Source: Daphnia pulex
Taxonomy: Eukaryota > Arthropoda > Branchiopoda > Diplostraca > Daphniidae
Assembly: GCF_021134715.1 (NCBI RefSeq)
Contig: NC_060023.1
Location: 9,176,001-9,240,000, forward strand
DNA length: 64,000 bases
Direction of reading: 5' to 3'
Of the stretch, positions 1-64,000 are shown piece by piece (position 1 is the stretch's first letter; each line of letters starts with the position of its first letter). The translations under genes and the position numbers were made by a program. The notes beneath the pieces are model-generated. The model made no database searches. It was not told the origin of the DNA and saw only the letters and a program-made list of their open reading frames with translations.

Positions 1-800
1 TCACCACCTGTCTGTAAGTATGGAGTACGAAAGCCCTGTTCCATTTTCAAAAATTGGTCCGTTAACATGTTATACGTGGTGGTTGTAGTGTCATCATACG
101 AAGTTGTATTAAATACATTACCTGGATTTGATCTATAGGAATATTGCTATAAGTGGTTATGATTTCTCTCTGACGGCCGGCCTCTCTTTCCCAAAATGCA
201 ATGGAATTATTCATCCAATACGGATAATCGTCTTTATGACTGTAACATATTGCATGGTTTAATTTTCAATCTTAAAACATTTGGAATGTGTTATACCTCA
301 CACTGTGAGATGCTATTTCATGGCCCCTGTTGAAAAATTCGTTGACTAACTGATAGTTTGTCCCCCCCAAGTGGGTTACGAAAAAAGTCATACCAATGTC
401 GCATCCTACGGATCAAGTATTAGTTAACTGCAGTTATTTTTTACTATAATGTTGTAATACCGTTGGGATTAGTTCTGTTGCCAAATATCTTTTCGTAGGT
501 AGGGTACATCCAGTTACTCACAGCATCGTCGAACGTCATGAATACCATTTGCGGAATCTCTTCCGGATTGAGGCCCATCGGAGGAGTTGTGCTCATGCAC
601 AAACAATCTGGTAGTATGCATGTTGTACTGAAACCGTTTAAGTTATTTTAGTAGTTTTGTAAATCACTTCAGATTTTAAAAATTCGGTGATTAGTATTCG
701 TGTTTTCTTACCTGTCACAACCATTGGTTTGTTCTAGTGTTAGCGAATGAGTAACATTAAAAATTGCCAAGAGAATTGCCAGATTTTTTATGGAAAACAT
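1..800 (-). CDS. Chitin deacetylase-like gene A (partial, 5' part)
   Basis: Five minus-strand exons (712-800, 461-627, 297-405, 122-239, and 1-35 running off the edge) join in one frame across GT-AG introns. The start at 800 opens a hydrophobic signal peptide (MFSIKNLAILLAIF...). The NodB-type polysaccharide deacetylase motifs follow in order: TFDDA, HSVSH and FRTPY. In this family the second Asp of motif 1 and the two His of motif 2 bind the catalytic metal. The likely role is secreted removal of acetyl groups from chitin in cuticle or peritrophic matrix. There is no chitin-binding or LDLa domain before the catalytic domain, as in group V insect enzymes. It is the most 3' of three tandem paralogues and shares all their visible splice positions. 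The C-terminal half lies outside the window, so I cannot tell whether the gene is intact. Confidence 0.85.
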
Positions 801-981
801 TGCACACAACTATGGATGAGTTTGATTGCACCACTGATTATAAGATTAACGATAGCTAGCAACACAAAAGTAGACACTGTTCTTTACTCCGACACAGTCT
901 GTTATCTAACTTTGATTACAGAGCCATAGTAACTTGGGCCAATGAAATTATCGATACTAATTTTGGAAACATTCGATAGTT

Positions 982-2894
982 TTAGAGAATCCACCATCCA
1001 AAAATTGTCAAAATTGACGAAATGGCCGCAATGACCTCGGGCTGTTTTAGCGCAGCAGCGGACTGAGAAAAGGGAGAAGTGGAGACGGGAGTAGTGGAGA
1101 CGGGAGTAGTGGAGACGGGAGTAGTGGAGACGGGAGTAGTGGAGACGGATCGATCCTCCAGCCATGGATATTCAACAGGACAAGGGACACAAGACCCCAT
1201 GCTACGTTCACCTCCTGGAACGGATTCGTTGTAGTAACAAACTTGCGGTTCTAGACATGGCGCCTGTTCGATGGAGGAAGGATCGCAACTAAAGGGGTTG
1301 TTTACTTTCATCTTTTCCAATGTCATGGGATTCCTTATCCATTCTATTCCCTGTATATTTTGTTTAACAAATACAGTTTCTTAAATTACTGTTTAATGTA
1401 GGACTCTTTTTTGCACGTTACCTTGCTGACCGGGACAATGTAAACATAGTCGAGGGACGTCAAATAGTCAAGAAATTTTACGAATCCTTCGAGAACAGCC
1501 GCTTCGTTTACAATCCAGTAAATATGTTGATAGATACCGAAAGGCGCCCGAGTTTTGTTATAGCGTTCAAAGTTGAACATGAAATAATCAAAAACCTCTT
1601 GAACGGTCAGATTTCCTGATCTAGAATCAATTAAATTTAATTTAATCGCACCAAGATTTAAATTTACACATTAGTTTAGGTTTATTACTTCAAACAGGAA
1701 TCAGCCATACTGCATACCGAACCATTCTGACTGCTTTGCAATGCAACCATGGGAACATCCCAAAAACCAGGATGTGTTTCGTTTCCACAGGGAGGTACCA
1801 CGCAATCCTGTAAAGTACGAACAACAACAAAATTTATCCATCGGCTTAAGTTGAATGAATAGTTAAAACAAAATGTCGAACATGAGTGACGCCGAAATCC
1901 ATTGTGAACGGCCATATGGGTGGATCCATGAATTTTATCGATGGCAACGACGAGTCAAAATTCATGCCCAAACTTTGTAAGGCGGTAAAAGTTGCATCAC
2001 CACCTGTTTGTAGATACGGAGCTCGGAATCCCTAAATTGATGAAGCAATAATAGTTTTTAAATTGTATCAATGCTATTAATTTTTGTGTAAAACCTGGAT
2101 TTTATCAAGAGGGACATTGCTGTAAGTGTTAATGATTTTTATTTGACGACCGGCCTCCGTTTTCCAAAAGTCAATTGAAGTATTCATCCAATACGAATAT
2201 TCATTTTTATGTCTAGAAAATAATAATAAAAAAAAAGTTTTATGTGCATTTTTCGGAAAATAATTTATTCTCTTACGTGACAGTGTGCGATGCGATTTCG
2301 TTGCCTCTATTAAAAAATTCGTTAACCAATCGATAGTTGGTTCCTTCGTGAGTTACGTAAAATGTCATACCAATGTCACAGCCTGCAAATGGTATAATTT
2401 TTGGTTAATTTTTAGAAATAAGATTGCCATAACACTATTTAAGTACCATTGGGATTGGTTCTGTTGCCAAATATCTTTGCGTACGTAGGATACATCCAGT
2501 CGCCGATAGCGTCGTCAAACGTGATGAAAACCATTTGAGGAATCTCCTCCTGAAGCAATCCCATTGGAGGGCTTGTGCTCATGCATAAACAGTCGGGCAA
2601 CACGCATTTCGTACTAAAACAGTTTGTTATTAGTAAATAGTAACAAGAATACACGAATCGGACTTTTTAAAACTTCCAGTACTCTTATTATGAATATCAA
2701 TAGATTAATATTTGGAAACCAAAAGATAAGCATGACGCTTGCGCAATAGACTTAAAGCTAGTTTACCGAATTGTGTGCTCCCAATATTACCTGTCACAGT
2801 TAGTCAGAACAGGTTCTTCGTTCAGCGATTGGGTGATCTCCCATGCATTAAGCATTACTAAAAGGATCGGCAGAAAGCTAACAGGACGAAACAT
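982..2894 (-). CDS. Chitin deacetylase-like gene B with Ser/Thr-Pro stalk and hydrophobic C-terminus
   Basis: Eight exons (2791-2894, 2447-2613, 2277-2382, 2095-2212, 1882-2031, 1689-1807, 1422-1620, 982-1350) give an uninterrupted 443-residue protein. It has a signal peptide ([14 protein letters not shown]...), then TFDDA, HTVTH, FRAPY and a DPPIWPF segment, all expected for a polysaccharide deacetylase. After the catalytic domain comes a Cys-rich stretch (CDPSS...APC...CVPCP), then about five VSTTP repeats, and finally a short hydrophobic end ([16 protein letters not shown]). The tail resembles a mucin-like stalk plus a GPI-attachment signal, which would tether the enzyme to the cell surface; this is inference. 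The exon 5 donor (CAT|GTTCGA) is weak, but it is the only one that keeps the frame found in gene C. The neighbour on each side is a paralogue. Confidence 0.88.
1079..1149 (+). repeat. 15-bp coding minisatellite
   Basis: The unit gtggagacgggagta repeats four times, followed by a partial fifth copy. Read on the minus strand it encodes VSTTP repeats in the C-terminal stalk of chitin deacetylase B. The unit length is a multiple of three, so gain or loss of copies would keep the frame. Copy number may vary between alleles. Confidence 0.95.
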
Positions 2895-3448
2895 CCTGCA
2901 CAAATCTTGTTTGTCTTGGGCTCTACTAATAGCTAAACCTTATTTTAGATCACTAATGCACACGTGTGGCATACTTCACGCTGCTTTATGCACCTTAAAA
3001 AACGTTATCTTGTCTTGCTTCATGTCCATACGGTGTGGATTTTAGTACATGATAGTGAGTAGGAAAAGTACTTTTAGGTGAATTCATTCGCACAAGCTGT
3101 AAGACTTGCATCCCGTGGCGAAATACAATAACGGGTTTCTTCTAACTGTTTCGCTTTACCTTTGAAGTAAAATTTTATTGCTTTTTTAAGACGTATGACG
3201 GATGTGTGACGGCACGATTATTCGTATGAACCCCGCTGTTAAAACACGCTTGTAAAAGATGCTTAGTTTTATCTGTCATCCCGGTTTTGGCTTGTTTGCG
3301 TGTCATTTCAAAAAGATTTAAATCAGCGCACACCTGCAGCACAATAAATACATTATTATGTTTATAACTTTAAACAATGTAGTACCAACGATGTTGTAAA
3401 TTCCTCCGTGCAAAAAACTAATTCAAACACAAAATAAAAATTTCAAAA

Positions 3449-5779
3449 TCATTTACAACCGGAGAATTTATACGCCCAATCGCAAGCCTTGATATCTTGT
3501 CGGTAGATGGTTTCCGGATGAGCACAAGTCTGCGGATTGGTGTTATAAAATATGGAGAAAATAACCATTAGTACTTGAAAGCAATTATTAATATTGATTG
3601 GAATTAAATATAAATTTTAGGATATTTAAACACTCACGAAAAGAGAAGCATTTCCGTTGGAGCACATGAAGAAGGTTCTGGAACAGTTAGAGGCTGGATT
3701 CTGGTAGCTGCCGTCCTGTTTATCCTTGCAATCGAAATAAGGCGAATTTTCAATCGGAGTCGTCTCAGCTGTTTGATTCGACAAAATGAGATTCGATTAC
3801 AAATCAGAATAAGAGAAAACAATAAAGATAACTGATGTCAAACTTACTTTGAGGGATGGGCTCGTCGGAAGTGTCCAGCATAGGATATTTTAATGGACAA
3901 GGAACGCAAGAGCCCATGGTTCGTTTACCTCCTGAAATGGACTTGTCGACGTAATGGCAAACTTGTGGTGCTGAGCATGGTGCCGGATCGACGGAAGAAG
4001 GATCACAACTAAAGATATAATTTTCCTTCATCTGCGCCAGTGTCTGAGGATTTTTCATCCACTCTATGCCCTGAGAATTGTAATCAAATTTAAACTTCAG
4101 ATTGTTGTGTGAGACTAGTTTACACGTTACCTTGCTGACTGGGACTATGTATACATAGTCAAGGGTCGCCAAATGGTCTAGAAATTTAAGAAATCCCTCA
4201 AGAGCAGCCTGGCTGTCAAGGAACCAATAAACATGTTGAAAGATGCCAAAAGGTGCGCGAGTCTTGTTAAAGCGCTGGAAGTTAAACATAAAGTAGTCAA
4301 AAATTTGTGCAGTGGTCAGATTAGAGTCCGGTCTGTCAAAAGTTTAAAAAAAGAAAAACGTGTAAAGTTGTCAATACAAAGCAATAACACCGTATAAAAC
4401 CACCACACGTTTCTTACGGGAAGCAGAAAAAATCGGGCATGCTGCAAATGGAACCGTTATTGCCGTTTTGGAAAACAAGCAACGGGATTTCCCATAAACC
4501 AGGGAATTTCCCTGTGATACAAGGGGAAATGACACAATCCTGTCGTATAAAAAAGTGTTAAGACATAAATATAAAACGGGGCGAAACTGTGTTAGAACAT
4601 CACCTGCGTGATGCCGTGATCCAATGTATACGGCCAAATGGGAGGATCACTAAATTTTATTGATGGTAACGATGAGTCGAAATTCATTCCCAAATTGTTC
4701 AGGGCGATGAACGTCGCGTCTCCACCTGTCTGGAGGTAAGGAGCACGGAATCCCTGTAAAAAAAAAAATAGTAGCATATTAAGTTTTATACCACCCTACA
4801 ATAGTGCGATAATATAAGGTTTTATTGGACTGACCTGAATTTTATCAAAAGGAATATTGGCATAAGTGTTGATGATTTTTCTCTGACGACCGGCCTCCCT
4901 TTCCCAGAAGTCGACGGAGGTGTTTTTCCAGTATATAAAATCTGCTTTATGCCTGTACAAAAAAAATAAATAAATAAAAATATTCTAGAACGTACGAAAC
5001 TGAATAATAAAATGCTTAATACGTGACACTGTGGGATGCGATTTCGTGGCCTCGGTTGAAAAATTCGTTAACCAGTCGATAGTCTGTTCCATTCTGACTT
5101 GTCGTGTTGCCAGTTCCTGATTCGTGAGATACGAAAAATGTCATGCCGATGTTACAGCCTGTATTAATATTCGTCAGATTAAACTAAAATTTCCAGTTCG
5201 TGAAATGAATATCCTACCGTTGGGATTGGTTCTGTTTCCGAGTATTTTTTGGTACGTAGGATACATCCAGTAATTCAAGGCATCGTCAAACGTGAGAAAT
5301 ACTATTTGCGGAATTTCCTTCGGATTCAATCCCATTGGAGGGCTTGTGCTCATGCATAAACAGTCTGGTAACACGCATTTCGTACTGAAACATATTTCCA
5401 TAAAGGCCAGACAAAAATAAAACGATAACCTAATTCAACTTATTAATTATGCACGTTAATGCACACTTGTGTTTTTTCACATTTAACGGGTAATATTAGA
5501 GCGACAGGGAGCTGACGGCCTTCCAATAGTGGTCGGAAATATGCTTATACGATGATAAAGAATGTAAAGCAGATAAATAGATCTCTTGCATGCTCTAACG
5601 AAATTTACGAATACACACTAATTCTTGCTGAGCTTAACAGTTGCACAAAATCTTAAATAGTTCGTAAAAGGATTTTACCTATCGCAAACAGTATGATTAC
5701 GAAGTGGTTCTGCAGTCAGAGATGGCGTAAACTCTGATATCACCAAAAGAATCGTCAGATACTTGGTGAGATGCAACAT
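3449..5779 (-). CDS. Chitin deacetylase-like gene C with C-terminal chitin-binding domain
   Basis: Ten exons (5679-5779, 5218-5384, 5023-5158, 4835-4952, 4604-4753, 4418-4539, 4131-4332, 3848-4070, 3638-3768, 3449-3529) join to 476 residues. The protein starts with a signal peptide (MLHLTKYLTILLVISEF...) and carries TFDDA, HSVTH, FRAPY and DPPIWPY. Exons 1-8 match gene B in position, and all but exons 1, 3, 6, 7 and 8 also in length. Exons 9-10 add a peritrophin-A/CBM14-like module, with YFDCKDKQDGSY...C...FFMCSNG...TCAHP...CDWAY...C spacing. The protein therefore looks secreted and chitin-targeted, unlike gene B with its hydrophobic tail. A chitin-binding domain at the C-terminus differs from the usual N-terminal placement in groups I-IV. 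The start is chosen because it opens the signal peptide and sits at the same place as in genes A and B. Confidence 0.9.
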
Positions 5780-6887
5780 TGTTCTGTCGTTGTGCGCTGT
5801 TCAGTGGTCGACTTATTCTGAACAACTGATGAACCTTGTTTCAGTTTGAAGCAGATACCACAGGTGTTTTAAATGCTTATAGAGAACTGGCCATCTTGTT
5901 GTTGTTGGAGGTTTCTAGAAGTTCAGAGGAAATGATTAATGGTACAGTGTAGCCTAATGTTAGGGTGAATGTTCTATCGAACATGATAGTGTTTGGCAAA
6001 CCTTTTACTCACTTTCATTTCCTCGGTGGGGGGGAGCGGCACAGAGGTATTGTGTCGACAATTATACAGAAATGGTAGTTAGTCAAATGTGATTAAGGCG
6101 AAGTCTTTATTACGCCATTTTTTGCGTCGATATGGGAGTATCGTCACTACCATTTGTACCAGGGTTGTGCCTTGAATATTCAAAAAATTATTCTAACTTA
6201 ATCACTTTTTTTTACGGACTTATCTCGTTTCCATACATGAAGAGGACGTGAAAACGTGCGTCAAGTACTTTTGGTGAAAGTTGGTGGCCTCAGTTCGTTG
6301 TCGGCAACTGCAGAGCAATAAAAAATCATGATTAACAACAGATAATGAAAGTACTCACGAGTAACTTAAAACGTGCCCCATTGCGCAAAACTACATACTA
6401 CACTTAGACTTAAGTTATGTCTTTGATCTTTGAAAATTTTTTCCATTTTATCACGCATTGCCTTGTTATTTCGAAGAGCAGAATAAGGTCTGATAAACAC
6501 AAAATTAACGCACACGTAATCGGATGAAGAAAATAATATTTCAAAATAGCTCCCTCTACTGATCAGACGAAATACCCAGTAACTAAATTATCCAGATATG
6601 CGGTCCTAACGATGTCGGTTTTCCGAATTTAAAATTACTACGTTAATCGTAAACTACGTAAAATAAATTGAATATTGTCGGTTTTAATGAGTTAAAGCTG
6701 GTTCAGTTAAACTAACCAGAAAATGAGTAAAAACTCCAACGTTAATCGACAAAAATGTCCTGGGAATCCACTTGCAGAAGGCCCCAGGATCGTCCTTGTC
6801 TACATAAGAGCTCGGTTAGTCATGAAGTTTCACAGATGAGTTTACACGGATTCCTGAAATTCCACAAACGATAAATCAAATAAAGCA
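5780..6887. other. Intergenic spacer between divergent genes
   Basis: No convincing coding frame is present. It separates the minus-strand chitin deacetylase C from the plus-strand RING gene. A TATAAG-like word on the minus strand near 5876-5881 and a TCAGTT initiator-like word at 5824-5829 lie upstream of gene C. Their roughly 50-bp spacing is longer than normal, so I do not call a promoter there. Confidence 0.5.
6801..6808 (+). promoter_or_regulatory. Probable TATA-like element of RING gene 1
   Basis: The word tacataag lies about 87 bp upstream of the start codon at 6888. The paralogous gene at 8405 has tataagag at the same place, and the sequence around both boxes (acaaaaatgtc upstream, agagc downstream) is recognisably duplicated. 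This suggests that the core promoter was copied with the gene. Confidence 0.5.
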
Positions 6888-7364
6888 ATGTCTACTAAAG
6901 AAGAAACCAGTCCCAGCGACGTTCGGAAGTACGATGACGGTATTTGTGCTATTTGTCTGAGTTCGCATGTCAACAAAGCGACCCCGGACTGCGGCCATGT
7001 CTTTTGTTTCCGATGCTTGATTGACTGGTGCCAGGTAAAGCTTGAATGTCCAACTTGTAAGCAACCGTTCCAGAACTTTCGTCACGACATCCAGATTCGA
7101 CCGACTTGCGAGCAGATCTACACCCCCGATCCTCCTCTCGTTCCTGCCGACCAACAGCCAACGCCAGAGGTTATCAACATAACTTTCCTGGACCAAGAGG
7201 AGCATCAAACGTGGGTTGTTCAAACTCCCAATAGGATGATTGTGCTACTGATGCCACCGTTAACCCACGAAAGATTGCATCACGATACCAACTTCCGAAC
7301 ATGGTTCTTTAATTACCTGAATAACCAACTGAACATCAACATTCTGGGCATGGTCTGGCCTTAA
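6888..7364 (+). CDS. Small RING-finger protein 1 (Topors-like RING)
   Basis: A single uninterrupted frame encodes 158 residues. A C3HC4 RING finger is formed by C20, C23, C35, H37, C40, C43, C54 and C57. Within it the segments FCFRCLIDW and LECPTCKQPF closely resemble the RING of the E3 ligase Topors. RING domains of this type recruit an E2 enzyme and transfer ubiquitin (Topors also SUMO). Full-length Topors proteins are many hundreds of residues long and have an RS-rich tail. This protein stops about 100 residues after the RING and has no such tail. The C-terminal part (residues 90-158) is not recognised. The gene is intronless in its coding region and has a tandem paralogue 1 kb downstream. 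E3 activity is likely from the family; substrate and localisation are unknown. Confidence 0.85.
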   Translation: MSTKEETSPSDVRKYDDGICAICLSSHVNKATPDCGHVFCFRCLIDWCQVKLECPTCKQPFQNFRHDIQIRPTCEQIYTPDPPLVPADQQPTPEVINITFLDQEEHQTWVVQTPNRMIVLLMPPLTHERLHHDTNFRTWFFNYLNNQLNINILGMVWP

Positions 7365-8350
7365 TTGAGACACGTAACTTATAGACAGGGCATGTCAGTT
7401 CAAAAATGTTAAATTTATCATTCGATGAGAATCTGAAATACAAAATTGTCTTAATCTTCTAATAATAATGTTTTCATTTTCATGAATTACCACAAAGTTA
7501 TTAACCAAATCTCAAATCTGCATGGTAAAAGACTAAAAATTCACTCTTTTACTATGTGCCTAGGTCTACTCCATTTCATTATTACTTTATCACATTATTC
7601 TTGCTATATTCTCCTACTACTCTTACTTCCTACACTCCTACTTTAACTATTCTTACTTTCCTTTTACTTCATTTTTTATACAAACAAATAATACAATATG
7701 ATACTAGAAAGTAGAAAGGGAGAACTTACTCAAAATTGCCCAAATATCCAAAGCAAATGGTCCATCCAAGTTCCAACACAGAAAAAACCCGCGAAAATGG
7801 ACAACCTTCTCTGTCAACGAACAATACTGACAATGAGGTGCCTCGTGCAGTCGTGCTGAATTCAGATTCAACCGCTAATCTCGGGAGCTGTGTTGCAAAT
7901 TAAACAGTGATACATATTTTTAAAAAATTAGATTAATAAAATACCACATATATTTTAAATAAAATTCTTTAATTTACTAACTATAATGGGATTCAATTAT
8001 AAGTACTTAAAATATTTAAGTTCAATTCATTTTTAAAACGTGGCGTTGGTGGGGGGGGGGAATAAACGTGGAAACCAGTGCCATCTGCCAATCGCAAATC
8101 TGATTGGGACTTAAAATGTTTATAGGCAAAGAACGGTACACTGATAAGTGATAAGCTGCCTCTGATCTTTGTTAATTTTAAATTAGTTTAATAATCACTA
8201 CGGGTTTCATCTATATTGAAAAATGTGGGTTTTAAAAATGTGATGTCGATGAAACAAAATTAACCGATATCCTAGTAAAACATTAAACGCTAAATTACAA
8301 AAATGTCGCGAAAATCCGTCTGCGAGAGGCCTCGACACCAACTGAGATGA
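7365..8350 (+). other. Spacer between the two RING genes
   Basis: I see no gene here. It is AT-rich and contains a G-run at about 8051-8060. Its last 100 bp resemble the region upstream of the first RING gene. Confidence 0.5.
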
Positions 8351-8358
8351 TATAAGAG
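8351..8358 (+). promoter_or_regulatory. TATA box of RING gene 2
   Basis: The word tataagag lies 54 bp upstream of the start at 8405. It sits in sequence that aligns with the upstream region of the first RING gene. Confidence 0.6.
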
Positions 8359-8404
8359 CACAGCCAATCCAACGAAATATGTGAATTGCGAATCAGATTG
8401 AAAA

Positions 8405-8878
8405 ATGGCGAATAACGGAGAATTTCGAAGCCCTTTAAAAACCTACGATGACGGCATTTGTGCTATTTGTCTGAGTTCGCACGTCAACAAATCGACACCA
8501 AACTGCGGCCATGTCTTTTGTTTCCGATGCTTGATTGACTGGTGCAAAATAAAGCTGGAATGCCCAACCTGCAAGCAACCGTTCCAGAACTTCCGCCACA
8601 CCATCCAAATTCGACCGACTGGCGACCAAATTTACACACCTGATCCTCCCGCCGCTCCTGTCGAAAATCCTCGCGTCGAACAAATGGACTTAACAGTCGT
8701 CAACGAAGGCCTTTTTGAATCGTGGATGATTCGAATTGCCAACCGCATGATTGTCTTTCCCATGCCGATGTCCAGTCACGAAAGACTAAACGATCCTGGA
8801 TTTCGACTCTTATTCTTCACCATTTTGAGCCGCCATTTCAACGTCAACGTAATCGACATGGAAAGGCGTGACCACTGA
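8405..8878 (+). CDS. Small RING-finger protein 2 (Topors-like RING)
   Basis: An intronless frame of 157 residues, tandem paralogue of the gene at 6888. The RING cysteines and histidine are all kept (C19, C22, C34, H36, C39, C42, C53, C56), and the RING is nearly identical to that of copy 1. Both proteins then share IQIRPT...QIYTPDPP. The C-terminal third has diverged more, but keeps a pattern of NRMIV...MP...HERL...F. This pattern of a frozen RING and a drifting tail suggests that the E2-facing part is constrained while the partner-facing part is changing. A ubiquitin E3 role is inferred from the family only. Confidence 0.85.
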   Translation: MANNGEFRSPLKTYDDGICAICLSSHVNKSTPNCGHVFCFRCLIDWCKIKLECPTCKQPFQNFRHTIQIRPTGDQIYTPDPPAAPVENPRVEQMDLTVVNEGLFESWMIRIANRMIVFPMPMSSHERLNDPGFRLLFFTILSRHFNVNVIDMERRDH

Positions 8879-9085
8879 TGAGTCGAAATCTAAAACTGAC
8901 ATTTCAAATCTTGTGTACGCATTTTCTGAAGCGACATTGAAATACATAATAATTCTTTGAAAAACTATGACTTTTGTGCATTTTGTTATTCTCAAACTAA
9001 TTACATAATTTCGCTTAAAAAGCGATGGCATATCGGCAAATGGCAATCTAAATTTAGTAAGCTTATGACTGTACGATTTCTAGGC

Positions 9086-9093
9086 TATATAAA
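9086..9093 (+). promoter_or_regulatory. TATA box candidate
   Basis: The word tatataaa lies 333 bp upstream of the first receptor's start codon. A second box follows 60 bp later, so this could serve an alternative start site. Confidence 0.35.
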
Positions 9094-9147
9094 TCCCTCG
9101 CCAAAGTTCATGGACAAAATAAATGTCAGCACGCGCCGGACATGCAC

Positions 9148-9155
9148 TATAAAAG
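9148..9155 (+). promoter_or_regulatory. TATA box candidate
   Basis: The word tataaaag, followed by a GC-rich ggcgggac, has strong consensus form. It lies about 270 bp upstream of the receptor start at 9426, so the transcript would have a 5' UTR of about 240 bp. Confidence 0.45.
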
Positions 9156-9425
9156 GGCGGGACTAAAACACGGTGAGGGAGATATTACCATGGCAACGGC
9201 GGACTAAAAACATATATCCTCATCATTTCATCATGAGATGTTTCCTTTTGCATCCGTACGCATATCCGAATCAATACCGACACCACACAGAGTAGCAGTA
9301 CTCAACCAGTGATCTATTTTGATTAAACCATATTTCTCCAGTCGATATTATCTCCTAGAAATCCAATATCTCAAGCTGATTTTGGCTTGTGCTGTCGCGG
9401 CTTACTGATTCTAGTGAAATAAAGA

Positions 9426-10933
9426 ATGACGAGACTCTTCAGAAACTTTATTAGAGTTCGGACTCGCAGTCAAAGTGAGTTAGTCTTGTTTCCGGCCATG
9501 GAGGGGAACAAAGTGTCCCCATCAGCGGTTCAGGAATCGAATAATGGCAACGTCTCTTGGTGTTTCCAGCCGTTTTTCATCTGGATGCGCCTCTTGGGAA
9601 TTGAACTCTACCACAAGTGCTTTCGATTCAGTAAATTCATCAACGTGTACGGCGTTTTGCTGTTACTCATGAGCGAATGGGCGAGCATTGACTTTATTGC
9701 AATTAAATTCTGGAAAATCTCATTCCCGTTCACCCAGCAGCAGTCGACGAACGCGCTGAACGTCTCAATGTCCACCACTCTGAGCTGGAACGCCCGAATT
9801 GATACGTTGAATCATTTCTGTTTTATTGCCATTGTTTTCCCGACGTTTTTCCACATGGCTCACCACAAATGGCTGCGCCTCTGGAACGTGATGGAGACAT
9901 TTGATTTCGCTTATTGCAAACTCAATCACGAGAAATTGAGAAAAATTCTGCTGATTGGATTCTTCCCTATACTAGCGGTAAGTGTATTTAAGTAGTATTA
10001 AACATGTCATTTTCATTTAATTGATTTGATATTTTGACTCAGGAAATTGGGATAATAATTTACAATCTACTAGTCAAGATACCAGATTTCGCGAATGAAA
10101 CGAGTTACCGGAAATTTGTTACCGCCACTGCTTATTTTGCCAAGATCGTGCCAATCAGCGCGCTGGTCTTGTATTGTTCGGTGGTTTGGTTGAGTTCTCT
10201 ATTTTACGAAGAGATTCGATTGGACATCGAAAGGACCTACAAGGTCAATCAGGAAAACATCCGCAGATGGAAGTGCAGTCTGGTTCTGGCCGGAGAAGTT
10301 GTCGATTGTATTAACGACACTTTCGGGCTGATCCTTTTGATATCCATCACCCACTTCTTTGTCGAATTTATTGCACGCTCGTTTTACCTCGTCAACAGCA
10401 TTTCGATGACCAATCAACCCGACTGTATTACGCTTGTCAGCATGTCTTCGGAAGTCCTTTTCCTTTGGTTCATCGCGTACAGCCCCGCCAAAATTCACCA
10501 CCGGGTAGTCATTTACTCATCTGAAGGGAATGTGGGACAACTTAAGTTTATTCCTTTATCTGTTTCAGGCTATTCAAGTAGCGAAATCACTTCGCAAAAT
10601 CGACAGTGTTGATAATAATCTGCAAAATCAAGTTTGTTGCTGGCATTTATTACGTCTTGGTGATTTAGGGAGGTATAATAATCTGTGATTTGATCCAAGG
10701 TTTCGTTGTTGGCACTGGGCATAGTCCAAAATTTGCCCAAAATATCGGCTTTGGGTCACTTTGACGTGAGCCTTCATTTAATACCACAGGTATTTAAAAA
10801 ATAATGATTTAAAAAATAATTAATAATAATTTGTTGGATAACATTTTCCACGTTTCCTATATAGTTGATCGGGACAACCCTAGCGTACCTTTTTATACTC
10901 TACCAGTTTCATGCTTCGGAGAGAAATGACTGA
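9426..10933 (+). CDS. Gustatory receptor-like gene 1 (plus-strand array)
   Basis: Five exons (9426-9977, 10043-10504, 10569-10631, 10700-10789, 10865-10933), all split in phase 0, give 411 residues. The protein is rich in membrane-spanning segments. It begins with the family-typical SWCFQPFFIWMRLLGIE and ends with LAYLFILYQF, a variant of the insect gustatory receptor signature TYhhhhhQF in which Thr is replaced by Ala. Gustatory receptors are seven-helix ligand-gated cation channels of chemosensory neurons, with the N-terminus inside. The N-terminus here is about 30 residues longer than in its neighbours. An internal Met (MEGNKVSP...) could be the real start. No frameshift or premature stop is visible. 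The ligand is unknown. Confidence 0.85.
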
Positions 10934-11513
10934 TGATCGCAAAGGCGTTATTAAATAGTTTTCAAATTCATAATTTTATTGCCAGTTGTAGTTTACACTC
11001 GGCCTTTGTTCATACTTGTAAAAATTTTATAGCTGTTAGGTGCAATACAGAAAGTACAAATAAAAGTGGCAGGTGAATTACACCGTAAATTAAATTATAA
11101 ATGAGTTTGGATTGGGTCGGTGCAATATGTTTTATCCGGGATTGCATTACTTTAAACCTTCTATATGCGTGCTAACCTTTTCAACAATCAAGAGAGAAGC
11201 GCTTGACATTTCCATCGACGAAGGATGCATCCTATTAGTCCCAATGAATTATATGGAACTAGTATATCTACGCAGTTACCGCGGAAACCAATTTCTCAAG
11301 TAGCGCAACACATATATGCACGCATGAAATTAATAATAAACTCTGATCCAGCCGATGTAGGCTGAACGCTTACTGTAGGCGCAACACTTTTTCAGTTTTC
11401 CTCACTCATGCAATGTAGCATGACTTCGCAAATAACTGTCAACTATAAGTAAAATATAAACTTTGTTGTAACTTGTTATTATAGAGGAAGCCTTCATCAC
11501 CCAAGTCGTTACG

Positions 11514-12971
11514 ATGGTCGTTACAAAAGTGGTCCCTGTCGTTCCAGTCGTCCCACCGCGTAACATTTCTTGGTGCTTTAAACCTCTGTTTTTGTGGATG
11601 CGCGTTTTAGGGATAGAACTCGATCCTACTAGCAATCCATATCGTCAAATTATCTTTATCTACGGTCTGATCATGTTACTATTATGTCAGTGGGCCAGCA
11701 TCAACTTATCTGCTAACAGCAATATCTTCATTGTTTCCTCGCCTATAACCGAGCGATCAAACAATTCAAATATTTCAACGTCCACTACACTTGGCTGGAA
11801 TTTAAAAATCGATGTCATCAATAATTGTTCTTTAATGGCCATTATTTGCCCAGCCTTTTTTTACATCGCCCACAGTCAGCGATGGCTTCGTTTACTGGAC
11901 GTCATGAAGAAATTTGATTTCGCTTATTGTAGATTCAACCGGGGCGAACGAGTGCGTCACTTCGTATTCATCGGATTCGTACCCATTCTATTGGTATAAA
12001 TTAAATAAAGTTGCCATTAATTGAGTCGCCGTTAAAATCGTTTTACTTCTTTATAGGAAATCGGAATAATGATTTACAACTTTAAAACATCTATACAAAG
12101 ATTGCCGCATGTATCCGCGTACCAGATTTATCTGATTTCATTCGCTTATTTTGCCAAGGTATTGCCAATCAGCGCATTAGTTTTATTCGGCTCTTTGGTT
12201 TGGCAGAGTGCCGCCTTTTACGGAGAAATTCAACAGGATGTTGAGAGGAAATTGAAGCTGAAGAAGGAAAACATTGGCAAATGGAAGCGCAGTCTAAATT
12301 TAGTCGACGAATTAGTCGACCGAATTAACGAATGTTTCGGCCTGATCCTGTTGGTGTCGATAGCCCACTTTTTCGTCGAGTTTATTGCACGTTCGTTTTA
12401 CATCATCAGCTGCTTTTTAAGGAACCAACTGGATTTGATTGACATCATAACCATGTCATCAAGGATTTTTCTTCTGTGGTACTTCGTCTGTTGTCCCTCA
12501 AAAGTTCAGGACAACGTATAGGCTAAGAATTTGATGTTACTTTTCACTTCTTATTTAGATCATTTTAGAATGCTTACATTTATTATTTGTTTGCTTTTAG
12601 GCTGTCCAAGTGGCCATTTCCCTTCGTAAAGTCGATTACGTTGACATTCATCTGAAAAATGAAGTACGTTGCGAATTTTGTCGTAGAGTTAATAACTTTT
12701 AGCATAACATTAACCAGTGTGTTATAAAATCTTTATATTCCGAAAGATCTCTTTCTTAACAACGGACATAATTCAGAACCTACCCGGAGTTTCCGCCTTG
12801 GGATATTTTGAAGTCAACACTCAGTTAATACCAAAGGTTTGCATAAAAGATAAGAATTGGATCATCAGTGATGAAGCTTAATTCATTGCTGCTTTCTTGT
12901 AGTTGATTGCAACTACCTTGACATACCTGGTGATTCTCTGTCAGTTTCAAACTTCTGAAAATAATGATTGA
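11514..12971 (+). CDS. Gustatory receptor-like gene 2
   Basis: Exons 11514-11993, 12057-12515, 12601-12663, 12747-12836 and 12903-12971 join to 386 residues. The last exon encodes LTYLVILCQF, an exact match to the TYhhhhhQF receptor signature. The start (MVVTKVVPVVPVVPP...) is shared with gene 3 and aligns with the MVVEKVVP start of gene 4. The stretch from about 11851 to 12295, including intron 1, is almost identical to gene 3, although the segments on either side are clearly diverged. The upstream 400 bp also resemble the region upstream of gene 3, so the promoter was probably duplicated as well. Confidence 0.88.
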
Positions 12972-13753
12972 ATACTGCCAGGAATAGACCTGCAGTTCAG
13001 CAGCACTTCAAAATGTTGGGCTTTTTTGTCATATACTGCTTAATAGAGCTGTGTAAAAGCGTATAGTTTAGGGTGCCAATTTAGTACGGTATTTGGCGAG
13101 CGTCCTTTGGCCACCTCCTTTTTTATGCCACTATTTTTTAAGTGTACTGTATTGGAGAAATTAACTTGTTGGACCCATCTAGATTGTTAAGATGTTCACT
13201 GCTTGCTGATTAAATTTTTAACACCCCACTCCTGGCTTGCCCTATAACACGCCACCACAAACTCCATTTGAGATCAGAGATCAATAAATATTACTATCTA
13301 GCGCATATTTGCTTTCTTTCTCAGTATAAAAAAGAGCCAGAAAAGTACAAATAAAACTGGTGCAGGTTATAATTACTGCTGATGTATATCAATTAAATCA
13401 TGACATGATATTGGGTCAGTGCGCAGTATGTTTTATCCGAGCAATATGTTTTACTGCGCTTTGACCGTCAGTCCCAATGAATTACCATGCAAATATATCT
13501 ACGCAGTTACCGTGGAAACCAATTTCTCAAGTATATAGCGCAACACATGCACGCAGCATGAAATTAATAATAAACTTTGTGATTCAACCAATCCAACCTG
13601 AGTATGTCCGTTTGTCAATTGCCACACTTTTTCAGTTTTCATACCTCATGCAATGTAGCGTGACTATTGACTTCGCATATAACTGCTTTTCAGCTATAAG
13701 CAAAATATAAACGTTATAGCTTGTTATTATAGAGGAAGCCTTCAGCACCCAGG

Positions 13754-15203
13754 ATGGTCGTAACAAAAGTGGTCCCTGTCGTTCCAGTCGTCCCACCCCA
13801 TAACATTTCTTGGTGTTTGAAACCTCTGTTTATGTGGATGCGCGTTTTAGGGATAGAGCTCGATCCTACTAGCAATCCATATCGTCAAATTATCTTTTTC
13901 TACGGTCTTGTAATGTTATTATTATGTCAGTGGGCTAATCTAAGCTTAACTGCTAATTACTTTAAATTTTCCACGTCTTTACCGAACATGCAACCGAAGA
14001 ATTCAAATATGTTAAAATCCTCTACATTTGTTTGGAATGTCACAATCGATGTCATCAATCATTTTTCTCTCATGAGCATTATTTGTCCAGCCTTTTTTTA
14101 CATCGCCCACAGTCAGCGATGGCTTCGTCTACTGGACGTCATGAAGAAATTTGATTTCGCTTATTGTAGATTCAACCGGGGCGAACGAGTGCGTCACTTC
14201 GTATTCGTCGGATTCGTACCCATTCTATTGGTATAAATTAAATAAAGTTGCCATTAATTGAGTCGCCGTTAAAATCGTTTTACTTCTCTATAGGAAATCG
14301 GAATAATGATTTACAACTTTAAAACATCTATACAAAGATTGCCGCATGTATCCGCGTACCAGATTTATCTGATTTCATTCGCTTATTTTGCCAAGGTATT
14401 GCCAATCAGCGCATTAGTTTTATTCGGCTCTTTGGTTTGGCAGAGTGCCGCCTTTTACGGAGAAATTCAACAGGATGTTGAGAGGAAATTGAAGATGAAG
14501 AAGGAAAACATTGGCAAATGGAAGCGCAGTCTGTCGCTAGTCGACGAATTAGTCGACCGAATCAACGATTGTTTTGGACTGATCCTGTTGGTGTCGATAG
14601 CCCACTTTTTTGTCGAGTTTATTGCACGTTCATTCTATCTCGTCAGCAGCCTTTTAAGGAACCAACTACATTTGATTGACATCATATCCATGTCATCGAG
14701 GATCTTTCTTCTGTGGTACTTCGTCTGCTGTCCGGCAAAATTACATAACGACGTATGATATTTTAATTCTTAATCTTTATCAACTTAATTACGTCATTAA
14801 GAAATGCGTGTGTCATTTGTTTGCTCTCAGGCTGTCCAAGTGGCAATTTCACTTCGTAAAATCGATCACGTTGATATTAATCTGAAAAATCAAGTACGTA
14901 TGGTGTATATTTTGTCGCTTATTTCGAAGCTCATTTTTATCATAACAACGGTACGTGTGTTAATCTTTCCGAAAGATCTCTTTCTTAACAGCGGACATAA
15001 TTCAGAGCCTGCCCAGAATTTCCGCCTTGGGATATTTCGAAGTCAACGTTCAGTTAATACCAAAGGTTTGCATAATAAAAGATAAGAATTGCGTCATCAG
15101 TGAAAATTATAATTTTAAATACGTTGTTTTCTTGTAGTTGATTGGAACAACTTTAACATACCTGGTGATTCTCTGTCAGTTTCAAAGTTCGGAAAATGGT
15201 TAA
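13754..15203 (+). CDS. Gustatory receptor-like gene 3
   Basis: Exons 13754-14230, 14294-14752, 14831-14893, 14976-15065 and 15138-15203 join to 384 residues, ending with LTYLVILCQFQSSENG. It is the closest paralogue of gene 2. The most divergent part is the predicted first extracellular loop (about residues 65-90), where ligand-related change would be expected. The conserved parts are exon 2 and the short 3' exons. All introns are phase 0 and canonical. Confidence 0.88.
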
Positions 15204-15600
15204 GACTGAATAATGACAGAAATACCTTGGAGTTCAGCATTTCATAATTTTTTTGTATAGTTTCCCATATTCTTTTCATACTGCATGCTATAGCTACTTA
15301 GCGTTGTAGTTTAAGTATAGTTAATTTATCATCTGCCTATCTCCTTTTCTCTGCAACTATTTCTCAAGAATCGTGGGTGTAGATGGCCATCATATTCGGC
15401 CTGTCTAGCCTGTACGTCTAAATAATGCACTTACGTCAAAAACCAATTTTTCAAGCGACGCATCCATAAAATAATCAATAAACTCTGAATCAACTGTTAT
15501 GTATGCCCGTTACAACTTATATTGTCTCTCGAGTAACAGTTGGTATCATGCAAAGTGAAGGTTGTGTTGGTGTTATAGATTGCGACATATCATACCCAGA

Positions 15601-17070
15601 ATGGTCGTTGAAAAAGTCGTTCCAGCCGAACCGCCGTGCAGGCCTTGCTGTAATATTTCTTGGTGTTTTAAACCTCTGTTTATATGGATGCGCATTTTAG
15701 GGATAGAACTAAACCCTATTTGTAATCCATTTCGCCAAATTACTTGCTTTTACGGACTTTTAATATTATTCACATGCCAGTGGGCTAGCATCACCTTAAC
15801 GGCTTATGGCAGTTTCCATAATTTTACCTTGCCCGTAACTAGCCGATCAAAGAATTCAAATATCTCAAAATCCGTTACATTTGGCTGGAATGTCTGGATT
15901 GATGTCATCAATCATTTCACTCTCATGGGTGTTGTTTGCCCAGCTTTTTTTTACATCGCCCACAGTCAGCGATGGCTTCATCTTTTGGAAGTCATGAAGA
16001 ACTTTCATTTGGCTTATTTTCAACGCAATCGTGACAAAATTGGTCGCAGCTTCGCATTCGTCGGATTCGTTCCCATTCTGTCTGTAAGTATATAGCCCTG
16101 GTTTATCTTTTATCCAATACATTCAAATCGTTTTACTTCTTTACAGGAAATCGGACTAATGATTTACAACCTCAAAACCAAAATAACAAATTTGCCGCAT
16201 GCATCCGCCTTCCAAATTTCCGTTTGTTTTTTCTCTTATTTCGCCAAAATAGTGCCAATCAGTGCGTTAGTTTTATTTTGCTCGGTTACTTGGCAAAGTG
16301 CCGCCTTTTACGGGGTGATTCAACAGGATGTTGAGAGGAACTTGTCTAATTTGAAGAAGGAAAACATCCGCAAATGGAAGCGCAGTCTGTCGCTAGTCGA
16401 CGAATTAGTCGATCGAATTAACGAATGTTTTGGACTGATCCTGTTGGTGTCGATCGCCCATTTTTCCGTCGAGTTTATTGCACGTTCGTTTTATTTCGTC
16501 AGCAGCATTTTAAGTCACCAATTGGAAGTCGTTTCAATCATATGCATGTCGTCAAGGATTTCTCTTCTCTGGTTCATCGTCTATTGTCCCGCAAAAGTCC
16601 ATCAAAGCGTAAGTTATTTTTTAAAAAGAAAACTTATATAAATAAACTTTTATGGGTTTATAGGAGGATGCCTGTGGCTATTTATATTTTTCTCTCAGGC
16701 TTTTCAGGTGGCAATTTCCCTTCATAAAATCGACCGTGTTGATGCTAATCTGAGAAAACAAGTACGTCATATTCATTTTTATTACACTAGCGCAAACAAT
16801 TTGTAGAGCGTAACGAAGCGTATTATGTTATCACTTACCGTTAGGTCTCTTTCTTAGCAATGGACATCATTCAGAATTTACCTTGTATTTCCGCCTTGGA
16901 TTATTTCGATGTCAATGTCCAGTTAATCCCAAAGGTTCGTATCAAATAAAATTAAAACAATATGTGTCGCATCTCATATAGTGAAAAATGTTTTCTTATA
17001 GCTGATTGGAACAACTTTAACATACCTGGGAATTCTCTATCAGTTTCAAACTTCGGAAACTAATGATTGA
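15601..17070 (+). CDS. Gustatory receptor-like gene 4
   Basis: Exons 15601-16083, 16147-16608, 16699-16761, 16845-16934 and 17002-17070 join to 388 residues, ending with LTYLGILYQFQTSETND. The frame stays open 13 codons upstream of 15601. I chose the ATG at 15601 because MVVEKVVP aligns with MVVTKVVP in genes 2 and 3. Compared with those, exon 2 has one extra residue (NLSNLKKENIRKWKR). The spacer to gene 3 is under 400 bp. Confidence 0.87.
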
Positions 17071-17416
17071 ACCTGAACAGAATGTCTTGTACAGTTAGGC
17101 ATCTAAAAAATTGGTTTTAATTTTCTATAATCTAGAAATAATGGCTTTAGTATAACTTATTAATTGCCTTATAACTTGTCCATACCACACCTTCCTCTAT
17201 ACAAGCCCCCGCAAAGTCCATTCGAGATATCAGAAATCAATAAACGAACACGCTAACATCACAAATGCTTTTACCAAATTGTCATGCAGACCACTTCGGC
17301 AACTACTGGATAATACACGTCTATTTTCGTTTCCCCCCGTGCACTCTTGAAGTTTTAAGAAATAAGAATTCTGTATGCTTTCATTGATATCACAGAGTAG
17401 CTATCAACTGGTTTGA

Positions 17417-18845
17417 ATGCATTTAGTAGTCCTCTCGCCCTTAAAAAACAATTTTGTTGCCACCGATCCGGTTGCTGGAATTTCCTGGTGTTTCCGACCT
17501 CTTTTCATTTGGATGAGAATCCTGGGAATCGATCTGTATCCTACCAGCCGGAAATCAATAAGACGCTATGGCCTTGTCATGCTGTTGCTGGGCACCTGGG
17601 CCCATATCGATAACAACTTGGATACGTTTCGAAAATTGTTGGCCAACAAATTGTCCGCGTCCGCCACCTTAGACTGGAATATCGGGATAGACTACGTGAA
17701 TAATTTTTGTTTCATAGTTTTAGTTTCCCATCAAATCTTTTACGTCGCTAGAAACCAATGGCAGCTTCTGTGGGGTCACATCGTCAAATTCGATTCAGAT
17801 TATTGCCGATTATTCAATCACAAATTGTTGCGCAAATTATTGCTCATTGGTTTCTTGTCTCCGCTGCTGGTGGGTATATAAATAGTTATAGACGTTTTTA
17901 ATATTTTCACTTCACTGTTTATTATGCATTTATTTATCTAGGAAATCTGTAACACACTCTTCATTTTTTCGGCGATCCTTCCGGACTTTGCCAAGGATTC
18001 CACTTACCGCAAATGCATCACCGTATTAGCGTTCTTCTCTAAGATATTGCCAATCAGCGCGCTAGTTTTGTATTGCTCTGTGGCCTGGCTGAGTTCCTTA
18101 TTTTACGAGGAAATTCGAAAAGACATCTACTACACGAAGGTAATCAACGAGAAAAATATCCGCAAGTGGAAGTGCAGCCTGGTTCTGGCCGGAGAAGTTG
18201 TCGATCGCATCAACGACACTTTCGGGCTGATCCTTTTGATATCCGTCACCCACTTCTTTGTCGATTTGATTTCCCACTTGTTCTACACTTGGAATCATAT
18301 TTCGAGCTTGACTCGACTAGGGGCAACAATATATTTAGTCAATGTCCTACGAAAATTAGTTTTCTTCTGGTTCATCGTCTGGACTCCGACTGAAATTTAT
18401 CGCAAAGTATGTTCATTTTCAGGTAGAAATGTCAAATAAGTAGCTATTTTGATTGCAGGCCTTCAAGGTGGTTATTTTATTGCGAAAAATCAACTGTGTC
18501 CAATTCCATCTTCAAAAACAAGTTCGTACAATATTTTATTTTGCATGGTAAAGTATTACTATAGATGTGTTTAAGTCTGTTAATGTTATTTAAGGTACAT
18601 TTTTTAGCGCTGGACACGTTCAAAAATTTGCCACAAATATCTTCACTGGGCTACTTTGACGTCAACTTTCGGCTGCTGCCAAAGGTAAAAGTCGATATCA
18701 GATGAGCGATTTTCATTTTAGTGTCTAATTATTTCAGATTGTATTATTACATCGATTTAGTTTATTCGTTTCGCAGTTGATAGGAACGATACTAACGTAT
18801 CTCGTCATCCTCTACCAGTTTCAGTCGTCAGAGAAAAAGCCCTGA
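17417..18845 (+). CDS. Gustatory receptor-like gene 5
   Basis: Exons 17417-17869, 17942-18406, 18459-18521, 18595-18684 and 18777-18845 join to 379 residues. The protein starts MHLVVLSPLKNN, then GISWCFRPLFIWMRILGI, and ends LTYLVILYQFQSSEKKP. It is closer to gene 1 in exon 2 (both share KCSLVLAGEVVD) than to genes 2-4, so genes 1 and 5 form a pair that flanks the younger 2-4 group. The exon 1 donor is GTGGGT rather than GTAAGT-like. It is the last member of the plus-strand array. Confidence 0.86.
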
Positions 18846-21800
18846 TTCAATTCCACATGTTGTGTAGCTTTTATTTTCGCAAGAGTCAACATACTTTTAT
18901 TTCTGAGTATAAATAATGACTAACGATAATCCGCTTATTCGGTTTACGTCATCCGTCTATGTCAATATTTGTATTATTCGCCTCCTTTGTGGAACTCGAC
19001 ACAAAGTCAATAATGAATGCACATTGAGTTGACGTCATATCTCTGTAAATATTTCTTTTTTTTTTACAAAGCAAACAATTCTTAAAAAAAAAAAAAATTA
19101 TTTATGGGCTTGGATTTGCCCAGTTAACCGGTGCCGAAAACCAAAAGTGAATTTTTTGCGTTTTGTTCTACGCCACAAAGCGATCGACCGCGCGAGCGAT
19201 TCAAAAATTGTTTACTTTCTCTCTCTGGCACACACACAGCGGTGGTGGGATCTTGTGTGTCGCTCATTATTTGATTGCTGTAGCCTTTTCGATGAGCGTC
19301 CAACCGAACGTGGGAAAAAAAAGAAAGAAAAATAATATAATAAGAAACCGCGACGCACGGGCATTGAATGCATCAAATCGTCCGTCTCGGAATATTTACG
19401 ATTTCTATAGGCATCATCATCCAGCCCGGTATACCGACGATATCAATTGTGGCCCTGTCAAAATTGATCAATCGCCCATTGTGCGGGACGAAAGTATTTT
19501 GGGAAACAATTCAGCAGCAAATATATAACGCGCGCGCTTCAATGACGAAAAGGGAAACCTGCTCCTGCTGGGCCATATCATTTGACTATATAACCATCGA
19601 AAGAGGAAGAGTTGGTGCTGGCCTTGCTGGTAGAGAGAACTTGCCCTTGCTGTGATTCCGAAAACCCCCAGAAATCGAAATAAATGTACATAAAAGACCA
19701 TCAGGAGAAACATAAAAGAGTATTTTGGTTTGTTATAATAACAGTAAAAACCTATTTTGGGAGGGGGATGTTTCAAATCAAACTCGAAACGAAGAGTGAG
19801 TATTTTCTCATCTTAATTCACTTCAAATTAGGGCCAGCGCCGGCCATTCCGGGACCGTTAGATTCCCAGGTAAAAAAAAAAAGAAATCCATAGGGACCGG
19901 ACCATCTTAATATAATGACCTAGGGCACACAGCAGTACGTTGCACCAGGGTTAGCATTGTCCATCGAAGAATTTACCACCCAAAAAAAAGAACTTCCGGG
20001 TGTTTTTTCAGCAGTTTGCTGCATTGAAATCAATTTTAAATCAAGAGAAAATAATCAACTGTATTAGGATATTTAACTTTTACCATATCAGCAACACTCG
20101 TCAACTTCTGAATTAGAACACCTTTGGTCACGAATTTGTTGATTTATACTTATCGAGCGCATCGGTTTTTGACGAGAAAGAAGAGCAGCAATTATGAATA
20201 TTCAGAGCTATTCAATCCAGCTTTTATAGTGTCTAATAACAATGTCTTCGAGTCGACATGCAAAAAGATGCAACACTCTGATGCCCATCTGAGAGCTGTT
20301 ATTTATTACAACGCCATCAGCGACGTATGTAATAAAAATTGGGTTTGACATGAATGATACAGAAGTCGGCAGTTTACACAGCACATAACATTACGTATTG
20401 CAAATCTTGACCAAAAAAAAAAATAAAACGATTTTTCCTGTGTCGTAATCGCGGTGTCGAGAGGGTATGTCGAAACGGTAATTTGTCCGCTGCGTCGTAA
20501 TCGAGAACAAATGGCCGATAGACCGAATGAAACGGGAGTCCTTATAGACGACATTTCGTTGATGGACGCAGACACTTGTAAAACTCGGCCTTTTTTTTCG
20601 TGAATTTCTGTTTGATTTCCCGTTAGTATTTAAATTTTTCTCGGAAGACGACGAGACAAGAACCGCGTTGACCGAGACAACCAACCTCGTTTGTTGAGAT
20701 TGCCTATAACATAAACTAAGTAACGGCCATTGAAAGATTTAAAAAAAACCGTCGGCTGCAACACTGTCGATGGAGAGCCGAGGGCTAAAGATTGATCAGA
20801 CAGTTGAACACGTTAGCCATTTAGTCGACAAACCGAAACGCACCTATACAGTCATCCTGGCCGTGTCCCAAAAGAAAAAGGAGAAAGTCCCACTAATACA
20901 ACAGCTGAGAAAGTCAAGAGCTTTCCAATCTTGACTGGGCTGTGAATGGGAAATATATTTCTAAACCCACAGCACGCATCGCAGATGCACGAAAAGGAGT
21001 CCCAGCAGCGCGTCCATTCAATGCGCAGCAAAAAGTGACGGGGACAATTGATGAAGGGAACTGATTGCGTAATAGACGTGATTGCTCACAGATGCTACAC
21101 CCTTGTTTGAAAAGAAGCGGAAATGTATATATGTACAGGCGGAAGTGAACAACTATACACGATGCATTTTCAAGGCCAAGAAATGTGTGTACATGTTCGT
21201 CATTATATACCATAACTTTGACATTTGAATATAATACGTAATAGTTCGCAGCCGGTGGATGGATTTGATTTCCGTCGTACGACGACAAAGTCACGAATTG
21301 TACACCCTTTGGCTTCTTATTGTCCATGTATACTTTTGTGTCCAAATATATTTCTCCTCAATCTCACGATCATCTTATTATTTCATCATATACATTTAAG
21401 TATTTTCCAAAAAAAATTTAATTAAACAAATCAAATGGCAACTATAACTTGTTAAGTTTATGTGGAAACATAAAAATAAAAAACTGGAAATTATAACGCG
21501 GGGATTTCCTGGAAATATACAGGGGCAGAGTATATATAGCGGACCCGGTGATCTTATAAGAACAGTTACAAATGATTTATTGCCAAAGTTTTTTTTAATT
21601 CAAATTTCCACATGCGGATATAATTGCATCTTTATAAAAAGAAATAATAACACGCGCACTGTACCTATACACCAACGTTGGTGTGTACAAGCTCATTGGT
21701 TGCTTTGTTTTGCCCTTGATTCTGGTCTCTAACCGCACTATATATGCAATCAATCAAGTTTAAATGCCAACCAAAAATAACTCACGTGGAGAACACGACA

Positions 21801-23199
21801 GCCTGCGATTAAAATCGCATCAAGAACCAAATAACCAGAGAAAAAATGAGCGAAAAGGAGACGAGCGCTGAACTCTTGTTGTAAAACCCTGGGCGGGAGC
21901 CCTGCGATAACGTTAGTCAATAAGGAGTCATTTATTTACGCGTACCACGAAAAGAGGTAGATTATTATATTATTAGCATTACTACTCACGTTCAAAATGC
22001 GAATGATTCTTTCGAAGTTGTTTTGTATTTAGTTTCTTCCCTTTTACGACCATACTTTTCGCTATGAGCGCCTTGGGGGCGAACATCATTTTTTGCGCAA
22101 TCCTTTTCAACTTCGTGGGTCCGAATTCGCCTACACGAATATTTTAAAAAATAATTCCAAAAATGCCAAATGGGTTTCCTGCTGGTCCTCAGCCAAAATA
22201 ACTCACATCATCCCACGCCGTTTTGAATGCAATAAGATGCTAAGATAAATTCATTCTTCTGAATTCTCTGCATTGTCGTTAAATCCATAAAGTATAGATT
22301 TAACTAGACTTAATCGGATTACACAGCAGCAGCTTTAATATAATTCACCGAATATTAAGGAAGATTTACCACCATTAAAAAGATCATTTCGTCTGTTTGT
22401 CAAATCAACAAAAATAAGTTTCTCTTTGAAATTTTTTAATTAACAGTTGCAGAAATAATGACCAGAAAGGATAATTACTGGGTGCTAAGTACCACCGTTG
22501 GACAAGTGGGCAATGATATAGGTATAACGTCTGCGGGAAGAATGTAAGAGCCTGTTGCAAATAAGTAACACACTGTAATAGATTGTCGGTTTGAAAACAT
22601 CATCATGCAGATGTATGTCTGACGCAACTGTAGAGAGAGTCTCTTGTACAGGTAGGATGAGTGAAGGCTATCCAACTCAAGGTGAAACGTAATACTACTA
22701 CGACTTCCACTCGGTTCGTGCATCCATCGTCGTGACTTGGTTGAGTCCATATGTCTGATGACGTAACAACGCAACAAAGCAATCACGTGTCATTTGTGAG
22801 GGCCTCGCGTGTTTTTCCCGTTCACCGTATCTATTACTCTCGACAGATGTTCGCGGAGAGAAACGACTAGATGATGTAGAGCTATACTACCACCGTAGGC
22901 TACGTCTACGGTTGTTGTTGTAAAAGTATGTTCACGACCGCTATACAGGCTATAACGATTGCGCAGTAGGGAACTAGCAAACGGGGGAAAAAACAAAAAT
23001 ACAAAAACAAAACAAAACAAGGACTACAAGAAAATATACGACAGACATCCTGTCAGAAAAATTGTCTATACACATTTTATCAACAATCAACAAATACAGA
23101 TAGTCTAAAAACGAATAGTTATTTAACGATAGGCCCTACTCGTAGAAATATTTGTCTAAAGAAAGAATATGAACGGGATCGACTCAAATTCTTGGTATG
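18846..23199. other. Long AT-rich spacer, first part
   Basis: No gene is confidently supported in about 4.3 kb. Homopolymer runs occur near 19056 and 19084-19097. Several frames of 60-140 codons exist, but they overlap on both strands and match no family I know. One possible minus-strand exon is listed at 21990-22130. Confidence 0.5.
21990..22130 (-). CDS. Possible internal coding exon of an unknown gene
   Basis: On the minus strand a GTGTAG acceptor just above 22130 and a consensus GTGAGT donor just below 21990 bracket 141 bp. The open frame reads EFGPTKLKRIAQKMMF and continues as a basic stretch. The strong donor and Lys/Arg-rich frame look exon-like, but the family is not recognised. A compatible next exon could lie at 21786-21901. 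A small plus-strand frame overlaps. This is a weak call based only on splice sites and composition. Confidence 0.28.
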
Positions 23200-24290
23200 C
23201 GAGGTGGTGCCGGTGTGGCGGCAGGTCCCTTTGGGTCAAAAAAATTGTCTTGTTGCATTTTGCTTGAAACTTCAAGCTTGAAACTTTAAACAATTGTTTA
23301 AAGTTTGAATATTTTCGAATGTGATGGTTTACCCACCGGAAAAGTTTGCGAGGTACGAAAACAAGCCTGATCTGCAGTCGTTCGACAAATGAGATTTTTT
23401 TAGTGAACCCTTAAACTGAGAAAAAAACAAAACGGAGAGAGAAAACAGTTGTACAGTCAACCGCCTAGCTCAGGGATAAACATACTCCGTGACTGACTAT
23501 AGACTACGTAACGATTGATAATCAACGCCACCAAAAATTGTCCAAAAGGAAGAATAAGATCAATTTGGTCCTACCTTTATGCCTGGGAAATACAGCCAGG
23601 CATCCACAGTTGCTCCATCCATCCGCTAAAGAGTTAAATGACACCAGCAGACGGGATAGGGTAAAAAGGGTGTCCTCGTGAATACACCCACATTCACATG
23701 GGCGTACACGAGTTCATTTAAAGAAAGGGAAAAAAGAGAGCCGTAACTCGATTGACATTGTCGGTAGTTTTCCCAATGCGATGCGATGCTTTTTATCTAA
23801 ATAAAAATAGGAAATGGGTTACGAAAAAAATTGACAGAAGCAACAAGTCAGGAAAAGTTGAAAATGAGACTCTGGGTAAACCAATTCAACAAAATTATTA
23901 ATAAATAGGAGGATTCAAGGTTTACATGTAATAAACTGCATTGATGCAGGTATATGCAACATTAAAAAATCTAGTAGGTCACAGGTCAATTGAAGTAGCG
24001 AAAATCATTATACCCAAGCGATGATCCTGAGTTTGCTGAACTGACAGGGAAACACCTGCACAAGCCAAACTTGCATATTGTGTGGTTATAATGGCTGGCC
24101 TCAAATCTGCAAAAGAGAAAAAGTTTATACAGTACAAACAAACTGCCATGGATCGACAGGGCAATCAAATGGCAAATGCCAGTCTGAAGTCTGAACTAAC
24201 ATTCCCCAAATTTGGAACAGGTTTAACTCTTCTATAGCTCCCACAATAATTATATTCGTATTATTAGTTCTATTTACCCGCTAAACAGCA
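23200..24290. repeat. Dispersed duplication, copy A
   Basis: This segment aligns with 34075-35160 in the same orientation, with many small insertions and deletions. Clearly shared landmarks are ggtgtggcggcaggtc near the left end, a block around 23575-23650, caggaaaagttgaaaatgag, and cctcaaatctgc. No terminal inverted repeats or target-site duplications are evident. It could be an old segmental duplication or part of a mobile element. A short conserved splice-bounded frame inside it is listed separately. Confidence 0.75.
23575..23622 (-). CDS. Possible first coding micro-exon, copy A
   Basis: The minus-strand frame MDGATVDAWLYFPGIK ends exactly at a GTAGG splice donor and would leave phase 0. 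The second copy of this duplication encodes MDGATVEAWLYFPGIK with the same donor; the only amino-acid change is Asp to Glu. Conservation in a region that otherwise diverges suggests constraint. I could not find the next exon and do not recognise the peptide. It may also be an upstream open frame. Confidence 0.35.
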
Positions 24291-25374
24291 TGGAGTATGA
24301 CGGTTATCTAAAACAAATAAATCTATAAGAATGTAAATTTGGAACTTTGTCTAGCTGACTTTTTCGAAATTTTCAACTAAACGAAAGCAGACGACACTAG
24401 TCTAATTTTCTTCTAAAGTTCTAATCAGCATGCTTACGATAATACGATAATCGATAGAAATTAGTAGGTCTAATATCAGAGCTGGCCTAATGATAAAAAA
24501 TTCACCTCAAAATCCAAACCGCTCAAAAACGATAAGGGAATAAGTTGGGGAAATAAGTTTTCTGTTTGGTATAAATAATCCCTCGGTAGAAAAATCGAAA
24601 AGAGGGAATAAAAACTTTAACTATAATAGTTACGCGATAACCTAAAAAAACGGCAGAGTTCTTCCCATACAAGGCCTTTTGTTTTTTTTGTTGTTTTTAA
24701 TGATCAAAGCTGTTGACGCACAAACGCGACTCTCCCAGAGACGAATTTACATATAGTGTATGCAAATAATGATAGCTTTCCCTTTTTGTTTTTCTTCTTT
24801 TCTCTTTGTGTGTGCAGCGGAGCGGCACACGCACACATACTACACCGTTTCGCTACAAACATCTTCTTCTTTTGGGTTGCATAGAATTAAAATTTCAAAA
24901 TCGACTTTCTCGTCGACAATTAGCGGGGGCAGCGGAAGCGGAGAAATTGTGCAAGACAGAATTCAAGATTCGTGTATAGGCAAACAAAAAGTTGTACTCG
25001 TATATTTTCAATAGAGTATTCACACCAGAATTATACTGGATAAGATAATTATTATAGAAAGTGGAGGAAAAAAAAAGGGCGCGAAGAGAAAATGATTCAA
25101 ATGTCAAATAATAAAATGGGATTGATGATATACTCGAGCGCACAGACAAATGAACAAAATGGATGAGAGAAAAAAAATTATTAGCATATTTAAAAAAAAA
25201 AAGGCCGATACTATATTTGATTAATAATATTGCTTTAACTAAAAAATAGAGATTGGCCAGTGTCAATACAAAAAAAAAATTATTTGCGGTTATTTTTGTA
25301 ACGGAATAAAATCACCACGAAATTCTTGCGCTTCTCTTTTGATTCCACATCGATCCTCTCCTGCCGGATTGAAT
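24291..25374. other. Long AT-rich spacer, second part
   Basis: No gene is supported. The region is AT-rich with A-runs near 25070 and 25190-25201. It lies downstream of the UDP-glycosyltransferase stop and may include that gene's 3' UTR. Confidence 0.45.
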
Positions 25375-27194
25375 TCACTGGGTTTTGATCTTGCCGAGTC
25401 GATCGGCTTTGGCCCACCTGAAGAATTTGGAGGTGGTGAGTTTCAGGCAGCAAACGGCCAGGTAGACCAGGGCGGCGACGATGAGGGCCAGGAGTAACGT
25501 CACGTCCATCGACTCGCGCTGGAGCATGTTGAGCTTGCACGAAGTCGGGCGCAGGTGTGGGGCTCCGTGGTGGCGGGCGACGTGCTCGATGGCGTGAACG
25601 GCCCGCTCCAGCGGACGGTCCATCTCGATTTGCTCCCTCATCAAACTTGACAGTTTCTGCACGTTCTCCTTGTACCTTTAATTAATCAATGAATTAATCA
25701 GAGCCACTCATTTGACGGAGTAATGAATTATTTCGTCTCTTGGGTCTCATACTTTGGGTTGTTGATGATTTCCTGGATAGAGTCGAAGAGGATATCCTCC
25801 GTCAGGGTCATCCAGTCCAGTTTGAGGGCGTATCCGTCGCGCTGGGCCTTGACGACGTAGTTGGTCTGGTCGCCAAAGACCGGGAATCCGATGAGCGGGA
25901 CGCCGCTCCACACCGTCTCCTGGTTGCTGTAGAGTCCGCCGTGGGTCATGAGGAGCCGCATCTTGGGGTGGGCCAGCAGGTCGATGAGTGGCGGCAGCCA
26001 AGTGTAGAGGCGGACGTTGGGCGGCAGATCGCTCATGCCCGACTCGTCCTCCCACTTCCAGAGAACGCGCTGCGGCAGACGGGAGAAAGCGGCCACGAAA
26101 ATCTTACGGGTCGCCTCCGGCATGCCCGACCCGTGAACGATCGACCCGAAACTCAAAACGATGAATCCCGCATCTCCCGACCCATTCACAAACGACTCGA
26201 CGTCCTAGAAAAGACAAAAAAACAAAAACAAAACGGAATTTTTTCGATTAAAGAATAAGGCCTTGGTCAAATCCGCCTGGCGGCTATACGGGCGGAAAGT
26301 GGGGTGATGTAACTTTTTCTCCTGTGACGTAACGTCAATTGCATAAATTATTACCTTTGATAGGGGTTTGGGCGGGCGCAAGTGAAGGCCGCCGGCTTCG
26401 ACGATGGTCGACGACTTGAAGTACTGGTAATTGATGCTGGCCTGGCTGTTGGTGATGAACAAACTCAATTGATTTTCGATTTCCTTGACGGTGGGCAGCG
26501 GTTCGGTCGAGTTGATCCAGGCCTGGCGGGCCTCGGCGTCCACCCTGGGCAAGATCAGCCAATTCCTGAAGTAGACCATCATAGTGCTGACGGCGATGTT
26601 GATGGTTCGCTGGACCAAGTTCATGTCGCTGGTGAAGTCTGTCACCAGTCCAGGGTACTCCTGGGTCGACATGGGCGTGCAGGTGGATTCCAGGATCCAG
26701 GGCAGTGGCGGTAGTCCGCTCATGTAGATGAATGGGGCCCGGAAGTGATGGACCAGCGGGAGCATGCACTCGTTCATGAAGGCCTCGATGACGATGAGAT
26801 CGAAATGCTCGCGGCTGGTCATCAGCTGGTGGAAGACGGGATCGTTGTAGCAGGTCCGGCATGTGTTGGCCATCCGCTCCGGATGCTTGAGCCAGAGCTT
26901 GACAGGATTGTTGGCGTCGAAGCCGATCTCGTGGCGGCTGTTGACCTTCTGCAGGCCGGCAGAGTGGAGGTGGGTGACGTTGCCGATGTCCTCCCTGGGC
27001 TTTAGACCGTTCCAGTGCGTAACCGTATGACCGCGCCCAGCCAGCGCCTTGATCGTGTAGAAGAAGAAGTGCGTGTGGCTGTAGGACGTGATGGGCGACA
27101 AGAAGAGGATGTTGGCCGACTCGGCCGGCTCCGGCCCATTCCAGCAGCATCCGACCACCAGCAGTAGCAAACTCAGGCGGAAAGTCAAAGTCAT
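25375..27194 (-). CDS. UDP-glycosyltransferase (UGT)
   Basis: Three exons (26355-27194, 25753-26204, 25375-25675) join to 530 residues, the usual UGT length. An N-terminal signal peptide (MTLTFRLSLLLLVVGCC...) leads into the variable acceptor-binding half. The donor-binding half carries the UGT signature at about residues 349-396, including WLPPLIDLLAHP, THGG and GFPVFGDQ. A C-terminal membrane segment (about 489-510, VTLLLALIVAALVYLAVCC) is followed by a basic cytosolic tail, as in ER-resident UGTs. The enzyme moves a sugar from a UDP-sugar onto small lipophilic molecules and so is likely in detoxification or pigment/hormone conjugation. A 5' UTR acceptor just upstream (near 27231) suggests a non-coding first exon. 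The coding region is clearly more GC-rich than its surroundings. Confidence 0.95.
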
Positions 27195-30100
27195 TTTTCT
27201 TTGACTTTTGATTTGATTGGAATTTGGCCTGTGAAAGAAAAAAGGACATTTTAAAATTATTCAAATTCAAATTTAGCGCTCTTGGTCGTTTCGGTATTTT
27301 TCGAGACGCTCGGCGCATCTCTCTTATACGGTGTGCCAGACGAAATTCGAAAGTTGCCTGGGTTTATCTTCCCGTGTGTTCCCGTCTTATTGTGTTGGCC
27401 AAGGTTATTTTATATGCCGCCGATAGAGAGAGATGCGCATTGGGCTTCTCTGCAGGCTATATCTAAATGCGGCTACTATACTACGATACGGAATTCTACT
27501 ATGCGACGTGTGTCTAGAAAACCGTAGATGTTTCTTTGGACACTAGGTCATCAGTCCCGGCTCTTCTTTTTTTCCGAGAGAGAGAAACATACAGACGAAC
27601 GCCTTGTCGATGGCGGAGAAAAACACATATATAGCTAAGCTATATAATGGTAAGATAGATCTTTTCTCTTTCTGTGTAGATCGGCGGAGCTAGGAAGCCC
27701 TTGTCCATATAGAGAGAGAACCCCGCACTCCCTCCTCCTCTTTTACACTCCCCAAAAAATCATTAAATGAGAGAAGAAAGAAAGAAAGAAAAGAAAATAC
27801 ATCTATATGAACAACATATAGAGAGAAAGACATTTGACCTCAATAATCAAACCCCCCAGACAGAAATTCCTATAGTTTTTTGGTTTCTCTTGTTTCTTTG
27901 AGAAAAACAAAAACTAAAAAACTATAAGGTGTATAGACAAAATTCCAAATACCGCTTACGGGCATACAGCAGGAGGGTTCTTAATTTTTCCTTTTTTTTT
28001 TTTTTTGTCGAAACAAATTACAACGGTAGGAACAACACACACACACATACAGGTAAAAAATAAATAAAAATTTGTTGTTGTAAAGCGCCTCCTCCACAAA
28101 AGGGGGGGGGGGGATAGGATAAGCTTTAAGTTTTTTTTTCAAGGTAAAAAAAAAAAGAAACCCCCAGCACTCACCCTCTCAAGTTGTGTGTACAGGTGTT
28201 TTTTATTCTTCTTCTTCTCCAAGATAAAAAACCAAAAAACGGCGGCACCGTGAAAAATGTTTCGCCTGGTTGCGTCGAGATAAAACAACCGATAGAAACT
28301 GAAGAGACGAACGAACTTTGAAAATGTTGTTCGTCACTTATTTGTCAAAATGTAGTTGGATAATTTTGGGCCGAGAGGACGACGGATGATGGAATTGGCC
28401 AACGAATAAACCAGCCAAATAAAAGAAGAGTTGAGGAAGGCACACAACCGACCGGTGTCGAGTCCGAGACGTACTATGAATCTTCTACCTGCTGCTCTGT
28501 CCACCATATACCCAAGCACCAGCAGCACCGGCACCGGGTCCGCCGTCGTCTCTCTTCATTCGTTTGATGGCCAAGCGCAACGTATAAGGACCATCAAGCG
28601 TATAGAGTGGGAACCCTTCGGAAGGAAGGAGGAGGGCTCTACGTCCTCCTGTGTTGTGTCTACTACCTGCCTCCTATGTAGAGTTGCCCCCATAGAGGAT
28701 GGAACGATTCCATCAACTCCCACCTGCCTTGGTGGCTTGGTGCTGGGTCTGAATGGACCAGTGGATATTGGCCCAGCGGCGTCCATTTCAATGTTGTTTC
28801 CGACGAGCCCCAAACGGTTGTTGTAACCTGCGTCTACAACCACACGTGGGGTGATTTGGGCCGTTTTCCTATCCGGTCAAATGATATTTTAGGTTATTAT
28901 ATTTAATAGTTATTTTTTTTTTCTCCTTGAACTTTTCGCCTAGTGCCAAAATGGTCGCCAAAACACAGCAGTAATCCTCTTCCTTGTTTTGAACAGAACA
29001 GAAAAAAAAACTGCGATGCATGGCTGGCTGGTTGCGAAAACCCCCATCTAAAAGAAATAGAAAAAAAAAGTTAACTTGGAAAAAAATTCACGCTCAGTTG
29101 AAGCGGCAATAGGACTAAACCCGAGCGCATATCACCGTTATGGAGGAAGAAAAAAGGAAACACCATACGTCTGTGGTTTTCTGTTTCCCCGCGCAGGCAG
29201 ATGTTGTTTGTGCTGTGCTGCGTGTAACTTTTGTGTTTGGCGCGCGCATCACCTCGGTGAAAGTTTGAATTAGTCGTGACAATGGCGTAGTATAGGCTAT
29301 CATTCCGTCATCCGTTGAATTCTTCTTGTTTTTCGATTGGTGCGTTCATGAGCATCACTCACCTAAATAGATTCAATTCAATTATAGTATGATCATCTCC
29401 AAAACAATTGCGGTTTATAATATATTAAGCATCATGTTACGCAACTGCACAGTTTGTGTCGGGTGAATGTCCTGTCCCCGATCCAGCACTTCTGTCGGAT
29501 ATTGCATAATCTTATTATGATCTATTCATAGTTTTCGTCTTGTAGAATGCGGCTGCAAATTCCATTTTGAAAATGATATGTAGGGTTACCACCGCGACGT
29601 ATTTAGACACAGACTATACAACCGTGAGAAACAAAAAAACAAAAAAGGAATACACGAAACATTCTCATCGTGTATATAGGGAAAGCCAAAAGCCTATTCG
29701 ACGTGTTTTTAACATATTCTTTCCCCATACATTTTTTTTCTTACATAACGTCGCCATCTTTTTTTTGTCCATCTTATTCAACAGTTTCAATCGACGAGTA
29801 TATACATCATTCACCTGTTGATTCTTTTATTTTTTGAGGAAGCCCATCAGCAATCTTTTCGACGTTTGTTACGCCATCTATACTAAAACGACAACTAGAC
29901 TGAGAGAGTTCATATATACTAATGTGCGGTTGATATTCAATTTAGGGGGGTTTTTTTTCGTAAAGCGAAAATGAAATTGTCCTGCTGTAGAAAGTTTGCT
30001 ACCTTCGGTCAACACATCACTGGATAGTTATATCGAATCGCTATAGGTATAAGAGAGAAAGAGGAAAAGTTCATTGAATCGTTGATTAGTGACAAAACAG

Positions 30101-30303
30101 GTTTTGTGATTCTCGTTGGTGTTCTCGCGGGTTAATCACCATGGCGGTGTTGAAGGGAAAAAAAACTAGAATCCTCCTCTTGGATGTACAGTGTATAGTT
30201 CAATCCTGTATCAACACTTTCCACAATAAATCATTGTGACTTGCGCTGACTGCGATACCGAGCTGGACTATATCAAGCGTGACCCTCAAGATTTTGTTTT
30301 AGA
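27195..30303. other. Low-complexity spacer upstream of the UGT
   Basis: It holds purine and pyrimidine runs, a G-run at about 28101-28111, and CA-rich stretches. The first part probably includes UGT 5' UTR and promoter. A 131-codon plus-strand frame at 28431-28826 overlaps a long minus-strand frame and has no family resemblance, so I do not call it. Confidence 0.5.
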
Positions 30304-30702
30304 TTGGAGTCAAACAGACATCAAAATTCTTTCGTCACATTCAACAAGTCGGACGTGATTCAATTTGATATTTTTCGAACAACGCAAATGGAAACGGATG
30401 GCAAACCGGTTGTATATTATATTATGAGGCTATACGCTTTAGAAGGACCACCAAAACGTGTTCACTTGATCAGCAGCTGCTGTGTACAATACGATCAAAT
30501 GAGATTATCCGGTCGTCATTTCGACTCTCATCTCGACGATAGTTTGTCCAACGTAAATTGCGGTTCGTTGGGGCTTCACACAAGTGTAGAAACGGCATTA
30601 AACCGGTATAATTGGATCCCCCCCATGGGGTGGAACTTGGACTTAAAGTTTAGATCGTCGGAGCCGCGAGCGGCCGCTATAATAGTCATCAACCCGCTTT
30701 AA
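30304..30702 (+). CDS. Possible terminal exon, unknown protein
   Basis: A TTTTAG acceptor-like site at about 30302 is followed by an open frame of 132 codons ending at TAA 30700-30702. It has no ATG at its beginning, so it would need an upstream exon; internal ATGs exist from about 30388. The predicted sequence (VIQFDIFRTTQMETDGKPVV...) matches no family I recognise. The stop codon overlaps the TTAA at the border of the large palindrome. It could be a chance frame. Confidence 0.25.
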   Translation: MESNRHQNSFVTFNKSDVIQFDIFRTTQMETDGKPVVYYIMRLYALEGPPKRVHLISSCCVQYDQMRLSGRHFDSHLDDSLSNVNCGSLGLHTSVETALNRYNWIPPMGWNLDLKFRSSEPRAAAIIVINPL

Positions 30703-31680
30703 CAAGCGATCCACGAATCAAGTAGACCAAAATCCCGGAGCGGCTTTCCTGATCTAAATCCGGAAAAGGCATTAAAAATCTAAAAAAAATATAGCCATGT
30801 TCGTCTTCGCACGCCGGATTTACCTGCGTTTGCAGAATGACGATTTTCCGCCCCGTTTAGGAGTTATTTAGCTCTAAAGTTTGGTTTTTTTGAATTTTGT
30901 CAGAAAGTGGGGGGGCTTTGACATCCATTTTCGAAAAAGTAGGGGAGCTAGGGAAAAAACTAATTTTTTGAAAAGGTTTATTGCAATCTCAACCACCAAA
31001 ATCCAAAAGGAATTTCCTTTCCGGATTTTATTGGTTGAGATATTACCAATTTAGTGAAAGGATTATTTAGCTAGTTTCCCTCCCTGGCTTGCAGCCATTT
31101 TTTCGTACGGTCCGCTGCGCTCCTGGCGGAAGCCAGCAGAAGGTCTTATATATCGGCCTTCACATTAGACCCATTGCATTTATACAGGCCTTCATATATA
31201 GTGAACCCAGATTTCTTATTGGCCGATGTATAAGACCTTCTGCTGGCTTCCGCCAGGAGCGCAGCGGACCGTACGAAAAAATGGCTGCAAGCCAGGGAGG
31301 GAAACTAGCTAAATAATCCTTTCACTAAATTGGTAATATCTCAACCAATAAAATCCGGAAAGGAAATTCCTTTTGGATTTTGGTGGTTGAGATTGCAATA
31401 AACCTTTTCAAAAAATTAGTTTTTTCCCTAGCTCCCCTACTTTTTCGAAAATGGATGTCAAAGCCCCCCCACTTTCTGACAAAATTCAAAAAAACCAAAC
31501 TTTAGAGCTAAATAACTCCTAAACGGGGCGGAAAATCGTCATTCTGCAAACGCAGGTAAATCCGGCGTGCGAAGACGAACATGGCTATATTTTTTTTAGA
31601 TTTTTAATACCTTTTCCGGATTTAGATCAGGAAAGCCGCTCCGGGATTTTGGTCTACTTGATTCGTGGATCGCTTGTTAA
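30699..31680. mobile_element. Near-perfect ~1-kb palindrome, candidate TTAA-flanked foldback element
   Basis: The left arm (30699-31158) and right arm (31221-31680) are reverse complements of about 460 bp. I saw only about two mismatches and no indels, since mirrored positions stay in register throughout. The central spacer is 62 bp. Both ends carry ttaa followed inward by caagcgatcc. TTAA is the target site of piggyBac-type elements, so a non-autonomous piggyBac-like or foldback element is possible. The termini do not match classic piggyBac ends. No transposase frame lies inside. The near identity of the arms implies recent formation or gene conversion. Transcription would give a long hairpin RNA. 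Confidence 0.8.
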
Positions 31681-34074
31681 AAACAACAAAAACAAGTTAA
31701 CTTTTATACGGAGACAATTTCAGTGTCGGCCATATATAATATAGGTACGCATGATTTTCGTGCACACGTGCGTGAAACGACAACGCTAAGAATCAACTCA
31801 ATTGGAGCGTTTGAGCTGAGACGAATGAGCTCTGGCTGATTATTTTCGTTTCGTGGAAATCTTGAACCGTTTGGTCTGGATAAGAATCCAAACGGTTATA
31901 CTTTTTGGCACAGACAATTGCCCTTTGAGGGTCCTTGAGTCCATCTTTTTGGCAACTTTTATTTGATTCCATCATCAACAAGAGATAATTGATAAATCAA
32001 AAGAAGAAATGATGCATCAAACATGAGAAAGGATATGAAAAACGTTCTTCCAGATCCTTTTCAAAAAATTCATTTTAAAATTCCCGGTCACGTATACCGA
32101 AAAAAAAAAAAAATCAGTACATATGCAAGGGCTGCTGCAGTCTTGCATATTTGTGAAATCAGAAATTTGTTGACATTCCTCTTTCGTATGAGATGTTTTT
32201 ATTGGCTCGCCATGAGAAAAAAAAAAGAAATGAATGTTTCGGGAAAAATCTTTCCCAACTTTTATATTGGCCATCGTAAAGTTTGAGTGGAGATTTATTT
32301 CTGACAGATGTCCAACCGCATTTCGATTAGCCGCTTGACGAATGGCAAATTTAGTCGATATAATGTAAAGTTCTTTTTTTCGTTTTTCATAGACCTTCGA
32401 GAATGTACCAATCCCAAGAAAAATGATTAAGCCTTTAGAAAATAGTGGCTTGATTTCATCAATATTTGAATTGCAATTATTTGTGTTCATCACTCTTTAT
32501 ATCAATTTTCTGGCGACTTCAACTGTCAAAATTTTTAAAAGAGAAAATGTTTATCGAAACCATTTCAAAAATGATGGAAATCCCCCGATGAGCATAGAAT
32601 CCCCGTGAATATATAGCCTGCTATCGATTTCAGAAAATCTTATACCGGAAGAACGAAATTGGCATGTGTAGTTATCTGCTAAAGAAGTTCCCCTTTTGGC
32701 CTTTTCCCCGTTTATTACTTTTCAATTGTCATTGCATTTCGAGCCTGTAAAATGATAAAAAAAACTGTTTATGACGACTGTTTCTTATATTAGCTATTTT
32801 ACACACGTTCGCAAAAAAGCGGGGAAAAACCTTTGTTTCATATAACGGACGAGATCCGCAGCGGAGCACACGAGAGGTTAGTAAACCAGAGCGCTAGAGA
32901 ACAAGAAGAACTATACGGTGTTAAAAGCGATACGGATAGAAACTGCAAGTAATGTTTGAAATATGGCTGCATGAAAGGATTGATATCCGTGCGGTCGTGT
33001 GGTTAACCCATTGCGGAAAATCTCCATAGAACCCAAATAGAATCGAAAATATACAGAGAACTTTCACTTGTTCGGAAAAAAAAAAATCTATTGAATAAAT
33101 TAAAAAGAAAACGGATTTTCTTTTAAATGATTGTCGATAAAAGGAGTGGCCGTTTTTGGTCAATATCAATATATTGCTGTATCTCTCCAAAATAGAGGCT
33201 ATAAAAATTGTTATTTCCTTTTATTTTGTGTGGATGCCAATTTTTTTTTTGGCTCCATTTGTTGCGTCGTGTTGTGACGATGTCAGACGGTGTTATCTTA
33301 TTATATTATACGGTGTATATCGGTGTGGTACTATAGAAAACACTTTTTCGGGAAACGTTTTCCATCACCTTCGGACGGGGCCTTCTATTGTTGTTAATTG
33401 CTACACTGCCAATGCAATAACGTCGTCGTTCTTTTGTTATCTGAAAATTTGCCATCCATCAAAATGGTAAGGTCGTGCGTAAGGACAAGGAGGTTACAAT
33501 TTAAAAATGTGCTGGTTACGTTTAAGTTCGGGGAATCATTAAAGGGTATATAGTGATGGACACATGGGAATATCCAGTAAAAAGTTGATGGATGCTCGTG
33601 AAAGTCACGCGAGCCATCTTTCAAACGCCATTTGAAGTTTTCGCGCGCTCTCTCGAAACTAGGAGAAACAATAAGGAAAATAATAATAATAAAAAACAGG
33701 TTTGTTGGGGGGGTAAAGCAGAGGTTATGGCAGGAAAGATTTTTATGCGTGTGGAGAAGTAGGTAACATACGACGTGAAAGTGGGATGACTGGAGAGGAA
33801 TAAGTGTTAAAATTTTTTAACACACGGCACGACTGCAGACAATTTTACGCCTGCATGTCACCAGGCTTGTTGTTGTACTCATTTCGGGAATTTATAGACT
33901 GCTCACCACTAGTCACAAAAGCATAAAAAGGACCAATAACGGGTTCCAACACGGCTATTGATTTAATCTTGTGTTTAACCCATTGGATAACACTTAACCG
34001 CAACAGGATGGCGTAAACTACACCGCGCATCAGGAACAAACAACATTTCATTTGAGATAGATTTCTTTGTAGTA
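31681..34074. other. AT-rich spacer right of the palindrome
   Basis: Many overlapping short frames exist on both strands, with no family resemblance and no consistent splice structure. I see no gene. Confidence 0.5.
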
Positions 34075-35160
34075 ATGAGAAGGTGCCAGTGTGGCGGCAG
34101 GTCACTCTTGATAAAAAAAACGGTCTTGTTGCACTTTGCTTCAAGTGTTTCAAGTTAAAATATTTTAAAATGTGATGATTTACTCAAAAGAAAAAGTTGT
34201 AAGGTACAAAACAAAACAAGCCTGATCTGCGCAGTCGTTCGAAAAATGAGATTTTTAATGCTGAGAAAAAACAAATCAGAGAGAGAAAATTGCAGTCAAC
34301 CGCCTAGCTCACGAATAAACGTAGTCTGTACTAGCGGTCGATATAATCAGCCCCACCAAAAATTGTCAAAAACGAAGAATAGAGATCGATTCGGTCCTAC
34401 CTTTATGCCTGGGAAATACAGCCAGGCCTCCACAGTTGCTCCATCCATCCGATTAAGAGTTAAATTACACCAGACGGATAGGGGTAAAGGGTGTCCTCGT
34501 GATTGCACCCACATTCACATGAGCGTACACGAGGACATTGAAAGAAAGGGGAAAAAGGGAGATCCATAACTCGGCCGACATCAGTAGTTTTTCCAATGAG
34601 ATGGAATGCTTTTTGTCTACATGAAAAATAGAAAAATAGGTTACGAAAAATATTCACAGAATAACGACTACCACAAGTCCACAAGTCAGGAAAAGTTGAA
34701 AATGAGACAAATGACACTAGGTAAACTCTAATTGTTAATAAATGGGTCAATTCAAGGTTTAAACTTTAAATATAATACACTGCATTGATGGTAATGCAAC
34801 AATAAAATATCTAGCAGCAGGTCATGCAGTAATAATAGTAACCAAAAACATTACCTGGTGATGCTGAGATGGCAGGTGATGACAGGTGAGACAGACAGAC
34901 TGATGAGTGATGACGGACTCAGCACAAGCAGAACTTGTGTATCATGTTGTTACGATGGCCTCAAATCTGCACAAAAGAAAAAGGTTACATGGTGCAAACA
35001 AAATGCCATACATCGACAGGGGGCTTGTATTTGCTAGACAGGAACTAACAGTAACATTTCAGAAATTTAGGACAGGTTTAACTTTACTATTTTTAAAAGC
35101 TCCCATAAAATCATTGCATTTTTATTCTTAGTTTCATTTACCCGCCAAAAAGCATCGAGT
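34075..35160. repeat. Dispersed duplication, copy B
   Basis: Second copy of the segment at 23200-24290, same orientation, about 10.9 kb away. The best preserved part is around 34381-34470. It differs by insertions such as the tgatgacaggtgagacagacagac stretch region near 34870-34905, which copy A lacks. Sequence beyond 35160 may still be distantly related. Confidence 0.75.
34401..34448 (-). CDS. Possible first coding micro-exon, copy B
   Basis: It encodes MDGATVEAWLYFPGIK on the minus strand and abuts a GTAGG donor, as in copy A at 23575-23622. The frame, start codon and donor are kept although flanking DNA has changed. No downstream exon was found. Confidence 0.35.
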
Positions 35161-36707
35161 GGAGAGCATGGAGAGCTACGACACCAGAGACCAAATTAAC
35201 ACATCACACGAGACGATCACGTTTTCGTAATTTGATTTGTTCTTATTTTTTAAATTATTATTTCGTGCAGCCACGCACGTTTTCAAAAGAGTTATGGTAC
35301 AGTTTTCTTTATATTCTCAAACTTTGTTGGCATCAATTGGCATATGCTTCATGGCCTCACTCTCAAAACTAAACGAAACTCGAATTCTCGAAAGCAGACT
35401 GCAGACTGGGAGACTGCAATCTTCTTCTTATTAATCAGCAATGCTTACGATTAATGCGATATCGATAGAAATAAAAAATTATAAAAAAAAATTAAAAAAT
35501 CAAACTCTTCCCTCAAAATTCAAACTGCTCAAAACGATAACCAGATAAGTTGATGGAATTACCCGAAGGGTTACTGGTCAAAGTTTCGTTTGCAGTATGG
35601 TTTACATGGGCACCCTCAGTTCTCGTAACACTACACAGATGGCTTTTTGCAGTTATCGTAACACTACATAGATGGATGCACTAGTTTTTGGCAATTATTG
35701 ATTGTAATCAACAATTTTATTGCATTTCAATGGCAGTAATCGGTAGCTTACAATTTTTTACATCTATTCTGAAAATTTGGCTGCAATCGATTCAAAGTCA
35801 GAATCAGAAACCCTTTCGGTACTTTACTGAGCTTCGTAAAACGGCAACACTGCTTCCCTGCCTAACGGAAATTCGTCTGCTCTCTGCAGTGCAAAACTTT
35901 TTAAAAAAGTTGTGGCTGATATGCAAATTTCAAAGTTTCGATAATTGAATTATTTGATTGTTTTGCCAAATGAGTCCTTCCATTTTTTTCTCGATTGCTT
36001 AACCAGTTAACCTGTGTCCCGTTACTCCCTGATGTGGTCGAAGCAAAACAGTAAAATCAAGGAATGTTTGGAACAGCCCCATGTGCCCAGATGACATTGT
36101 GACAAGTTAGGCATGGATTGTATCACAATCTCCCTTATTAAAACAAAACCAGTGCTACAAGAAGATTCTGTTCTGTGCATTTTGAATTAAATCACCCCAC
36201 CACTGCGCTTCATTGCAAATTTGCAACAGCAAGTCTAAGCTTTTCATGTACAGTGTGACTTGAGGTTGCCTCTGCTTGTGAAAAATCAAGTGAAAGTAGA
36301 ACAAAAACTCAAACATTAGTGACAGCAACACCGACCTATGTTAACTGCCAGACACAATGTTTGCCTAAGATAAGAAGAATTCCAATCTCCAAAAGTTGAG
36401 ATGGATAACTTTTGATTTTTTCCATTCTACATCTTCTACGGCCAATCTCATAAAATGTGAACAACAGGATTATGAATGAAGACTTTAACAACTTGTGACT
36501 GTGTTTGAGTCGAGCCCACATCAAATTACCTGTTGCTCCAGCATCACGAGCTATACCATCTAAAGCAGGTGACTCCCATAATACAGTTGACAAGCATCAA
36601 ACAATCCTATAAGATACTTAAAATTGATCTGCCTTTTTATCATTAGATAACACCAATAATTTTCTTATAGTTAGCCTGCAACTCTAATGCATTTTATTTG
36701 TGCTTAG
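35161..36707. other. Spacer
   Basis: No supported gene. Short frames only. The missing first exon of the membrane-protein gene at 36708 may lie here, but I could not identify it. Confidence 0.45.
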
Positions 36708-38018
36708 ATTAAGGAAAGACGAGGATACCAGCCGCCAATCAAAGTGTCTTTTCTACCGACGACCCCGGCCCGGTGTCCTCTCGATCCTGGTTGTTGCATC
36801 CACCCTGTTGCTTTCTCTACTCTTCTACCAAATGCGCAAACTTCGAGGTAATAAGGAAAACAATTTTTAACACCAGCAAACAAAAAGTTCGACGGGTAAA
36901 GGTACATGGTTTTTCTGTTTTCCCTGGCGAGAAATCTTTTCAGCGAAGGATAAGAGACTTGGGTGTTACTTTAACGGGCACTGAAGTCGCACTGTCTATG
37001 TGAAAAGTTGATAACAAAAAGTAGGTGGTAGAAATTTTTTGCTGTCTTATAACTAAGCGACGGTGGTTTGAGTCTTTGGCGTTAGTTAAATTCTTCCACA
37101 GCCTCCGCTTCTTTACCTTAGATTATCTGCGTCTTACCTTAAATGTTAGACAGACAGGTTTACGGCAATTCCAGTTACAGTAACTGTAATGAACTTGACC
37201 AGTTATGGTACAGTAAACAACCGACCTTCTTCTTGTGTGTGAGAATGGATAAACTGGCGTCCTCCTGTTGCTTTTTCCTGTGTTGTTTCGTCTTTTCCGC
37301 TATCGTCGCGAATGTTTCTAAGAATAGAATTAGGATAAAGTCTTAATCTTACTGTTGAATATTGATAACATGCATTTGTGGTTAAACAGTGAGATGGATG
37401 CTCAGCATTTTTGTTTTTCAAAACTCAACAATGACATTCTAATTGCGTCTTCTAGGCTATCGTGAAGGAGGGTCTTTATTGTTTCAATTCGTTTTCTCAT
37501 TTCTGTGTCGATTTTACTCAAATGTTTTATTTTTATGTATTTATGGTAGATTGGCTTGAGGTTCAATTAAAATGTAAGTTACAAACTACGCCGACGAAAC
37601 CGGATTCTTCGCCATCTGCAATCGCAGTGATCGGGTTAGGTAAGTCAACATTTACTTACTTTTCCATGTAACTTTCGGTCTACCATCAATGCGATAGGGT
37701 GTTCGTTAAAATCAGAATCCTTTGTTATTTGCCTCCTATCATTCGCTTCCCCACTTGATCGCGTGTTTGGTATTCAAATTTAAGGACTTTTTCGGGTTCG
37801 TGAAGATGACTTGTCTTTGAAACTCTTACTTTTGCTCAAATGAGGCTTGTTTTTGCTCAATTTAATGGGAAGGCATTTTGAATCAGCCTATTGAAGTAGA
37901 AGTTGGAAGTTCATGGCCGCGAGATGGAATGGAAGAACTCTCGGCGGTTTTGCCATCTACGGAGAGGCATTTGAGTAAAAAGTTAAATCGTTGGTTGCGT
38001 ACAGTTAGACGAATGTAA
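36708..38018 (+). CDS. Unrecognised single-pass membrane protein (5' exon missing)
   Basis: Three plus-strand exons (36708-36847, 37550-37639, 37873-38018) join in frame across GT-AG introns and end at TAA 38016-38018. The 140, 90 and 146 bp lengths fit only one common phase. Exon 1 encodes a basic segment (CLFYRRPRPG), then a strongly hydrophobic helix (VLSILVVASTLLLSLLFYQM) followed by RKLR. This suggests one membrane anchor near the N-terminus. The rest is about 80 soluble residues with a basic end (LNRWLRTVRRM). Exon 1 starts in the middle of a codon, so at least one upstream exon with the start codon is needed. The third acceptor (GGGAAG) has a poor pyrimidine tract. I do not recognise a family; a small type II or tail-less anchor protein is all that can be said. 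Confidence 0.45.
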
Positions 38019-38318
38019 TTCTCAGCACCGGTGAATAAGCAATAAAGCGATGGAATATTTGCGTAAAATCGATCCATGGCGTCCTTTTTGTTGTTCCATA
38101 ATTAACAAACCTTTCGATCGTTATCGATGTTATAATTTCGCCAACACACATAACATTATTTCAATGTGACACCAAATGTTTTGGTAGGCATGGCAACGCG
38201 CACGTCAGCAGTCTGTGACGCAAGTGTAGTTCACCAAATAGTAGCACAACATCTATTTTGCTTGGTATTGATACAGATTTTCGTATGGAACGTTTTCTGA
38301 GTGTTCTACTTGGTAAGA

Positions 38319-39772
38319 TTATAGATTCTTTTCGGACGCTTGAAATTGGCAGAGAATAAAGAAATAAGTTAAAGTTGTCCCAATCAGCTGTCGAAATTTA
38401 AAAAAAATTGTTTGAAAAGTCGCCCTAAAATACGTAGAAAACACGGTGTTTTTTTGGTGTGAAAATTTACCTGCGGAAAGAGTCTCTTACTAATGTTGAA
38501 GTAACCGCTGGCGCTAATTTGTGGAATCGACCGTACCATATCCAGAATGAGAAATTTCATCTGTCAAGGAATAAGAGTAGTTTTTTAAACGGGATATATT
38601 GCGGTGTGTCTGGGTACAATATTTTGATACCTCCAGTTGAAATTTCTTAAATTTTTCGTCACTTGTGAACCTCAACATTTCTTGGAGAAAGTCTTTGGCC
38701 TGATGTGAGATAACAACAATTAGATTGATACAGTGAACTCTAAGTTAGAATTGACCATTTACCTTGCAACGGATGCGATCTGCGGAAAAAAACAACTGAG
38801 TTGCATGAATAAGGGAAAAAGATAAAAATGCAAAATCATTAATGTTGATTTCAATAGAAAATAAATAGAAGCTTGAATTAATATTGGCAACAAAAACAAA
38901 GGTTGTGGATAGAAGCAGCATCCAGCCAAAACAGTGGTTGATGGCATCGACACTTTCACAGACTGCGATGTATTTGCGCTTTACAGTTTGTAGGAATAGG
39001 CTTAGATCTCGATCGTTGGCTAGTTCGATTTGAAAGAGTTCAATTTGCTTCTGGATCAACTCAAAGGCCAGAGAAGATGCGTAGCAGTGTATGGTGTATG
39101 CAACTAAGGCCGTCGCTGGATAAATAACCGATAGGGTTGACATGAAGGTGATAAATATGCGGCGAGGGGAAGCCCCTTGGCTTGCCTGCTGAATCAGATT
39201 GACAACGGCTAATCCCAAAATCTATGTCAAAAACCCCAAAATTAAAGTGTGAGCTTTATAGTCATTTAGAATAGAGGTACCAATAAGATGGCGTAAATCA
39301 CAGAAAATGAAGACATTTGACGGATTCGAACGTAATTTTCCTCTGTGAAGATAATTTTAAAATGCTGAAAAGACTTTTTGAGCCTGTTCCATCGTAGGCG
39401 GATGAGAGTCAACAACATGAAATGAATTCCGACTCCATAGATAGCGTAGTTCATAAAATCAACAATCCAGTTCCAGGTGGCAGTGATTGTGCCGTAAATC
39501 AATTCGCCGCTTTCTTGATTATTGACTTGCTTCCATTCGTAGAGCACGAAATGTAAAATGTCACACTGGCTGATTGCGTGGGACGAAAAACAGACGCCCC
39601 CGTAAACGTACATCCACCATCGATGACGTCGGTTATCCCCGTCCGGCAAATCAACGCCTAGAATCCGAATCCATAAAATTAATGGACGGATACTCCATTC
39701 CCAGCATTCAGCAGTTGGCAAAGTCTGCCGGTCTTTTGTCTGGTCTTTAGGTGAACTTACTTGGGTGGCCAT
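38319..39772 (-). CDS. Gustatory receptor-like gene 6 (minus-strand array)
   Basis: Exons 39281-39772, 38763-39221, 38631-38699, 38471-38560 and 38319-38387 join to 392 residues in phase 0. Landmarks are CWEWSIRPLILWIRILGVDL near the N-terminus, CFGWMLLLSTTFVFV in exon 2, and LTYFFILCQFQASEKNL at the end. LTYFFILCQF is an exact TYhhhhhQF receptor signature. Exon 3 is 69 bp here, against 63 bp in the plus-strand array, and exon 4 encodes IPQISASGYFNISKRLFPQ, a sequence pattern of this second subfamily. The gene is complete with canonical splice sites. Confidence 0.87.
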
Positions 39773-40185
39773 TACTGTTTGACTAAAAAAGCATGGGCGT
39801 CATTTTCAGGAAGTGACACATTCCTATTTGTATTTCTTTTGTTTTTCTCCGGTCCCAAGGCCATCGATAAAGTTGAGTAATTGAATCAACATTTTGGTGA
39901 AGTGTTGGTTCGCCAAAATATAATTGTTTATCGATCCGCAATGTTCTGTAGTGTCATTAGTATCCATTAAATTTTAGTTCGATATCGGGACTTCGAGAGC
40001 CATATATTTAAAAAAGTGTTTTCATCAAGACACCAGTACAAATAGAATGGAATTACCGCGGGAGAAATAAAATTATGTGATACAAATCAAGGAAATTTAA
40101 TGAATAGATTCCTGTCTTGAATAGCTTTTCTAGCGAAAATAATTGCGTTGATTGCGATGATAACTTAGGTAAGATGATTAATATG

Positions 40186-41693
40186 TTACTTATAATATGA
40201 TTCATCATCTTCAGGATCAAGTTTCTTTTCGGAAGCCTTAAACTGGTGTAGAATGAAAAAGTAAGTTAAAGTCGTTCCAATCACCTATCCCAATAACATA
40301 AACTGTGTTAGAAAATTGAGTGAAGCATTTCTCTTCTATAAATTAACAAATTTACTTGAGGGAAAAGCCTTTTGTTCACTTTGAAGTAATCCTTGGCGCT
40401 GATTTGTGGAATCGTTTCCACCATATCCACTATAAGAAATTCCACCTGCCAAAATGACGATAAGAATAAGAATATAGCTGATTTTGTGGCACAATTAAGC
40501 TGGATGCATCCAGATGCCTTTTGTACCTCCAATTCGTATCCCTTTAACGGCTCATCCGCAAATTTCAGCCTCATCAGTTCTTTGATCATGTTTTCAGCCT
40601 ACGAAAAACTACACAATTTATTTCATCCTCATACGTATCTGCTTAAAAGGGTCACTACCTTGTTGGAAATGTGATCTGCAGCAAAGCAAATGAGAGGCAG
40701 ATGAACGAGAGCAAATGCTAAAAACGAAATATCCGCTACGGTCGTGTGATCCGGTAGGCCAAACACTGCGTAGCTTGCGTTGATAACAACCACAAAGAAA
40801 AAAGTCATAGAGAAAAGCAGCATCCAGCCAAAAGTGTTATTGATGGAATCGACCGTATCGCAAGCAATGATGTGTTTTTGTTTGAAAACACTCAACAAGA
40901 GGCTGACGTCATGATTTGGACCGTTGATTAGCTCAATTTCATAGCGCTTAATTTCCTTCCGAATCTCCTCAAAGGCTAGAGACGACGCGTAGCAGTGGAT
41001 AGCAAATATTACTATGGCTGTCAAAGGATAAGTTATTGATAGGACTGCCGTCATTTTGATAAAGACGCTGTGAGAAACTGAAGTTCCGGACGGCAAGGCG
41101 TAATCCGTTGAAGCAGCAAGTAGTGTAGAAATCTGTATGGAACAAAATCGAATTGTTGAAATGAAATTATTGACTTCCCATATCGTTCTTACCAGCACGA
41201 TAACGTAAATGACACCCCAATAGGAAATTTTGCGTATTCCAATGTAATTTTCTTCCGTGAAAATGGCGTTCAAACGTTGAAAAATTTCCATCGTATCGAT
41301 CCATTGGAAACGGATGACAGTGAGCAGCACCAGGTGAATTCCAACTCCATGAATAGTGTAATTTGTAAAATCAATAATCCAGTTCCAGTTTGCGGTTGTT
41401 GTGCCAAAGCCTAGGTCGTCGGTTTGGTATAGAAAAACTTGTAACCCCGTATTGAATAAATAGCGTAGAATATTAATCTGGCAAGAGGCGTGGAGCAAAA
41501 AGCAAAAGGCCCTGTAAACGGAAATATGCCATCGGTTGCGTTGGGTGGATGGAGTTGAAGTGTCCGGAAGATCCACGCCAATGATGCGGAGCCAGATAAT
41601 CAAAGGGCGAATACTCCATGCCCAACACGTAGTTGCAGGTTGTTGGATTATTGGTATCTCTTCTGAAAACCAACTTACTCGGATGGCCATCAC
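40186..41693 (-). CDS. Gustatory receptor-like gene 7
   Basis: Exons 41193-41693, 40659-41132, 40527-40598, 40356-40445 and 40186-40284 join to 411 residues. The protein starts MMAIRVSWFSEE (either Met may be used) and carries CWAWSIRPLIIWLRIIGVDL. It ends with LTYFFILHQFKASEKK plus an acidic tail (DPEDDESYYK) that is longer than in its neighbours. All five exons match genes 6, 8 and 9 in phase and nearly in length. The four genes are closely spaced and all read leftwards. Confidence 0.88.
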
Positions 41694-42073
41694 AGTTCGA
41701 CTAATATTACCACTAACACTTTTAAAAGCTTACACCAATCAAATTGCACTTTAAGTCAGCTAGCTTTTTGTGTTGACTCAGACTGAATAAAGCAATCGAG
41801 TAATTGACTTCCACAGCTGTCATCGGTTCATCAGTAGGAATGAAAAAGTAATTAGATTATGTCGATAACTTTTTTTAATTATCATATAGCTGTTATAGTT
41901 ATTACAATAAGCGAAGCTCACGTGCGTAATAAGGACGCGTTCATTTTATTTGACAGTTTGATCAAAAGTTTCATTTGCCTTTATTTAACATTTTTTTCGT
42001 ACAGAATAGGACGGGCTAACTACTGCCTGACAACTATTGTTGAAACTCGCGTAAGAATAATCACGACCTCCTG

Positions 42074-43581
42074 TCAAAATGATTGAACAGGACTCGCTTT
42101 CTTTTCGGATTCTTCGAACTGGCAAAGAATAAAGAAATAAGTTGCCGTTGTTCCAATCACCTGTTAAATGAAAACGCACTTTTTTAGAAGTGTCATTGAA
42201 CGATAAAATATTCATTGCCTGCGGGATTAGTCTCTTATTGACGTTGAAGCAACCGTTGGCGCTGATTTGCGGGATTTCATGCAACATGTCCGATATTAGA
42301 TATTCCATCTATCAAAAACTAAAAGTAGTTAATATCCTTTCACATATATTTGAACCGAAAGCGGAACACCGCCACATCTGGAAGCTAATTGCTAACTTAC
42401 CTCTATTTGATATTCCTTATTCGAGATTTTATCACATTTGTACCTCAACAGATCTCCGATCATTTCTTCTGCCTGACAAATAGCGCAACAATTTGATTTA
42501 ATTCTAAGATGTCTTATTTAAATTTGATAATGTCTTTGCATGTAGTACGTTATTGGTAATGTGATCTGCGGCGAAACAGACGAGAGTCAAGTGAACTAGG
42601 GCAAATAATAAAAACACCAAATCCCCTGCAGTTATCTGCTTATCCAGGGAGAAAACGACGTAGCTTGCATTAATGATAGCCATGAAGAAAAAGGTCGTAG
42701 ACAGGAGCAGCATCCAGCCAAAAGTGTGGTTGATTCCATCGACAGTGTCAGAGGCCAATATGAATCTATTTTTCAAAGTAAGCAATAAAATCCTGACGTC
42801 GCGACCTCGACCGTTCCTTAGCTGAATTGCACAGCGCTTGATTTTTGTGCGGATTAATGCGTATGCAACAGACGATGCGTAGCAGTGGACAGCAAATAGA
42901 ACTATAGTTGTCAAAGGATAAATGATTGATAAGGTCGAAGTAATAGTGATAAAGATGCTGTGAATAGATGAAGATCCTGCAGCCAAGTGGTAGTCCGTTA
43001 CTGAGGCAGCAACAAGTCCGGAAATCTATTTCAAATGGAATATTCGCAATTGAGATGAGTCACAAAAATCTTTTTCGATGAAACCTCCTTACCATTAAAA
43101 TGACGTAAGCTACGCCAAACAAAGACAATCTGCGTATTTGAATATAATTTGCATCGGGAAATTCCTCTTGCAATCGCTGGAAAATCTTCATTAGATCCTT
43201 CCACTGTGCCTGTACAACAGTCACCAATATGACGTGAACTCCGATTCCGTGGGCGACGTAATTGATGAAATCAATAGTCCAGTTCCAGGTAGCAGTTGTC
43301 GTGACAAATAGCAGCCCGTACGATTGTTCGAGCGAGACGTGTACAGTCTGTGTGCTATACAAGTAGTATATGCTGTTGATTTCACCGGATATGTGCAGCA
43401 GAAAACAAAAGATTCCGTAGGCAACTGTCAGCCGTTGATGTGGATCTGATGATGGTGAAACATCTGAGAGATCCACGCCTAGAATACGTGCCCAAATGAT
43501 TAAAGGACGAATACTCCATGCCCAGCCAATAATTTGTTGTTCGGACGTCTCTTCTGAAAATGAACTTGTGCGGGTAGACAT
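42074..43581 (-). CDS. Gustatory receptor-like gene 8
   Basis: Exons 43093-43581, 42549-43025, 42401-42472, 42219-42308 and 42074-42160 join to 404 residues, ending ATYFFILCQFEESEKKASPVQSF. The frame stays open upstream to 43650, but I chose the start at 43581 (MSTRTSSFSEE), which aligns with the starts of genes 6, 7 and 9. The donor after exon 4 reads CAG|GCAATG, so the last intron must be a GC-AG intron if the model is right. Using it keeps exon 4 at the fixed 90 bp and the 3' exon in frame. The array otherwise uses GT donors. Confidence 0.83.
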
Positions 43582-43937
43582 AACGGTTGGACTAACAAAA
43601 GCGATATGTAGCTCATCATCATGCGATGTTATATAAAGGGTCACTGCCATGTCCTTTGCGGTCTTTTGTTGTTTTCACTTTTAAAAAATTGAATTCTTTT
43701 CCAACTGTTGAGTAATTGAATGGATCAGTTTATTATGTTCCCATCAAATTACTCCGCGTACTCCAAGTACCATGCCGTGTGAGTGTTTGCTTGTGTCAAG
43801 TTAACAAATATAATAACAGAAGTTCTTGTTCAAATGTCACCGGGTTCTTTTAGAAATCACTTAACCGGCTTATGCTATTTCTCCAGAACTATACACAAAG
43901 TTTTCTGGTTCAATTTAAATTATCAGGCGTGTTTGGC

Positions 43938-45422
43938 TTAATTTTCAGTCAGGGTCACATTCTTTTCTGACGCTTCAAATTGGAAGAGAATAAAGAAATA
44001 AGTCAGCGATGTCCCAATCACCTGCAAACAAATATTTAGTTTAAAACGTGAAAAATTGTAAACTAATTGGATACGACGACCTGGGGCAAAAGCTTCTTAC
44101 TGACATTAAAGCAACCGTTAGCGCTGATTTTTGGAACTGTTAGTGACATCTCCGAAATCAGAGAATTCATCTGAAAATTAGCACGATAATTACTAATCTT
44201 ATTGTAATCAGGTATGACAACAATTATACAAACCAGCTGCATTTGAGATCCGTTCAACGTTTCATAGGACTGAAGACGGAAGAGTTCTTTGATGGCGTCT
44301 TCGGCCTTTAGAAAAGCAATAAAAGAATCCACCTTGAACTCACCATATAAATTCAAATGCGTTTCTACCTTTATCTGGACGCGATCCGCCGTGAAGCACA
44401 CGAAAATTAGATGAATGACAGTAAAAGTAGTAAAAGCTACGTCTGGCATGGAAATAATGTTGTCCAGTCCAAACAAATAAAAGCTCGAGTTAATAACGGC
44501 CAAATAGAAAAAAGTTATTGATAGCAGGAGAATCCATCCGAAACAATGGTTGATGCTGTCAGCTGTTTTACAAGCCAGAATGTGTCGCTGTTTGAAGGTA
44601 AGCATTAAAAAACGGACATCCTGATCTCGACCGTTCATTAGCTGAATTTCATTACGGTGAATTTCAGACTGGACTGACTCGAATAGGAGAGACGACACAT
44701 AGCAGTGGATAGCGAATACAACCAAAGCTGTCAAAGGATAAATGATTGAAATGGTGGACATGCAGCTTATGAAAATGCGATGTCCACTTGTAGTCCCCGC
44801 AGCCAGGTGGTGTCCCAAGGAAACAGAGATAAGTCCTAAAATCTGGGTTACAATATTGGGCAGTAAAATCGTCTTAAAGCAAACAAATGCGGCACGGAAC
44901 AATTTCTCATCCATCAATAAAAAAAATACATACCAACAAAATCACATAAGCAACTCCGTAGGTAGCTACTTTTCGAATTCGAATGTATCTTTCATCAGAG
45001 AACATATCCTCTGAGCGACGAAAGGTTTCCATTAAATTGATCCATCGCTTCCGGATGACAGTCAGCATTAACACATGAGTTCCAATTCCATGAACGGCGT
45101 AATTGATAAAATCGATAATAGAATTCCAGGTAGCGGTTGATGTTTCAAAATTTAATCCTCCACTTTGTTCGAGAGAACCTATCTTCAGTTTACCTTGCAA
45201 GTAATACAAAATATCAATCTGGCCAGCCAAATGACACAAGAGGCAAAAACCGCCATAAGCAATAATCAGCCAATGATGACGTTTGGCGGATGAATTCGAA
45301 ATATCCGATAAGTTTACACCTAGAATTCTGGTCCAAATGATCAACGGAAAAATACTCCAAGCCCAGCATTTAGTTTGCTGAACTTGTGGCTCATCTAAGG
45401 ACAAACCTACTCGGATGGCCAT
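43938..45422 (-). CDS. Gustatory receptor-like gene 9
   Basis: Exons 44934-45422, 44369-44842, 44234-44305, 44081-44170 and 43938-44021 join to 402 residues. The start MAIRVGLSLDEP parallels gene 7; an open extension to 45554 is probably untranslated. The protein carries CWAWSIFPLIIWTRILGVNL and ends LTYFFILFQFEASEKNVTLTEN. Intron 2 (44306-44368) is 63 bp, has no in-frame stop, and is a multiple of three, so unspliced RNA would still be read through. It is the 5'-most gene of the minus array. Confidence 0.86.
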
Positions 45423-46073
45423 TGCGGTTAGACTATAATGTTTGGCCGCTTTTGCTATGTTTTCGGTATTGTACAATCCGTTAATGTCATCAAAAGTAAT
45501 ATCGATCAATACAAAGTATATTAAGATTAATGGAAGATTAATTGACACATGCATCAGTTGAATTGGAAAAGATAAAATTTTGTCTTTTTTAATAATGAAC
45601 AGTGTTATTGATTATTGACGGCAAACGAATGTTCTGATGTTCATAAAATTACTCGTAGATCGATCGGTTGTCTGATCAAGCATTTTATTGGCGTATAGCG
45701 TCGGCTATTTAAAGACTTAAACCATTTAAAAATAAAAATAGCTTTATAGTATACCCTCTAATGCAATTTGAAGGTGAGACGACTTGGATGGAAACTGTGG
45801 TACATTTTTTGGGCAATGAACCCGGAAGGTTCTCAACGAACTGCGTCCGCGTTAATAGAATAGTGCAAAAGGACACGAAAATATCGTGCACTGTGTTCAT
45901 TTTTGAGCGGTAGATGTCGTCGTTTGAAAAAGCAGACGGCATTTTGAAAAAAAAATTCCTTTCGAAAAAAAAAAGAAAAAAGAAACTCATCAAATGTCAA
46001 ATACTGACATTTAAGTTTTAGCAGCAGTTACATCTACGTTCTACCCAGTTCCAGGAATTTTATTTTTGCAGAA

Positions 46074-47465
46074 ATGTTTGACCAATTTACCAAGAGTTTC
46101 TTAGCTAGAATTCCAGTGTCAAAGCTAGATTGGAAGGTATTGTGAAATCCACATGTGGTTGGCTTGCGGCTTCTTATGTCATTGCTTCAGCTCTATAACG
46201 ATACTTTGCCGAATATCAAATAACCATTAGTCCTTAACCAGTTTATCGAGGAGACTTTGAATCAGAGCTCCGAGTTAGGTCGAGTCAATGGAAATGAAGA
46301 TGAAATGTTCCACTGCCAAGAAAATATCCTCAACGCTACAGTGCATCACCCACTTAACTTGAAATACCCGCTGCCAGATGTTTATATTCACAGCTTCCTG
46401 AAATGTTTGATTAATATGGTATGACAAAAATTTTATATTCCTCTATTGTATTACATCTAAATTATCTTATGTTAAATAGGTGGAGAGATTTCACTGTGAA
46501 ATTCACAGTAACATTTTGGAAAAGTACACCAATCTTATCTGCAAAAACCTGTCTACTGTAGAAGCTGGGCATAGGTCGTTTATGATTGATGAAACTACGA
46601 GTATCAGCCTGAGAGAAAACATCAGCATAATTTCAGATGGGACAACAGGGCTTTGCACATGGCAGGTAATAAAATTCGTACATTTGGTTTTATGATAACA
46701 GCGTCTTCACGTACTGTTTTCTTTTTTTCCTTTTTTTATTTTATTCAGGCGGCATTCCATTTGGCCGAATGGTGCATTGCCAACCGCCAGAGAATTACCG
46801 GAATGACGGTCGTTGAACTTGGCTCCGGGGCGGGACTTGTCGGTCTTACGTGTTACAAAACATGTAAACCTGGATACATAACCATGACTGATTTTCACCC
46901 CAAAGTGATGGAGACACTTCGCTACAATCTTGAAAACAATCAGCTAATCGAAAACAGCAGTCCACCCATCGACATCCAGCCGTTGGATTGGATGGAGTTT
47001 CACACAAAAAGCGAAAGTAGTTTACAAGCTGATTTGGTCTTAGCCTCGGGTGACTATTTGAAAAAACTTCCGATTCTAATGATTAAAACGATTTGTAATT
47101 GACGTTTTGCGTGTCCGTTTCCAGATGTTGTTTTTGACGTCGAGTTGATTCCCGCCCTTGTGGGTACTCTATCCAAATTGCTTCATCGGCGAGACAATAA
47201 GTTGCTACCCTCTGCCATTGTCGCCTGTACGGAGCGCAACCAAGAAACCCTCAATCGTTTCTTGTACGAACTCGGTAATGTATTGGGAATCCCGTTTCAT
47301 TTCGACTCAAGTATAGTCACGATTTCGATCTCATTTCCTCATCTTTTTCTCTTTTCAGCCCAGCAAAATCTCACGTACGGGCACTTGGAGCACGCTCCGT
47401 CGATTTTCGCCTGCGAACGGAATTATCCAGTTAGAATTTATGAAATACAGTCCATCAAATGCTGA
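46074..47465 (+). CDS. EEF2KMT: Protein-lysine N-methyltransferase EEF2KMT (FAM86 family)
   Basis: Six exons (46074-46136, 46242-46418, 46480-46665, 46749-47049, 47125-47274, 47359-47465) join to 327 residues, close to the human length of about 330. The N-terminal FAM86 region (LLARIPVSKLDW-like start, HPL...YP) is followed by SYGTTGLVTW-like SDGTTGLCTWQ. A seven-beta-strand methyltransferase fold comes next, with the S-adenosylmethionine loop VVELGSGAGLVGL at residues 163-175. The family trimethylates one lysine of translation elongation factor 2. LDWMEF and ASDVVFDVELIPAL match the post-motif region of the family. The start is the first ATG of the exon and gives a human-like N-terminus. It is the only cytosolic translation-related enzyme between the receptor array and Polycomb. 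Confidence 0.93.
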
Positions 47466-50400
47466 AAATGTTTTCGTTTGTCATTCGACCGTAAGGACAG
47501 GAAGTTGGCCATCAGGGTAGGTACCAACAAAAACACGATGGCAAAGTTGACAACTGTGAAAGTAACGGGCCCTCCTTTAGGAAATGTGTCGTCTTCACCG
47601 TTGCCAAGAAAAGAGAAAAAAGAAGAAGTTGTTGTTGGTGATGGCCGAAAGTGCAGGTCGTATCGTGAGCTGATGGCAACCAAAAAAAAAAAAGAACTGA
47701 TGAATTAATGAGGTGAAAGTGTGCCGGCATACTTGCGTTGTAGATAGAGCCTACGTGTTATTATGACACACTAGCGCCGTCGAGCGCGCAAAAACCCATC
47801 AGGTATGGTTGCTGGCATTTTGCCCCTCTTTGCTTTATAGTTTCTTTGTCCACCATTTTATTTTTTTGCCAGCATAGAAAGAAAAAGAAAAGAGACAGAC
47901 AGACAGAAAAAAAAAATAATACTGTTGGGAGACTTTTCCTTGGGCTCTTTTCTGCAACGCTCTCCACTCTCTTATGTCTTTAATGCTAATTGTAGGTATA
48001 TAACGTTGAGAGCCAGCCAGCCAGCGCTTTCTATTTTCGCCTTATTGTTGCTGTGTGTGTGTTTATATATATTGTTTAGTTCGATTTCTGTTTTTCAGGG
48101 TTTATGTGTGTACGTTCTAATCTTGTCGACGACGACGAGACACCGCCTTCCCTTTTTTTTTTATTCTTCTATTATTTAAGGGGATGTGACGTCAGAGCCT
48201 AGGCGAGCACACACACAAAAACTGCTTTTCGCTTAAATTATTTCAATCTTGCAAGATCAATGAAACGGAGGGAGCAGATGGCTGGCTGTAACAACGCTTT
48301 GAAAGGAGGGGAATGACACACACGGCGAGAAAACAAACGTGAAACAGCCATCTGGTTTTTTGGTTAGATAGATCAGCTATAATTCGGGCAGGGCTAAAAT
48401 GGCGACACGGTGCCAATATAACAATCAAGAAGAAAACGGTGAAGGGGAAATTTATGTTATATATATATCTGGGAGATGTAGAAGAAGAAGAAAAAAGGGT
48501 CGTTCTCTTTGTGTCACTTTTGTGACCCCCATCTTGTGTGTACATGATTATACAGACGAGGAAGAAGAAGGTTACTATAAGAAAAGGATGGTAGCACCCC
48601 AGCAGGAACCCCCTCTCTCTCACTGGAAGCTTTTTCTCCCTATTATGCCAACTGCACAGGGGATCTTTGTGTGTTGACTGTGTCTACACACACACACACA
48701 AGTCCTACCAATATTCACAGCTGCTGCCGCAAAACATTTTTTTTTTCTTTCTTCCATCTCGGATTTCTGAACTGGGCGCGTGCCCCCGATTCAGCACCTC
48801 CCAGATCTTTTCTAAAGACACGAGAAACGGATGTCTGATGGAAAATTCAAATGAGAACAAGATCTCGCCGGAAGTTTTGGGTGTGTGTACTTGTTTGTTA
48901 ATAATCAAGTAGAAGAATCTAAATTTTTTTTCCTTCTTATTTTATAACTGTAGAGACGCATAAAGATGTGTCCTAGGAATAGGCAAACAAAAGAAGAAGA
49001 CAGATGGTAAGCTAGGGCTCCTCTTCCCCCCTGGAAAAGAAACTCACCTACATTTTAAACGGCCCTTTTCGAGCCCCCCATCTGACCCCCTCCCTTTCTG
49101 GGGCTTCTTATCCATCTCCATTTCCCTGGAAACAAAGGTGGTCGGAATTGACTGGAACATATCTAATAATTAGATCGCCTGACTCTCCGTTTTAATAGGC
49201 GTGTTGAAACTGTAACAAGGAAAGAAACAGAAAAAAATTGTAGACTAAAAAAATACAAAATTTATAGAAATATTTGGGTTTTATTAGGGGGTAAAGTTGA
49301 TTCGATCCGGGTGTAGTTGATTTACGGTCCAATGCGTTTGTCAATCAAATAAAAGTGACAAACCCCGGAGCTGCATCCTAACCTTTCATACCTGCTGCTG
49401 TACACGTTTTTCTTTCGATGCTGGAACAAAATATTTTTTGGGGAAAACAAAAATTAAAATGGGGGGTGCTCTTTGACGTTTACAAGTTGATCAAAAAATG
49501 TTGTTCCCCCTTATCATATAAACGTAATCATGAGAACATAAAAATAATAAAAAATGCTTCCTTATTTTGTAATAATATTCCTGCCCTTTTTTTATTATTC
49601 TTCCAGTGTTTCTTTGCAGACCCAATCACAAGGAATCGTGGTTATTTCACAATAGCCAAGAGATAGACACATACGTAAGAAAATGCTTAAGAGAGCGAAA
49701 AAAGACACATTTTGTTTCTGCCTTTGTACAAATTTGACTTTATTCACCCTCCTCGAGAAGAAGAAAAAATATTTCATTGTGAGAAATTTATATAGCTGGG
49801 TAAGAGGAGGAAAAAACTAAACATAAGATCCAATTTTTGGTGGAGGGAAAAAGGACAAAAAGTGAGAAAAAAAAATTAATTTAAAATGTAACACAGCCTT
49901 CAAACACAAGACACAAAAACGGAGGTGGGAAAGAAAAAACAGCGGGATATTTTAAGGTCAAGCGCACAGGAAAGAAGAACAAAAATCCTCCAGTTGGGAT
50001 CAATTTCATGAGAGGTTGATACAAAAAGAAAAATATAGACTATATGTATATAAATGTACACATACAAATTTACGCGCTCATATCCAAATCAATGCCCCGA
50101 TTTTGGCAATTTGTTCGAAAAAAAAAAATTAATTAAAATTTCCTTTTTGTTTGCCTTGTTGTTGGTCAATGCAATTTTACAAAATTAATTTATAAAAAAA
50201 ATATGGAAAAAATCTACAAGTATACCGGAACAACACGGTTTGCAAAAGAAAATTTGGGTGGGGGGATTCATGATTCAACAGTCATTGTTTGCTTCCTTCA
50301 TTTTCTTTAGTAACTCAACGGATATTTTCAATAACCATAATTAGGAGAAAAACATACTAAATCGCAAAAGAAAAAAAATTAATTTGTAAATCAATATTGG

Positions 50401-50478
50401 AATCTCACAATTTTCTTTTCAGTTACGTCGTAACACACAACTCGCGATTCAAAATAAGGAGAGATTGTAAATTTCTTT
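47466..50478. other. Low-complexity spacer, likely includes Polycomb 3' UTR
   Basis: Convergent gene ends meet here. The sequence is rich in poly-A, poly-T, GAA and CA runs, and holds no convincing coding frame on either strand. AT-rich sequence adjoining 50478 is probably 3' UTR of the Polycomb gene. Confidence 0.55.
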
Positions 50479-52518
50479 TTATTTACCGTCAGCCTCTGCA
50501 GAGTCGGTGGTGTTGCCATTTTCTGCACTGCTACTGGCAGCGCCGTTTGGCCGATGACGGAAAAACCCCGACACTGTTTTGCATTCACGAATGGTGACGG
50601 TCATCATGTTGACCGTGACGTCCGTGATGAAGATCTGGTCGACCAAAGGATTCTTGCGATGCCAATAGTCCAAACTGGGTGTCAGGAGGTGATCGGTCGA
50701 AGAAGGAGCTGAAGTCAATTTGCGACCGTTTGGTCCGTGTCCGTTCAGATTGACATTCTCCTGATCCGATAAACTTCCACCCGTGTTGTTCTGTTCAGAC
50801 CGTTTGGAGGAATTGAGACTTCCACTGCTACTGGGCGGATGTGCAGATTCGCCCGGCAGAGCAGGTGAAAGAACCGGTGCCGGTCTGGTAGGAGAACTGG
50901 ATCTACTGGCTGGCGAACTGGGCGAATATTTATTAGCGCCACGTTGCAATGACAAGAGAGCTATTTTAGCCGATTGTTCATCTTGCGACAGTGACCGCTG
51001 TGGCGTGGGTTGTTGTGGAGATGAGTTGTTGTGTTGTTGTTGATTCGATCTCTCCCGCCAGTCTAATCCTGGGCGAGCCACTGCTTCTCCATTGGGTGAC
51101 AACGAAATGGACAGTGTGACGTGAGGCTCTTTGGTAATTGCAGTGGGGTTTCCTACGACGGCAGTCAGCGTGGTGGTGGTTGTTGCTGCTGCTGCTGGAT
51201 CTGTAGGCGGAGATGGACGTGTAGGTGTAGTGGGTGCCAATCGAGGAACTTTGGCTGTAGGAGACAGCGGACTGCTGCCGTTGTGTCCACTGGGGCTTCG
51301 CGGACTTCTCGACCGGTCCAGTGACGTGGTGGAGATGGTGACACCGACTCGGCCGTTGTCACTAAGGACCTCAGCTTTTCGCTTAGTGCCAGCAGAGTCC
51401 TTCTCTTTATCCTTATCCTTTTCTTTCTCTTTTTCCTTCTCCTTGTCCTTCTTCTTCTCTTTGGCCAAATCAGATTTGTTGTTTTTCGAGTCGTTCGACG
51501 AGGTTTGCGACGCACTGATGGACCGGTCAGCTCTGAATGCCGAAGCGATTTTAGGACCAGCAGCTGTGGCTGCCGCTCGACAACTCGGAGGAGATGACAA
51601 CGGTTTTTCTATCACTTTTTTCTCAGGTTCTTTAGCTGTGATAGGTGGTGGTGGTGGTGGAGCTGCAGCAGGAGGAGCAGTAGTAGTAACGGGTTCCTTT
51701 TCAGTTTCTTCGTCGCTACTACTGCTGCTGCTAGAACTGCTGCTCGAGCCGGATTCACCGTCGTCTGAATCGCCTTCTGATGACGACGATGTACTCAGCC
51801 TCCTATCACGTGTCGACCTCCCACCACTGCTCGATTGCTGCTGTAGTTGATCAGTCTTTTTCTTTGGCCCTCTTTTGAAGGTGGCAGCTTCTCTTTCCCG
51901 TCTTGAAAGATAAAAAAGAAACAAAAAAGTTGAAATGATTGGATTGCTGTTAATGATACATTCACTTTGGGAACCTGTCACTTGCACTTCCTGCTCTCAC
52001 ATGTGACATTTGACAAGGACACAATGCCATTTATGTCAACTCTCTGATGTTGTCGAGCATTTTGAAAACTGGTATGCGCCACAAAGTTGCATAACCAGAG
52101 TGACATCACCCAAAATCACATGCAGATACGTTGGAGAATCAAAACATACCTCTCAAAGGCTTCCAGTAGACGCCCATCAAGTATGTTTTCTTCAGGTTCC
52201 CATGTGTTGTGTCTGCAAACAATCGTGTGATTAGTATAATGTCAGATTAATCAATCATGTCAAAACTGTAAGACTCACTTATTACTCCAGCCTTTCCACT
52301 TTACCAGGTACTCGGGGTGTCCCTATAATCGAAATGAAAGCAAAATAAACAAGCCTGCACACAACTGTGACAGCCATGCCAGAGTGAACCAGCATCGCTG
52401 ACAGTCTCAACATTTGAAAGGAAAATTATGAGCCAAAAACTAGACTTGCCCTTCGACTTCTTTTTTTAAGAATGCGTTCGGCGGCGAACACCCTGTCTCC
52501 AACATTCGACAGCTCCAT
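50479..52518 (-). CDS. Pc: Polycomb / chromobox (CBX) protein
   Basis: Four exons (52450-52518, 52279-52322, 52150-52212, 50479-51901) join to 532 residues. The N-terminus is a Polycomb-type chromodomain (about residues 8-60) with [33 protein letters not shown] and the aromatic-cage residues that read trimethylated H3K27. FKRGPKKK follows, then a long low-complexity region with a poly-Ser run, acidic and Lys/Glu repeats, and many SP/TP sites. Near the C-terminus (about 482-507) FITDVTVNMMTVTI is a Polycomb box, which binds RING1 in PRC1. The protein thus has both ends expected of a PRC1 silencing subunit. Intron 1 begins GCAAGT, a GC-AG intron. The sequence is closer to vertebrate CBX N-termini (MELS.VG.RVFAAE) than I would expect from Drosophila alone. 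Confidence 0.96.
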
Positions 52519-55500
52519 TTTGGAATCCAGTTTTGAGAAATGTTGTGAGGCGAATGATTGTTACAATAAAATCCGACCACGAATATGACGTCGAAGAAGA
52601 GGCGAGGCGAGCAAAATTCCTTATTAACACAAACAGGGGAGGGGTAATGACAGTTGTGTCTTTTTTGTCTCTCTGTCTCTTATCCACGGGTACGTTTTGT
52701 CTCTTTTTTTATTTCTTTTTACTTTTTTTTTTCCCGAGACACAGAAAACACTAACGCACAACAAACACACAACAACAGATGCGCGACTTGCGTTACACTC
52801 AACTAGCCGGAGAGGGCGCTTGCGTTGGGCTTTTCCCCACCTCCCAACTGAACCCGGAGGCGTACTATCAAAAACTACAACCGAGTCTTCCTAATTTCGT
52901 CCTACGTACCAATCGATGCACAACCGACTGGAAAAAATGAAAGACATCAACTTTAATTGATTAATGATTATGTATTTCAATTGGGTTTACATTGGAAATA
53001 ATTTAACTGTCGATTGTTTATGAAAAGAATGATAATCCTGTAATGATGTCGCGGAAAAGTAGTCTGTTGGTAAAATATCGTCGACGTGAGTGTACTCAAC
53101 GGGAAACTTCTAGTTGCTTTTAAAGTTGCTTACGTCAAGGACCTTTCGCCCCCTCCTCTCTCTTCTTATAACATCAAACAATTAATTTCGATTGAATGTG
53201 GGGTAATTAAGCGACGGATTAAAACTTCAGCCAGCCAGGGTCTTCTGAAATTCGAACGATTTAGAAACTGTCACACACATGATTTTAACAAATGACGATG
53301 ATAATAATTTCGAAACGATAGTTGGCTAGAATAGTACAAGTTGCCAAGGTTATATTGTTATTTACATCAAATGTCACCGCGTTGTCTAGCTTGAAATCCT
53401 CTTTTGATTTTCAAAATGGGATTCTCTCGTCTGGAAACGAAATAAAAATGTTGGAGGTCGCTTCTTCTTCTTCTTCACGACTGAAACGTTTTTAATCTAA
53501 TAAACAACAAGTCGGACTTTCAAAAAACATAAAAAGAAACATGTGGCAAGTTTGAAAAAAAAATAAAATCTTGTTTCTTTCTCTCTCTCTTCTTGTTACG
53601 AGGGCGGGTGCACGTGTCACGACGTGTTTCTCCGCTGTAGGTCAACGGTCTCCGGGACACAGGATATTATTTCCACATACACACAAGAGAACAACTCGAA
53701 AACCCTCAAAGCTGATAGTAGTTGATACACACAATACCGCGCCCAGAAAATTCATTGGTACATATAACAGCAGCAGCAAAAGTTCAGTAGACAATCAAGA
53801 CTATGTTGTTTGATTATCAACACGTTTATACATTTTATTTCTTTCTTTTCTTGTCCAGGTTTTATCAGATAAAAGAAAAACTTGCTGCTCCGGGACTGGT
53901 CTCTGAAGGTGTACATACAATTGGCAATCCATCGACCAAAAGGTTTTTTTCTATTGAATTTCGTTTGTTCCAATCTGTCAAAGACGCGTGCAATTTCAAT
54001 AGAGGTGAAAGGCGACCTCGTTTTATCTGTTCTTTTTTTTTACGATTCACGTAATTGCGTCATAGGTAAAAAAGAACAGCAAGTACCACCTAAGCCTTTG
54101 TGTCGACCGAGCCCCGTTGAAAAAATAAAAAACTGTGCTGAATGCCAAATGCTGCTATCCAATATGGCCCACCTTTCTCTCTGTCGGCGCTCACCTGGAT
54201 TATTCTCTACTTTCCATATATTCAATATAATAAGAACACATGCACGAACCACTCCGCCCGTCCCGTCCCGACTTGATCGATATCAGAAATGTTCCTGCAA
54301 CAACAAGAGAGAAAACAATTCATATTTTTGTTCGATTTTTGTTTTATTCGTTGGAGGGGGGAAGAAGAAGATCGATAAGATCGTCACGCCGGCTTTCACC
54401 TGCGAGACTTTTTTTTAGACAGGTAAATATAATACTGTGGAAGATGAAAAATAACGAGTCATAAGCGGCTTCCCTAAAGGCCGTCTGAGAAGAAAAAGAT
54501 GAAGGGACTAAAAACGACCAAGAAATCCGTAGATGACGTCAGAGTAACAATGGGACCCAATCACGGGCTCAATTCATCATAAAAAAAAAACATCTCTTAT
54601 AACAAACCAAAGCGGTCCCGTTCTTTTTCCTTAAATAACCTTTTCCTTGAAAATCTTGTATGTTACAAGCTCTCACGGAAAATAAAAACCTTTCCTGGAT
54701 ATTTTTTTTTCCGAATTCTCCTGGAATTTCTCGCGCCACAAAAAGAGGAGCAGATGATTTCACAAATTTTTTAGTTCCCCCCCTCTTTTACAAAAGATGG
54801 TTTGAACAAACGAGTGTGTGGCACGTATATTCTGCTGGCCCTCCATGTCCACACACACAACAGACATTGGGGTGCTGATGATCTGATGATGGGCCGGTGG
54901 TTGTCGTCCCTTTACGTCTCTATATATCATCGGAAAACCAGATGGACTCTTGTATGTACACACGGTAGGCCTATGAAGAAAAGGGCAGGTGTGCCAATAT
55001 CGTAGGGCTGCTGCTGCTGTGTCGATTGTCCTCGGCCAGGGGGATGAAAAAAAGGGAACCGTTGATGTACATATACCCTGGGCCCTTGGTGATATGGTTA
55101 TAACGGTCGCACGAGCCCCAGTCAACAGCAATCCTCCCCTTACTATACATATTCTATCGCTCCGTTATTATGATTATGATGGGCTAAAGCTCTTTTTTTT
55201 CTCCTAGATAATGCTGCGGGCCTTTTAAATGGTGAGCGGCGATTGATACACAGCAGCAGCAGGAAGAGATTTTCGATCTGTTATAAAACACCTCAAGGCT
55301 CCAGCCAGCTTCAATTACATTGTAGGTCGAGCAGTTCTACGAATTTAGATATTACCAAGGAAAAATTCGATTTGGTTGAGAATAAAGACAATAGAAGCGG
55401 ACTGCAACAGAGTACTGCGAGCAATCTACTTTTTTTTTTTTACTATACACGCTGAGTCGACCACCTGGACATGTGGCGGCAGATCAATCAGCAGGTGTTA

Positions 55501-56633
55501 CAACCCTCGTAAATCTATTTCTTTTTTTTTTGGGTTGTTTGTAACCTCGAGCCTAAACAGCCGAGAAAACAAAATGGCTTCAATGTCTAAATACAATAAA
55601 AAGGGAAGCTTTAAAAAAGAAAAAAAAAAAGCATTTCCATTTTTGAATTCAATAGATTTAAAGTGCCCGCTCGCGCGTCAAGAGTCAAAACGACTGCTCT
55701 CTTTATGGACTAAGACTCTCTCTCTCTCTCTCAGTGTTCTCGACCGGCCATTCAACTAGCCTCAATAGGGCCATACCATCTGCCCTGTTTGACGTCGATC
55801 CCGAGTATAGCCCAGTCTATACCTGACTGTGAATAATATAATATAACCCGCGCGCCGCCAGGTAGTGGTAGCATCAAATGTGTATATAACACAGTCGAGG
55901 AACATCAAACATCCTAAAAAGAAGAATATGGGAGCACTACTATAAAGCAACCTCAAACAAAAATGGTTCGCTATCATCACGCTGGTTGGGCTGCGCTTAT
56001 TTGCTTGCCGCCAAGTGAGAGCCGTGAATTATGAACCGACGTGACTTGGTCGTAAAAAAGTTTTTTCTTTCGGGTGTTTGCGTGCAGCTCTATACGAAGT
56101 AGTGTGTTATGTAAAGCCCAAAAGGAGAGAAACCTAACCGAGAATCCCGCCTGCATGCGCCTGACTGACCTACTCACTGGGCGATTTTTCGGGGAAAAAG
56201 AAGAAGAAGAAAGATGGCAGCCAACGGTGTCAATGGCCCTGATCTCTTAAAAAGTATACATTAAAAAAGAGACACGGACGGCCTTCGTGAGAAGAGAGAG
56301 AGAAGCCCACCTAAAATTAGCTTAAATGAGATTTTTCATTCAAAACTCGCGCGCGCGTGATTTGGACGGCGTGAAAAATTGAACAAAGATTTAGAAAACT
56401 GATGGATGGCAGTGTAAACTAACTACGAAGAAATTTTTTAAATTTGTGTTACCTGGTGAAACCAATCAGGTAAAACTATAAGAAGTGGGCAAGAGAATGA
56501 GGTCAATTCCGGGAGGTGATGCTGGGTGTATTCATTACTGCACAGTTTGGTGTTGTGTCCTACGACACACGAGAGCGTCGCGGCGGCATCAATACATTTT
56601 TGCACATAACAGCAAAAGAGGAGTGGCGTATAT
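52519..56633. other. Spacer between Polycomb and the PRORSD1/AIMP2 locus
   Basis: It probably holds the Polycomb 5' UTR and promoter at the left end. Elsewhere there are homopolymer runs and microsatellites (cttctt, tctc, gaagaa), and many short overlapping frames. I find no frame with family resemblance or consistent splicing. Confidence 0.5.
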
Positions 56634-57191
56634 TCAGAGTTGAATGATGACTGGCTCGTGTCCGGTTGCCTTGAGAAATACTTTGAATCCGGCGACGGTG
56701 ATGCTAGTCGTGGCCTCGTTGGTCATTGGGTGAAAGTTCAAATAAGAATCTTGACCGTCGCTGTTCTTTTCGCTCCAAAGTTGGCCGTCCAAAACAAAAG
56801 TGACTCGATGCTCCTGGGCGTCGTTCAACAAGGCGAAAGGCGTCACCGATCCTTGCTGCACGCCTAGACTCGCTTCGAGCGTCTCGGCGTCAGCGAATCG
56901 GAGCTCTTTGGCGCCAATAACTTTGGAAATTTGGCCAAGTTGGACGGTGGCGTCGTGACGAGCGGTGATGAGGTACAATTTGCTCGTTTTCTTGTCCTTC
57001 ACCAAAAGATTCTTGGCGTGAAAGCCGACTAAATGCGAAATATGTTCCATCATAGCTGCCACGGTAAAGACGGCCGGATGCTCGACGGTCCGAAAAGCGA
57101 TGCCAAGTTCCAGTAGATATTTCTCCAAATTACTGCGCTTGCTGTCTGATGGCGACGTGGTAGCGTTCTGTTGACGTACAACAACAACATC
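56634..57191 (-). CDS. PRORSD1: PRORSD1-type prolyl-tRNA deacylase domain (YbaK/ProX family)
   Basis: One exon encodes up to 185 residues from the ATG at 57191, or 177 residues from a splice acceptor at 57167. The sequence contains VEHPAVFTVAAMMEHI, HAKNLLVKDKK, LRFADAE, TPFALL and LNFHPMTNEATT. These match the human PRORSD1 family along the whole length. Members of the YbaK/ProX superfamily hydrolyse wrongly charged aminoacyl-tRNA, classically Ala-tRNA(Pro); the Lys in NLLVKDKK is the conserved catalytic-site Lys. AIMP2 ends 75 bp upstream on the same strand, which leaves no room for an independent promoter. The acceptor at 57168-57169 is in phase with the last AIMP2 donor, so this may be the C-terminal domain of a fusion. 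Confidence 0.92.
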   Translation of the reverse strand, partial: DVVVVRQQNATTSPSDSKRSNLEKYLLELGIAFRTVEHPAVFTVAAMMEHISHLVGFHAKNLLVKDKKTSKLYLITARHDATVQLGQISKVIGAKELRFADAETLEASLGVQQGSVTPFALLNDAQEHRVTFVLDGQLWSEKNSDGQDSYLNFHPMTNEATTSITVAGFKVFLKATGHEPVIIQL

Positions 57192-57266
57192 CATAACATG
57201 ACGCGTGTGCGAATACATATCACAATCATCAATTCCCGGAAGAAGTAAATTTGTTTTTTCTGTTAT

Positions 57267-59066
57267 TCAATTTACCGCCTTTTTGACGGTGGATCGGCAA
57301 CGGTCCATCCAGGAGCGGATATGCGTGCCAATCTCCTTCTCCGTGCAAGAGTTCACCAACGCTGAATAGACTACAAAGTCTACTACTCCGACTTGGCTGC
57401 CTTCGAGAGATTTATTGGTGGAGAGAGTTCTTTCCAGTAATTGCAACGCAGCCGCCCGATCTCGTTTCAATCCTCGTGCTCCCAGGGGCGCAGAGCATTC
57501 CGTCAGGTCGAGATAGTGGTCGATTTGAGCAGCCTTCAACGGTTGGCTTTCGTAATCCAATAACCCAGGCAACAGTCTAGCCAAATATCGGGCAATATTG
57601 GCTTCTCCTTTAATGGCTACACCCTGAGATGAGGGTGACACCATAAGGGAAGGCTCTTCGCCATCATCTAGATTTGTAATAGTCAAATTATATTAGACAA
57701 CGAGCATTGATAAGGACAACAATGAAGACATACCTTTAATCCAGATTAGAGTTATCGCTACGTGAGCTTTGGATCGTTCAACACGTGAATCAGAGTATAC
57801 GAAAGATTTAAGAGTATCATCCAGTAGTTTGTGTCCAGCAACCGTCGAATGGACGTGCGTCCTGGCGTAGACGGACATGCCGAGCATTTCCATTCGTTGC
57901 TTCAACAGCGGCAGTGAATGCGGAGGATTAGATGGGCTAGCTTGGATCACCAAATCTTGGAAGTTTCGAACCTTGAAAAGATAATTAATTGGCTGATGTT
58001 ATTAAAACGTTATTGGGTTAGCTGCTGTTAGACATGCTAATATACAAACTGAAAACGGCGCACAGGCAAAAACAAGACAACTAAAAAACCTGATAAAAAG
58101 GATCAGGACTTATATTATTAATCCATGCTTACATCAAACGGTTATTTATGTGGGACCAGGATAATCTCACGCTGTTAGTCTGACTGGAATAATTGAGATG
58201 GAGTTAAAAAAAGAGATGCAATTTTGTCTCAAATTCGTTTAAAAAACATTCGGATTCTAAACTCGATTTTTTTTTACCCCTGATCCTACAATATCTGTCT
58301 TCTCAGTACAGCACGGGAGCTGCGGAGTAATGGGCACCTTGCCATTATTGTTATTATTGTTCAGTGCATAACTGATGCTTTGAATCTCATCATTGAGTTC
58401 TCTGATACGCTCCAGCAAGGACCTTTGCTGCAGTTGCAGAACAGTGGTACTGGATATACTCTAGTGGAGGGAATAAATTAAGGCAATTGCCTCAAAACAG
58501 TCAAAAGCAGATTTCAATGAAAAACCTGAGGGTCATCCATCAGCGCCAATCTCGACTTGAGCTCAAAGAGTGAAGTCATGAGGGAAGAAATACGAAGAAC
58601 CAGCAAATCCTGCTGGACTGCCAGTGTCTTGATAGTCAATGGTGGAGCCGGCTGCACCACAATAATCAATTTTTCCTAGTAAATGTAATAATGGCAGGAA
58701 TGAAACAAAAATTCTTACCCCAGCATCTACGAAGGAAGACAATTCAGACGCTGAACCAGTTTTAATTGCAGCAAGTTCAGATTGAAGTCTCTGAAGTCTG
58801 GAAGTGATCTCTGTCCAACGTTTTTCCAGCTCTTCCACCTCGCACTGTAATTACAAAAATATAAAGAAAGATGACAAAACGAACTTGTTATTTTTGAATT
58901 TTTTTACGTTGTTGGAAGTTGCGTCATTCTGAGTGTTTTCCCCAGTCCCGTCATTATTGGCAGCAATATTGTGATTAAAATGGTCACTGATTTTTTTCAT
59001 TTTATAGACACAACTCGGATGCGGAGTCTCCACTACCGACTTAAATAAAGGTTGCAGCTTGTACAT
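57267..59066 (-). CDS. AIMP2: AIMP2, scaffold of the multi-tRNA-synthetase complex
   Basis: Exons 58908-59066, 58719-58844, 58526-58651, 58278-58460, 57734-57971 and 57267-57667 (ending at TGA 57267-57269) join to 410 residues. The first exon starts MYKLQPLFK, typical of AIMP2 N-termini that bind lysyl-tRNA synthetase. Residues about 54-200 hold leucine-rich coiled-coil segments. The second half has LVIQASPSNPPHSLPLL, a thioredoxin-like fold region, and a GST-C domain with IKGEANIARYLARLLPG and VVDFVVYSALV. The protein ends WMDRCRSTVKKAVN, about where human AIMP2 ends. A GCG|GTAAAT donor lies nine bases before the stop. Splicing there to 57167 would replace VN with the PRORSD1 domain, giving 585 residues in one frame. 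AIMP2 organises cytosolic synthetases. Confidence 0.9.
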
Positions 59067-59352
59067 CCTACCTACGTATATTCTATTTAAAATTTAAAGG
59101 AGGAAATGAGAAGACTGCGATTGAATAGCTTCGAGCCTTAGAAATGTGGTCTATTTTTATCATGGCCTACTATAGTCACGGCCCATCATCGTACGCTTCT
59201 GTGTGGGACCAATTTTGGGTTCCCTGCCCCTTCCCTGTTGCCATAGTACATAGCCAGAGGGTCGTAAGTATCGGTTTTTGTTCCACATTTCCGCAGATTC
59301 TGTGTCTGGCTTGCATAGTGCTATGGTCAGAGTCGACTAAAAGTATGCGATT

Positions 59353-59418
59353 GACAGTCTAGTGGTTAAAGCGGTAGATTCCCACTAGAGTGGTATTAGG
59401 ATCAAATCTATGCAAGTC
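59353..59418 (+). repeat. tRNA-like segment, left arm of foldback element
   Basis: The A-box-like tagtggttaaagcgg (59360-59374 region) and the degenerate B-box ggatcaaatc (59399-59408) have tRNA-like spacing. It is not expected to fold into a working tRNA; it looks like a decayed tRNA-derived promoter. Confidence 0.5.
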
Positions 59419-59693
59419 ATAATCAATTTTTCATAATTTTTCCTTGTTTTTTCTTTATTTTTAAAGCGAATTAGATGGAATGCCTAGATTGTGAAAAAAT
59501 GCGAGTTTTTTCACATTATTTTCAACAAAATCTGAATTTGCTTTTTTTTCTAAGTCCTTGCCAAAGAAAACAAATTCAGATTTTGTTTTAAAAAATGTGA
59601 AAAAACTCGCATTTTTTACACAATCTAGGCATTCCATCTAATTCGCTTTAAAAATATAGAAAAAACAAGGAAAAATTATGAAAAATTGATTAT

Positions 59694-59760
59694 GACTTGC
59701 ATAGATTTGAACCTAACACCTCTAATGTGGGAATCCTCCGCTATACCCACTAGACTGTCC
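59694..59760 (-). repeat. tRNA-like segment, right arm of foldback element
   Basis: On the minus strand, tagtgggtatagcgg (59738-59752) and ggttcaaatc (59704-59713) match Pol III A and B boxes better than the left copy. Because of the inverted arms, the two would drive transcription toward each other. Confidence 0.5.
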
Positions 59761-60001
59761 TTCAATTGCATTTAATCGACTCTGACCATGCCTGGATGCA
59801 AGCCAGACACACAGGCATGGCGACTTAAGCCAAAAAATCCCAAAGGGTGGAAAGAATCTGCGGAAATGTGGAACAAAAACCGATACTTACGACCCTCTGG
59901 CTATGTACTATGGCAACAGGGAAGGGGCAGGGAACCTAAAATTGGTCCCACACAGAAGCGTACGATGATGGGCCGTGACTATAGTAGGCCATGATTTTTA
60001 T

Positions 60002-60859
60002 AATTTTTTTTAGATAACCAAAGTCGTCTGCTATTTGAACAGCGACGCCTGGCCGTGATTAGACAAACTACTAACAAACTCTTACTAAGCGTGGTGATAC
60101 TAAATTAGCATAACAAAATACAAGAAAAAATGTTACATCTAATAAGAATTTTTGAGAGTGCAACATCATTTTTATGGAAAGTTTGAATATTCTCTAAAGA
60201 TCATCGATAAGCAATCGATTTCCAAAGTTATCGTCGAATCATTCTCACTTTCTCAGTTCTAATTAATTCTTAAAAAACTCTTCTTTAACCTCTTGAAACA
60301 TACAAAACAGACAAAAAATTAGTTAAAATCGACATTGATTGACAAAATTCACTTTTGAAAAACAAAAATTTGAATTTTGGTTGCTATGAAAGACTTTTAG
60401 TGATTGGTTTCAGTTTTCGACCAATCCCGCTAGAGTTAGTTATGGCTTAAGGCCCCCTTTCATTCCCTCCCGCCTATTTCTCTCTCGTAGCATCTCAGAG
60501 CAAAAAACTCTGAAATTTTTTTGTGGCGTCACCGGGGCCTAAAACACTTTCAAGTCAACGTATTTCAACCGTTCAATTGTTCAACGTTTTGTTTTAGAGT
60601 GTTTGGCACAATATTAACTGTCGTTGTGAGTGTGAAAACTATTTTCGTGAATATTCAGCAGGCAATATCTGAAAAGTCACGTGATCAAGATGGCCGTTAA
60701 GCCTTCCGCGTACAACACTACTACTAGGTGGTAGTGGACACCGTGGGAAGTTTTGGCGCCCTGTCAACCTTGTTTATAAACAAGCATACTACTGCCGGCC
60801 TACTCCAGTGTTTCAGCTGGTCATTAATCCTTTGTTAAAAGTGTATCCCACAGTCGATA
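60002..60859 (+). other. Spacer and probable 5' region of BPTF
   Basis: There is no gene in the first 500 bp. The last 300 bp become more GC-rich and likely contain the BPTF 5' UTR and a TATA-less promoter. No TATA box of good form lies in the right place. Confidence 0.45.
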
Positions 60860-63800
60860 ATGTCGTCGAGAGGCGGTAGGAGACGCGGGAGGCCGCCTAA
60901 ATCATCTTATACAACACCACACTTCCTAAATTCCCGATCGAACGTTATCGAGAAGCCTAAATGGTTTTTGTCTCGTGATGGAGTGGCTAATGACAATGGT
61001 CCAACTGGGTCTAGAGCTAGTTCACCGGGAGGCAGTGTGGGGAGTTTCACACAACAATACAGTGCCAAAAAACATATATCAGTAACTCCATTCAAGAAAC
61101 GTGGAAGGAAAGCGGGTACAAGAGGCAACAGAGGTGGCAAAGCATATGTGCCTAGGCCTTCGTTGGTCATTACCAGGGGTAATGATTATCATTATGGCTC
61201 AGACTTTGACTCTGGTAGTGATTCTGATGGGCCTCCGAGCCAAGGAGAAGATGCAGAGTTGGATGTTGAGAGTGACGTGGACATACCAATTAGCGAGCCA
61301 GAGAGTGATGAACTGGATGATAATGCCTCAGATATCTCCATTTCTAATCAAAGTTCCTCAATGCGAAAAATTGTTGAATCCAGTATAAAGTCTATACCCA
61401 CTCCACTCCCTATTTGGCTCCAGTCCGATCAAGATTTACCAGTGTTGACTCTACCCAAATCTTCTGAAGACCTTCTCTTGCCTACACACCAAGTGCTACC
61501 TGCTTGCGCGATTTACGAAGTCCTACGCAAGTTTAGCAGTGAGGTTGGTTTGGTTTTTATTATGAATAATTTTCCCTGGCTAATCAATCTCTCTGCGTAG
61601 GTGAGGCTCTCTCCTTTTCGACTCGAGGATTTCATGGCCGCTCTTCAATCGGAAGAAATGACAACTCTTTTGGCGGAAGTCCATGTTCAACTCTTAAAGT
61701 CCATGCTTCGAGAGGAAGACGTACAACAAACTTGGTTTGGACCACTGGACCAGAAAGACAGCACAAATTCTGTGTTAAACTTTGCCGACACGCTGACGTG
61801 GCCAGAAGTCATGCGGATATACATGCAGAGTGACCCGACCTTTGCACCTGCACTCTCTTTACTTGAATCCTGCGAATATCCTTTTACTACCTGCGACGTC
61901 CGTCTGAACCTCCTCAAGTTTCTTACTGACCATTTTCTCTGCAATACGGCTGTCCGACAAGAGTTCCTTAGCGAGGGTAACATTTTTTAAATCATTTTTA
62001 TGGTTTTAAACATACTAATTCATCTTTCATCTATAGGAAACATCAAATATAATGACCATTGTCGAGTTTGCCACAAAGTTGGAGATTTGCTCTGCTGTGA
62101 GACATGTCCAGCCGTCTATCACCTCCACTGTCTCGACCCACCACTGGAGCACGTTCCAAACGAGGATTGGCAGTGTCCTATATGCACGGCCCAACTATGC
62201 AAAGGAGTAACTGATTGTATAAGTGATGTTGAACGATCCGGTTTTCTCTGCCGACAAGTAATTATCCTGAAACCCAATGCTGGCGGATGAATTCCTTTTT
62301 AATTCATGTATTCTCTTTTAGGAATCTTTGGGCTACGACCGACACGGACGCAAATACTGGTTTATTGCCAGACGGATCTTTGTCGAAGAAACTGGCAGCC
62401 GGGAAGAAATTGACGGAGATGAAGAAACTATTGCCGTGGAGGACCGTAAAACTTGGTACTACTCCAGTCCCCATCAGTTTGAACAGTTGCTTGCAGCTTT
62501 GGACAAGACAGATTTTGAAAAGGCTCTTTGTCAAGAACTATACAATCTAAGGCCGGAAATATTGAGGCAGATGGCTCTCACGATACAGCTGACAAACGAG
62601 AATAAAGGTGAATAATATTTTAATCTACCTAATTTTATTCATAAAAGACGCTAATCATTTGTTATACATTTTAGGCAACAACAAATCATATCTCGAACTT
62701 GACGAAGAAGTTGCAAGGGAGGCCTCTCAGACGGTCGTCAAAGTTGAAAAAGAAGAAGATGACGAGGCTGATGAGAACCTCTCTGTCGATGCAATCAAAA
62801 CAGAGAAGGAAAAAATAGAAACTGAGGAGGTTGTGGAAGAATGCGGTGTGGAAGTGGATGACGATTTCATGCAACAATTGCATGTGGAATCTGAACCTAA
62901 AGTAGAGCCTGAAGAAACGCCTACTACCGGTACACCAACAGCCAACGGAACTTACTCTACGCGCTCCAAAACCGGCACCATTGTGGCACGCACCTATGTC
63001 GACATGAAACGGCGAAATTTAACAACCAACGGTTCTGGCGGAGTCACTATTAAGGAGGAAAGAAGTGGCACCCCTACCAAATCAAAATCTCAATCTCCTT
63101 TACCCTCCGACGTCATCTTTAAATTGGGCATGGAAGGACGGCACAAGACGTACGTCAACCAGTACACGAGCAATCCCCTCGCGCTCAACAAAAACCAGGC
63201 AGCAGAGGAGAGAGACCGCAAGCGTTACTTGTCGCACAAGTTCTCCATTACGGGTTGCGGCGAGTTTAAGTGGTTGGGCAGTACATTTGGCAACCGCACT
63301 ATCATGCAGCAAACTGTTCGTTCCACCTTGCTCCAACTGCACTCTCAATTGCCTGCTATTTTCATGCATCCTAACTGGGCTGGGAGTATGCGAAAGTCTT
63401 GGATCCAAGCTGTCAATCAAAGCGTCTCGCCAACAGACCTCGGTCGTGTCCTCTCAATCCTGGTTGCGTGCATCCGCCCAGTTGTTTTCTCTTCCGTCTG
63501 GCACGAGTCACTTGGCCACATTCGACTTCAACGACAGACGGCCCTTGAACGTGAAGAGCGGAAGAAGGTGGACAAGAAGGAGAAGAAGGATAAAGAACTG
63601 GAAGAAGAGATGCATCGACTACACACCGTCCATTACACCAAAGGCCTCAAGCACCAGGTAATAGAAACTATTTTTATTTCTATTTGAATCCATATCTAAT
63701 TGGTTTCACATTGTTTTCGACAGATCTGGAAGCACAAAGGTGAAGAGTTTCGTCTTCACGGTCAATGGGGTTGGCTGTGGTTGTCCGCAACTCGCCTTTT

Positions 63801-64000
63801 ACGACGTCTTGATGCCAGGAAATGCGGATTAAGAGCTGGACCCTGGCGAATCATCACTTGTACTCAAGGTAATTTTGATGTTGCTTCGATTCTTTTGATG
63901 AATTTTAATGAATTGTATCATTAATAGAAGAAGGCTCGGAATCTCGCTACATTCAGTGTGATCCGGCATCTGGCGTCGAAATTTATGAAATCCCATCTTC
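60860..64000 (+). CDS. E(bx): BPTF / NURF301 (E(bx)), 5' part
   Basis: Seven exons are visible (60860-61543, 61601-61976, 62037-62257, 62322-62607, 62675-63657, 63724-63868, 63928 to beyond the edge), all in frame. The start MSSRGGRRRGRPPK has an AT-hook-like GRPP motif. An acidic region comes next, then a DDT domain at about residues 205-265 (LPACAIYEVLRKFSSEVRLS...LEDFMAAL). A PHD finger at about 361-405 (CRVCHKVGDLLCCETCPAVYHLHCL...WQCPICTA) is followed by the BPTF-specific GYDRHGRKYWFIARRIFVEE block. BPTF is the largest subunit of the NURF remodelling complex, which uses ISWI to slide nucleosomes. The C-terminal PHD and bromodomain that read H3K4me3 and acetyl-lysine would lie outside the window. 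Confidence 0.95.

Follow-up and report, generated by a model that had tools for sequence, protein, structure and literature searches.

AIMP2 and a ProXp-ala-type deacylase on one strand

The window, i.e., the whole 64,000-nucleotide stretch of Daphnia pulex DNA analysed here, corresponds to bases 9176001-9240000 of contig 7 in a genome of 133.19 Mb and 13 contigs. Its minus strand carries a gene for AIMP2, modelled from open frames and GT-AG ends with six exons (59066-57267) and encoding a 410-residue protein, followed by a deacylase of the ProXp-ala/PRORSD1 type. This adjacency on one strand had been proposed in the initial annotation, and both genes are identified by profile and structure-sequence matches. 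The exons are the following.

58908..59066, minus strand: AIMP2 exon 1, with the ATG at 59066 (open frame and GT-AG model)
58719..58844, minus strand: AIMP2 exon 2 (open frame and GT-AG model)
58526..58651, minus strand: AIMP2 exon 3, with a weak donor, CAG/GTTTTT (0.86)
58278..58460, minus strand: AIMP2 exon 4 (open frame and GT-AG model)
57734..57971, minus strand: AIMP2 exon 5, most of the thioredoxin-like part (PF18569 and alignment with AIMP2 5a34)
57267..57667, minus strand: AIMP2 exon 6, GST-C part, ending at TGA 57269-57267 unless spliced at 57275
56634..57167, minus strand: ProXp-ala/PRORSD1 deacylase exon as it would stand in a fusion, 177 codons plus stop (PF04073, alignments with 8huz and 5vxb)

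The AIMP2 protein matches Thioredoxin_16 (PF18569) at residues 201-292 with an E-value of 3e-21 and 75.8 bits vs. a cut-off of 26.5. Three solved sequences match it at E 0.01, all of them AIMP2, the best being 5a34 (E 3.5e-13). GST_C (PF00043) scores 12.7 bits, under its cut-off of 20.7, and the alignment with 5a34 spans the GST-C part up to residue 403 of 410. Like AIMP2/p38 of solved structure (5a34, 5a5h, 5y6l, 5a1n, 6iy6), the Daphnia protein combines a thioredoxin-like domain over the cut-off with a probable GST-C-like part. PF16780, presumably the family of the N-terminal LysRS-binding peptide, gives no match up to E 10 in this protein with HMMER, whose filters discard weak short matches. 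The N-terminus (MYKLQP...PSCVYKM) is taken here to resemble that of human AIMP2, and, by resemblance only, the N-terminal part may consist of a LysRS-binding peptide and a coiled coil. Five separate matches to AIMP2 exons are obtained in the whole-genome search.

The deacylase frame matches PF04073 (tRNA_edit) over profile positions 1-119 of 123, with an E-value of 2.6e-23 and 82.9 bits vs. a cut-off of 25.5. Its best solved relative is PRORSD1 8huz (E 2.7e-34), and Caulobacter ProXp-ala 5vxb matches with E 2.7e-28. Four residues were mapped by alignment with numbers taken from PMC11286415, the offset of 3 to the chain numbering being consistent for all of them. The columns of Caulobacter H23, K50, and H130 hold H, K, and H in the Daphnia deacylase, whereas the column of R80 (N86 in the human protein) holds a Glu, which differs from both. 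This last position is implicated in recognition of the discriminator base; it is not treated as strictly defining because R and N are each found in active members. The Daphnia domain is full-length like ProXp-ala/PRORSD1 (PF04073; 8huz, 5vxb) and has the aligned H, K, and H in common with it, but those proteins are freestanding, whereas the Daphnia domain would be the C-terminal part of AIMP2. In the whole-genome search, PF04073 is found in one place only, the deacylase beside AIMP2, with the proviso that an intron-split second gene might escape, as the search reads exons singly and scores the best candidates only.

That separately regulated genes lie together by chance, or that a single assembly is odd at this place, with no functional weight in either case, is the least probable explanation of such an arrangement. 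It is true that the arrangement is read in one genome only, and scans of stray viral and genome contigs for the same locus in other species confirmed no relative. However, the two intact frames, which have clear homology and share both strand and reading frame, are separated by 48 bp, and both genes belong to tRNA charging and editing.

The junction between the two genes

The AIMP2 stop codon is TGA 57269-57267. Directly after it begins the open deacylase frame, which continues that of the last AIMP2 exon with this single TGA in between and belongs to a stop-to-stop ORF of 210 codons (56637-57266); the deacylase stop lies at 56636-56634. The first in-frame ATG of the deacylase, at 57218, is the one found 48 bp past the AIMP2 stop, and a second occurs at 57194. 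A distance of 75 bp from the AIMP2 end to the deacylase ATG, as given initially, does not hold for the first ATG and fits the second (72 bp between, 75 including the stop codon).

A candidate intron is bounded by GT 57275-57274 and AG 57169-57168, at the positions and in the phase (0 for both) that had been annotated. The GT had been placed nine bases before the AIMP2 stop, which is right when counted to the end of the TGA, whereas it starts six bases ahead of this codon. In silico splicing gives exactly the 585 residues that had been announced, plus stop (64.6 kDa). The observation itself, made of adjacent genes, a phase-0 splice candidate, and a 585-residue joined frame, is thus confirmed. 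Two further features are defined by these coordinates.

57168..57275, minus strand: candidate intron, 108 nt, phase 0, GCG/GTAAAT...CAACAG/AAC, G+C 0.35, containing the AIMP2 stop
57168..57218, minus strand: leader of the deacylase frame if translated separately, 17 codons including ATGs 57218 and 57194 in frame; it lies outside the alignment with PRORSD1 and has a coding log-odds of -3.5

The candidate junction loses the final two AIMP2 residues and the 17-codon leader and leaves a linker of about 17 polar residues (STVKKA/NATTSPSDSKR). The similarity to PRORSD1 starts at residue 27 of the deacylase ORF, nine residues past the junction, so that the splice would cut just before the domain and leave this polar linker in front of it. 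If acceptor 57168 is in use, the first remaining in-frame ATG falls within the domain (VAAMMEH) and the start must, therefore, come from an upstream exon; the AIMP2 start would serve the deacylase exon in phase.

The splice sites were scored with a small gene finder trained on 264 kb of the same genome (the window and 20 stretches of 10 kb), in which the matrices are built from confident introns plus a prior (34 introns in full, 33 minus the candidate, and 26 minus the window). With matrices excluding the candidate, its donor reaches 5.89 and its acceptor 3.64, i.e., 9.53 together, and the five introns of AIMP2 itself score 11.7, 7.4, 4.4, 9.1, and 10.9. Still with the candidate left out, equal or better scores are reached by 0.6% of all GTs and 8.2% of all AGs, and a phase-compatible pair as good is encountered at 1303 of 63000 random positions (2.1%). 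This count becomes 1175/63000 (1.9%) with matrices lacking any window intron and 1611/63000 (2.6%) with a generic consensus. The splice sites alone thus give modest support to a fusion, at about the 2% level, judged after the fact. With matrices trained including the candidate, donor 57275 is the top GT within 57400-57150 (6.2 vs. 2.6 for the next) and acceptor 57168 the top AG within 57260-56950 (5.2 vs. 0.5 for the next).

The trained gene finder predicts the candidate intron even when the locus and the window introns are out of training. Under the same exclusions, a fusion is favored over a separate start by 3.8 nats (ATG 57218) and 1.2 nats (ATG 57194) with no new-gene cost, and by 13.4 and 10.7 nats, respectively, with a generic one. 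The best path, which holds the candidate intron, begins at 57887 and misses AIMP2 exons 1-4 and part of exon 5. With an extra penalty of 4 nats per intron, the fusion is dropped along with the rest of AIMP2, including the last accepted AIMP2 intron. Two other passes contained the candidate intron and were given no weight, namely an untrained one, in which introns were called almost everywhere, and a first self-training, in which the donor motif was blurred. Estimates of 433/126000 random positions and log-odds of +15.4 and +13.0 were set aside because their matrices had the candidate in training.

The sequence around the junction also differs in coding character. The deacylase exon has a coding log-odds of +50.4 (+39.2 with the locus out of training), and the 33 codons 57266-57168 score -10.9 (-11.2 with the locus out of training) and are non-coding in character. 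None of 6437 equal-length windows in other predicted exons scores as low, and the -3.5 of the 17-codon leader is matched or undercut in 24 of 7472 exon windows; the contrast flatters, as the comparison windows overlap and come from exons picked by the same model (genes scoring at least 20). The G+C content of the candidate intron (0.35) compares with 0.21-0.35 for the five AIMP2 introns and 0.51 for both flanking exons. In 57300-55900, none of 12 poly(A) hexamers falls into the gap that separates the AIMP2 stop from the start of the deacylase, the first one, AAGAAA at 56993, being within the deacylase. Past the deacylase only variant hexamers occur (AATATA at 56634, overlapping the stop codon, AATGAA at 56536, and AATACA at 56532), so that the actual polyadenylation site does not stand out there either.

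Some features count against a fusion. A G-rich tract precedes the acceptor (GTTGTTGTTGTACGTCAACAG), the AIMP2 end obtained without splicing resembles a natural protein terminus, and both the length of the candidate intron, divisible by three, and the shared frame of the genes are needless for splicing and required for readthrough.

A dicistronic mRNA, or two tightly packed genes, would have AIMP2 ending at TGA 57269-57267; the deacylase would start at ATG 57218 or 57194, from its own promoter or through reinitiation or internal entry. This arrangement is judged unlikely, even if the separate deacylase ORF is complete (194 aa, with its two early ATGs) and the unspliced AIMP2 end, RSTVKKAVN, is plausible as the end of a GST-C domain. 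A short AIMP2-like paralogue likewise stops, by eye, soon past the corresponding cysteine, and such pairs are not rare in flies, for which the available part of PMC4528330 counts 159 of them (release 6.04) and gives a polycistronic transcript for 2.5% of the protein-coding gene models. However, the two starts are unremarkable, as 62% and 70% of the ATGs on the minus strand of the window score as well, and the leader is non-coding in character, though start regions are naturally less typical. Moreover, a 3' UTR, joined by a promoter if the genes are separate, would have to fit into the 48 bp with none of the 12 hexamers, and two good in-phase splice sites would stay unexplained. As for a spliced-leader or operon explanation, the available part of PMC3796463 does not contain the word operon and holds nothing on Daphnia trans-splicing outside its own gene family.

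As the frame is shared and open past the TGA, stop-codon readthrough is formally possible too. An unspliced mRNA in which TGA 57269-57267 is sometimes decoded would give a 621-residue fusion (410 + 1 + 210 codons). The frames are identical with no second stop between them, and, as inferred in the available part of PMC5100048, Daphnia pulex has abundant readthrough. Nevertheless, this explanation appears very improbable, since the stretch past the stop has the negative coding scores given above (-10.9; -11.2), a shared frame with 16 stop-free codons up to an ATG is expected by chance at about 15% (a rough estimate), and the good splice sites would be a coincidence. The stop context is also TGA followed by A, whereas the leaky form is TGA-C.

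The arrangement is probably best explained by a spliced AIMP2–ProXp-ala fusion, to which a probability of about 0.6 is given. The initial annotation had proposed a fusion or a dicistronic mRNA without choosing. Splice strength, coding profile, G+C content, poly(A) hexamers, domain boundary, and the single PF04073 gene lean to the fusion; none of them proves it, and the gene finder abandons it under the harsher intron penalty. Domains, frames, splice-site quality, and the one PF04073 match of the genome search are direct observations.

A possible editing domain on the AIMP2 scaffold

In the spliced fusion, one gene would encode a 585-residue protein constituted of the AIMP2 N-terminal part, the thioredoxin-like and GST-C domains, a polar linker, and a complete ProXp-ala deacylase. 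Excision of the 108-nt phase-0 intron 57275-57168, and with it of the AIMP2 stop, would attach the seventh exon. If the intron is retained, plain 410-residue AIMP2 would result, so that splicing could control how much editor is tethered relative to plain scaffold. Through the fusion, the sole PF04073 editing domain found in the genome would be anchored on AIMP2, a scaffold of the multi-synthetase complex. Glu-ProRS binds human AIMP2 via its GST domain, and the structures 5a34, 5a5h, and 5y6l presumably show the AIMP2 GST domain against that of Glu-ProRS. In the complex, Glu-ProRS can load tRNA(Pro) wrongly with alanine. The Ala-tRNA(Pro) needing editing would arise beside its editor and be deacylated by the tethered domain as it is released. 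Splicing, entry of the protein into the complex, and deacylation are steps that we infer. It is a tentative proposal, put at somewhat below even odds, that in this animal lineage the sole Ala-tRNA(Pro) editor exists only or mainly as a covalent C-terminal domain of AIMP2, with proofreading inside the complex beside Glu-ProRS and retention of the 108-nt intron as the switch to plain AIMP2.

No AIMP2–ProXp-ala fusion was found described in the open-licence PMC literature, which agrees with the initial annotation, where no described AIMP2-PRORSD1 fusion was known. In the available part of PMC11286415, metazoan ProXp-ala is presented as freestanding and ProRS fusions as limited to protozoans and fungi, arthropods not being named there; the freestanding state counts against the fusion. 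According to the portion of PMC9425024 at hand, human ProXp-ala is reported not to assemble into the multi-synthetase complex, and Arabidopsis ProXp-ala is reported to be associated with the plant complex. The Arabidopsis protein resembles the Daphnia candidate as a deacylase reported in association with a complex; it differs by a C-terminal domain proper to it and by the lack of any fusion to a scaffold.

Other likenesses are described in the same part of PMC11286415. The Trypanosoma brucei MCP3 and the protozoan and fungal ProXp-ala-ProRS fusions are INS-superfamily Ala-tRNA(Pro) deacylases likewise held in a complex, one of them covalently. However, MCP3 belongs to the family as a separate and distant member, and the protozoan and fungal partner is ProRS, whereas the Daphnia partner would be the scaffold AIMP2. 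The ProRS-fused domain is said there to edit about five-fold faster than the free domain, and the trypanosome AlaRS, a complex member, to restrain MCP3, a promiscuous deacylase. The accessible text of PMC4394549 gives the Drosophila complex as the mammalian set, with nine synthetases and three auxiliary proteins, and mentions a complex described in Artemia too. AIMPs are non-enzyme scaffolds in the part of PMC7382500 available; compared with these known AIMPs, the Daphnia candidate fusion has an enzyme domain after the GST-C part.

If real, the fusion would make good sense biochemically and would rejoin a known theme, an editing domain held in a synthetase complex, by a new covalent route. A natural fusion in an animal would suggest that tethering of the editor to the complex has been favored again by a different route. 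It would also allow a compact test of two points, whether Ala-tRNA(Pro) is removed faster in proximity to Glu-ProRS, and whether cognate Ala-tRNA(Ala) is protected by complex members in the way that AlaRS protects it against MCP3. AIMP2, generally held to be a non-enzyme scaffold, would become an enzyme in this lineage.

Related copies and neighboring features

Besides the gene at the locus, the protein search reveals one further partial copy of the deacylase, of 204 bp and 87% DNA identity, on contig 10 (C10:6288710-6288913; L003 4211-4414). This copy derives from the 5' portion of the deacylase exon and is a dead relic, its frame being interrupted by a stop codon and shifted by one base. It displays an ATG opposite ACG 57158-57156 of the functional gene, roughly where PRORSD1 proteins begin. 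The ATG might go back to an independent start that the functional gene lost once AIMP2 had captured it, or might equally have arisen by chance as the copy decayed; the difference is ambiguous because the decaying copy probably holds most of the changes. The relic was rejected as evidence of a spliced mRNA, as its homology is limited to window positions 57160-56958. Indeed, the score of its upstream 600 bp against the unspliced upstream sequence is reached by 22 of 100 shuffles, and that of the 3 kb downstream by 19 of 100. The comparison with the spliced upstream sequence, one global alignment without a shuffle test, gives no match past the homologous block.

A shorter, single-exon relative of AIMP2 lies on contig 2 (C2:5962386-5962988, L012). 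This frame of 265 codons is devoid of the N-terminal part, matches PF18569 with E 5e-11, and has AIMP2 as its best solved relatives (E 1.2e-7), by which it is identified as a second, short AIMP2-like gene.

Upstream of AIMP2, 92 bp from its ATG, an 837-bp fold-back element occupies window positions 59159-59995. Its outer arms (143 nt) are 99% complementary, and its inner arms 87% (199 nt) and 91% (55 nt). Among 40 scored of 86 candidates, at least five further copies are nearly full-length (90-97% identical) and many others partial, the 84 match rows counting both strands of each place. Further upstream, a divergent gene on the plus strand (60860-63958) encodes an acidic N-terminal part and a PHD-finger-like stretch and presumably resembles a large chromatin-remodelling subunit.

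Elsewhere in the window, arrays of frames with repeated similar motifs of the FIWMRILGIELNP and LIIWIRILGVDLP types extend over 9423-18436 (plus strand) and 38748-45611 (minus strand); they are perhaps tandem membrane-receptor genes. Two frames on the plus strand, 6858-7361 and 8402-8875, share a closely similar RING-like motif, CAICLSSHVNKxTPxCGHVFCFRCLIDWC, in their first 60 residues and are probably a tandem duplicate.
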